Assembly: GCA_947467625.1 (NCBI GenBank) | Contig: CANIJN010000014.1 | Coordinates: 1 to 40,961 of the forward strand | Reading direction: 5' to 3' | Origin: Opitutia bacterium | GTDB lineage: Bacteria; Verrucomicrobiota; Verrucomicrobiia; Opitutales; Opitutaceae | Length of the DNA stretch: 40,961 nt | Shown here: positions 1 through 40,961 of the stretch, piece by piece | Layout of the letters: each line of letters starts with the position of its first letter | How positions within the stretch are numbered: the first letter of the stretch is position 1 | The notes under the pieces: model-generated | Told to the model about the DNA's origin: nothing | What the model saw: the letters and a program-made list of their open reading frames with translations, nothing else | Database searches by the model: none | Translations under genes and position numbers: made by a program

Positions 1-54
1 GAACCAACCGTGGCACCGACCTGACACGCGCACCGCCCGAGCCTTCGCCACTCC

Positions 55-93
55 GCCGCCGGCACCCACAACGGTGCCGGCGGCCTCGTTTTA
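55..93 (+). terminator. Intrinsic terminator of a gene lying left of the window
   Basis: A perfect 12-bp inverted repeat (GCCGCCGGCACC at 55-66 and its complement at 73-84) closes a 6-nt loop and is followed by CTCGTTTTA. This is a strong stem with a short T-tract, as in Rho-independent terminators. It probably ends a plus-strand gene whose last codons lie at 1-24, where one frame reads a few residues and stops at TGA 22-24; that gene cannot be identified. Confidence 0.7.
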
Positions 94-144
94 TCTCAGG
101 TGACTTTTCAACCGCCAGAAACAGTCGCTGTTCGCGCCGCCGGT

Positions 145-220
145 CACACGCTATCCGCGTGATCTGTGGTGAAAACGGTTTGCATGATTGGCCGCAAAGA
201 GGCGCAAAGGGCGCAAGAAT
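145..220 (+). repeat. Dispersed modular repeat, copy 1 (C/D words)
   Basis: The segment contains the words CTATCCGCGTGATCTGTGG, TGAAAACGG and TTGGCCGCAAAGAGGCGCAA, which recur at 2180, 3920, 5030 and 9130 in the same orientation. It lies just downstream of the DUF2442 gene (minus strand). The remaining 221-331 shows no gene; on the minus strand an open frame of no recognisable family crosses it. Confidence 0.75.
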
Positions 221-331
221 TGGAGGGAGGGCAGGGCTCGGAGCACGGACGACGGACGCGAGCCTCTGACGGCAGATGGCGGGCAAAGAAGAAACGGGGG
301 ACGCCCACCTCGGAAAATCCACCAGAATCGG

Positions 332-571
332 TTAGATAGCCAAGAGGCTCCGTACTGAGATGTCTTCATCGATATCTTCCCAGTGGATGCCAACTCCGCG
401 GCCAATGAGGCGCCAGTTGGCGCGTTGGGCTGGCGATGCCCGCAGCAGACGCGGAAACCATTCAAGGGGCGCAGCTACGCGACGGGCGTCGGCTAGCGTG
501 ACAATAAGTTCATCGTCCGTAAACGAAACGTCCACAGCATCTGCCACGAGCTTACTGGCTAAAGTGCTCAT
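332..571 (-). CDS. DUF2442 domain protein, partner of DUF4160 (first pair)
   Basis: A 79-residue protein with the DUF2442 pattern: a short N-terminal beta region (VSFTDDELIVTLADARRV), then PLEWFPRLLRASPAQRANW and the C-terminal signature GIHWEDIDEDISVRSLL. DUF2442 proteins are commonly found paired with DUF4160 and have been proposed as toxin-antitoxin partners; which is the toxin is not established from sequence. I start it at ATG 571 rather than the upstream TTG at 607 because family members begin shortly before the DVxFxDD segment. It overlaps the end of the DUF4160 gene by 20 nt (552-571), which implies translational coupling. The same 20-nt overlap occurs in the second copy of the pair at 5,499-5,518. 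Confidence 0.85.
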   Translation of the reverse strand: MSTLASKLVADAVDVSFTDDELIVTLADARRVAAPLEWFPRLLRASPAQRANWRLIGRGVGIHWEDIDEDISVRSLLAI

Positions 572-788
572 TCCAAGCGTTGATAAACGATTTACGATGC
601 TGCTCAATCAGATTATGAATCACACGGAGTTCGGAACTACGAAAACCGCGCGACTCAATGAGGGTAATGGGAGTAAGCCAGAACTTTGCGTAACGTTCAG
701 CTTGCTCGACGTGGATGTGGTGCGGTTCGGTGCCCTCACGACTGAAGAAGAAAAAGCGGTATCCAAGAATGCGAAGGACTTCTGGCAT
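552..788 (-). CDS. DUF4160 domain protein (putative toxin-antitoxin partner)
   Basis: A 78-residue protein starting MPEVLRILGYRFFFFSREG, followed by the family's histidine-rich EPHHIHVEQAERYAKFWL and a C-terminal helix ending KSFINAWNEHFSQ. This is a complete DUF4160 domain at the usual length. The start at ATG 788 is fixed by the family's N-terminal MPxVxRI; the open frame upstream of it is repeat sequence. It is the first gene of a two-gene operon with DUF2442. The function of the family is inferred only from its pairing; no catalytic residues are assigned here. Confidence 0.88.
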   Translation of the reverse strand: MPEVLRILGYRFFFFSREGTEPHHIHVEQAERYAKFWLTPITLIESRGFRSSELRVIHNLIEQHRKSFINAWNEHFSQ

Positions 789-939
789 ACAGGATTTTTT
801 TCGTTCGCTTGGGCCAAGCCGAAGGGGTCGAGGCGTTGCCGATGAGAGAGAAAACAGCGGAAACCGGAAAAAACGCAAGCCAGCCAAAAGAAGAAACGGG
901 GAGGCTTTGGGACCAAAAGACCAAGGGCCCCCGGAAAAG

Positions 940-1170
940 GGGTCGAAAAAAGGGGGCAAACCCTAATGTCTGTGGTGTGTTGAAGCTAAAAACTTTAGAG
1001 CGGAGAACCGCTCATCGACGCTCATCTCGAACCGCAGAAGAGTGCCCACGGAAAACACGGAATACACGGAAGGCTGAGCCCGGAAGATTGGCCGTAAAGA
1101 GGCGCAGAAGTCACAAAAGCCGAAGCAGGGGGACAATCAACGGGGTCATCCCCTAACCTTTGTGGTGTGC
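940..1170 (+). repeat. Dispersed modular repeat, copy 2 (A, B, C, D words and second A core)
   Basis: It contains the A word (GGGGGCAAACCCTAATGTC then TGTGGTG), the B word (CGCTCATCGACGCTCATC), three 9-nt CACGGAnnn units (1048-1075), the D word (AAGAGGCGCAGAAGTCAC) and a second A core CGGGGTCATCCCCTAACC ending at 1170. It abuts the vapC stop codon (TAA at 1171-1173) with no spacer. Positions 789-939, upstream of DUF4160, hold no recognisable gene. Confidence 0.8.
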
Positions 1171-1614
1171 TTACGTCGGCCCCTCTAAATCAGTGAAACT
1201 GAATGCCTCAAAAACTGCGAAGTCGGCCGAGTTAGAGGTCAGTAGTGAGGTGACCCCCGCCGCCGCGTAGGTAGCGGCCAATTGTGTATCAAGAAGGCGT
1301 TTCCGGCCCAACCGATGAGCTCGCAGCCACTTCAGACAAAGATGGGTTGATTCCACCGAGGGCAGCACTGGGCGCACTTCCCGCGCTTCCCACCAGAGCC
1401 GCGCCCGATCTAGCGCGTCGTCCATCGAAAGCGGTGTCATAAAGCGCTTGGCATCGGTAACCACATGAACGAATTCCGTGAGCACCTGCGGGGCCAGAGC
1501 CAAAAACGGGCCTGCGCCGTCGAGTGCCCGATCCAACCATGCCCTCGCTTGGCTGTGATTCGGCGCTTCCCTCAATTCCACCTGCACCAAAAAAGTGGTA
1601 TCAATCCCGAGCAT
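1171..1614 (-). CDS. PIN-domain toxin, VapC type
   Basis: A 147-residue PIN-domain protein. The acidic residues expected of the metal site are visible: D5 in MLGIDTTFLV, E47 in VLTEFVHV, D109 in RLLDTQLAA and D131 in TSNSADFAVF. VapC PIN proteins are Mg2+/Mn2+-dependent ribonucleases that cleave specific RNAs when not held by their antitoxin. The gene overlaps the upstream antitoxin by 14 nt (1601-1614), as is typical for a coupled vapBC operon. The stop codon abuts a dispersed repeat directly, so the cassette boundary on this side is sharp. The length and all four acidic positions look intact. Confidence 0.9.
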   Translation of the reverse strand: MLGIDTTFLVQVELREAPNHSQARAWLDRALDGAGPFLALAPQVLTEFVHVVTDAKRFMTPLSMDDALDRARLWWEAREVRPVLPSVESTHLCLKWLRAHRLGRKRLLDTQLAATYAAAGVTSLLTSNSADFAVFEAFSFTDLEGPT

Positions 1615-1846
1615 GGGAGTCCATCAAGTCCTCCAAGAGTTCCCCGCGCCCGATCCACGGCTTGATGACCGCTTGAACGGTGACCGGACGCGATTCGCGC
1701 AAGCTGCGAACGGGCCGAATCTTGGCTTGACGGTAATTTTCCATCGCCTCTCTGATCAACTCGGCTGTGGCGCGATCTTGTTGCTCTGCGTGTCGCTGAA
1801 AATCTGCATAAACCGGCTCGCTGACATTAACCGTGATTGTCTTCAT
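1601..1846 (-). CDS. Ribbon-helix-helix antitoxin, VapB type
   Basis: An 81-residue protein beginning MKTITVNVSEPVYADFQRHAEQQ, with the beta-strand plus two-helix layout of an RHH/CopG DNA-binding domain (helix AELIREAMENYRQA) and a C-terminal tail ending WIGRGELLEDLMDSHARD that would bind the PIN toxin. I chose ATG 1846, which has AAGGT just upstream and starts at the RHH strand; an upstream start at 1882 would add 12 residues overlapping a possible promoter. It is expected to neutralise the downstream VapC and to repress the operon. Confidence 0.85.
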   Translation of the reverse strand: MKTITVNVSEPVYADFQRHAEQQDRATAELIREAMENYRQAKIRPVRSLRESRPVTVQAVIKPWIGRGELLEDLMDSHARD

Positions 1847-1855
1847 ACCTTGAAT

Positions 1856-1882
1856 GACATATTGATTGGCTATTGTCGTCAA
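1856..1882 (-). promoter_or_regulatory. Possible vapBC promoter
   Basis: On the minus strand TTGACG (1877-1882) is followed 15 bp later by TATGTC (1856-1861), which is 9 bp before the ATG at 1846. The -10 is weak and the spacing is short, so this is tentative. Confidence 0.3.
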
Positions 1883-1974
1883 TAGTGTGGCGTTAGCTCA
1901 TTTAATCCAAACCGAGTCGAAGATTGGTATGCCGATTTGGCATTCAACTATGTGGATCGCTCACCGATGTGGAG

Positions 1975-2330
1975 CGGAAAAAGGGGGCAAACCCCAATGT
2001 CTGTGGTGCGCTCAAACTAAAAACTTCAGAACGAGGAACCGCTCATCTCCGCACATCGACGCTCATCTCGAACCGCGGAGCGCCGACGGAACACACGGAA
2101 AACACCGAAGGCGGAGTCAGAATTTTTAACCACGGATGTCACGGCTATCACGGATGATTGGAGAACAGGGAACTATCCGCGCTATCCGCGTGATCTGCGC
2201 TGAAAACCGGCGGAAGACGCCATAAGAACGCGAAACGTGGGGAGACGTGGAAGAGAGGGGCCGATCCGAAGGGGTCGAGTTGCTTGCTGTTGGTTCTAAC
2301 TGCAATGGGCCAATCTGACGGGGTCAGCCT
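1975..2330 (+). repeat. Dispersed modular repeat, copy 3 (A-B-C order), with a degenerate tail
   Basis: The segment 1975-2215 runs A word (GGGGGCAAACCCCAATGTC), B word (CGCTCATCTCCGCACATCG), three CACGGAnnn units (2128-2155) and CTATCCGCGCTATCCGCG. From 2216 to 2330 it decays, keeping only GAAGGGGTCGAG and GACGGGGTCAGCC. No gene is visible between the vapB region and the DUF5615 stop at 2378; short plus-strand open frames here are repeat translations. Confidence 0.8.
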
Positions 2331-2377
2331 GCTACTTGTTGCATTCTCATTTTTGCTTGGGCGGCGCCAAAGAAAAA

Positions 2378-2698
2378 TCATGCAGGAAGTTCGATGCTCG
2401 TGTAGGAGCCCGGCGTCGCCGCATTTACGGCCTGCCGGATACGTGGAAGCATCATCTGCAATGCGGGCCAGCGATTGGTGGGCAATTCGACGAGGGCGAC
2501 TTGGCGATTCGCGAGATTCTGTTGATAACGCAGATTCTTGTCGGCCAGGAGTAATACGTCGAATACTCCGTTTGTACGGAGCACCAAATCGCCATTCGAA
2601 ATACCGGCCCATCCTTGTTCTTGCACGGTCGTTACCTGATGCGGTTCTAGGTACTTCCGCAGAGGAGCGGGCACATTTTCATCGAAGAGGATCGTCAT
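2378..2698 (-). CDS. DUF5615 PIN-like protein, putative toxin
   Basis: A 106-residue protein starting MTILFDENVPAPLRKYL, the signature N-terminus of DUF5615 (Mut7-C-like PIN fold) with its acidic FDENVP motif. A second conserved block, VLLLADKNLRYQQNL, follows, with the DKNxxxQ motif of the family. These proteins usually sit after a DUF433 gene, and the pair is regarded as a toxin-antitoxin module; nuclease activity is inferred from the fold. The start at ATG 2698 is set by the ATGA overlap with DUF433 (2695-2698); an open frame extends 15 codons further upstream but would overlap DUF433 more deeply. Confidence 0.85.
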   Translation of the reverse strand: MTILFDENVPAPLRKYLEPHQVTTVQEQGWAGISNGDLVLRTNGVFDVLLLADKNLRYQQNLANRQVALVELPTNRWPALQMMLPRIRQAVNAATPGSYTSIELPA

Positions 2699-2904
2699 CC
2701 GGACTGCCACCGGACCAGCCGCAGGAACTCCTGTGCGTCGCAACTGGAGACGGACGGAAAATATTCCAGAAACTGATCCAATGAGAAATCATCCTGCAGA
2801 TAGTCGAGCAGAGTCTGCACCGGCACTCGAGTGCCTCGAAAGACCAAAGTTCCACCAAGGACATTCGGCGACGAATCGACGGGACTGTGGTCGAGGGTTA
2901 ACAC
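2695..2904 (-). CDS. DUF433 antitoxin-like protein
   Basis: A 69-residue protein with the DUF433 core GGTLVFRGTRVPVQTLLDYL and the following helix SLDQFLEYFPSVS. The VFRGTRVPV segment is a hallmark of this winged-helix-like family, which is found as antitoxin or DNA-binding partner of DUF5615 PIN-like proteins. The start codon is GTG at 2904. A strong promoter lies immediately before it and there is no Shine-Dalgarno room, so a leaderless message is likely. Confidence 0.87.
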   Translation of the reverse strand: MLTLDHSPVDSSPNVLGGTLVFRGTRVPVQTLLDYLQDDFSLDQFLEYFPSVSSCDAQEFLRLVRWQSG

Positions 2905-2910
2905 AACCTG

Positions 2911-2938
2911 AAAATATCCGAACGAGTGAAGCGGTCAA
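2911..2938 (-). promoter_or_regulatory. Sigma70-type promoter of the DUF433-DUF5615 pair
   Basis: On the minus strand TTGACC (2933-2938) and TATTTT (2911-2916) are separated by 16 bp. Only 6 nt (2905-2910) lie between the -10 box and the GTG start, so transcription would start at or next to the start codon. Confidence 0.6.
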
Positions 2939-2954
2939 GCAACGCCAATCCGAC

Positions 2955-3125
2955 GGGCCGGAAAAAAGGGTCAAACCCTAATGTCTGTGGTGTGAAAACG
3001 GCTCGCAGGTTTGGCTACAAAGAGGCGCAGAAGTCACAAAAAGGAGACGGGGGGTTGAACCGCTAATCGACGCTCATCGACGCTCATTTCGAACCGCGGA
3101 GTGACTGCGGATTTCACTGAAAAAT
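2955..3125 (+). repeat. Dispersed modular repeat, copy 4 (A-D-B order)
   Basis: The A word (AGGGTCAAACCCTAATGTC, 2967-2985) is followed by GTGAAAACGGCTCGCAGG, the D word (ACAAAGAGGCGCAGAAGTC) and the B word (CGACGCTCATCGACGCTCAT). The module order differs from copies 3, 5 and 6, showing that the words recombine. Positions 3126-3253 show no gene. Confidence 0.8.
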
Positions 3126-3253
3126 ACGGAACTCGGAAATGGTTGGGGAGATCGGACTCTTTCAACTCTGAACCGTCAAATCTCAGCTTGTAGTCGCGGA
3201 TTGAGCGGACAAAGGCACCGGAGGTTTGACCGCTAGCCTGCGCGGATAAGCGC

Positions 3254-3454
3254 TCAGGAGGCCGCCAATTCTTGGAAGCTGAAATCCTTGATCGAAGCGG
3301 ATGTCTTGGCGTGTTCAATCGTCATGCTTACCAGCCGGCCTTGGCCATCGAGATCGACGCAAACGTCTTCACTGATTTCTCGAGTCTCCGCCACGGGCCG
3401 GACTGAGAATTCAAACAGGGCGGTATCGGTGTCAGGGAAATATTTGATTTTCAT
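3254..3454 (-). CDS. DUF2283 family protein
   Basis: A 66-residue protein beginning MKIKYFPDTDTALFEFS, then ETREISEDVCVDLDGQGRLVSMTIEHA. This is the DUF2283 pattern (short beta-sandwich with YxxxxDxLyI-like start and D-x-D-x-x-G-x-l-v-x-i-E-i-x-x-A). Such proteins are often downstream of DUF4258 genes and are considered putative antitoxins. The start overlaps the stop of the upstream gene as ATGA (3451-3454). Confidence 0.82.
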   Translation of the reverse strand: MKIKYFPDTDTALFEFSVRPVAETREISEDVCVDLDGQGRLVSMTIEHAKTSASIKDFSFQELAAS

Positions 3455-3624
3455 AGGCTGATTCCTCGGTCGAAAAAGGCGTTGTGGACCGTTTCCCCGT
3501 CGGCCAGGAGGACCACACGTAAAACCCGCGAATCGTTTTCCGCGATCTTTGCCCAGCGGCGGATGCGGCCATCGGACTGAATCTGCTCACGCTCCGGATT
3601 TTGAATCACGTGAAGAATCCATGC
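3451..3624 (-). pseudogene. DUF4258-like gene, 5' end missing
   Basis: The minus-strand frame directly upstream of DUF2283 reads WILHVIQNPEREQ, then IRRWAKIAENDSRVLRVVLL and ADGETVHNAFFDRGISL before TGA. This resembles the C-terminal two thirds of DUF4258-type proteins (helix ending in NPER, then beta strands ending in FFDR). An in-frame TAG at 3625-3627 lies immediately before the homologous part, and no ATG is available; only a GTG at 3609 could start a 52-residue remnant. The N-terminal part of the family is absent, and sequence upstream is unrelated. I therefore read it as a truncated toxin gene left beside an intact DUF2283. Confidence 0.6.
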
Positions 3625-3699
3625 CTAACGAATAAACACTCGGTCGGGCCTGCTGAGGGTGTGCAGGAAATATTGAGTGAACTTTATACCTGAGCACTC

Positions 3700-3949
3700 G
3701 TTTTTTTACCACGGCCGAAAAAAGGCTCAAACCCTCATGGCTGTGGGCTCGAAAAAGCGGGAAACTGAGTTTTGAACCGCTCATCTCCGCTCATCGGCGC
3801 TCATCTCGAACCACGGACGAGTGCCCACGGAATACACGGAATACACGGAAGGCTGAGTCGGATTTTTCACTACGGATGTCACGAAGATCACGGATGTCCG
3901 GAGAACAGGGAACTTTCCGCGTAATCTGTAGTGAAAGCGATTCGAAAGG
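3700..3949 (+). repeat. Dispersed modular repeat, copy 5 (A-B-C order)
   Basis: It contains GGCTCAAACCCTCATGGC (A), CGCTCATCTCCGCTCATCGG (B), CACGGAATACACGGAATACA with CACGGAAGG (C), CACGAAGATCACGGATGTC, and TTTCCGCGTAATCTGTAG. It ends within 10 bp of the stop codon of the nucleotidyltransferase-like gene. Positions 3628-3699 show no gene. Confidence 0.8.
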
Positions 3950-4516
3950 TTATTCGGAGCCTTGCTGAGCGAGAGCCCAGAACTTCTCCAAACCCAACTC
4001 AATCGCGGCTCGATCCAAGAGAGCAAAATCAAGTTCTTCCCGAGAAACACGCACGATCCCCGCGATATCTTGCAGGTGTTTGGCGCCGCCGCCTTCGCGG
4101 TAAAACTCGAGTTTCCACATAATCACATATTCCCGGGGGGCAAACCAAACCGGTTGGCCGTCAACCGTGCCCTGCTGCCGGTGCTCCCAAGCCCAGGCCC
4201 AATAAGGGTGGTTGCGCGAGGGATAGAAATCCGCTTTCTGCCCGCTGGCCAGGTGGATCACGTTGAAATGTCCGCGCACGGGCCGGACTAACTCGGCTAT
4301 CGCGACGTCCAAAGGCGGAACATAGTAGTCCGCCTGCGGAAAGACCACCGGCAGCGCCTCAATCTCCGTCGGCTGCAGGTGAACCGCGAGATCGACATCC
4401 ATCGTTAACCTGGGCTCACCGTAATGCATCGACGCCAACGAGCCAGAAACCATATACCGCCAGCCGGCTTGATGCACGGGTCGGACAAACAGCGCAAAGA
4501 GATCAGGTGTTTCCAC
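3950..4516 (-). CDS. Nucleotidyltransferase-like protein (AbiEii/MNT type)
   Basis: A 188-residue protein. The N-terminal part has the nucleotidyltransferase pattern: G25-S26 in YMVSGSLASMHYG, then the paired acids D40 and D42 in RLTMDVDLAV. The middle contains FNVIHLASGQKADFYP, and the C-terminal helix region is EYVIMWKLEFYREGGGAKHL. This matches the group of AbiEii-like or MNT-like proteins found in toxin-antitoxin and abortive infection modules, which transfer nucleotides to RNA or protein targets; the actual substrate cannot be told. The gene overlaps the small upstream partner by 14 nt (4503-4516), so the two form an operon. Confidence 0.72.
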   Translation of the reverse strand: METPDLFALFVRPVHQAGWRYMVSGSLASMHYGEPRLTMDVDLAVHLQPTEIEALPVVFPQADYYVPPLDVAIAELVRPVRGHFNVIHLASGQKADFYPSRNHPYWAWAWEHRQQGTVDGQPVWFAPREYVIMWKLEFYREGGGAKHLQDIAGIVRVSREELDFALLDRAAIELGLEKFWALAQQGSE

Positions 4517-4709
4517 GCAGGTAGATTACGGCGAGTTCGCGACTCAACCTAGCCTCCGACCAATCCGCATGCTGAGCTCGAAGGGCGGACGTTTTCCAGC
4601 GCCGCACCTGCGCCCGAAGGGCGATACCTAGGCGGGTTCGCCCATCGGGGCCCATCCGCCGCCAAGCGTCGATCTGCAGGGGATGGGGATGGCTTTCCAT
4701 TGGCGTCAT
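4503..4709 (-). CDS. Small partner of the nucleotidyltransferase-like gene
   Basis: A 68-residue protein (or 65 residues from the second ATG at 4700, MESHPHPLQI). The core is AWRRMGPDGRTRLGIALRAQ and a helix ending HADWSEARLSRELAVIYLRG. Short proteins of this type, with a RRMGPxxR segment and a C-terminal EWSE-x-x-x-x-REL helix, recur directly upstream of AbiEii-like genes; I infer an antitoxin-like or regulatory partner. A possible weak promoter (TTAGAC, 16 bp, TGTAAC) ends just before the first ATG, which would favour the start at 4700. Confidence 0.65.
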   Translation of the reverse strand: MTPMESHPHPLQIDAWRRMGPDGRTRLGIALRAQVRRWKTSALRAQHADWSEARLSRELAVIYLRGNT

Positions 4710-4779
4710 GTTACAGCGGCAATCCAGTGCGGTCTAACGATTGCGGTGGGTTCACTTAAGCTACACCAAGTTTGTGGGT

Positions 4780-5240
4780 CGGAACAAAGAGGCAAATCTT
4801 CATGGCTGCGGGCTCGGAAAAGCGAAAAGCGGGAAGGCCGGAAAAAGGGCTCGATTCCTCATGTCTGTGGTGCGTTCAAGCTAAACACTGAGGAACGAGG
4901 AACCGCTCATCTCCGCACATCGACGCTCATTCCGAACCGCGGATTGCCCACGGAAAACACGGAGGGCGGAGTCAGAATTTTTAACCACGGATGTAACGGA
5001 TATCACGGATGATTGGAGAACAGGGAACTATCCGCGCTATCGGAGTAATCGGTGGTGAAAACGGCTCGGAAGATTGGCTACCAAAAGCACGGGAAGTCAC
5101 AAAAACGGAAGCAGGGGGATTAACAGCTAATTGACGCTAATCTGAAACCACGGAAGAGTGCTCACGGAAAACAAGGAAGGCGGAAAAAGGGGTCAAACCC
5201 TAGGCTGGAAAAAGGGTTTAAACTGTGCACTCTGCAATCG
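4780..5240 (+). repeat. Dispersed modular repeat, copy 6 (largest, A-B-C-D-B-C-A)
   Basis: The longest block runs from a degenerate A word (4795-4815) through a second A (GGGCTCGATTCCTCATGTC), B (CGCTCATCTCCGCACATCGA), C (CACGGAAAACACGGAGG and CACGGATATCACGGATG), CTATCCGCGCTATCGG, D-like AAGCACGGGAAGTCACAA, then B and C again, and closes on two more A cores (GGGGTCAAACCCTAGG at 5195-5210). No gene is visible between 4710 and 5263. Confidence 0.8.
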
Positions 5241-5263
5241 CTCGTGGCGGCCGGACGACGGGG

Positions 5264-5518
5264 CTATGCTCGGCCCAACCGGCCTTCGAGAATACCGAGA
5301 ACGCTCAAATCTTCATCTAGGTCAGGCCAGTGCAGACCCGTGCCCCCGCAAATAATCTCGAGCTTGGCGCGTTTCGCGGGTTCGGCCTCCCTCAGCTTTC
5401 GGTTAAGTGCAATCGGGAAGCTGATCTCCCGACCGTCAGCTAGGCGCACGACAATTTCCGCGCCATCGACCCGGGCTTCAACGGCTATCGTCGCGAGTTC
5501 AAGTACCGTGGATTTCAT
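5264..5518 (-). CDS. DUF2442 domain protein (second pair)
   Basis: An 84-residue protein with the DUF2442 layout: VDGAEIVVRLADGREISFPI, then LNRKLREAEPAKRAKLEII and the C-terminal signature GLHWPDLDEDLSVLGIL. It is clearly a paralogue of the protein at 332-571 but quite diverged, so the two pairs are not a recent duplication. The start at ATG 5518 overlaps the DUF4160 stop by 20 nt, identical to the overlap in the first pair. Confidence 0.87.
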   Translation of the reverse strand: MKSTVLELATIAVEARVDGAEIVVRLADGREISFPIALNRKLREAEPAKRAKLEIICGGTGLHWPDLDEDLSVLGILEGRLGRA

Positions 5519-5735
5519 GCCATTTCCTCTGAATGAGTTCGATATTTTCGCGGATCAACTCCTCTGCCTGCGATAGGTCACCGACTTTGATGCCCTGAGC
5601 ATAATCAAGTTCCAACGGTTCCAGCCAGAATTTTCCAAACCCACCTGCTTTACGCACGTGAACGTGAACAGGCTCGTTTCCTTCATTCGCATAAAAAAAG
5701 AAAACGAATCCGCGAGTGCGAAATATTTCAGGTAC
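5499..5735 (-). pseudogene. DUF4160 gene without a usable start codon
   Basis: The frame upstream of DUF2442 reads VPEIFRTRGFVFFFYANEGN, EPVHVHVRKAGGFGKFWLEP and ends RKWHEIHGT at TGA 5499-5501. It aligns residue for residue with the intact DUF4160 at 552-788, including total length (78 residues). The codon aligned with the initiator methionine is GTA (5733-5735), preceded by two ATC codons; the in-frame stop upstream (TGA) leaves no ATG, GTG, TTG or CTG. The gene is therefore either inactivated by loss of its start codon (one change from GTG), translated from a rare AUC codon, or affected by a sequencing error. The body of the domain is intact. Confidence 0.75.
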
Positions 5736-5747
5736 GATGATAGTTGG

Positions 5748-5846
5748 GGGGCGACGGAAAAAGGGCTCAAACCCTCATGTCTGTGGTGCGTTCAAGCTAA
5801 AAACTGTGGAACGAGGAACCGCTGATCTCCGCTCATCGACGCTCAT
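5748..5846 (+). repeat. Dispersed modular repeat, copy 7 (A-B)
   Basis: GGCGACGGAAAAAGGGCTC, AAACCCTCATGTCTGTGG, TGCGTTCAAGCTAAAAACTG and CGCTCATCGACGCTCATG. It directly precedes (on the minus strand) the start-less DUF4160 gene and may have removed or displaced its 5' region. The stretch 5847-5961 shows no recognisable gene. Confidence 0.8.
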
Positions 5847-5961
5847 GAAAGCGTGTTGAATGGCCCGCCATGCGAGCAGGGAAAAGGCTGCACTCACAGC
5901 TTCGCCCCGTCGCTTCCGCTCGGAAGCAACGAGGCTGAGGAAGATAGGACCATCTCGGGGC

Positions 5962-6510
5962 TTAACCCGGCGCGAGCTTCAGATACGTCCGGGCGATCGG
6001 CAGCAACGCCCGGGCTTTCTCATGCCAGGATTGCAGCTGCTCGAGGCGGGAACGAAGCGTCTCCGCATGGGATTTCTCCAAATTGGGCAGCGCGCGCTGC
6101 AGAGCGCCGAGCCGGGACTTCCCCGCAGCGAGTTGCTTCTCTAAACGTTGCTCCAAAAAACGCTGGATGAGCCGACGCATCTCTAAATCGGGGGTAAACA
6201 GCTCCGACCGGTCCGCCGGCGCCGAAACCTCTTTGATGGCCCCCATCTCCCGCAGCACCCGCAGACCTTGGCTGACCGAGCCTTTGCTCAACGTCCCACG
6301 GGCCTGGATGTCCGCAAAACTCAGCGGCTGGGGAGACGCAAACACGATCCCATAAAGAACCGCCACCGACTTGGGCACCCCCAGCAGATCGGCCGCATCC
6401 ACAAAGAAATCCACCACAGCTTCCTCAAATCCCACGACCGAGGCCGATCGCTCCTGCTTCTGGAGGAGGTCCCTCGCTTTCGGGGTCATTAGGATCGTGG
6501 CATCAGGCAT
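5962..6510 (-). CDS. GbsR/MarR-family transcriptional regulator
   Basis: A 182-residue winged-helix protein. The segment FVDAADLLGVPKSVAVLYGIVF followed by PLSFADIQARGTLSKGSVSQGLRVLREMGAIKEV is the GbsR-type helix-turn-helix (helix 3 KGSVSQGLRVLREMG), and the C-terminal half is a long charged coiled coil (EQRLEKQLAAGKSRLGALQ onward). GbsR/OpuAR relatives repress glycine betaine or choline uptake genes, but no such genes are adjacent, so the target is unknown. It is the only island gene not of toxin-antitoxin type besides the intron, and it shares their strand. An alternative ATG lies at 6489; neither start has a clear Shine-Dalgarno. Confidence 0.8.
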   Translation of the reverse strand: MPDATILMTPKARDLLQKQERSASVVGFEEAVVDFFVDAADLLGVPKSVAVLYGIVFASPQPLSFADIQARGTLSKGSVSQGLRVLREMGAIKEVSAPADRSELFTPDLEMRRLIQRFLEQRLEKQLAAGKSRLGALQRALPNLEKSHAETLRSRLEQLQSWHEKARALLPIARTYLKLAPG

Positions 6511-6579
6511 TCGGAAAGAGTGGGCAGGATGGCCGCCCCGAGTTCAATCTAAATTGAGCTAAAATCCAAGAATAGGGAT

Positions 6580-6615
6580 CGGCCGACGGGGTCAGCCCCT
6601 AACCTTTGTGGATTG
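6580..6615 (+). repeat. Dispersed repeat, copy 8 (A core only)
   Basis: GGCCGACGGGGTCAGCCCCT followed by AACCTTTGTGG, closely matching the core at 1139-1165. It is isolated from B, C and D words. The rest of 6511-6757 shows no supportable gene. Confidence 0.7.
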
Positions 6616-6757
6616 CTCATTCGAATCGTTCTGAATCCATGAAGCGAAAGACGCCAAACACCCCGATGTCGGCTGGATTTAGGGCCGATCACGCGGCCGA
6701 GCGGTGTCCTTTTTTCTTTTCAAATCGAACCATGCGCGGTGCTCGGGCTTCGATTCC

Positions 6758-7231
6758 TTAATCCACGCTGCCAGCGGTTGGACCTGCACCGCTGCCAAAT
6801 GGGGCCGGTTCCTTTATTTTTAGTTTGGGAAACCAGCGCTTAAAATCTGCTCCGTTTCGGGTCACCAGCCCGGTGCGCGTCGCCGCAAAACCACCGATCA
6901 AAAGGTCCGCAACCGGCCTCTTGGGTATCATGTGCGCCCGGCGCACTTTGACATATTCATTCCACGCCCGGTGCGCCGCTTCAGTATCCGCGGCGGTCCA
7001 CAATTCCGAGCAACTGATACCGGCCTGCCCAAGGAATTCTTTTTGCTCGTGCATTTTGCCATCAAACGCCGCCGACAACTCCACCATGGTCACCGGACTG
7101 ATCGCCAAGCCTTGCGGCAGCAGTGATTGCAGCAATTCAGCAGACTTCCTTCCAAATTGAGGGTCATCCTCAAAAACATCCAAGATGACACAAGTATCGA
7201 CAATCCACATGGAGAAATGAACCGATCCCAA
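6758..7231 (-). CDS. PIN-domain toxin, VapC type (second)
   Basis: A 157-residue PIN-domain protein. The acidic set is visible: D in MWIVDTCVILDVF, E in PVTMVELSAAF, D in PVADLLIGGFA and D in TRNGADFKRWFP. It is expected to be a metal-dependent ribonuclease. The start is uncertain: TTG 7231 has AGGA 7 nt upstream, while ATG 7210 lies directly at the PIN domain but without a Shine-Dalgarno. It follows an AbrB-type antitoxin by 9 nt if TTG is used. The C-terminal 15 residues after KLKIKEP are Gly/Ala/Pro-rich and may be read-through into non-homologous sequence. Confidence 0.86.
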   Translation of the reverse strand: MGSVHFSMWIVDTCVILDVFEDDPQFGRKSAELLQSLLPQGLAISPVTMVELSAAFDGKMHEQKEFLGQAGISCSELWTAADTEAAHRAWNEYVKVRRAHMIPKRPVADLLIGGFAATRTGLVTRNGADFKRWFPKLKIKEPAPFGSGAGPTAGSVD

Positions 7232-7240
7232 GGGCTAGTC

Positions 7241-7486
7241 CTACTCCCCGCCCCGCAACTCCCGCATCCATTGTTCGGTGGTGCGTAAAGTCTCAGGTCG
7301 AAGTTTTCGGGCATAACCCAGCACGTTTAAGGGCCCGGGGGGCTTCTCTTCTTCGACCACCACGCGCATCTCTCGATTAGAGATACATTGCCATTTAAAT
7401 CGCTGGCCGGTATGAAGTCGCATAGCTTTTCTTAGCTCGGCAGGCACGGAAACCTGCCCGCGTTCCGTAAGGGTGGACTCATTCAT
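7241..7486 (-). CDS. AbrB/SpoVT-type antitoxin
   Basis: An 81-residue protein starting MNESTLTERGQVSVPAELRK, the classic swapped-hairpin AbrB motif (T-x-x-G-Q-v-x-v-P-x-x-x-R), followed by LHTGQRFKWQCISNREMRV and a tail (TTEQWMRELRGGE) likely to bind the toxin. AbrB-type antitoxins such as VapB and MazE bind DNA of their own promoter. The gene has no Shine-Dalgarno but a near-consensus promoter ending 8 bp upstream of its ATG. Confidence 0.88.
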   Translation of the reverse strand: MNESTLTERGQVSVPAELRKAMRLHTGQRFKWQCISNREMRVVVEEEKPPGPLNVLGYARKLRPETLRTTEQWMRELRGGE

Positions 7487-7494
7487 ATCGCGTT

Positions 7495-7522
7495 ATTTTA
7501 TCATGTAATTTCATCATGTCAA
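7495..7522 (-). promoter_or_regulatory. Strong promoter and candidate operator of the AbrB-PIN operon
   Basis: On the minus strand TTGACA (7517-7522) and TAAAAT (7495-7500) are separated by 16 bp, and the ATG is at 7486. The spacer and -10 contain two direct copies of ACATGATRAAAT with a 13-bp period (ACATGATGAAATT and ACATGATAAAATA), a plausible antitoxin operator. Transcription would begin within about 2 nt of the start codon. Confidence 0.7.
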
Positions 7523-7544
7523 TTGCCCGGATGAATTGAACGAG

Positions 7545-7590
7545 TTGCGCGGCCGACGGGATCGGCCGACGAGGTCATGCGACGGAAAAA
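7545..7590 (+). repeat. Repeat motif at the truncated end of the group II intron
   Basis: GGCCGACGGGATC is followed directly by GGCCGACGAGGTC, then GCGACGGAAAAA. The first two are tandem variants of the island's A-core prefix (compare 6583), and the last is identical to 5751-5762. The intron-encoded reverse transcriptase frame ends exactly in this sequence. Confidence 0.55.
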
Positions 7591-8918
7591 CCGAGGAACT
7601 CGATGCCTTCCTCTCGTGTATCCACTAACCGGGTTTTCGCTTCATTGAGCTTTAACTTTCGTGCCTCCAACCACCGTTGCAGGCGCGTTCGCAGCCCCGC
7701 CCCTTGACCCGGTTGGCACAGGATCAAGAGGTCGTCCGCATATCGCACCAGCGTCGGCTTTTGTTCGCACTGCTCATTCACCGCGTGATCCAGGTCGTTG
7801 AGGTAGAGGTTCGCCAAAAGGGGCGAGATGACGCCGCCTTGCGGCGTGCCACACCGGTTCGGGTGCACCTGACGGCGTCCCGTGTCCCGGTCCTCTTCCA
7901 CGCTCGGGGCGCGCAGCCATTCCTTGATGAGGCGCAGCACGCTGCCATCGCTGACCCGTTTGGCCACCTGTCGCAGGAGTAGGCGGTGTGGGATCAGGTC
8001 GAAGTAACTCGACAGGTCCGCATCCACCACCTCCACCTTTCCGCTCAGCAACGCTTCCTTGACTTTGTCCATCGCCTGATGGGTCCGGCGTTTCGGCCGG
8101 TAGGCGTAGGAGTGGTCATGGAAGTCCGCCTCCCAGATGGGTTGCAACACGATCGCTGCGGCACTCTGCACCACCCGATCTTTCACTGTGGGGATGCCGA
8201 GCGCGCGGCGCTTGGTCTTGGCCTGATCCTTCCAAATATAGACGCGCCGGACCGGATTTGGGCGGTAGGTCTTCGTCCGCAATTCCTCCGCCAGCGCGTG
8301 CAGCCAAGCTGCCCGCGCCGCCGGATCTTTTGCCAACGTCTCCACCGTGAACCCATCCACTCCCGGCGCGCCTGCATTTTCGTTCACCTGATCGAGCGCA
8401 TCGGACAGGACATCCTGCCGATACAGTTCGCCATACAGACTATAGAACCGCCAATGCGGCTCCGCTTTTGCTTTCCGATATAGCACCCGTTGTAGCTTCC
8501 GAACTTTGGGAGACGTTTTTATCCAGAGCTCATCACTCCGGCCATCGTCCAGTCCTTCGCCTCGCTGCGGTGCAGGGGGACAAGTGCCCTCCCTTCGCTC
8601 CCCGGCGGTTTTAATGTCCGCCAGATCAACACTACTATGGAGGTCTCCGACTCCTGCCCCGGCCCGACCGGCCTCACGCGGTGTGGCCGCGCTTGTGCCG
8701 GAGGTTGGCTCGCCGCAAGGCGACCCACCGGGACAGGTCTCACCACTTAACCTAACCACCCTTCCCGACCCGCCGCCCCCGCTGACTCCGCCGGTGCGTT
8801 CATCGGACATCAACGATTTGGGTCCTATGTCCTTGCGGGACTGCCCTGCCCGACCCTGACAGCCTTGCCCGTCTGTGGAGCGGCTCGGCTCACCGGTTGT
8901 TGTGCTTTCGGAGCTCAT
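7575..8918 (-). CDS. ltrA: Group II intron reverse transcriptase, C-terminally truncated
   Basis: The open frame gives 447 residues. The recognisable RT part begins near residue 133 (SPKVRKLQRVLYRKAKAEP) and includes GAPGVDGFTVETL, the RT2-3 block RRALGIPTVKDRVVQSA, VVDADLSSYFDLIPH, CGTPQGGVISPLLANLYLN and the catalytic YADD at 393-396. It stops six residues after FLGFSV, so the thumb/maturase domain X and any DNA-binding or endonuclease domain are missing. The first ~130 residues are Gly/Ser/Arg-rich with no family match that I recognise; they probably translate intron RNA domains, and the true start is likely internal (around residues 130-140). The catalytic core is intact but the protein should lack maturase function. 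Confidence 0.85.
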   Translation of the reverse strand: MSSESTTTGEPSRSTDGQGCQGRAGQSRKDIGPKSLMSDERTGGVSGGGGSGRVVRLSGETCPGGSPCGEPTSGTSAATPREAGRAGAGVGDLHSSVDLADIKTAGERREGTCPPAPQRGEGLDDGRSDELWIKTSPKVRKLQRVLYRKAKAEPHWRFYSLYGELYRQDVLSDALDQVNENAGAPGVDGFTVETLAKDPAARAAWLHALAEELRTKTYRPNPVRRVYIWKDQAKTKRRALGIPTVKDRVVQSAAAIVLQPIWEADFHDHSYAYRPKRRTHQAMDKVKEALLSGKVEVVDADLSSYFDLIPHRLLLRQVAKRVSDGSVLRLIKEWLRAPSVEEDRDTGRRQVHPNRCGTPQGGVISPLLANLYLNDLDHAVNEQCEQKPTLVRYADDLLILCQPGQGAGLRTRLQRWLEARKLKLNEAKTRLVDTREEGIEFLGFSVA

Positions 8919-9080
8919 ACGATGGGGTTCACCTTCGTTGCGGCTGGCCCGTTCGGACTTCGGTCGTGCTTTCCGGTAGCGCCTCGCGGCAACCGTCCGT
9001 GACCGGGTCCTTCGACCGCGAATCGTTTAATTCGGTCGAACAGACTTTCACTGTTGTGGTTGTTAGTTTCATGGTCGCAC
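7575..9080 (-). mobile_element. Group II intron, 3'-truncated
   Basis: On the minus strand the element begins at 9080 with GTGCGACC, the usual group II intron 5' end, and continues with AGTGAAAGTCTGTTCGACCG and GGTGAACCCC segments typical of domain I. It encodes a reverse transcriptase. No domain V hairpin, domain VI, or ORF C-terminus is present; the sequence is cut at about 7575, inside repeat sequence. The 5' exon is a copy of the island's CACGGA repeat (9081-9110). The intron should be unable to splice or move on its own. Confidence 0.75.
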
Positions 9081-9235
9081 CCACGGAGGGCACGGAGATC
9101 ACGGATGCTCGGAGATCAGAGAACTATCCGCGTTTCTATCCGCGCTATCCGCGTAATCTGTGGTGAAAATTGCTCGCAGGTTTGGCCGCAAAGAGGCGCA
9201 GAAGGCACAAAAGCCGAAGCAGGCGTAACATCCCG
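9081..9235 (+). repeat. Dispersed modular repeat, copy 9 (C-D), interrupted by the intron
   Basis: CACGGAGGGCACGGAGATCA with CACGGATGC, then GCGCTATCCGCGTAATCTG, TGGTGAAAATTGCTCGCAGG, and the D word TTGGCCGCAAAGAGGCGCAG. The intron 5' end joins at 9080/9081, and the 3' part of the repeat supplies the C-terminal codons of the DUF3368 frame. Confidence 0.8.
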
Positions 9236-9552
9236 GCCGCGCGCCGCGCGGCCTTGTCGTCCAAAACCGCCACGGTGCCGGCGTGCGTGCGTGCGTCTTC
9301 CAGCACCTCGGTTTCTCCGCGGCCCAGTCGCGCGAAGGCCAGCGGCGAAAGCAGAGCATTGGTTTCAACCACCGACAACCACCTTGACCCGCTGAGTAGC
9401 GCGTTCAGCGGATCGTCGACGGCACCGGCGGCAATTTCTTCCACCACAGCCCGGGGCACGACGATCGAGGAAAAGATCGAGGGGAGCAACTCAAGCAAGC
9501 CGGCTCGACCCAGCACGATCAGCGGCGAGGCGTTAACGACAGCAGGTTTCAC
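9145..9552 (-). CDS. DUF3368 PIN-like toxin, C-terminus replaced by repeat
   Basis: The first ~108 residues (VVNASPLIVLGRAGLLELL, VPRAVVEEIAAG, GRGETEVLEDARTH, VAVLDDKAARRAA) are a DUF3368 PIN-like domain, with acidic residues E and D in the ETE and LDDKAAR motifs. After ARRAAG the sequence becomes MLRLLRLLCLLRLFAAKPAS then FHHRLRG, which is the antisense translation of the island's D and C words. Family members normally continue with a helix of about 30-40 unrelated residues, so the natural C-terminus is lost and the stop is provided by the repeat. Function may be impaired. The GTG start overlaps the antitoxin stop as GTGA (9549-9552). Confidence 0.8.
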   Translation of the reverse strand: MKPAVVNASPLIVLGRAGLLELLPSIFSSIVVPRAVVEEIAAGAVDDPLNALLSGSRWLSVVETNALLSPLAFARLGRGETEVLEDARTHAGTVAVLDDKAARRAAGMLRLLRLLCLLRLFAAKPASNFHHRLRG

Positions 9553-9809
9553 CGGTCCAAAATCATCCGAGCTGCGGCCATCGCTTCATCGGCAGACTCC
9601 TGCAAAGGCGAAACGCGCATCCGGGAAAGGTGGGACACAAATTCACTGCGGGTCATTCCTGCCACCTCGGCCGCAACCTCCTGGCTTACTCTGCCGATTT
9701 CATACCATTTCGCCGCGGCGGCCGCCCTGAATTCGTGCGCCAACTCGCCGGAATCTCGATCAAGGCCGAAGAAGGCCGAATCTGTCAGCTCGATTGCAAC
9801 AATTTTCAC
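9549..9809 (-). CDS. UPF0175-family antitoxin
   Basis: An 86-residue protein with the UPF0175 pattern: strand, then helix DSGELAHEFRAAAAAKWYEI followed by GRVSQEVAAEVAGMTRSEFV, a helix-turn-helix-like segment (S-x-e-x-A-a-x-x-a-G-x-s-R-x-e-F). UPF0175 genes typically precede DUF3368 PIN-like toxins, which is the arrangement here. The start is GTG at 9809. It should bind the downstream toxin and probably the promoter DNA. Confidence 0.85.
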   Translation of the reverse strand: MKIVAIELTDSAFFGLDRDSGELAHEFRAAAAAKWYEIGRVSQEVAAEVAGMTRSEFVSHLSRMRVSPLQESADEAMAAARMILDR

Positions 9810-9899
9810 AATTGAAGAGAATCTTCAGGGCAATCTACGTTGTGAATCTGACGGCGCCCTTGCGCGACAAACATTAGGTCGAGTTTCTAAGCGCTTGGG

Positions 9900-10010
9900 T
9901 GAAAACACAGGGGGGAGGCCCCGGCAGTTGCACGCGCAAAACGGATATCACGGGTATCGGACGACCGGACCAGCCCCTAAAATTTGTGGTGCGCTCATCA
10001 AGCTGGTCTC
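9900..10010 (+). repeat. Dispersed repeat, copy 10 (degenerate, right edge of island)
   Basis: GTGAAAACACAGGGGG, ACGGATATCACGGGTATCGG and ACCAGCCCCTAAAATTTGTG then GTGCGCTCATCAAGC are weakened C, A and B words. No further copies of this repeat follow until an isolated relic at 29,110, so this marks the right edge of the island. Positions 9810-9899 and 10011-10141 show no gene. Confidence 0.65.
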
Positions 10011-10141
10011 AATCTGTCAGGCTGAAAATAGCCAAAAGCCGAAGGTCCACTCTTACTCCCGCGCTATTACCGGCGTCACCCATGAGCGGAGAGGTGCGCA
10101 ATCAACGCGGAAGAAAATTGAACGAAAGGGGCGTAAACCGG

Positions 10142-11119
10142 TTATGCTGTTTCCCCGGCCACCGCCAAAAACGCCGCGAGGGCGGGCTCGGGTGCGACGG
10201 ACTGACGCCAGCCGAGGACGAGGCGACTTTCAGGAGCGGGACCGGTGAGCGGCAAAAAGGTGACCTCGGGCGGGAGGTATTGCGCCTCGGACGGTGTCAT
10301 GAACGTGGCACCGAGACCGGCGCGGACGAGGCCGATGCCGTTGGCGCGAGGCCAGACTTCTTCGGCGATGCGCGGGGTGATCCCGGCACTCGCAAACGCG
10401 GCCAAAATACGGTCATAAAAACCCGGATTATGCGTGCGGGGAAACAGCACAAACGGAGTGTCGGCGAGGTCGCGGAGGCGTAACGCACGCGGCGCGCGGC
10501 GGGGCAGTTCCCGGTGGGGATTTGACGTTGCCGAGCCCGTGCTGCGACGGGGGCCCGGAGTCCGCTGGGCGAGGAGGTGCGTCGAGGGGAGGAGAATCCC
10601 GTTGAGCTCGCGGAGGAGGACGCGGGTGCGGACACCGGGAGTGGGAGCGTCGGGGTGAAAGAAACCGCAGGCGATCTCGCCGGATTGGAGCGCGATGAGT
10701 TGGGCGGATGTCGGGGACTCGGTGAGCTCGAGGCGGATGCCGGGATGGAGACGGTGAAACTCACGGATGATCGGCGGGAGCACGGTGGCCATGGCGAGGC
10801 CGGTGAAGGCGACGCGCACGTGGCCGACTTGGCCGCCGGCGAGGGCCTGAAGGTCGGCGGGAATCGCCGCAACGGAGCGGAGAATGGGCTCGAGGCGTTC
10901 GAGCAGCAGTTTGCCGGCGGGCGTGACCTCGACGCCGCGGCGCGTGCGATTGAGGAGATCGGCATCGAGCGCGGTTTCGAGCTGGGCGATGGCGCGGCTG
11001 AGGGCGGGTTGCGCGATGACCAACGTCTCGGCGGCTTTGCGGAAATGGAGCTGACGCGCGACCTCGCGGAAGTAAACGAGGTGACGGAGCTCGAAAGGGA
11101 ACTGGTACTCGCGAGGCAT
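10142..11119 (-). CDS. LysR-type transcriptional regulator
   Basis: A 325-residue LysR protein. The N-terminal winged helix is clear: LRHLVYFREVARQLHFRKAA, QPALSRAIAQLETALDADLL and RRGVEVTPAGKLLLERLEPI. It is followed by the effector domain (HVRVAFTGLAMATVLPPII, LTESPTSAQLIALQSGEIAC). I start it at ATG 11119 (MPREYQFPFELRHL), because the extra 31 residues of the open frame are non-conserved. An unusual Arg/Pro/Ser-rich insertion (GPRRSTGSATSNPHRELPRR, near residues 194-216) interrupts the effector domain before LRDLADTPFVLF. It is transcribed divergently from leuC across 245 bp, the classical layout for a LysR regulator acting on the neighbouring operon; leucine biosynthesis control is an inference. 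Confidence 0.9.
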   Translation of the reverse strand: MPREYQFPFELRHLVYFREVARQLHFRKAAETLVIAQPALSRAIAQLETALDADLLNRTRRGVEVTPAGKLLLERLEPILRSVAAIPADLQALAGGQVGHVRVAFTGLAMATVLPPIIREFHRLHPGIRLELTESPTSAQLIALQSGEIACGFFHPDAPTPGVRTRVLLRELNGILLPSTHLLAQRTPGPRRSTGSATSNPHRELPRRAPRALRLRDLADTPFVLFPRTHNPGFYDRILAAFASAGITPRIAEEVWPRANGIGLVRAGLGATFMTPSEAQYLPPEVTFLPLTGPAPESRLVLGWRQSVAPEPALAAFLAVAGETA

Positions 11120-11364
11120 GGGGTTTGAGGTCTGGAGTGTGGGGTTTGGGTTTATGCTTTGATGCCGGATAGGCATCACAGGAAGCGAAAAGAGTATTTC
11201 ACGGTATGGCAAGGATCTGGTAGGTTAACGACTTCGGGGCGAAGGATTTTTGGGGGATTGTGCTTGGGGTCTGGGTCCAAGGGTTCAAATCAAGAATCCG
11301 CGGCACCGGCGACTCGGAGCCCGAGCCTCCGAGCCAAGAGCCTCGACATCCCTTCCTATTTTCC

Positions 11365-12777
11365 ATGCGCAAATCACTCTTCGAAAAAGTCTGGGACGCC
11401 CACGCCGTCCGCACGTTGGCCAATGGTCAGACGCAACTCTTGGTGGGCACCCACCTCATCCACGAGGTGACGAGCCCGCAGGCCTTCGGGATGCTCCGCG
11501 ATCTGGGCCTCAAGGTGGCGATGCCGCACCGGACCTTTGCCACGGTCGATCATATCGTGCCGACGGATCAGTTTGCCGAGCCCTACCGCGATCCGCTCGC
11601 GCAGGCTATGATGGAAGAGCTGCGCAAGAACTGCGCCTCGACGGGCATCACGTTTTTCGACCGCGCGAGCGGCAAGCAGGGCATCGTGCACATCGTCGGG
11701 CCCGAGCAGGGCATCACGCAGCCGGGCACGACGATCGCGTGCGGTGACTCGCATACGAGCACGCACGGGGCGTTCGGGGCGATTGCGTTCGGCATCGGCA
11801 CGACGCAAATCCGCGACGTGCTCGCGACGCAGACCATGGCGCTGGGCAAATTGAAGGTGCGCCGCATCGAGGTGAGCGGAAAGCTCCTGCCCGGCGTCTA
11901 TGCCAAGGACGTTATTCTCCATATCATCCGCACGCTCGGCGTGAATGGCGGCACGGGGTTCGCCTACGAATATGCTGGCGACCTTTTCGACCGCTTCACG
12001 ATGGAGGAGCGGATGACGGTGTGTAATATGTCGATCGAAGGCGGCGCGCGCGCGGGTTATGTGAACCCGGACGAAACGACCTTCGCTTATTTGAAAGGTC
12101 GGCCCTACTCTCCCCAGGCCGCCCAGTGGGATGCGGCGGTAGCGAACTGGAAGAGTTTCGCGAGCGATCCAGGCTGTCACTACGACGACGTGGTCAAGAT
12201 CGCGGCGGCCGACATCGCGCCGACGGTCACGTGGGGCATTAATCCCGGTCAGGCCATCGCGATCAACGAATCGATCCCCGACGCGTCGAAGACGAACGTG
12301 GTCGATGAGAAGGCTTCGATCGAGGAGGCGCTGGCGTACATGAAACTCACTCCCGGCGCCGCGATCAAGGGCACGAAGATCCATGTCGCGTTTCTCGGCT
12401 CCTGCACGAACGGCCGGCTGAGCGATTTCCAGGAAGTCGCGCGGTTCTTGAAGGGGCGCAAAGTCGCTGCCGGGGTGAAGGCCATCGCGGTGCCCGGTTC
12501 ACAGATCGTCGCACTCCAATGTATCGCGCAGGGGATCGACAAGGTTTTCAGCGAGTCCGGATTCGAGTGGCGTGAGGCGGGGTGCTCCATGTGTCTGGCG
12601 ATGAACCCTGACAAGCTCATCGGCGACCAGCTCTGCGCGAGTTCCTCGAACCGCAATTTCAAAGGCCGGCAAGGCTCTCCCACGGGCCGCACGATTCTCA
12701 TGAGTCCGCTCATGGTGGCGGCGGCGGCAGTCACCGGCAGCATCGCGGATGCCCGCGAGGTTTTCGCCGTGAACTAA
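11365..12777 (+). CDS. leuC: 3-isopropylmalate dehydratase large subunit
   Basis: A 470-residue aconitase-family protein. It isomerises 2-isopropylmalate to 3-isopropylmalate in leucine biosynthesis together with LeuD. The [4Fe-4S] ligands are visible: one Cys in [15 protein letters not shown] and the CxxC pair in [13 protein letters not shown]. Other family motifs are [20 protein letters not shown] and the C-terminal [11 protein letters not shown]. The start is ATG 11365 ([13 protein letters not shown]), the usual LeuC N-terminus; the 35 codons upstream are non-conserved. It is followed after 112 bp by leuD. No leucine-rich leader peptide is visible upstream, so attenuation is not suggested. 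Confidence 0.97.
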
Positions 12778-12889
12778 CGACGAAGACCGTTGAAGTCAGA
12801 CGTTGTCGTTTTCAGTCCGAACTACGGACCTCGAACCTCGCCTCGCTGACATCCCGTAAATTTAATCTGTCCCCTTAATCTTTTCAGTC

Positions 12890-13492
12890 ATGGCTCTCGA
12901 AAAAATCACCTCCACCACCGGTCCTGCAGTTTACGTCCCGGGCAATGACATCGACACGGACCGAATCATCCCTGCGCGCTTCATGAAGTGCATCGTGTTC
13001 GACGGACTCGGCGAATTCCTCTTCTACGACGTGCGCAAAAATGCCGACGGCACCGACCGGTCCCATCCGCTGAACGAGGCGCGCTTCAAGCGTGCGACGA
13101 TTCTGCTCTCGGGCGCGAATTTTGGTTGCGGCTCGTCCCGTGAGCACGCGCCGCAGGCGATCCAGAAATACGGTTTCAAGGCCGTGATCGCGGAGAACTT
13201 TGCCGAGATTTTCCTCGGGAATTGCACGACCCTCGGCCTCCCCTGCGCGACGGCGAGCCGGGAGGACATCGCAAAGATCGCGGCCGTCGTGGCTCAGGAG
13301 CCGGCGACGGACGTCGTGATCGACGTGGTGAAGCAAGAGGTGCGCTTCGCCGGGCAAACGGTGAAGGTCGAGGTGCGTGCCTCGGCGCGCGACGCGTTGA
13401 TCCACGGTCGGTGGGATCCGATCGGCGAGCTGCTTGACGGTCTGCCGGCGGTGCAGACGACGGCAGCGAAGCTCCCGTATCTGGCGGCATAA
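12890..13492 (+). CDS. leuD: 3-isopropylmalate dehydratase small subunit
   Basis: A 200-residue protein, the normal LeuD length. Conserved blocks are GNDIDTDRIIPARFMK at residues 18-33 and GANFGCGSSREHAPQAI, the swivelling-domain motif that binds substrate. It forms the heterodimeric isopropylmalate isomerase with the LeuC encoded just upstream. Standard start at ATG 12890 (MALEKITSTTG). Downstream, 144 bp separate it from exbB. Confidence 0.97.
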   Translation: MALEKITSTTGPAVYVPGNDIDTDRIIPARFMKCIVFDGLGEFLFYDVRKNADGTDRSHPLNEARFKRATILLSGANFGCGSSREHAPQAIQKYGFKAVIAENFAEIFLGNCTTLGLPCATASREDIAKIAAVVAQEPATDVVIDVVKQEVRFAGQTVKVEVRASARDALIHGRWDPIGELLDGLPAVQTTAAKLPYLAA

Positions 13493-13636
13493 AGGCCACG
13501 CAGCGGCTTGATGCGAGCCGGACGGCACATGGAAAAGCGCCCCTCCATTTGAACCTAACCGCGGGCCAAAAACCCGTGAGACATTTTTCGAACTTTTGCT
13601 GGGCGTCAGAGTCGGATCGGTTCACACTCCCCTAAC

Positions 13637-14206
13637 ATGTTTTTTGCAATGATCGAAGTCTTCAAGGGTGCCGGCATCCTCATCTACCCATTGGGCATCT
13701 GCTCGGCGGGAGCGGTTTTCATCATCTGCGAGCGCGCCTACGCGCTGCGCAAGGCAGCCGTCATGCCGGAAGATCTCGTGGATGCGGTCGTGGCTGGGAA
13801 GCCGTTGGTCGGTGGGCGCCACACCGTGTTGGCCCGCATCGTCGAATTTGCCGAGCAGCACAAAAACGACGCAGGCGCGGTGAAGGCGTTCGCGCGGCTC
13901 GAGATCAACCGCATGGAGCGGGGCGTGCCTTATCTCGATGTCATTTATGCCGCGGCGCCGCTGATCGGACTGACCGGTACGGTGACGGGTTTGCTCGAGG
14001 TGTTCTCGCAAATCTCGCCGGACACTGGGTTGCCTGACCCGGTGAAGTTCACGAGCGGCGTGGCGCTGGCGCTGTCGGCGACGGTGCTCGGTCTCACGAT
14101 CGCCATTCCATCGTTGGTGGGCAGCGGCTACCTCCAGAGGAAAATTGAAAATTACGCGGCGCAGCTCGATGTGCTGTTGGAGCGGATTCTGCAACGCACC
14201 CGCTAA
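13637..14206 (+). CDS. exbB: MotA/TolQ/ExbB proton channel family protein
   Basis: A 189-residue inner-membrane protein. Three hydrophobic segments are visible: residues ~14-32 (ILIYPLGICSAGAVFIICE), ~103-122 (VIYAAAPLIGLTGTVTGLLE) and ~139-158 (VALALSATVLGLTIAIPSLV). The family motif AAPLIGLTGTVTGLLEVF and the SATVLGLTIAIP block are typical of ExbB/TolQ stators, which use the proton gradient to energise outer-membrane transport or envelope functions. The stop codon overlaps the next ATG as TAATG, so it is coupled to exbD. No tonB is seen nearby, so TonB versus Tol assignment is open. Confidence 0.9.
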   Translation: MFFAMIEVFKGAGILIYPLGICSAGAVFIICERAYALRKAAVMPEDLVDAVVAGKPLVGGRHTVLARIVEFAEQHKNDAGAVKAFARLEINRMERGVPYLDVIYAAAPLIGLTGTVTGLLEVFSQISPDTGLPDPVKFTSGVALALSATVLGLTIAIPSLVGSGYLQRKIENYAAQLDVLLERILQRTR

Positions 14207-14619
14207 TGAGCAGTCTTATAAAAAGCCGCCGGCGGCGCCCGGAGTTGAACCTCGTGGCGTTGATCGACGTGCTGGTGATGTTGATTTTCTTCGCGTTCGT
14301 GACGATGCAGTTCAAGTCGGCGGCGACGCTGAATATCACGCTCCCGAAGGTGGAGACCGCGGGTAAGAACGAATTCAAGGGCACCGTCACGATCAGTATC
14401 GACAAAGATGGGAGCGTGTCGTTTTCGACGACGCCGGCGAACAACCGCACGGTGACGGATGCCGAGTTGATTTCGCTGCTGGATGAGGTGAAAAATGTGG
14501 ACCGCGATATTCCGGTGCTGATTAAGGCAGACGAGACGACGCAGTTGAAGAAACTGGCGTTCGTCATGGATGCGTGCCGCAAGGCGGGGCTGAACAAATT
14601 CAGTTTGCAAAGTCGGTGA
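14206..14619 (+). CDS. exbD: ExbD/TolR family protein
   Basis: A 137-residue protein with a cytoplasmic N-terminus rich in Arg/Lys (SSLIKSRRRRPELNL), one membrane helix VALIDVLVMLIFFAFVTM carrying the conserved proton-carrying Asp (D21), and a periplasmic ExbD/TolR domain (VTISIDKDGSVSFSTTP, VLIKADETTQLKKLAFVMDA). It pairs with the ExbB-like protein encoded immediately upstream. The 118 bp after it hold no gene. Confidence 0.92.
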   Translation: MSSLIKSRRRRPELNLVALIDVLVMLIFFAFVTMQFKSAATLNITLPKVETAGKNEFKGTVTISIDKDGSVSFSTTPANNRTVTDAELISLLDEVKNVDRDIPVLIKADETTQLKKLAFVMDACRKAGLNKFSLQSR

Positions 14620-14737
14620 GTCATTTGAAGGCGGAGCTAACCGGTCGCGAGTTGAGCCGAACGCGCGAACGCCCGTGAGGCGGGTTTTGCGATTTTCGAC
14701 TCGCTAGCCACTACGCGCTGTTCGCTACATTCGAACC

Positions 14738-15424
14738 ATGAAAATTGTGCTGACCGGAGTGACGCGGGGCTTGGGCCGGGCGTTGGCGGAGGCGTTCATT
14801 AAAGGTGGCCACACGGTGATCGGTTGCGGCCGATCGGGTGACGCAATCTTCGATCTGCGCATGACGCACGGGGCGCCGCACGATTTTTCGGTGCTCGACG
14901 TGGGGCTCGACAACAAGGTCGCGATTTGGGCGGCGAAGGTCCTCGAGAACGACAGCCCGCCAGACCTATTGATCAATAATGCGGCGGTGATGAATCGGCT
15001 CGCACCACTGTGGGAGCAGGACGACCGAGAATTCACGAAGCTCGTCGATGCGAATATTCGCGGCGTCCAAAATGTGATCCGCCACTTCGTGCCAGCGATG
15101 GTCGCGAAGAGGCGGGGCGTGATCGTGAATCTCAGCTCGGGCTGGGGCCGCAGCGTGGCGCCGGATGTCGCCAGCTATTGCATGTCGAAATGGGCGATCG
15201 AAGGAATGACCAAGGCCCTCGCCGAGGAATTGCCGCCCGGGATGGCGGCGGTGCCGCTGAATCCCGGGGTGATCGACACCGCGATGCTGCGCGCGTGCTG
15301 GGCAGACGGCGCGGCGAGCTGTCCGAAGGCGGAACAGTGGGTCAAGCAGGCGGCGCCGTTTATTTTACAGCTGGGAGCGAAGGATAACGGTAAGTCGGTG
15401 AGTGTGGGTGACGCCGAGGATTGA
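14738..15424 (+). CDS. Short-chain dehydrogenase/reductase
   Basis: A 228-residue SDR oxidoreductase. It has the NAD(P)-binding TGVTRGLG motif at residues 6-13, the NNAA motif (LLINNAAVMN), the catalytic Ser region VNLSSGWGRS and the active-site YCMSK (Y-x-x-x-K). The segment LNPGVIDTAML is the usual PG cofactor-binding motif. Substrate cannot be predicted; the variable cofactor-recognition loop GCGRSGDAIFDLR has an Arg after the Gly-rich turn, compatible with NADPH. It lies between exbD and a DUF4838 gene on the same strand, with gaps of 118 and 74 bp. Confidence 0.9.
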   Translation: MKIVLTGVTRGLGRALAEAFIKGGHTVIGCGRSGDAIFDLRMTHGAPHDFSVLDVGLDNKVAIWAAKVLENDSPPDLLINNAAVMNRLAPLWEQDDREFTKLVDANIRGVQNVIRHFVPAMVAKRRGVIVNLSSGWGRSVAPDVASYCMSKWAIEGMTKALAEELPPGMAAVPLNPGVIDTAMLRACWADGAASCPKAEQWVKQAAPFILQLGAKDNGKSVSVGDAED

Positions 15425-15498
15425 GACTGGGGCGGCGGAAAATCAGGTAGCCCTGCGCTTGCGCCAGCCGCAACGCGGCGTTTTTCTGCGGCGATCCC

Positions 15499-17667
15499 AT
15501 GCTGATCGAACGATCTCCTCTGCGAAGTGCGCCGACCCTCGCGGTACTCGGTGCGGTCGTCGCGATCGCGGCAGCCTGGTGGCTCAGCCTGCCGGGCAAG
15601 CGCGCGTCACGACCGGAGCGCTGGTTCGCGCCCGGACCGTTGGGGCATGAGGCTGGCCGAGCCGTTCCGCCGCCCGGGCCGGCGGCGTACCTCTCGCGAC
15701 ATATCGGTGGACTCGGTTCACCCGCGGGGGCGGCTTGGGCGCTGCACAACGGCCTGACGCCAGCGCTCAGTTTTTCGCACAATCTCAATACCGTTTTCCC
15801 GCCCACCCTGTTTGCCGAGCACCCCGACTTTTTTCCGATGGTGAACGGGAAGCGCGAACGGCCAGCCGCCCAATCTTTTTCGTGGAATCCCGATCTCAGT
15901 CGCCCGGATGTCGCGGTTTATGCAGCCAAAGTAGCGCGGGACGCGTTTGTCGCAGAGCCCGGGCGCGTGTCCTTTTCCTTGGGAGTGAATGACGGGCTCC
16001 TCTACGGCGAGAGTCTCGAGCTCCTCGCGGTCGTGACTCCCCTGCGTTGGTTTCGTGCTCGGCCGGACTACTCGAACCTTACGTTTCGCTTCATGAACCG
16101 AGCGGCGGAAGCATTAGCCCGCAGCCACCCCGACAAGTATCTCGGCGCACTCGCGTACTATTGGGAGGAGAATACGCCGGAGTTTCCGGTGCACCCGCAG
16201 GTCCTGCCCTTTCTGACAGCGGATCGCTCGCAGGGCTACGATCCGGTGTTTTGGCGGGAGGAGTTTTCGTTACAAGCGCGCTGGGCGAAAGCGGGGCCGC
16301 GCCGGTTGGGGCTTTACGACTATCTTTACGGTGTCGGATTCGTGGTCCCCCGCCTTCATACCCAGCTGATCGCCGAGCATCTGCGCCATGCCCGGAGCGT
16401 CGGCTTCACCGACTATTATTGTGAGGCCAGCCCCAATTGGGGCATCGATGGTCCGATGACGTGGCTGGTCGCGCAGCTATTGAGCGATCCGAACCAAAAC
16501 GCCGACGTGCTCCTCAACGAATATTACGAGCGTTATTTCCAAGAATCGGCGGCACCCATGCGACGTTTCTTCGAACGCTGCGAAGAGCAATGGATGCGCC
16601 AGGCCGGACCGTCCTATTGGCTGAAGCATTTTCGCAACGAGTCCCAGGCCGACTTGTTTCCCTCGTCCGTGTGTGCCGAACTGCGACAACGACTCGAAGA
16701 GGCTGGGCGTTTGGCGCGGCGGGGCCAAGTGCAGGCGCGGGTGGCCTTGGTCTCCGACGCTTTTGGCGTGTCGGAGCGATTTGTGCGGATGAACGAAACG
16801 CGGGCGCGGTTGAGTCGCGAGACCGTGAGGGTGCAGCTCGCCGGCCGGGCCGGGGTCGAGCTGCTCGCAACGTACCTCGAAGCCAGACAAGACTTCATCC
16901 GCTACAGTCAGGAGACGGCTGCGCGGCAGCCTTTGGCGTTCTCGAGCATTCTCTACGACGACTTTCTGCGCAACGATCCGACGGTTGCCGCGGTGGCGGC
17001 CCTCAGTACTGTTTTATCGGATACGCCACACGCGGCGGCCGATCGGCTGGCCGCCACCATCCGCGGTCGCCCGGAAATGGGCGTGGCCGACGGTCTGGCG
17101 TTTGCGCGGGCGGCGGCGGCGGGCGCGACGACTGAACGGCTGACCGATGGCGGGCTGGAGGGTCCGGTCGGGGCGGGGCGGAAAATCGCCGGACTGCCCT
17201 ATGGGATCGCTTTGCCCGGAGCCTGGCAAAGTCAGATCGAGCCGACGCAAACGCACGTCGGCGAGGTGACCAGCGCCGCGGCCCGTAGCGGCGCGGCCGG
17301 TTTGCGCATTAGCGGGGCCGTGAACACCACCGTTTTCCAATGGCTCCCCGCGAAGTCCGATCACCTCTATATAGCATCGGTCCGTGCCCGGGGCCACGTC
17401 GCGTCGAGCAATGCCGTTTTCCTGACCTTCGGCTGGCTCGACGCGCAGGGCCGGCACATCGGGAAATCCATGGCCGCCCGCTTACCCGATGGTTTTTGGC
17501 CCGATTGGATTCAATTGCAGCAAGGGGGGCTCGCTCCCCCAGGGGCCGCTTGGGTCGGCATCGGCGTGCATCTGCAAAACCAAATGAGCGGGGACTGGGC
17601 CGAGTTTGATGATTTTTCATTGAGCGAAGCGCACTCGCTGAAGCCGCGACCGCTCCCCGAAATCTGA
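15499..17667 (+). CDS. DUF4838 domain protein, membrane-anchored or exported
   Basis: A 722-residue protein. The N-terminus has a hydrophobic segment (residues ~12-31, LAVLGAVVAIAAAWWLSL), so it is exported or anchored. The central part contains DUF4838 motifs: LFAEHPDFFPMVNGKR, FSLGVNDG, LAYYWEENTPEFPVHPQVLP, and DYYCEASPNWGIDGPMTWLV, which place this region in a TIM-barrel-like, glycoside-hydrolase-associated family. The C-terminal ~150 residues (from LTDGGLEGPVG, ending DDFSLSEAHSLK) look like a carbohydrate-binding-type beta-sandwich (WAEFDDFSL). The enzymatic activity of DUF4838 is not established; a role in polysaccharide handling is an inference from family context. Confidence 0.78.
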   Translation: MLIERSPLRSAPTLAVLGAVVAIAAAWWLSLPGKRASRPERWFAPGPLGHEAGRAVPPPGPAAYLSRHIGGLGSPAGAAWALHNGLTPALSFSHNLNTVFPPTLFAEHPDFFPMVNGKRERPAAQSFSWNPDLSRPDVAVYAAKVARDAFVAEPGRVSFSLGVNDGLLYGESLELLAVVTPLRWFRARPDYSNLTFRFMNRAAEALARSHPDKYLGALAYYWEENTPEFPVHPQVLPFLTADRSQGYDPVFWREEFSLQARWAKAGPRRLGLYDYLYGVGFVVPRLHTQLIAEHLRHARSVGFTDYYCEASPNWGIDGPMTWLVAQLLSDPNQNADVLLNEYYERYFQESAAPMRRFFERCEEQWMRQAGPSYWLKHFRNESQADLFPSSVCAELRQRLEEAGRLARRGQVQARVALVSDAFGVSERFVRMNETRARLSRETVRVQLAGRAGVELLATYLEARQDFIRYSQETAARQPLAFSSILYDDFLRNDPTVAAVAALSTVLSDTPHAAADRLAATIRGRPEMGVADGLAFARAAAAGATTERLTDGGLEGPVGAGRKIAGLPYGIALPGAWQSQIEPTQTHVGEVTSAAARSGAAGLRISGAVNTTVFQWLPAKSDHLYIASVRARGHVASSNAVFLTFGWLDAQGRHIGKSMAARLPDGFWPDWIQLQQGGLAPPGAAWVGIGVHLQNQMSGDWAEFDDFSLSEAHSLKPRPLPEI

Positions 17668-17692
17668 TCGGCGCAATCGCGCAGAAGGCGGA

Positions 17693-17890
17693 TCACTTCG
17701 CCAGCTGGATTTCCTGGAGGAGGCGCAGCAGTTCTTTTCCCCACTGGCGGTCAGGTTCGACCTGCAAAGCGCGACGCGCCCGTTTTACGGCACGCGCGGC
17801 CTCCGCCGGTTACATGCAAGCGCACCCTGTGCTCAGCAAACATAACGGCGATGGCGAGCGCGAGGTTGGCGCAGCTTTCACATCGGACCG
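17693..17890 (-). pseudogene. Remnant of a TPR-type gene C-terminus
   Basis: The minus strand encodes AEAARAVKRARRALQVEPDR followed by QWGKELLRLLQEIQLAK and a TGA at 17693-17695, the typical last repeat of a tetratricopeptide protein. Directly upstream this frame is closed by TAA, but another frame reads SCANLALAIAVMFAEHRVRL, which looks like the preceding helix. A frameshift and loss of the 5' part are implied. No intact gene is present between 17668 and 18001. Confidence 0.4.
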
Positions 17891-17940
17891 GATCAGCGCG
17901 ATCCGCGAATGGTGATCACCGCATCCCCCGGTAGGAATGA

Positions 17941-17975
17941 AAAACCCCGGACCGTTTTATTCGGGCCGGGGTTTT
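17941..17975 (-). terminator. Bidirectional terminator between clpC and the DUF4838 gene
   Basis: AAAACCCCGGACCG (17941-17954) and CGGGCCGGGGTTTT (17962-17975) form a 14-bp stem with one mismatch around a 7-nt loop. The A/T flanks make it symmetrical, so it can terminate clpC (minus strand, stop at 18002) and transcripts coming from the left. Confidence 0.85.
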
Positions 17976-18001
17976 CGTTAGGCGGCGGTGGGCCGCTTTT
18001 T

Positions 18002-20512
18002 TTAGGGTGCCACGCCCGTATCGGCAGTAGGCGTCGTTTGCTTGAAAATCAGTTTCTCGCCGTCGCGGTCGACGAGGCAAGCCTCGCCGTCCTTAACTTC
18101 ACCGCGAAGGAGCGCTTCAGCCAGGGGATCTTCGAGGTAGTGTTCGACAGCCCGGCGGAGCGGCCGCGCGCCGTATTTCTCATCGTAGCCTTTTTCAATC
18201 AGGAGGTCTTTCGCACCTTGAGTAAACTCCAGCGCGATTTTCCGATCGGTTAGACGCTTCGCAAATCGCGCCGTCTCAAGTTCGACAATCTTGATCAGGT
18301 CCGCCTTTTCCAGCGGTCGGAAGAAAATGATATCCGAAATACGATTGAGGAACTCGGGCTTAAACACGCGCTTCGCTTCTTCGAGCACTTTCTCGCGCAT
18401 CTTCTCGGCGTCGTTGAAACTCGACCCCGCGGCCGCAAACCCCATCGACGTCTGCCGTTGGAGCAGCTGCGCACCGACGTTGGAAGTCATGATGATAATC
18501 GTATTGCGGAAATCGACCACTCGGCCGAGCGAGTCGGTCAGCCGTCCGTCCTCCATGATCTGGAGCAGCAGTTGCAACGCATCCGGGTGAGCCTTTTCGA
18601 TTTCGTCAAAAAGGATCACGGCATAAGGCTTGCGGCGCACGGCCTCGGTCAACTGGCCGCCCTCCTCGTAACCCACATAGCCCGGAGGCGAACCCACGAG
18701 TCGCGAGACCGCAAATTTCTCCATATATTCGCTCATGTCGATCTGGATGAGCGCATCCTGGTTTCCGAACATTTGCAGCGCGAGTTGCTTGGCGAGCATC
18801 GTCTTGCCCACGCCGGTCGGCCCGACAAACAGGAACGACCCGATCGGCCGACGGGGATCCTTGAGATCCGCGCGCGAACGACGCAGCGCACGAGCCACGG
18901 ACACGGACGCGATGTCCTGTCCGATCACGGCCTTCTGGAGTTCAAACTCCATCGCTAGCAGCTTCTCATTTTCCTTCTTCTCCATCCGCGAGAGCGGGAT
19001 GCCCGTCCAGTCGGCGACAACCTGCATCATAAGGTCTTCGTCAATGGCGATCCGCTTCTCATCGCGGGTTTTCTTCCACTGTCCGATAATGTCGTCCTGC
19101 TTCGCGCGCAGCTGCTTCTCTTGGTCGCGGAACTTTGCCGCCTCTTCGAAGTGCTGTTCGGCAATGGCCTTTTCCTTTTGTACGCAGATCCCCTCAATGT
19201 CCTTCGTGAGATTTTCCACATCCGGCGGTCGGACGAGCGCACCGATACGCGCCCGGGAACCGGCCTCATCCATAACATCGATCGCTTTGTCGGGGAGAAA
19301 ACGCCCGGTGATGTAGCGGTCCGAGAGCTTGGCCGCTGCTTCGAGTGAAAGGTCACTAAAGGTCGCCTTATGGTGATCCTCATACTTTGAGCGGATGCCC
19401 TTGAGGATAAGAATGGTGTCGTCCACCGAGGGAGCTTCCACCTTCACGGACTGAAAACGGCGGTCGAGGGCCGAGTCCTTCTCGATGTATTTCCGATATT
19501 CGTTGAGCGTCGTCGCGCCGACACACTGCAACTCACCCCGCGAAAGCGCGGGCTTGAAAATATTGGAGGCGTCCATGGCCCCCTCGGCGGCACCGGCGCC
19601 GACGATGGTGTGGAGCTCATCAATGAAGAGGATGATGTTCTTCGCGCGCTTGATCTCGTCCATGACGGCCTTGATGCGCTCTTCAAACTGGCCGCGGTAT
19701 TTGGTCCCGGCGACCATCAGGGCGAGATCGAGGGTGATGACTTTTTTCTCGGCGAGAATTTCCGGGACGTTGCCGCTCACGATTTCCTGCGCGAGTCCCT
19801 CGACCAACGCGGTCTTGCCGACGCCCGCTTCGCCGATGAGGACGGGATTATTCTTGGTGCGCCGGCAAAGGATCTGGATGACGCGACGAATCTCGTTCTT
19901 ACGTCCAATGACTGGGTCCAGCTCGCCCTTGCGCGCAAGTTCGGTGAGATCACGACCGAACGCCTTCAAGGCCGGTGTCTTCACTTCCTTTTTGTCCTCG
20001 GCTTGGCCAGCCGGGCGTTGCGGACTTCCAGCGACGGCTTCTTCAGCGGGACCTTCGGCCCCTTGGCTGCCCGAAAATTGGGGGTCGAGCTCACGGAGGA
20101 TTTCGTTGCGAGTGCGCTCGATGTCAATGTCGAGGGATTTAAGGACGCGCGCGGCGACGCCCTCGCCTTCGCGGAGGAGCCCCAAGAGAATGTGCTCCGT
20201 GCCGACATAAGAATGGTTGAGTGTCTTCGCTTCCTTCCCGGCGAGCGCGAGGACTTTTTTCACGCGTGGCGTGTAAGGAATGCTGCTCTGGGTCTTCGTT
20301 TCTTGGCCGGTGCCGACTTGTTTCTCCACGGCGTTACGAACGGTCTCGAGATCGAGCCCCATTTTCTGGAGGACGCTCACGGCGACGCCCTGGCCCAGCT
20401 TAATGAGCCCGAGCAAAATGTGCTCGGTGCCGACGTAATTGTGATGGAAGCGGTCGGCTTCCTTGCGGGCGAGCGCGAGCACCTGTTGGGCTCGCGGCGT
20501 GAAGTTATTCAT
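18002..20512 (-). CDS. clpC: ATP-dependent Clp protease ATP-binding subunit ClpC
   Basis: An 836-residue AAA+ unfoldase that feeds proteins into ClpP. Two Clp_N repeats ([20 protein letters not shown], then [20 protein letters not shown]), a first ATPase with [15 protein letters not shown], a middle domain with a UVR-type motif ([18 protein letters not shown]), and a second ATPase with [15 protein letters not shown]. The ClpP-docking loop contains SMGF, matching the usual [ILV]GF tripeptide. I start it at ATG 20512 ([10 protein letters not shown]), which has AGGA 4 nt upstream; the open frame continues 67 codons upstream without conservation. It is the third gene of an mcsA-mcsB-clpC operon, 37 bp after mcsB. 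ClpC in such operons degrades arginine-phosphorylated substrates. Confidence 0.96.
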
Positions 20513-20549
20513 CGGTTCCTGGGACATATGAGGAGGGTCTGAGGGCGAT

Positions 20550-21641
20550 TTAGTTTTTACCGTTGGTGGTGAAAGAAAAATCCGGGTGCACGAAATGGGC
20601 AAACTCGGACCGCAATCGCGCCGCGCGCAACAAATCACGCTGGGCCGGATCGAACTCACCTTTTTGCGCGTGTTGCAGATGGCCGGGTTGAGCTTCGATG
20701 AACAAGCGGTCAATCACGCTGCGGCTCGCGTCAGGAAACACCGCAAGGTCGATGCCCAAGCGGATCAGCGACAGGAGATTCATCGCTTCCCCCGAGCTCA
20801 AGAGATGCGAGTTTTGCAGAATGCCAAAGGCCCGGCCGACTTTGTCGAAAAGTTTTCCCGCGTCCGCCTCGAGCAGTTTTTCACGGGCGTTGAGCTCGTG
20901 TTCGATGATCGACTGCAACACCGTGTGGAGTCGCTTGATAATTTCCCCCTCGGACTCGCCGAGTGTCGTCTGGTTCGAAATCTGGAAAATGCTACCACTG
21001 GCGTCGGAGCCTTCCCCAAACAGGCCGCGCACCACCATACCAAGTTGGTTCACGGCGCGGACCACTTTTTCCATCTGGTTTGAGATAACGAGTGCCGGCA
21101 GATGCATCATCGCCGAAGCGCGCATCGCCGTGCCGAGATTCGTCGGGCAGGCCGTGAGGTAACCCAAGGTCGGCGTAAACGCGTAATCGAGATGATCCTC
21201 CAGTGCGGAATCCAGTTCCGTGATCGCGTTCCAAGCTTTCTTTAGCTGGAAGCCGGAGCGAAGCACCTGGATCCGCAGGTGGTCCTCTTCATTAACCATC
21301 ACTGAAAACGCTTGGTCCTTGCTGATCACGACGCCCGCGCCGCCCTTGGCACCGCTGAGTTCGCGGCTGATCAGGTGGCGCTCGACGAGGATCTGTTTCT
21401 CGAGGTCGCTGAGCTCGCCCACCGTGATATTGAGCGAGCGCTTCATCGGCGAAGTCGCCGCAACGGCCTCGCGACAAATCCGCAAAACCTCCTCGCGTTG
21501 CGCGGGCTTGGCCCAGCCCGGAAAAGCCGTGCCGGAGAGATTGCGAGCGAGGCGTATCCGCGTCATCAGCACAATCGCTGTCTTGCTGCTGGCAGCGTCC
21601 GTCAACTCGGACGGGCTGTCGATGAGCGATGCAATGGTCAT
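20550..21641 (-). CDS. mcsB: Protein-arginine kinase McsB
   Basis: A 363-residue member of the ATP:guanido phosphotransferase family. N-terminal motif IVLMTRIRLARNLSGTAFPG, active-site region VISKDQAFSVMVNEEDHLRI (NEEDHLR is the guanidino-kinase signature), and ACPTNLGTAMRASAMMHLPA with its catalytic Cys. McsB phosphorylates arginines on unfolded proteins to mark them for ClpCP. The C-terminal QRDLLRAARLR contains the RDxxRA motif of the phosphoarginine-sensing site (around residue 335). Start at ATG 21641, four bases after the mcsA stop. It requires McsA, encoded upstream, for activity in characterised systems. Confidence 0.95.
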   Translation of the reverse strand: MTIASLIDSPSELTDAASSKTAIVLMTRIRLARNLSGTAFPGWAKPAQREEVLRICREAVAATSPMKRSLNITVGELSDLEKQILVERHLISRELSGAKGGAGVVISKDQAFSVMVNEEDHLRIQVLRSGFQLKKAWNAITELDSALEDHLDYAFTPTLGYLTACPTNLGTAMRASAMMHLPALVISNQMEKVVRAVNQLGMVVRGLFGEGSDASGSIFQISNQTTLGESEGEIIKRLHTVLQSIIEHELNAREKLLEADAGKLFDKVGRAFGILQNSHLLSSGEAMNLLSLIRLGIDLAVFPDASRSVIDRLFIEAQPGHLQHAQKGEFDPAQRDLLRAARLRSEFAHFVHPDFSFTTNGKN

Positions 21642-21645
21642 CGGT

Positions 21646-22158
21646 TCAACGCGCGGACTTCGGGTTGGGCGGGACGGTTTGTTTGACTTGGCTGATTTCA
21701 TCGCGGGCACGGGCTGCATCTTCATAACGCTCGGATTTGATCGCCTCAGTCAGGTCGAGCTCGAGTTTCGTAAGACGGTCGTAAATGGATTTTCGCTCGA
21801 GGGCGCGTTGGGGGATTTTTCCCGTGTGCGTCGTACCCTTGTGCATCGTGTCGAGCATCGGCTCGACCACGCTTTTGAAGGCCTCGTAACACGTCGGGCA
21901 ACCGAAGCGTCCATGCTTCTTGAAATCGCTCTGCGTGAATCCGCACTGCTCGCAACGCCCCCCCGGCGCGGGCGTATCTGGGTTGAGCGAAGCTTTCAGC
22001 AAAAGATCGGCGAGTGAAAAACCGCTGGGATCGGTCACGCCTTTGGCCTGTGCGCATGTCTCACACAAATCCACTTTGTGAACCTTATTACTCACAATTT
22101 GGGTAAGGTGAACCGTCGCGGGTTTGGCGCAGAGATCACATTTGAGCGGGTTGGCCAT
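21646..22158 (-). CDS. mcsA: McsA, zinc-finger activator of McsB
   Basis: A 170-residue protein with two zinc-finger pairs: CDLCAKPATVHLTQ with CETCAQA, and CEQCGFTQSDFKKHGRFGC with CPTC. The C-terminus carries a UVR motif (LELDLTEAIKSERYEDAARA then RDEISQVKQ). McsA activates and scaffolds the McsB kinase. The start is ATG 22158 (MANPLKCDLC), directly before the first finger. It is the first gene of mcsA-mcsB-clpC; no ctsR-like repressor gene is found beside it, unlike in Firmicutes. The 192 bp between it and ilvE show no gene. Confidence 0.93.
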   Translation of the reverse strand: MANPLKCDLCAKPATVHLTQIVSNKVHKVDLCETCAQAKGVTDPSGFSLADLLLKASLNPDTPAPGGRCEQCGFTQSDFKKHGRFGCPTCYEAFKSVVEPMLDTMHKGTTHTGKIPQRALERKSIYDRLTKLELDLTEAIKSERYEDAARARDEISQVKQTVPPNPKSAR

Positions 22159-22350
22159 GAATTTTTTATTGTTTCTGCACGCACCATGCCACACCCGCTC
22201 TCGCTGGCAAGTGCGTGCGCGTAGTCCGTGAGGCTGGGACGCACTGTCGCGAGCCAGAGTGCCAAGAGGGCAATCGTGTCACTCCGGAAACACTTAAACG
22301 GAGCACGAAACCGGCCGGCAAACGGCCGACGACCACCGGATCGAGCGAAC

Positions 22351-23217
22351 TCAAATCCGCTCGCCTTCGACGAGGACGCGTTGCCGGAACGAGGTCAGCA
22401 CCCGCTGGGTAATCGGACCCGGTTTGCCGGTCCCAATTTCGCGACCATCGAGCTTCACGACGGGAATAACCTCGGCACCCGTGCCCGTCAGGAAACACTC
22501 ATCGGCGCACCAGATATCATACCGCGTCATATTGACCTCCTGAATCGGCACGCCGATCTCCTGCGCGATGTCAAAAATCGTTCCGCGGGTAATCCCTTTC
22601 AGCGCTCCCTGAGAGGCGGACGGCGTGAAAATAGTGCCCTTGTGAATCGTGAACACATTGTCCGCCGTGCACTCCGCGACGTAGCCCTGATCGTTCAGCA
22701 TAATGGCCTCGAGCGCCCCAAACTGCCGTGCCTCGATCTTGCCGAGGATATTGTTCATGTAATTCAACGACTTGATCGTCGGCGGCAGCGCGGCCGGATT
22801 AATGCGGCGGGTCGGCACCGTGACGATGGCGAGTCCGTTGACGTAATGCTCCTGCGGGTAGAGGGAAATCTTGCTGGCGATGATGAACACCGTGGGCTTC
22901 GGGCAGGACCAAGGCGCGAGCCCGAGGTCGCCGACACCCCGGGTGACCACCAAACGGATGTAGCCATCCGTCATCCCGTTCTGACGGCAGGTTTCGGCCG
23001 TCGCCCATGCCAACTCCTTCCGCGTCAGCGGTAGAGTTAACAAAATGGCCTTGGCCGAGTACTCCAAGCGTTCAAGGTGCTCATCCAGTCGGAATATATT
23101 TTTTCCATACAGCCGGATACCCTCGAACACGCCGTCGCCGTAAAGCAGGCCATGGTCAAACACGGACACCTTTGCGTCGGCGTCATCGACAAACTTGCCG
23201 TCCAGATAGATCTTCAT
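22351..23217 (-). CDS. ilvE: Class IV branched-chain amino acid aminotransferase
   Basis: A 288-residue PLP enzyme of aminotransferase fold IV. It starts MKIYLDGKFVDDADAKVSVF, then DHGLLYGDGVFEGIRLYGKN; the PLP lysine is in PPTIKSLNYMNNI, and the family segment VAECTADNVFTIHKG with ITRGTIFDIAQEIGV follows. It most likely performs the last transamination step for leucine, isoleucine and valine, in line with leuCD elsewhere in the window; D-amino acid aminotransferase is the main alternative in this fold. The start at ATG 23217 is preferred over GTG 23223. Confidence 0.9.
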   Translation of the reverse strand: MKIYLDGKFVDDADAKVSVFDHGLLYGDGVFEGIRLYGKNIFRLDEHLERLEYSAKAILLTLPLTRKELAWATAETCRQNGMTDGYIRLVVTRGVGDLGLAPWSCPKPTVFIIASKISLYPQEHYVNGLAIVTVPTRRINPAALPPTIKSLNYMNNILGKIEARQFGALEAIMLNDQGYVAECTADNVFTIHKGTIFTPSASQGALKGITRGTIFDIAQEIGVPIQEVNMTRYDIWCADECFLTGTGAEVIPVVKLDGREIGTGKPGPITQRVLTSFRQRVLVEGERI

Positions 23218-23348
23218 CGTCACAAGCCTAGGGCGGCGGAAAAAGTTTTGTCGAGCCCTGCGCGGGGAAAATCTGCTTGTGCTCGCGATTTTTCACCGAA
23301 ACTGTCGCATCGCTCCTGCGTCTCACCTACGTCCCCTTTTAAACAACC

Positions 23349-24119
23349 ATGCGCATCTCACCCCGTTCCTCCACCTCAGCGTTCACGCTGATCGAGTTGC
23401 TGACCGTAATTGCGATCATCGGCATCTTGGCCGCCATTATCATCCCGACCGTCGGCGCCGTCCGCGAAAAGGCCCAACGTTCCGTCGATGGCAACAACCT
23501 GCGCGAGATCATCAAAGCCGCGCAAATCTATGCCGGTGACAATAACGATCGCTTGCCCGATCCGCGGGGGATTCCCGCCGCCACTCTCCAAGCCAACCCC
23601 CAGTCGCACCTCTGGCCAGGGATCCTCGCGCGCAATAACATTCTGACCGACGCGACGTTTTACTTCTCCAAGAGCGATCCCTTTTTTAATGGAACCTACC
23701 CCATTTCCATCATCAACACGACTGACACAACCAAGCGAACCCTCGATAACACGTTTCTCCGGGCTTCCGCCCTCGCGTGGGAGTTCTCCAGTGGCATCAA
23801 AATGAGCGACGGCTCCTCGATGCCCGTCGCTTGGACCCGCGGCTTGCAAACCAACGGCTCGTGGAGCCTCACCAGTGGAACGTATAAGGATATCGGCGGC
23901 TATATCGGGTTCTTGGGTGGCAATGTGGCGTTCTACAGCAACGCCGGCACCGGCGCCGCTGATGGCATTTTCACTTCGAATTTCAGCGCACGGAAAACTC
24001 AAAACATCCAGCAAGCCATCCCCATCGCCGGCTTCATCTGGGGCACACCACCGACCGGCGCCGGCGCCGGTACCATTCTGGGACGTGCCGCCGGCACACC
24101 CGCCGCTCGCGGACCCTAA
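23349..24119 (+). CDS. Prepilin-type N-terminal cleavage/methylation protein (pseudopilin)
   Basis: A 256-residue type IV pilin/type II secretion-like protein. The N-terminus MRISPRSSTSAFTLIELLTV is a class III signal: a basic leader, then FTLIELLTVIAIIGILAAII with the conserved Glu5. The residue before Phe is Ala instead of the usual Gly. The rest resembles Verrucomicrobial secreted pseudopilins with a long globular domain (VREKAQRSVDGNNLREIIKA, then AQIYAGDNNDRLPDPRG). No secretion genes lie beside it, so it is a stand-alone gene, as commonly seen in this phylum. A terminator follows at 24147. Confidence 0.88.
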   Translation: MRISPRSSTSAFTLIELLTVIAIIGILAAIIIPTVGAVREKAQRSVDGNNLREIIKAAQIYAGDNNDRLPDPRGIPAATLQANPQSHLWPGILARNNILTDATFYFSKSDPFFNGTYPISIINTTDTTKRTLDNTFLRASALAWEFSSGIKMSDGSSMPVAWTRGLQTNGSWSLTSGTYKDIGGYIGFLGGNVAFYSNAGTGAADGIFTSNFSARKTQNIQQAIPIAGFIWGTPPTGAGAGTILGRAAGTPAARGP

Positions 24120-24146
24120 GTTCAGGTCCACACCCGCCACTCTCGA

Positions 24147-24177
24147 CCCGGCCGCCTGCGCGACCGGGTTTTTTATT
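24147..24177 (+). terminator. Intrinsic terminator after the pseudopilin gene
   Basis: CCCGGCCGC (24147-24155) and GCGACCGGG (24160-24168) pair with one mismatch around a CTGC loop, followed by TTTTTTATTT. It lies between the pseudopilin stop and the pyrophosphatase start. Confidence 0.85.
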
Positions 24178-24228
24178 TCCCGCTTTCCCCGCCACCGATC
24201 ACGCCCCACCCTCTCCGCTCTCTGCTCC

Positions 24229-25980
24229 ATGAAGCCCGCCACCCAACACGCGCCCGCCCCTCCCACGACCTACATCGTCGGGCACAGGAATCCCGATGCT
24301 GACGCCATCTGTTCAGCGATCGCCTATGCGGCTTTCAAACACGCACGCGGCGAACGCGGCTACATCGCCGCCCGCTGCGGCAACTCGAATGCCCGGATCG
24401 ATACCATTCTCGCGCGTTTCCGCACCCCGTTGCCGTTTTACTTGAGCGACATCTCCCCTCGCGTGCGTGACCTCATGGCAACGGAAGTATTTTCCGTTTC
24501 CGAACATGCCACCTGCGCCGAGGCCCTCGAACTCCTCGACCGTCACCACGTCCGCGTCCTTCCCGTGACCTGCTCTCGCAAGGGCATCGACGGTGTGGCC
24601 GGCGTCGTTTCCCTCGCCGCACTCGGCGGGATTTTCATCCCCCGCGTGAGCGAACCGCGCGCCATGCGGCAGGTAAATACTTCGCTCGCCAATATCACCC
24701 GCGCCCTAAACGCCCGCGCGCTTCACGTCGTCGGCGATAAAAAAGTCGAGGAGCTCTACATCCGTCTAGGCACGATGGATATTTCCTCGTTCTGGAGTGT
24801 ATCGGTCCGGGAGAACATCCCGGCGAACCAAGCCATCGTCATCGTCGGCGATCGGCATGATATCCAACGTCGCTCCATCGAACTCGGCATCCGCGCCCTC
24901 GTCATTACGAGTAATCTCGAGCCCGACGACGACACCCTCGAACTCGCCAAAGCCCGCGGCGTCAGTGTCATCGTCAGCCCCTACGATTCCGCCACCACCT
25001 CGTGGGTGGTTCGCACCGCCTCCACCATCGAACGCGTCATCGAACGCGACGTTCCGACCGTCGGGGCCGACATCCGGATCGTCGATGTCCGCAAGCGATT
25101 CTCGGCCGGCAACACGCACTCCATTCCCGTAGTCTCCGACGACGGTGCGCTCATCGGCATCATCACCAAGACCGACATCCTGAAGCCCGTTGCCACCCGC
25201 CTCGTACTCGTGGACCACAACGAGATCACTCAGGCCGTGCCCGGCGCCGACGAAGTGCTCATCGCCGAAATCATCGACCATCATCGCCTCGGCCCCCTCA
25301 ATACGGCGCAACCCATTCTTTTTATTAATGAGCCGGTCGGTTCAACCTGCACCATCGTCGCCGATCTCTTTCGCCGCGAAGGCCTCCAGCCCTCGCCCGA
25401 CATCGCCGGCATTATGATGTCCGGTCTCATCTCGGACACGCTCCACCTCAACGGGCCCACCACGACTTCCAAGGATGCTATTATCCTCGCGTGGCTCGCC
25501 GAAATCGCCGGCGTCAACTCCAAGCAACTGGCCGACGAGATTTTCAACTCCGGCTCCGTCATCCTCGCCAACCCGCCCGAGAAAATCGTCCGCTCCGATT
25601 ACAAGATCTACGAGGAAGAGGGTATCCGCTTTGCCGTTTCACAAGTCGAGGAGCTCGGCTTTGGAAATTTCTGGGACCACGCGAAGCCCATTGCCGCAGC
25701 CCTCGGCGACCTGCGCGAGGAGGAACGCCTGGCCTTCGCCGCCCTGCTCGTCACCGACATCAATACCCAAAACTCGCTGCTGCTCGTCAAAGGCGACGCC
25801 ACGCTCATCCAGCGCATCAGTTATGCGCCCGTGGAGCAGGATGAAATTTTCGATTTGCCCGGCATCGTGAGCCGCAAGAAGCAGCTCATCCCCTACCTCA
25901 CGAGCCTGCTTAAAGAAATGGCCGCCGATGGGGTTTTGCCCACCACGCGCTCTGCCGCCCCATTTAAGAAAAAGAAGTAG
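24229..25980 (+). CDS. ppaC: Manganese-dependent inorganic pyrophosphatase with CBS and DRTGG domains
   Basis: A 583-residue family II pyrophosphatase that hydrolyses PPi to phosphate. DHH domain motifs: GHRNPDADAICSAIAYA (H19, D23, D25), VDHNEITQAVPGADEVLIAE and IIDHHRLGPLNT; DHHA2 domain with the substrate-binding SRKKQLIPYL near the C-terminus. Between the first and second DHH motifs lies a regulatory insert: CBS (LMATEVFSVSEHATCAEALE), a DRTGG-like domain (SVRENIPANQAIVIVGDRHD) and a second CBS (SAGNTHSIPVVSDDGALIGI). Such enzymes are controlled by adenine nucleotides bound to the CBS pair. Start at ATG 24229; the longer open frame upstream overlaps the pseudopilin gene and is not conserved. 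Confidence 0.95.
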   Translation: MKPATQHAPAPPTTYIVGHRNPDADAICSAIAYAAFKHARGERGYIAARCGNSNARIDTILARFRTPLPFYLSDISPRVRDLMATEVFSVSEHATCAEALELLDRHHVRVLPVTCSRKGIDGVAGVVSLAALGGIFIPRVSEPRAMRQVNTSLANITRALNARALHVVGDKKVEELYIRLGTMDISSFWSVSVRENIPANQAIVIVGDRHDIQRRSIELGIRALVITSNLEPDDDTLELAKARGVSVIVSPYDSATTSWVVRTASTIERVIERDVPTVGADIRIVDVRKRFSAGNTHSIPVVSDDGALIGIITKTDILKPVATRLVLVDHNEITQAVPGADEVLIAEIIDHHRLGPLNTAQPILFINEPVGSTCTIVADLFRREGLQPSPDIAGIMMSGLISDTLHLNGPTTTSKDAIILAWLAEIAGVNSKQLADEIFNSGSVILANPPEKIVRSDYKIYEEEGIRFAVSQVEELGFGNFWDHAKPIAAALGDLREEERLAFAALLVTDINTQNSLLLVKGDATLIQRISYAPVEQDEIFDLPGIVSRKKQLIPYLTSLLKEMAADGVLPTTRSAAPFKKKK

Positions 25981-26004
25981 GGCCGGTTTAGTTGTGCGGC
26001 TCGA

Positions 26005-27402
26005 TCAGATGTGAATCGCCTCACCCGTTGTCGCCGCGGCGGCCTCCATGACCGCTTCGCTCAACGTCGGGTGCGCGTGGATCGTGTGGTGGATATCCTC
26101 AATCGTCGCTTCCAGTTCCACCGCGAGACCGTATTCCGCGATCAGCTCCGTGGCCTCCGCGCCGATGATGTGCGCTCCGAGAATCTCGCCCGTCTTCCCA
26201 TCGCTGATCACCTTCACGAAACCTTCGCTCTCCGCTGATGCGACGGCCTTGCCCGACGCGGTAAACGGAAACCTGCCGACTTTGTAATCGAGTTTCTTTT
26301 CTTTCGCCGCCTGTTCGGTGAGTCCCATGCTCGCAATCTGCGGCTGGCAATACGTGCATCCCGGAAAATTCTTCACGCGCTTCGCTTTGCCGCGGCCGAA
26401 CATCCCGTTGACGGCACTCACCGCCTCGAACGTCGCCACATGCGCGAGCCATGGCGGCCCGATGATGTCACCCGCCGCGTAGATACCCTTCACGCTCGAT
26501 TGATAATCGTCGCCGACCTTCACGTAGTTGCGGTCGAGCTCGACCGACAGGGATTTCCCGAACACACCTTCGAGATTCGCAACGACGCCAATGGCGGAGA
26601 GCACCGTCTCAGCCTCGATCGCGGTGCCCTGACCGTCTTTGACGAGGTTAAGCTTCACGGAATTCTTCCCGACTTGGAAATTCTCGCACTTCGTCGCGGT
26701 GTGAATCGCGATGCCCTGTTTCTCGAATGAGCGGTGCAAGGTCTTGGCGACCTCTTCATCTTCAACCGGCAAGATCTGTGGCAACATCTCGACCAGCGTC
26801 ACCTTTGAGCCAAACGCATTGTAGAAATAAGCAAACTCCACGCCGATCGCGCCCGCGCCGACGATCACAATCGACTTCGGCAGCGTCTTGTTGGCCAGCG
26901 CCTCGCGTGACGTCATCACCCGCACGCCATCGACTGCGAGGTCCGGAATGCGCCGCATCTTACAGCCGGTCGCGATGAGGATATTCTTCGCCTTAAAAAA
27001 CTTTCCCTGATGCTCGCCCTCGGTGATTTCAACCATTCCCGCTGCGGGCACCTGCCCACGACCGACGTAGTAGTCGACCTTGTTCTTCTTGAACAGAAAC
27101 TCGATCCCCTTCGCCATCTGCTGCGAGACGCCGCGTGAACGCTCCATCACTTTAGCGAAATCGAAGGTGACGTCCTTGGCGGTGATGCCAAACGCCTCCG
27201 CTTTCTTAATTTTCTGATAGAGCTCCGCGCTCTTCAGCAGCGCCTTCGTCGGAATGCAGCCCCAGTTCAGGCACGTGCCGCCCGCGCGCTCCAGCTCGAT
27301 ACAAGCGACTTTTTTGCCGAGTTGCCCGGCTCGAATCGCGCCCGCATAGCCCGCAGGACCACCACCAATGACAATGAGATCGTATTCGATAGTTTCAGCC
27401 AT
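26005..27402 (-). CDS. lpdA: Dihydrolipoyl dehydrogenase
   Basis: A 465-residue flavoprotein, the E3 component of 2-oxoacid dehydrogenase and glycine cleavage complexes. FAD-binding GGGPAGYAGAIRAGQLG, redox-active disulfide GGTCLNWGCIPTKALL (Cys-x4-Cys), NAD-binding VGAGAIGVEFAYF, second FAD motif IYAAGDIIGPPWLAH, and the C-terminal catalytic His-Glu in HAHPTLSEAVMEAA. It is intact and of normal length. The partner E1 and E2 genes are not adjacent. It converges on the pyrophosphatase gene with only 24 bp between stops. Confidence 0.96.
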   Translation of the reverse strand: MAETIEYDLIVIGGGPAGYAGAIRAGQLGKKVACIELERAGGTCLNWGCIPTKALLKSAELYQKIKKAEAFGITAKDVTFDFAKVMERSRGVSQQMAKGIEFLFKKNKVDYYVGRGQVPAAGMVEITEGEHQGKFFKAKNILIATGCKMRRIPDLAVDGVRVMTSREALANKTLPKSIVIVGAGAIGVEFAYFYNAFGSKVTLVEMLPQILPVEDEEVAKTLHRSFEKQGIAIHTATKCENFQVGKNSVKLNLVKDGQGTAIEAETVLSAIGVVANLEGVFGKSLSVELDRNYVKVGDDYQSSVKGIYAAGDIIGPPWLAHVATFEAVSAVNGMFGRGKAKRVKNFPGCTYCQPQIASMGLTEQAAKEKKLDYKVGRFPFTASGKAVASAESEGFVKVISDGKTGEILGAHIIGAEATELIAEYGLAVELEATIEDIHHTIHAHPTLSEAVMEAAAATTGEAIHI

Positions 27403-27452
27403 GGGGCCAACCTGCCCCGGTCCGCGACACCGTCAAACGGATTTTCCTCCCC

Positions 27453-27914
27453 TCAAATATCAATCACGTCATCCGGCTTTTTCTTCACTCGCGGGGCCCG
27501 CACTGGCGGCGCTCCTTCAGGCGGCGCGCCTTCGGGCGGCGCTTCCTTTCGCGGCACGGCCGCTCTCCGCGTAAATCCACTCAAGATCAAATTCGTCACG
27601 CTCACCACCAACGCTCCCCACACCGCCGGCCAAAATCCGGCGACGTGAAACCCGTCCACCAGCCGTCCGACAAACATAAACAACAAGGCATTGATCACCA
27701 CCAATCCCAGCCCCAAGGTCAGCACAATGAATGGCAACGTGAACAACACCAGCACCGGCTTAAGGATCGCGTTAAAGAAATTCAGCAACAGCACGACCAC
27801 GATCAACGTTGCGGTGCTATCGCAGGAAATGCCGTCCACCAGCTTCGTCGCCAGCGTCACGCCGAGCGCCATCACCAGCCATTGGACGAGCAATTGAACT
27901 AACCGTGGATTCAT
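27453..27914 (-). CDS. YvlD / phage-holin superfamily IV membrane protein
   Basis: A 153-residue membrane protein with four hydrophobic segments: LLVQWLVMALGVTLATKLV, ATLIVVVLLLNFFNAILKPV, FTLPFIVLTLGLGLVVINAL and FHVAGFWPAVWGALVVSVTN. The LNFFNAILKPVLVLFTLPF segment is characteristic of the DUF3789/YvlD-type holin superfamily IV proteins. Their cellular role is unclear; the holin name is by similarity. The C-terminus is a low-complexity tail built from three 15-bp repeats (EGAPP units) and a basic stretch. Start at ATG 27914; it reads into lpdA with a 50-bp gap. Confidence 0.82.
   Translation of the reverse strand: MNPRLVQLLVQWLVMALGVTLATKLVDGISCDSTATLIVVVLLLNFFNAILKPVLVLFTLPFIVLTLGLGLVVINALLFMFVGRLVDGFHVAGFWPAVWGALVVSVTNLILSGFTRRAAVPRKEAPPEGAPPEGAPPVRAPRVKKKPDDVIDI
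27505..27549 (-). repeat. Three tandem 15-bp units in the holin-like gene
   Basis: GGCGGCGCTCCTTCA, GGCGGCGCGCCTTCG and GGCGGCGCTTCCTTT are consecutive variants of one unit. They encode the repeating EGAPP-type tail of the membrane protein. Confidence 0.8.
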
Positions 27915-27951
27915 TTCCGCTGACACTCACGTCCCGTCCGCACGCCGAGCA

Positions 27952-29058
27952 ATGAAAATCCTCGTCGTCCAGGACTACCTCCGCAGCGGTGGCACCGAGC
28001 GCCAATCCGTTCTCCTCGCCAACGCCTTCGCCGCCGCGGGCCACGCCACGACGCTGCTGACGTTTCGACCCGGCGGAGCCTTGTCCGCGACGGTGTCCTC
28101 CGCCGTCGCTCGCATCGCGCTCCAACCTTTCGACGTCGGTCTCGATTGGTTCGCGCCTGGACTGTACCGCGCCACCCGCGCTCACGTTTTTGACGTGATT
28201 CTCTGCCTCGGCCGGATAGCGAACAGTTACGCGGGCGGACTGCAAAATCGACTGCCCGCGACCGCCGTCGTCGGCACGATGCGCACCGGAAAACGCCTGC
28301 CCGCGCTCTTCCGCGCCTCCCTCCACTCGGTCCGCCACATCGTTGCGAACAGCCACGACGCCCGCTCCACCCTCGTCGCCGAGTATGGCGTCCCGGGCGA
28401 AAAAATCTCCGTCATTCACAACTCGCTCGTCTTTCCCTCAGACCCGCCCGCGGGAGACGCGTCGCCCCCGCCGCGTCTCACCCTCCGCGCCCAACACGGT
28501 GCCACGGCGACGACCACCGTCCTGCTCACTGTCGCCATGTTCCGCCCCGAGAAAAACCAGCGCGAGCTCATCGAGATCGTCGCCGGCCTACCCGCCACCA
28601 CCGATTGGCAACTGTGGCTCGCTGGCGACGGACCCGCGCGCCCAGCCTGCGAAGCCCTCGTCGCCCGCCTTCACCTCGAAGCCCGCGTTCGTTTCCTCGG
28701 TTTTCATCGCAACCCTTCGCCGCTTTATGCGGCCGCCGACCTCGCCGTCCACGCATCGTGGAGTGAAGCGCTTTCCAATTTCCTCATCGAAGCGCAGGCC
28801 CACGGTCTGGCCGGCGTCGCTTATGCGGCCCAGGGCATTGCTGAATGCTGGCGACCGGACCGCACAGGCTGGACCATTCCCCGCGACGACCGCTCCGCCT
28901 TCCGCGCCACCTTAGTTCGCCTCATCGCCGAGCCCGCCGCCCTCCGCGCCACCCGCGCCGCCGACGCGCGCGCCTACGCCCGCACCACGTTCGACCCGCA
29001 ACGCCAAGTCTCGGCCTACCTCGATCTTTTTGCCCAGATCGGAGCGGCCCGCCGCTAA
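27952..29058 (+). CDS. GT4-type glycosyltransferase
   Basis: A 368-residue GT-B glycosyltransferase. N-terminal nucleotide-fold start MKILVVQDYLRSGGTERQSV, the acceptor-side loop GGTERQ, then IVANSHDARSTLVAEYGVPG and KISVIHNSL, and the C-terminal donor domain with VLLTVAMFRPEKNQRELIE, LWLAGDGPARP and HASWSEALSNFLIEAQAHGL containing the E-x7-E motif. The sugar and acceptor cannot be told; LPS or exopolysaccharide assembly is the usual role. A Pro/Ala linker (PPAGDASPPPRLTLRA) between the domains contains a palindromic repeat also found in uvrA. It is divergent from the holin-like gene with a 37-bp gap. Confidence 0.9.
   Translation: MKILVVQDYLRSGGTERQSVLLANAFAAAGHATTLLTFRPGGALSATVSSAVARIALQPFDVGLDWFAPGLYRATRAHVFDVILCLGRIANSYAGGLQNRLPATAVVGTMRTGKRLPALFRASLHSVRHIVANSHDARSTLVAEYGVPGEKISVIHNSLVFPSDPPAGDASPPPRLTLRAQHGATATTTVLLTVAMFRPEKNQRELIEIVAGLPATTDWQLWLAGDGPARPACEALVARLHLEARVRFLGFHRNPSPLYAAADLAVHASWSEALSNFLIEAQAHGLAGVAYAAQGIAECWRPDRTGWTIPRDDRSAFRATLVRLIAEPAALRATRAADARAYARTTFDPQRQVSAYLDLFAQIGAARR
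28452..28479 (+). repeat. Palindromic word in the glycosyltransferase linker
   Basis: GAGACGCG (28454-28461) and CGCGTCTC (28472-28479) are a perfect 8-bp inverted repeat around a 10-nt loop. The 23-bp segment from 28452 matches 20 of 23 positions at 31032-31054 in uvrA, and both are read in the same frame (G-D-A-S/T-P-P). Confidence 0.65.
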
Positions 29059-29109
29059 CAGCGTCCTGTCAGCAGACGGCACCAGAGTGCGACACCGGAT
29101 TGCATTCTC

Positions 29110-29152
29110 GCGATCTGTGTTCATCCGTGCCCTTCCGTGGTTAAAAAAATTC
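29110..29152 (-). repeat. Isolated relic of the dispersed repeat overlapping the uvrA start
   Basis: The minus strand reads TTAACCACGGAAGG, GCACGGATGAACACAGATCG, a variant of the C word of the 1-10 kb island. It lies in the opposite orientation to the island copies. The GTG start codon of uvrA (29137) and its first codons (GTT AAA AAA) fall inside it. Confidence 0.65.
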
Positions 29153-32100
29153 CCGCTCCCTCGTCCGACGCCGCAAAGCCCGAGTGCATTCGGCTGCGCG
29201 GCGTCCGCCAGAATAACCTCAAAGGCTTCGATCTCGACGTGCCCCTCGGCCGCTACATCGCCGTCACCGGCCTGAGCGGCGCGGGTAAATCATCCCTCGT
29301 GTTCGACACCCTCCACGCCGAAGGCCAACGTCGCTACGTCGAGACCTTCTCGGCCTACACCCGCCAGTTTCTCGATCTGCTCGACAAACCCAAAGTCGAT
29401 TCCATCGAAAACATCCGTCCGTCGATCGCCATCGAGCAGACCAACACCGTCAAGACCTCCCGCTCCACCGTCGGCACCATGACGGAGCTCACCGACTTCT
29501 TCAAAGTCTGGTTCAGCCACGTCGCCGAATGTTTCGATCCGACGACCGGTGAAAAGGTCGAGGACGACAACCCCCAATCCATCTGGGAAAAAACCTCCGC
29601 GGCCCACGCCGACCGCACGCTCCTCGTCTGCTTCAAGATCAGCAAACCCGCGAATCTCACGTGGCCCGAGATCCTCACCAGCCTGAAGAACCAAGGCTAC
29701 CTCCGCCTGCTCGTCGCAAACCAAATCCAAAAAATCGAAGACCTGCTGACCTCCTCTGTATCCGATCTCTCAACGCACCACCCTCAGTTCTCAACTGCGT
29801 CCGCAATTTACGTCGTCCAAGACCGCCTCGCCGTCACCGCCGCCAACCAATCGCGTTTTCTCGAAGCCACCGAAGCCGCCCTCCACTTCGGCCAGAGTCA
29901 GGTCTTCTACTTCGCCTCCGACACGTTTACTCCGGCGGGCCATTTCTCTCGTGGCCTCCACTCGCCCGCGACCGGCCGCACGTTTCGCGCCGCCTCGCCC
30001 GCATTATTTTCCTTCAACTCCCCACTCGGTGCTTGCCCCAAGTGCCGCGGCTTCGGGCGCGTCATCGACATCGATTACCGTCTTACGGTCCCCGACCAAT
30101 CCCTCTCCCTCGACGAGGGTGCGATCAAGTGCTGGGAGAGCGATATCTACGGTGAATCGAAGAAGGATCTCTACGTTTTCGCCCGGCAGAAAAAGATTCC
30201 CACCCACGTGCCGTTCGCCTCGCTCTCGCCGGAGCAGCAAGCCTTCATCATCGACGGCGAGCCCGGCTACGGCGAAGACAACGGGAAGCCTTGGCCGAAA
30301 TATTGGTATGGCGTGAAGGGGTTTTTTCGTTGGCTCGAGAAGAGCACGTACAAAATGCACGTGCGCGTTTTCCTCGCCCGTTATCGCGCTTACAATCCTT
30401 GCCCCGCCTGCGATGGGCAGCGCCTCCAACCCGAAGCCTTGTGCTGGAAATGGCAGGGGCGCACGCTGCCCGTTCTCTATCAACTCCCCGTCAGCGAACT
30501 CCTCACCCTCCTTGGCCAGGGGTCATGGGGTCAGGGTTCTTCCAGCGGCTCCGCCCACAGCGCCGAGCTCGCCTTCGACTCCATCCGCACCCGTCTGCGT
30601 TACCTCGCCCAAGTCGGCCTCGCCTACCTCACGCTCGACCGACAATCAAAGACGCTCTCCGGTGGCGAAGTCCAACGCGTCAATCTCACCTCCTGCCTCG
30701 GCACCTCGCTGATCGATACGCTGTTCGTCCTTGATGAGCCCAGCGTCGGCCTCCACCCGCGCGACATCGATCGTCTCATCGCGATCATCCGCACGCTGAC
30801 CGACGCCGGCAACACCGTCGTCGTGGTCGAGCACGACGAAGCGATGATCCGTGCCGCCGACCATGTGATCGAAGTCGGTCCCGAGCCCGGCAGCCGCGGG
30901 GGCCACATTATCTTCGAGGGCTCAGTCTCCGCTCTACTCCCGTCATCCACCAGCATCACCGGCGCCTATTTTTCCGGCCGCGAAACCATCCCCGTACCCA
31001 CCGCTCGTCGGCCCGTCGCCTCCGCCCTCAGGGGAGATGCGACGCCCCCGTCGCCTTCGCCGCGTTCCCCCGCCACCACGTGGCTCCATTTCAAAAACGC
31101 CACCAAACACAACCTCCGCAATCTCGACGTCCAGCTGCCTCTCGGCCGCTTGGTCTGCTTGTCCGGCGTCTCCGGCTCCGGCAAGTCCACCCTCCTCGAC
31201 CACGTCATTTACCAAGGCCTCCTCGCCCAACGTCTCCAACTCACCGAAGACCCCGCCGTCATCGAGGCCATCACGCTGACCAGCGCTCAACGCTCAACGC
31301 TCAGCGCTCAACCTGCGTCCGCTGCAGGCGCGTTCACCGAAATCCTGCTCGTCGACCAATCGCCGCTCTCGCGCACGCCGCGCTCCAATCCCGCCCTCTA
31401 CACCGAAGCGTGGGAACTGATTCGCGATCTTTACGCCGCCACGCCCGCCGCACTAGCCGCCGGCTTCAGCCCCTCGTCCTTTTCCTTCAACAGCGGCGAC
31501 GGCCGGTGCGACCACTGCCAGGGCCTCGGCTACGAACGCGTCGAGATGCAGTTCCTCTCCGATGTTTTTGTCCCCTGCCCGGTGTGCGAAGGCCGCCGCT
31601 TCAAACCCGAGGTCCTGGCGATCCGTTGGTGCGACCTCTCCATCGCCGACCTCTTGGCAACGTCCGTCACCGACGCACTCCCGCTCTTCGCCGACCACAC
31701 CGCGATCCACACGCGCCTCAGCTCCCTCGAGTCCGTCGGCCTCGGCTACCTCACGCTCGGCCAACCTCTCAACACCCTCAGCGGCGGCGAATCCCAACGT
31801 CTCAAACTCGTTCGTTATCTCGGCTCCTATACCGCCTCCGACGCCCCGCCCCCAGCCCCCCAATCCCCGGCCGCAGGAGGAGCCCTGCTCCTGCTCGACG
31901 AACCGACCACCGGCCTGCATCGCCACGACGTCAAACGTCTCCTCGCTGTCCTCCAAGCCCTCGTTGACCGTGGCCACAGTGTCGTGGTGATTGAGCACAA
32001 CCTCGACGTCCTGAAGTCCGCCGATTGGCTCCTCGAAATCGGCCCGGACGCCGGCGCGAATGGCGGCCGCATCGTCGCCGCGGGCACCCCCGAACACCTC

Positions 32101-35100
32101 GCCCACGCGCCCACCGCCACCGCCCCATTCTTGCGCGAGGCTCTGGCCATTAGTCATCTGTTAAATGACAAACCAATAAACGACCAAGGAAGTACTGAAA
32201 AACGTTGTCATTTATTAGATGACAACAGGGCTGACTTCCCCGCCGCTGCCGAAGATCCCGCTCCTTACCTCACCTCCTCCGGCGCTCCGGTCTCCGTCCT
32301 CAACTCTGCGCTCTCAACGCCCGGCTCTGCGCATGCGTCCTCCCTGCGCATCGAAGGCGCTCGCGAGAACAACCTCAAAAATATCTCGCTCTCCATCGCG
32401 CACCGCCAACTCACCGTGGTGACCGGCGTTTCCGGCTCAGGAAAATCGACCTTGGCTTTCGACATCGTCTTTGCCGAGGGCCAGCGCCGCTTCATGGAAT
32501 CGATGTCACCCTACGCGCGCCAATTCGTCGAACAGCTCCCGCGCCCCGCCGTCGACCGCCTCACCGGAATTCCGCCCACCGTCGCGATCGAACAACGTAT
32601 CACCCGCGGCTCCCGCAAATCCACCGTCGCGACGATCACCGAAGTCGCGCAATACCTCCGGCTCCTCTACGCTCGGCTGGGCACTCAACATCACCCCGAG
32701 ACCGACAAGCCCGTCACCCCGCTCTCTCCCGGCCAACTCCGCGCCCTCCTCACCCGCGTGCTCGCCACACCGGCTGCGCGCAGCGCGAAACACCTCTACC
32801 TCTGCGCTCCACTTATCCGCGGTCGCAAGGGTCACCACCAGCCCATCGCCACCTGGATCGCTAATCAGGGCTACGAACTCATGCGCGCCGACGGCAGACT
32901 CACCCGCGTCGACTCCTTTCAGAAACTCGATCGTTACAAAGAACACGACATCGAGGTCGTCATCGCCGACCTGAAGGCCGAGCACCCAGCGCCACGAGCC
33001 AAGAGCAAAACCAAGGCGCTGAAGTCTGGCGCTCAGCTCGCAACATCCGCCTCCCCACTCTCCGATCTGGACTCTCAGCTCACCACCGCCCTCCACGTCG
33101 GCAAGGGCTCGTGTTTCCTGCTCACCCCCAGGGGCGAGGTCCTCTCGTGGTTCTCCACCACCCGCACCGACATCGAAACCGGCGAGAGCTTTCCAGAGCT
33201 CGATCCGAAAAATTTCTCCTTTAACTCCCCGCGCGGTTGGTGCCCCACTTGTCGCGGCCATGGTCGCGTTTTTCCGTGGATGCTCGAACCGACCGACGAC
33301 CAAGACGCCAAGGACGACCCCGCCGCCCGCCTCCGCGAATTCGGCATCGATTCCGCGGACGATCTGTCTGACTCCGGCTCGGCTTGCCCCGAATGCCATG
33401 GCACCCGCCTCAACCGCATCGGCCGCTCCGTCAAACTCCACTTCCGTCCCGCTCCGCCCGCCCGCTCCGCGAAGTCCAGCTCTCAGCACTCAGCTCTCAA
33501 CGCTCAGCTCCCTTCCGCGGCTCTCTCCCTCCCCGCACTCCTCGCCGCGACTCCAGCGCAACTCTTGGCGCACCTCCGATCCCTCGAACTCGACGCCCGC
33601 GGCAAACTCATCACGCAAGACATCGTCCCGCAGATTGAGGAACGCCTGAAGTTTCTCGACCACGTCGGTCTCGGTTACCTCTCGCTCGACCGTCCCACCG
33701 ACACGCTCTCGGGCGGCGAATCCCAGCGCATTCGCCTCGCCGCTCAGCTCGGCACAAATCTCGCCGGGGTCCTCTACGTCCTCGACGAACCGAGCATCGG
33801 CCTCCACGCCCGCGACAACGATCGCCTCATCGAGACGCTGCAGACGCTCCGCGCTAAGGGGAACACGCTCCTCGTCGTCGAGCACGACGAAGACCTCATG
33901 GCGCGCGCCGACCGGATCATCGACCTCGGCCCAGCCGCCGGCATTCATGGCGGCGAACTGCTCGCTCACGGTACGCCGGCCGAAATCCGCGCGAGCGCCC
34001 ATTCCCTCACGGGTCTCTTCCTGGCCAAGGGCATCGTGCACCCCCTTCGCGGCACCTACCGTCCGGTTTTTGCTCCGTCCCGGTCCCCCTCCAAGCCCAA
34101 ATCCAAAGTCTCCGCGCCCGCACCCGCGCCCACCCCGCTCACGCTCTCCGGCGTCTCGTTCCGCAATTTAAAAAACTTCGATCTCCATCTTCCTTCCGGT
34201 CGTCTCATTATGGTCGCCGGTCCCAGCGGCGCGGGCAAATCCACGCTCTTCCGCGACGTCCTTCAACCCGCCGTCGCCCACGCGATCAAAACGAAGAACC
34301 CCAGACTCACCGGCCGCGACTTCGTCAAAGCCACCGGCTTCGCTCCCGAGGGTTCACCCACGCCCTTCACCACCCTGACGGGGGCCAGCGCCTTTCGCTC
34401 CGTCATTGAAGTTGATCAATCCCCCATCGGAAAAACCCCGCGCTCCACCCCCGCCACCTACCTGGGCATTTTCGATCTCATCCGCCAATTCTTCGCCGCG
34501 CTCCCCGAGTCAAAGATTCGTGGATACGCCGTCGGCCGCTTCTCGTTCAACACCGCCGGCGGCCGTTGTCCGACCTGTGACGGCGCCGGTCGCATCAAGC
34601 TGGAGATGGCGTTCATGCCTGACACCTATCTCCCGTGTGATGATTGCCGTGGCTCGCGCTATAGTCCCGACCTCAACACGATTGCTTGGAAGGGAAAGAC
34701 GATCGGCCAAGTCCTCCAACTCACGTTCGAAGAGGCGGCCCAGTTCTTCGATTTCCATTCGCAGCTCTCCCAGGTCTGCCGACTCATGGTCGATTGCGGC
34801 CTCGGTTATCTCACGCTCGGTCAGTCCTCACCCACCCTCTCCGGCGGGGAAGCCCAGCGTCTCAAACTCGTCACCGAACTTGCCGCCGGCCTCGCCACCT
34901 ACCGCGAACGCTCCCGCGGCACCTCGCCCCGCAATCTCTACTTGCTCGAAGAACCGACGATCGGTCTCCACCTCAGCGACTGCGAAAAACTCATCGGCGT
35001 CCTGCACTCGCTCGTCGATCAGGGCCACACGGTCGTCGTCATCGAACACCACCTCGACCTGCTGGCCGAAGCGGACTATATTATCGAACTCGGTCCGGTG

Positions 35101-35205
35101 GGAGGCCCCGATGGCGGCGAACTCCTCTATCAGGGCGAACTCGCCGGCCTCCTCACCATGAAGCGCAGCCCGACCGCCCCCTACCTCCGCGCGAAATTAA
35201 AGTAG
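29137..35205 (+). CDS. uvrA: Double-length excinuclease ABC subunit A (two UvrA halves fused)
   Basis: A 2,022-residue protein containing four ABC ATPase modules, twice the usual ~940. Walker A motifs: GLSGAGKSS 45-53, GVSGSGKST 677-685, GVSGSGKST 1097-1105, GPSGAGKST at 1695. LSGGE signatures at 507, 881, 1524, 1901. Zinc CxxC pairs at 300/422, 791/814, 1369/1417, 1811/1834. Walker B reads LDEP in modules 1-3 but LLEEP (E1938) in module 4. UvrA dimers scan DNA for lesions and load UvrB in nucleotide excision repair; this protein would carry a whole dimer in one chain. The GTG start is the only option before the first motif, has no Shine-Dalgarno, and lies in a repeat relic. Linkers near residues 210, 720, 1006-1068 and 1448 contain in-frame repeat insertions. 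The glycosyltransferase gene ends 78 bp upstream. Confidence 0.95.
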   Translation: MVKKIPAPSSDAAKPECIRLRGVRQNNLKGFDLDVPLGRYIAVTGLSGAGKSSLVFDTLHAEGQRRYVETFSAYTRQFLDLLDKPKVDSIENIRPSIAIEQTNTVKTSRSTVGTMTELTDFFKVWFSHVAECFDPTTGEKVEDDNPQSIWEKTSAAHADRTLLVCFKISKPANLTWPEILTSLKNQGYLRLLVANQIQKIEDLLTSSVSDLSTHHPQFSTASAIYVVQDRLAVTAANQSRFLEATEAALHFGQSQVFYFASDTFTPAGHFSRGLHSPATGRTFRAASPALFSFNSPLGACPKCRGFGRVIDIDYRLTVPDQSLSLDEGAIKCWESDIYGESKKDLYVFARQKKIPTHVPFASLSPEQQAFIIDGEPGYGEDNGKPWPKYWYGVKGFFRWLEKSTYKMHVRVFLARYRAYNPCPACDGQRLQPEALCWKWQGRTLPVLYQLPVSELLTLLGQGSWGQGSSSGSAHSAELAFDSIRTRLRYLAQVGLAYLTLDRQSKTLSGGEVQRVNLTSCLGTSLIDTLFVLDEPSVGLHPRDIDRLIAIIRTLTDAGNTVVVVEHDEAMIRAADHVIEVGPEPGSRGGHIIFEGSVSALLPSSTSITGAYFSGRETIPVPTARRPVASALRGDATPPSPSPRSPATTWLHFKNATKHNLRNLDVQLPLGRLVCLSGVSGSGKSTLLDHVIYQGLLAQRLQLTEDPAVIEAITLTSAQRSTLSAQPASAAGAFTEILLVDQSPLSRTPRSNPALYTEAWELIRDLYAATPAALAAGFSPSSFSFNSGDGRCDHCQGLGYERVEMQFLSDVFVPCPVCEGRRFKPEVLAIRWCDLSIADLLATSVTDALPLFADHTAIHTRLSSLESVGLGYLTLGQPLNTLSGGESQRLKLVRYLGSYTASDAPPPAPQSPAAGGALLLLDEPTTGLHRHDVKRLLAVLQALVDRGHSVVVIEHNLDVLKSADWLLEIGPDAGANGGRIVAAGTPEHLAHAPTATAPFLREALAISHLLNDKPINDQGSTEKRCHLLDDNRADFPAAAEDPAPYLTSSGAPVSVLNSALSTPGSAHASSLRIEGARENNLKNISLSIAHRQLTVVTGVSGSGKSTLAFDIVFAEGQRRFMESMSPYARQFVEQLPRPAVDRLTGIPPTVAIEQRITRGSRKSTVATITEVAQYLRLLYARLGTQHHPETDKPVTPLSPGQLRALLTRVLATPAARSAKHLYLCAPLIRGRKGHHQPIATWIANQGYELMRADGRLTRVDSFQKLDRYKEHDIEVVIADLKAEHPAPRAKSKTKALKSGAQLATSASPLSDLDSQLTTALHVGKGSCFLLTPRGEVLSWFSTTRTDIETGESFPELDPKNFSFNSPRGWCPTCRGHGRVFPWMLEPTDDQDAKDDPAARLREFGIDSADDLSDSGSACPECHGTRLNRIGRSVKLHFRPAPPARSAKSSSQHSALNAQLPSAALSLPALLAATPAQLLAHLRSLELDARGKLITQDIVPQIEERLKFLDHVGLGYLSLDRPTDTLSGGESQRIRLAAQLGTNLAGVLYVLDEPSIGLHARDNDRLIETLQTLRAKGNTLLVVEHDEDLMARADRIIDLGPAAGIHGGELLAHGTPAEIRASAHSLTGLFLAKGIVHPLRGTYRPVFAPSRSPSKPKSKVSAPAPAPTPLTLSGVSFRNLKNFDLHLPSGRLIMVAGPSGAGKSTLFRDVLQPAVAHAIKTKNPRLTGRDFVKATGFAPEGSPTPFTTLTGASAFRSVIEVDQSPIGKTPRSTPATYLGIFDLIRQFFAALPESKIRGYAVGRFSFNTAGGRCPTCDGAGRIKLEMAFMPDTYLPCDDCRGSRYSPDLNTIAWKGKTIGQVLQLTFEEAAQFFDFHSQLSQVCRLMVDCGLGYLTLGQSSPTLSGGEAQRLKLVTELAAGLATYRERSRGTSPRNLYLLEEPTIGLHLSDCEKLIGVLHSLVDQGHTVVVIEHHLDLLAEADYIIELGPVGGPDGGELLYQGELAGLLTMKRSPTAPYLRAKLK
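29764..29803 (+). repeat. In-frame CTCAACG-type repeat in uvrA, copy a
   Basis: CTCTCAACGCACC, CCTCAGTTCTCAACTGCGTC then CGC. It encodes the low-complexity DLSTHHPQFSTASA loop after residue 209, inside module 1. The TCAACTGCGTCCGC end is shared with copy b. Confidence 0.6.
31032..31054 (+). repeat. GGGAGAYGCG word in uvrA, second copy
   Basis: GGGAGATGCGACGCCCCCGT then CGC, 20 of 23 matches to the glycosyltransferase copy at 28452. It encodes GDATPPS in the Pro/Ser linker between modules 1 and 2. Confidence 0.6.
31282..31322 (+). repeat. In-frame CTCAACG-type repeat in uvrA, copy b
   Basis: GCTCAACGCTCAACGCTCAG followed by CGCTCAACCTGCGTCCGCT. It encodes SAQRSTLSAQPASAA within module 2 after the Walker A helix, where canonical UvrA has a short loop. 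It includes tandem CTCAACG units with an 8-bp period. Confidence 0.7.
32153..32224 (+). mobile_element. 72-bp AT-rich MITE-like element inserted in frame in uvrA
   Basis: Left end GTCATCTGTTAAATGACAA (from 32153) and the reverse complement of the right end, GTCATCTAATAAATGACAA, match at 17 of 19 positions. Each end is itself a small hairpin (GTCAT, 7-nt loop, ATGAC; at the right end extended to an 8-bp stem 32204-32211/32219-32226). The 72 bp equal 24 codons and keep the frame, encoding residues ~1006-1030 (HLLNDKPINDQGSTEKRCHL) in the linker joining the two UvrA halves. It is strikingly AT-rich within a GC-rich gene. No target duplication is obvious. Confidence 0.7.
32297..32340 (+). repeat. 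In-frame CTCAACG-type repeat in uvrA, copy c
   Basis: CCTCAACTCTGCGCTCTCAA, CGCCCGGCTCTGC and GCATGCGTCC. It encodes VLNSALSTPGSAHASS immediately before module 3, about 70 bp after the MITE-like element. Confidence 0.6.
33477..33513 (+). repeat. In-frame CTCAACG-type repeat in uvrA, copy d
   Basis: CAGCTCTCAGCACTCAGCTC then TCAACGCTCAGCTCCCT. It encodes SSSQHSALNAQLPS in module 3 after the second zinc pair. A weaker related stretch lies at 33030-33080. Confidence 0.6.
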
Positions 35206-36756
<1,551 letters not shown>

Positions 36757-36765
36757 GCAAGCAGA

Positions 36766-36781
36766 GCGGACTGCAGTCCGC
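36766..36781 (+). repeat. 16-bp perfect palindrome after the enolase stop
   Basis: GCGGACTGCAGTCCGC reads the same on both strands and lies 10 bp after the eno stop. Its GGACTNNAGTCCGCC core resembles the motif right after the uvrA stop (35209-35223), suggesting a small repeat family at 3' gene ends. The true terminator follows at 36810. Confidence 0.6.
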
Positions 36782-36809
36782 CGGTTCTTTAAGCGACACA
36801 GTTCACTCC

Positions 36810-36837
36810 GGCCGGGTCTCACGACCCGGCCTTTTTT
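36810..36837 (+). terminator. Intrinsic terminator of enolase
   Basis: GGCCGGGTC (36810-36818) pairs perfectly with GACCCGGCC (36823-36831) around a TCAC loop, followed by six T residues. Confidence 0.92.
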
Positions 36838-36927
36838 CCGCCCATCTGGAACGAACCCGCTCAGGCGCCCTCCCAGCGGATGCATCCTTGTGTCGCCCGC
36901 GCCACCTCACCAACGTCCGCCCTTATC

Positions 36928-37557
36928 ATGAACGCCCGCCGCCTGTCGCTCGCCGTCCTCGTCGCCAGTTTCGCCACACTAGGCTTTTCCGCCGAGGAAG
37001 AGGCCGTGAAGAAACCGACCCGCAACGAGGCGATGCGCGCCAAGATGGTCGAAGACGCCAAAAATCAAGCCGCCAAACCCGCGGTGCCGACGGCCACCAA
37101 GCCCTCCGCTGCGACCGCGAAAGCCCCGGGCGCTCCGGCCGAGCCGCCAAGCCCCATCTCAGCGGCCACCCCACCTGACTCCAGTCCTCCGACCAAACTC
37201 CCTGAAGAATCCGCCACGATTTTACCCAAAATAGAAGTCAATCGCAGCAAACTCCATCCCCTCGCCCGCGAGCTTTACGAAAAAGAAAAAGAGATCGCGC
37301 GGGAGAAACCACTCACCAAGCCCACCGAGTTGGACAAGGCGCTCAACCATCCCAAAGTCTCCGTCCCTTTATTCGGCGGCCAATCGACCGCCTCCCGCGC
37401 CTCGGTCGCCAGCGAGCGCACCAGCCTCCTCGAAGCCGAGGCCGACCTCATCGAGGAAATCGGTCGGGCCAGAACCAAGGAACAGCAAGCAGAACTCCGC
37501 AAACAGCTCGACGAACTCAAAAAAGTTCGCCGCGAGCTGGAGCACGCCGTCCGCTAG
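36928..37557 (+). CDS. Secreted protein with Pro/Ala linker and coiled-coil C-terminus, unknown function
   Basis: A 209-residue protein starting MNARRLSLAVLVASFATLGF with an SA|EEE-type signal-peptidase site. After the signal peptide comes a charged segment (KKPTRNEAMRAKMVEDAKNQ), a long Ala/Pro-rich linker, a charged region (LHPLARELYEKEKEIAREKP) and a C-terminal coiled coil (LLEAEADLIEEIGRARTKEQ to the end). I do not recognise the family. Start at ATG 36928, directly at the signal peptide; an in-frame start 48 bp upstream is less likely. It is likely periplasmic. Its TAG stop lies in a tandem duplication shared with the convergent rlmI gene. Confidence 0.7.
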   Translation: MNARRLSLAVLVASFATLGFSAEEEAVKKPTRNEAMRAKMVEDAKNQAAKPAVPTATKPSAATAKAPGAPAEPPSPISAATPPDSSPPTKLPEESATILPKIEVNRSKLHPLARELYEKEKEIAREKPLTKPTELDKALNHPKVSVPLFGGQSTASRASVASERTSLLEAEADLIEEIGRARTKEQQAELRKQLDELKKVRRELEHAVR

Positions 37558-37592
37558 CGCGTTCACTCCGCCCGCTAGCGCGTTCACTCCGC
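37551..37592. repeat. Two tandem 21-bp units at the convergent gene ends
   Basis: CCGCTAGCGCGTTCACTCCG plus C occurs at 37551-37571 and again, identical, at 37572-37592. The first copy contains the TAG stop of the secreted protein gene, the second the TGA stop of the rlmI gene on the other strand. Confidence 0.9.
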
Positions 37593-38756
37593 CCGCAAGA
37601 TGTAGCCGCGCAGATATTCGCTCTCCATCATCGTCACCAGCACCGGATGATCCGGTGGTTGGTGGCTCCACTCGACGACCCGCACCTTGCGTTTTGCGTC
37701 CGTCGCCGCATCGGCAATCACCCCGCGGGTCTCCGCATCCTGCATGTGATGCGAACACGTATAGGTCGCGAGCACGCCGCCGGGCGCGAGCCTTTGGAGC
37801 GCACGCAAATTGATTTCCTTGTAACCCCGCAACGCCCCTTCGAGCGCGCTCTTCGATTTCGCAAACGGTGGCGGATCGAGCACGATCACGTCCCACAATC
37901 CGTCGCCTGCGCGCACGGGGTCGTTGAACCAGTCGAACACGTTGGCGACCACAAACCGGGCCGTCGCCGCCACGCCATTTCGCTCCGCGTTGCGCTTGGC
38001 CGCGCCGATCGCGTCGAACGCACTATCGAGCCCGAGCACTTCCTTCGCACCCGCCCGCGCCGCGTGCAGACCGAACGCGCCCTGATTGCAGAACGCATCG
38101 AGCACCCGCTTCCCCGCGCAATACTTCGCTACCGCCGCATGCTGCGGCCGCTGGTCGAGATAGAATCCCGTCTTCTGCCCGCTCTGCAGATCGAGCCAGT
38201 AGTCAAATCCGTCAATCGTCACCCAACGCGGTTCCCAAGGATTTCCGGACCGCGTATGCACTTCCATCGGCAAACCTTCGAGGCGCCGAATCGGTGCATC
38301 GTTGCGAAAAATAATTTCCGCCGGCTGCACCACTTCCGCCAGCATGTCCCCGACCAATGCGGCCCGCTTCTCCATCGCTGCCGTCTGGATCTGGACGACC
38401 AAGGCGTCGCCAAACTGGTCCACGACGAGCCCCGGCAAATCATCGGACTCCGACCACACCAAGCGCCGGTTGCTGCCCGCCTCCCGCCGCGCCACCGCAC
38501 GCTCAATCGCCCCGCGGATGAACGCCCCGTTCAACGCCCCGCGCTCGCGGCTGAAGCGTCGCCAAATGATCTGCGACTTCGAATTGTAGATTCCGCTCCC
38601 GAGAAACCGGTCCGCCCGGTCGCGGCACTCGACCACCTCGCCGTCATGCTCAGCCGGCAAGAGCGCCTCGACTTCGTTGGCAAAGACCCACGGATGTCCG
38701 CTGAGGACGCGAGGCTTGGCGTTAGGTTTGAGTTTGAGCGTAGGAGTACTGGCCAC
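37584..38756 (-). CDS. rlmI: Class I SAM-dependent rRNA methyltransferase, RlmI-like
   Basis: A 390-residue protein. An N-terminal PUA-like domain (RVLSGHPWVFANEVEALLPA, LGSGIYNSKSQIIWRRFS) is followed by an EEHUD-like middle region (WSESDDLPGLVVDQFGDALV) and a Rossmann methyltransferase: SGQKTGFYLDQRPQHAAVAK, RVLDAFCNQGAFGLHAARAG (SAM motif I), VLGLDSAFDAIGAAKRNAE, VIVLDPPPFAKSK and TYTCSHHM. RlmI methylates C5 of C1962 in 23S rRNA; the catalytic Cys is expected in the TCSHHM segment, as in the family. It converges on the secreted coiled-coil gene. Confidence 0.9.
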   Translation of the reverse strand: MASTPTLKLKPNAKPRVLSGHPWVFANEVEALLPAEHDGEVVECRDRADRFLGSGIYNSKSQIIWRRFSRERGALNGAFIRGAIERAVARREAGSNRRLVWSESDDLPGLVVDQFGDALVVQIQTAAMEKRAALVGDMLAEVVQPAEIIFRNDAPIRRLEGLPMEVHTRSGNPWEPRWVTIDGFDYWLDLQSGQKTGFYLDQRPQHAAVAKYCAGKRVLDAFCNQGAFGLHAARAGAKEVLGLDSAFDAIGAAKRNAERNGVAATARFVVANVFDWFNDPVRAGDGLWDVIVLDPPPFAKSKSALEGALRGYKEINLRALQRLAPGGVLATYTCSHHMQDAETRGVIADAATDAKRKVRVVEWSHQPPDHPVLVTMMESEYLRGYILRAE

Positions 38757-39083
38757 GGCGCCACCCTTGCGGGTTCACGCCGCGCCGCGACGAAAAAATT
38801 TCGCCGCTCTAAAATCGTCGTCCTGAGCGTTGAACCGATTGGCGACGCGGGGCGCCGGCCACGCCCTCACGATCCCGAGCACACCCAGCGGTGCGCGCTA
38901 CCGTGCGCTGCGTCTGTCCGCGAGTGTTCAGCAGCTGATCATTTCGTCGGCCCCTCCAATCAGCGGGCTCACTGCACGCGGACGGCGCAGCATGTCCCCC
39001 ATGCGAACCGCCTCGTACAGGAACGGAGACGACGGCATGACGGCACTGGCAACACCGAGGAACGGGCAATGTTTTTCCCCGTA

Positions 39084-39140
39084 GATTCAGGATTCGGCAG
39101 CGTGAAAGCCGCAGCTCAGAATTCTGCGGTGCCCTGAATC
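39084..39140 (+). promoter_or_regulatory. Possible structured RNA element upstream of prfC
   Basis: GATTCAGG (39084-39091) pairs with CCTGAATC (39133-39140) and encloses CCGCAG/CTGCGG (39109-39114/39124-39129). It lies about 80 bp before the prfC start. The intergenic region 38757-39220 holds no gene or tRNA that I can see; a regulatory role is only a suggestion. Confidence 0.3.
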
Positions 39141-39220
39141 AGTGGGAATTTCTATCAGGACCAAACGAAGAAATAGTCTTCCCCCTGCGCCTCCCGCCCC
39201 TTTCCCTTGCCCCTTACGCC

Positions 39221-40894
39221 ATGTCGCCCGCCCAAGAAATCGCCCGCCGCCGCACCTTCGCGATCATTTCGCACCCTGACGCGGGTAAGACCACGCTCAC
39301 GGAAAAATTCCTCCTTTACGGCAACGCCATCCATCTCGCCGGCACCGTCACGGCCCGAAAAAACCAGCGCGCCACCGCCTCCGACTGGATGGAACTCGAG
39401 AAGCAACGCGGAATCTCCATCTCCTCAACAGTCCTCCAATTCGACTACGCCGGTTGCGCCGTCAACCTCCTCGATACCCCTGGGCACAAGGATTTCTCCG
39501 AGGATACCTATCGCGTCCTCACCGCAGTCGATGCCGTTGTCATGGTCATCGACGCTGCCAAGGGCATCGAGGCGCAAACTCGCAAACTCTTCGAAGTCTG
39601 CCGGCGCCGCGGCGTCCCGATTTTCACATTCATGAACAAGTGCGACCGCCCCACGCGCAACGCCCTTGAACTCCTCGACGAGCTCGAAACCGTCCTCGGT
39701 CTCCAGTCCTCCCCCGTCATCTGGCCCCTCGGCAACGGCCCGTCGTTCCGCGGCGTGTTCGACCGGCGCTCCCGCGAAGTCCACCTCTTCGAGCGCGTCG
39801 CCGGCGGAAAATTCCAGGCCCCCGTCAACGTCACGTCCCTTGAAGATCCCGCCGTCCGCGCGAAACTCGACGACTACACGTTCGATCAAGTCACCGAGCA
39901 ACTCGCCATGCTCGACGGCGCCGGGCACCCCTTCGACCTCGCCGCCATCCGCGCCGGTCAACAAACCCCCGTCTACTTCGGCAGCGCGGTCAATAATTTC
40001 GGGATTCAGCTCCTCCTCGATGGCTTCCTCCAAGATTCCATCCCGCCCCAGCCGCATAAATCCGCGAGCGGTGGGAACGAGACGCTCGCGGGGCGTTCGT
40101 CTGTCACCGTCGGCTCGGAGCCTGCGGCCGCCCGCAGCATTCCCGTCGACTACCCGAAGTTCTCCGCCTTCGTGTTTAAGATTCAGGCCAACATGGACCC
40201 CAAGCACCGCGATCGCATCGCGTTCGTCCGCATTTGCTCCGGCAAATTCGAGCGCGACATGACCGTAATCCATCAGCGCAGCGGCCGCACCATCCGCCTC
40301 TCCTCTTCCCACAAACTGTTCGGCCAGGACCGCGAAACCGTCGATGAAGCTTGGCCCGGCGACGTCATCGGCCTCGTTGGCCACGACAGTTTCCGGATCG
40401 GTGACACCCTGACCGAGGACAAATCCATCCGCTATGACGAGATCCCGCGCTTCCCACCCGAGGTCTTCACGTTCATCGCCAACCCCACCCCCTCCGACGC
40501 GAAAAAATTCCGCGCCGGCCTTGAACAGCTTCTCCAAGAGGGCGTCGTCCAATCCATCACGCTCCGCGCCGGCATGACGACCTCCACGCTCCTCGCTGCC
40601 GTCGGCACCCTGCAATTCGAAGTCGTCCAATGGCGCCTCCAAGCCGAATATGGTGCCGAGTCCCGGCTCGATGTCTCGCCGTGGAGCCTGATGAAGTGGC
40701 TCGCACCAGCCGACCCCGCACAAAAACTCCCCGACCCCTCCCTCTTTTTGGTGCCCAGTGGCGTCGCCTTTGGCTCGGACAAACTCGACCAGACCGTCGC
40801 CCTGTTCCCCAGCGAATGGACGATGCGTTATTTTGCGGAAAAAAACCCCGCCGTCCGTCTCCACGACCTCCCTCTCGAGCAGACCACACTGTAA
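39221..40894 (+). CDS. prfC: Peptide chain release factor 3
   Basis: A 557-residue translational GTPase that recycles RF1/RF2 from terminated ribosomes. G1 ISHPDAGKTTLTEKFL, switch I region QRGISISSTVLQFDY, G3 LLDTPGHKDFSEDTYR, G4 TFMNKCDRP, then the RF3-specific VFKIQANMDPKHRDRIAFVR and FEVVQWRLQAEYGAESRLD. It is about 28 residues longer than E. coli RF3 (529); most of the excess is a Ser/Gly/Ala-rich insertion (residues ~277-297, from HKSASGGNETLAGRSSVTVG) carrying a DNA palindrome. The rest is intact. The divergent rlmI gene starts 464 bp upstream. Confidence 0.97.
   Translation: MSPAQEIARRRTFAIISHPDAGKTTLTEKFLLYGNAIHLAGTVTARKNQRATASDWMELEKQRGISISSTVLQFDYAGCAVNLLDTPGHKDFSEDTYRVLTAVDAVVMVIDAAKGIEAQTRKLFEVCRRRGVPIFTFMNKCDRPTRNALELLDELETVLGLQSSPVIWPLGNGPSFRGVFDRRSREVHLFERVAGGKFQAPVNVTSLEDPAVRAKLDDYTFDQVTEQLAMLDGAGHPFDLAAIRAGQQTPVYFGSAVNNFGIQLLLDGFLQDSIPPQPHKSASGGNETLAGRSSVTVGSEPAAARSIPVDYPKFSAFVFKIQANMDPKHRDRIAFVRICSGKFERDMTVIHQRSGRTIRLSSSHKLFGQDRETVDEAWPGDVIGLVGHDSFRIGDTLTEDKSIRYDEIPRFPPEVFTFIANPTPSDAKKFRAGLEQLLQEGVVQSITLRAGMTTSTLLAAVGTLQFEVVQWRLQAEYGAESRLDVSPWSLMKWLAPADPAQKLPDPSLFLVPSGVAFGSDKLDQTVALFPSEWTMRYFAEKNPAVRLHDLPLEQTTL
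40062..40091 (+). repeat. Palindrome inserted in frame in prfC
   Basis: CCGCGAGCG (40062-40070) and CGCTCGCGG (40083-40091) form a perfect 9-bp inverted repeat around a 12-nt loop. It encodes SASGGNETLAG, residues ~281-291, in a loop absent from typical RF3. Confidence 0.7.
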
Positions 40895-40921
40895 ACGACG
40901 GCGGCTCGCTGAGCCGTCGTT
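40894..40921 (+). terminator. Stem-loop at the prfC stop codon
   Basis: AACGACGGC (40894-40902) pairs perfectly with GCCGTCGTT (40913-40921), starting at the last base of the TAA stop. There is no T-tract, so it may be a weak terminator or an mRNA-stabilising stem. The remaining 40 bp of the window show no gene. Confidence 0.4.
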
Positions 40922-40961
40922 GCGCGGAATCTCCGGATTCTGCTCGCTCCGGCGAAAAAAA

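Follow-up and report, generated by a model that had tools for sequence, protein, structure and literature searches.

The linker that joins the GTPase domain of the peptide chain release factor RF3 encoded here to its domain 2 is best read as containing the translated remnant of a mobile repeat, REP C, which would be ancestral to the genomes G000, G001 and G003 and would have been tolerated and left to drift; we put the probability of this reading at about 0.8. It is directly supported by a family of dispersed repeats, by a better-preserved ortholog of the RF3 copy in G003, by a codon phase common to the RF3 units, and by a conserved protein body beside a changing loop. On this reading, a decayed mobile repeat explains the RF3 insert at least partly. 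The window is the whole stretch of DNA that was analysed, with its 40,961 nucleotides, and G000 is the genome to which it belongs.

The prfC gene and its linker

The gene was identified by its Pfam domains (GTP_EFTU, residues 9-269; EF-G_D2, 313-399; RF3_C, 405-538) and by RF3 chains of the PDB (best E 4.7e-146), and the insert was delimited by the comparison of 128 loops, by pLDDT and by the Pfam borders at 269 and 313.

39221..40894, + strand: prfC, peptide chain release factor 3, 557 aa
40058..40138, + strand: hypervariable linker insert, residues 280-306, at the junction of the GTPase domain and domain 2

The earlier note had credited this RF3 with about 28 residues more than the E. coli protein. 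The 557 residues do exceed the 529-residue PDB chain 2h5e_A, which we take to be E. coli RF3, by 28; in the printed alignment with 7siq_A, the linker holds 21 extra residues. The linker insert is predicted to be disordered, the pLDDT being below 50 for residues 284-302, REP-coded residues 284-293 included, in an AlphaFold2 model with 35 sequences and a mean pLDDT of 81.4. The loop is a changing stretch, little constrained at the protein level, beside a conserved body, since the loops of G000 and G003 differ at 8 of 48 amino acids (10 of 144 nt) and the bodies at 3 of 509 (47 of 1527 nt).

The 9-bp inverted repeat

As the earlier note had reported, prfC contains a 9-bp perfect inverted repeat, with CCGCGAGCG and CGCTCGCGG as its arms, 12 nt between them, and FVFKIQANMDPKHRD following. 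Both arms are read directly from the sequence; the left one lies upstream of the REP C unit described below, and the right one is the middle of that unit.

40062..40070, + strand: left arm of the inverted repeat, outside the REP C unit
40083..40091, + strand: right arm of the inverted repeat, within the REP C remnant

G001 has the same two arms and G003 has both of them broken (CCGCGGGCA / CGCTCGCGT), and the palindrome is probably a chance by-product of substitutions. A search for the arm pair elsewhere in the genome, as had been proposed, led back to a single place (loop of 6-20 nt, whole genome), and with no second copy the pair was rejected as a distinct repeat family. A 141-nt query around the inverted repeat likewise gave no dispersed copies, its next best match (E 0.002 over 23 nt) being outside the REP.

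A clear genome excess of such hairpins was also rejected: perfect inverted repeats of at least 9 bp with a loop of 3-20 nt number 56 in 441 kb of the window genome versus 50 in one Markov-1 shuffle, although longer ones are in excess over the shuffle (25 versus 9 at 10 bp or more, 9 versus 3 at 12 bp or more). Within prfC, a score of at least 9 is reached by 4.2% of 2249 body windows of 144 nt versus 10 of the 128 loop-centred windows, and a score of at least 12 by none of the former versus 3 of the latter. The near-shuffled rate of 9-bp repeats and the 4.2% of control windows that equal the palindrome's score fit an ordinary, fast-evolving disordered linker without any mobile element, in which palindromes arise by chance in GC-rich DNA, as do the 44 of 128 loops of a uniform 'VPG' type (non-REP loop types were assigned by regular expressions written after reading the loops). 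We consider this explanation unlikely, as it leaves unexplained both the dispersed repeats within the RF3 loops of G025 and G032 and the well-preserved unit of G003.

Two further explanations concern the palindrome itself. It might be what is left, after deletion of the middle, of the REPIN family 'REP A' (GTAGCCGCGAGCGCCAGCGAGTGG), whose GTAG is followed by the same 9 nt as the left arm and whose inverted pair in L057 agrees with the arms in orientation. The match, however, covers only 9 nt per side, which led us to reject REP A as the source; moreover, the GTAG/CTAC ends are absent, G003 is without the arms but has the better-preserved REP C, and nothing REP A-like in the genome is matched significantly by the RF3 stretch, so that we hold this origin to be very unlikely. 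A hairpin kept for a role in the prfC mRNA, be it translation pausing or RF3 autoregulation, appears extremely improbable. The arms do pair in an isolated 46-nt RNA (-19.2 kcal/mol, z -1.97), and the REP hairpin of G003 also forms (-22.6, z -1.28), but once its natural flanks are included (91 nt) the RNA is predicted to adopt a fold other than the arm hairpin (z -0.41), and the role was rejected on this ground; furthermore, the arms are not retained in G003 and the loop of G006 is unrelated.

A probable decayed REP C unit in the RF3 of the window

The reading that we prefer, a remnant of REP C, draws on a unit that extends from the end of the left arm across the right one.

40071..40097, + strand: decayed REP C unit GTGGGAACGAGACGCTCGCGGGGCGTT, residues 284-293; PWM 9.5 bits, 20/27 to consensus

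The REP C consensus, CTGGGGACGCGACGCCCTCGTCGCGTT, comes from a PWM trained on 38 dispersed units with the RF3 loci excluded. Identity to it is 20/27 in G000 and G001 and 24/27 in the orthologous copy of G003. The unit of the window scores 9.5 bits, whereas none of 1229 windows of the prfC body exceeds 1.8, and the G003 ortholog scores 32.3, a value that is partly circular, like that of G032, because some training units were fetched by likeness to those RF3 loops. At the same site G003 has a perfect 8-bp palindrome, ACGCGACG-CTCG-CGTCGCGT, which is decayed in the window copy, and the latter consists of one REP C unit only, unlike the inverted pairs found elsewhere. Since matches of at least 8 bits number 3 in 400 kb of shuffled sequence versus 4 in 400 kb of real sequence, the call in the window rests on the G003 ortholog, without which the case for a REP C copy would be weak.

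The linker is shared by G000, G001 and G003, and REP C would already have been present in that of their common ancestor. The extra linker would then contain the translated and decaying remnant of a short, palindromic, non-autonomous REP/REPIN, inserted in frame where the GTPase domain meets domain 2, in a phase that would give the hydrophilic Gly/Asp/Ala/Thr/Pro/Ser peptide GDATPPSR. Because the linker is in all likelihood disordered, the insert would have been tolerated and then have drifted; we infer this tolerance, as well as the absence of a selected function. The proposal of the earlier note, that the extra residues stem from a hairpin-forming repeat tolerated in a loop, is thereby supported for at least part of them, with a decayed REP C as the repeat in place of the palindrome to which it had pointed. 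The converse that it had envisaged, a loop ancestral and conserved in verrucomicrobial RF3 with no such repeats elsewhere, is not what we found: the loop is hypervariable in the family and REP C is dispersed.

REP C as a dispersed family

REP C was first derived from the matches of the G032 RF3 loop, and its dispersed units have the palindromic core ACGCGACG-CCCT-CGTCGCGT. When one mismatch is allowed, the core GCGACGCCCNCGTCGCGTT occurs in 75 of the 252 family genomes and in 28 of 49 genera (reversed control 0-1 per strand), and it is absent from the other 177 genomes. Copies of the REP C pattern number 11 in G000, 7 in G003, 11 in G001, 25 in G032, 83 in G011 and 185 in G125, with a reversed control of 0 in G000, G011 and G125; one of the 25 copies of G032 (C103:6472-6490) is its RF3 copy. 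Inverted unit pairs (REPIN) are found at L074, L076, L196, L205, L206 and L208 and also in the RF3 of G032. As to the GTAG (or GTGG) tag that REPs have at one end, most dispersed units read (C/A)TGGGG or (C/A)TGGAG, and the RF3 copies of G000, G001 and G003 read GTGG.

Searches with the RF3 loops as queries point to the same family. Matches of the G032 loop within its own genome number 46 at E <=0.5, the best besides itself reaching 1.2e-10, and its best E values elsewhere are 2.2e-10 in G023, 1.4e-9 in G025 and 3.3e-7 in G000. When the G003 loop is the query, it is matched over about nt 18-50, and the best BLAST matches outside prfC have E values of 2.6e-6 in G001, 2.4e-5 in G032, 4.7e-5 in G006, 8.1e-5 in G003 itself and 4.3e-4 in G000, and a search of G012 gave a single match with E 0.37. 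The dispersed matches of the G104 loop are weak, the best being 5.2e-4 in its own genome and 3.4e-5 in G025.

The family also occurs in other coding regions. The ORFs with a copy in G011 include those of a DNA ligase and a coproporphyrinogen oxidase, and all three copies found in the window lie within ORFs, namely prfC and two ORFs in which the unit is in the RF3 codon phase. Pfam matches are UvrA_inter, UvrA_DNA-bind and ABC_tran for the first of these and Glyco_trans_1_4 for the second.

31029..31062, + strand: REP C copy in the uvrA-like ORF 29137-35205, RF3 codon phase (RGDATPPSPSPR), PWM 27.0
28449..28482, + strand: REP C copy in the glycosyltransferase ORF 27952-29058, RF3 codon phase (AGDASPPPR), PWM 21.3

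The uvrA-like ORF is 2022 aa long and has two UvrA_inter stretches, as a tandem UvrA, and its linkers hold, besides the REP C copy, two simple CTCAA-type repeats (31281-31305 and 33484-33508).

RF3 linkers across the family

A prfC match was obtained in 205 of the 252 family genomes; 130 loci were examined and 128 loops kept, one of them from outside the family (L039, G056), after leaving out L123 (G164) and L179 (G135), which the loop regular expression did not match, and the fragment L042. In a wide search of 80 loci, the FGS-to-FK spacing is 51-52 residues in 64 of the 73 RF3 loci that match the pattern, and among the longer linkers at least five belong to records with names such as Opitutae, Opitutaceae and Didemnitutus or those of close kin. 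In the window's family, where the stretch was taken with two residues beyond FGS-FK, the linkers are 53-101 residues long.

Nine of the 128 loops score above all 1229 control windows of the prfC body for REP C. Their PWM scores are 37.9 in G032 and 32.3 in G003 (the two partly circular values), 31.9 in G104, 16.4 in G269, 14.9 in G025, 10.6 in G073, 9.5 in G000, 7.0 in G001 and 4.4 in G011, with 0.7 for the next loop. The RF3 of G269 has this unit-like stretch, yet its genome has 0 REP C pattern copies. What appears to be the clearest case of insertion into RF3 is that of G025, whose insert contains a 16-bp perfect palindrome. Within G025 its loop gives 79 matches; two are the RF3 copy itself, many are one palindromic place on both strands, and the best of those other than the RF3 copy has an E of 1.6e-12; in five other genomes the best match of this loop has an E of 0.002 and lies outside the palindrome.

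Other loops carry unrelated repeats. The linker of G006 is unrelated and made of AAATCC-type heptamers despite a close RF3 body (path 0.017 on the tree), and that of G005 is likewise heptamer-coded. Linkers with CCAAAATC-type heptamers, coding for peptides like NPKSKIENW, were assigned by the same expressions to G006, G005, G029, G065, G066, G113, G110, G109 and G117, which span several genera, and the RF3 copy of G029 is a perfect match to the heptamer pattern. With 2 mismatches allowed, the heptamer CCAAAATCCAAAATCGAAAAT is counted 12 times in G006, 20 in G005 and 64 in G113, whose loops have it, and 1-2 times in G000, G001 and G003. Against a broad 'repeat sink', however, the heptamer is frequent in G010 (69) and G009 (28), whose RF3 loops are without it, and G117 has a heptamer loop with a genome count of only 2. 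The prfC loop of G091 (L114), outside the REP C PWM picks, contains a 12-bp perfect inverted repeat, CGCGGATAATCC/GGATTATCCGCG.

Codon phase and insertion history

In 9 of 9 REP loops the + strand REP C unit is in one common codon phase, GDATPPSR or decayed forms of it; in G025 and G073 the top score goes to the inverted partner, which shares the GDATPPSR phase. Stop codons do not explain this, because in five of the six frames of REP C a stop interrupts only 2-4 of the 38 units, and in the sixth none. The bias is weaker in G011, where 30 of the 83 REP C places were fetched and yielded 15 stop-to-stop ORFs of at least 300 aa with an internal REP, of which 10 were scanned with Pfam and 8 matched. 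The frames in these eight are GDATPSSR-type in 4, RDEGVASP in 2, LGTRRPRRV in 1 and NATGASRP in 1, the ORFs being a selected set in which some REPs may be upstream of the true start.

The common phase of the nine RF3 units could be due to shared descent. A FastTree tree was built from RF3 with the loop removed, and 42 of its 125 inner branches are drawn open; on it, parsimony requires 6 changes of the REP state for 9 tips and 9 changes of the heptamer state. A single ancestral insertion with many losses may have produced this distribution, and it is favoured by the identical offset (44) of the unit in G003 and G104. We prefer several independent insertions into the linker, which seem the better reading because the G025 family is absent from the five other genomes and because the copies of G032, G104 and G003 are well preserved. 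Going further, one may see in the RF3 linker a recurrent landing place, reached by REP/REPINs some six independent times, always in the one of six frames that gives a flexible Gly/Asp/Thr/Pro/Ser linker, and by AT-rich heptamers repeatedly in other genomes, the family recycling non-coding repeats as linker peptides with selection on the frame of new inserts; this we regard as possible but, on balance, doubtful.

Association with Y1 transposases

REP C may be mobilised by a RAYT. Matches to the Y1 transposase domain PF01797 number 2 in G000, 2 in G003, 8 in G032 and 4 in G011; there are 0 in G025, a carrier of an RF3 insert. REP C-like units flank the Y1 match on both sides at L252 in G032 (30.1 and 32.2 bits), as do diverged ones at L244 in G000 (12.2 and 11.4 bits). 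The two main flanking units have the same orientation at both loci, and the arrangement resembles the REP-RAYT-REP of known REPtrons. The same PWM scan found no REP C-like unit at the 14 other loci of the 16 with a Y1 transposase. At L244 (G000:C249), the Y1 match also has TGGGAGCGCCGACGTCCCCGTCGGCTTTTAAC on either side, which may be the terminal repeat of yet another REP-like family.

Relation to known systems

Intragenic REPs are already known in Opitutus terrae, and the RF3 case would be a further example of them. The article on that species, cited below by its PMC number, is presumably that of Di Nocera et al. (2013). In the passages that we used, O. terrae has dispersed REP units of the GTAG type and inverted dimers, some of them inside ORFs; over half of the intragenic inserts encode 20-30 residues, and both uvrA genes and a DNA ligase were named as REP-bearing in 2013 (PMC3733652). 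REP C is similarly found in the uvrA-like ORF of the window and in the DNA ligase ORF of G011, but most of its units end with (C/A)TGG, unlike the GTAG REPs of those passages (PMC3733652). The recurrence of REPs at a single site in different members of a family, like the shared codon phase, is reported here and is not described in the passages of PMC3733652, in the main text of which the terms 'release factor' and 'prfC' do not occur. A full-text literature search, with most subscription journals outside its scope, found no paper on a REP in RF3.

In its palindromic unit, inverted pairs and Y1-flanking units, REP C resembles the REPIN/RAYT (TnpA-REP) systems as presented in the parts consulted of PMC8266576 (also PMC8049555 and PMC3116915). 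It departs from the account in PMC8266576 in that the two strongest flanking units of L252 and L244 have the same orientation and that G025 has the RF3 insert without a Y1 transposase match. The Rickettsia palindromic elements (RPE), which are in-frame insertions in proteins (as cited in the passages of PMC3733652), share with REP C a palindromic repeat in frame that is tolerated by a probably functional protein; they belong to another phylum and are likened to it here by mode of action.

The probable presence of REP C in RF3 suggests a route from non-coding mobile repeats to protein sequence in a conserved translation factor. The RF3 linkers of close relatives, with well-preserved, decayed and unrelated versions, form a natural series on filtering, through frame and disorder, and on decay. 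A word of caution also follows for the reading of palindromes in coding regions, as one of them may be accidental while the element of interest lies next to it.

Other repeats in the window and its genome

Two more REP-like families, both starting with GTAG, are present in the window genome: A, the REP A considered above, and B (GTAGGAGCCTGCTTGCGGGCGATT). Loci of the two families are L057:18640-18710, L054, L060, L044, L049, L050 and L056, the REP A inverted pair being in L057. In the window, positions 1-10000 hold several families of imperfect direct repeats of 40-125 nt, with 3-10 copies each, over about 10 kb, and at 37543-37596 a 21-nt tandem repeat of 2.6 copies occupies the convergent end of two ORFs.
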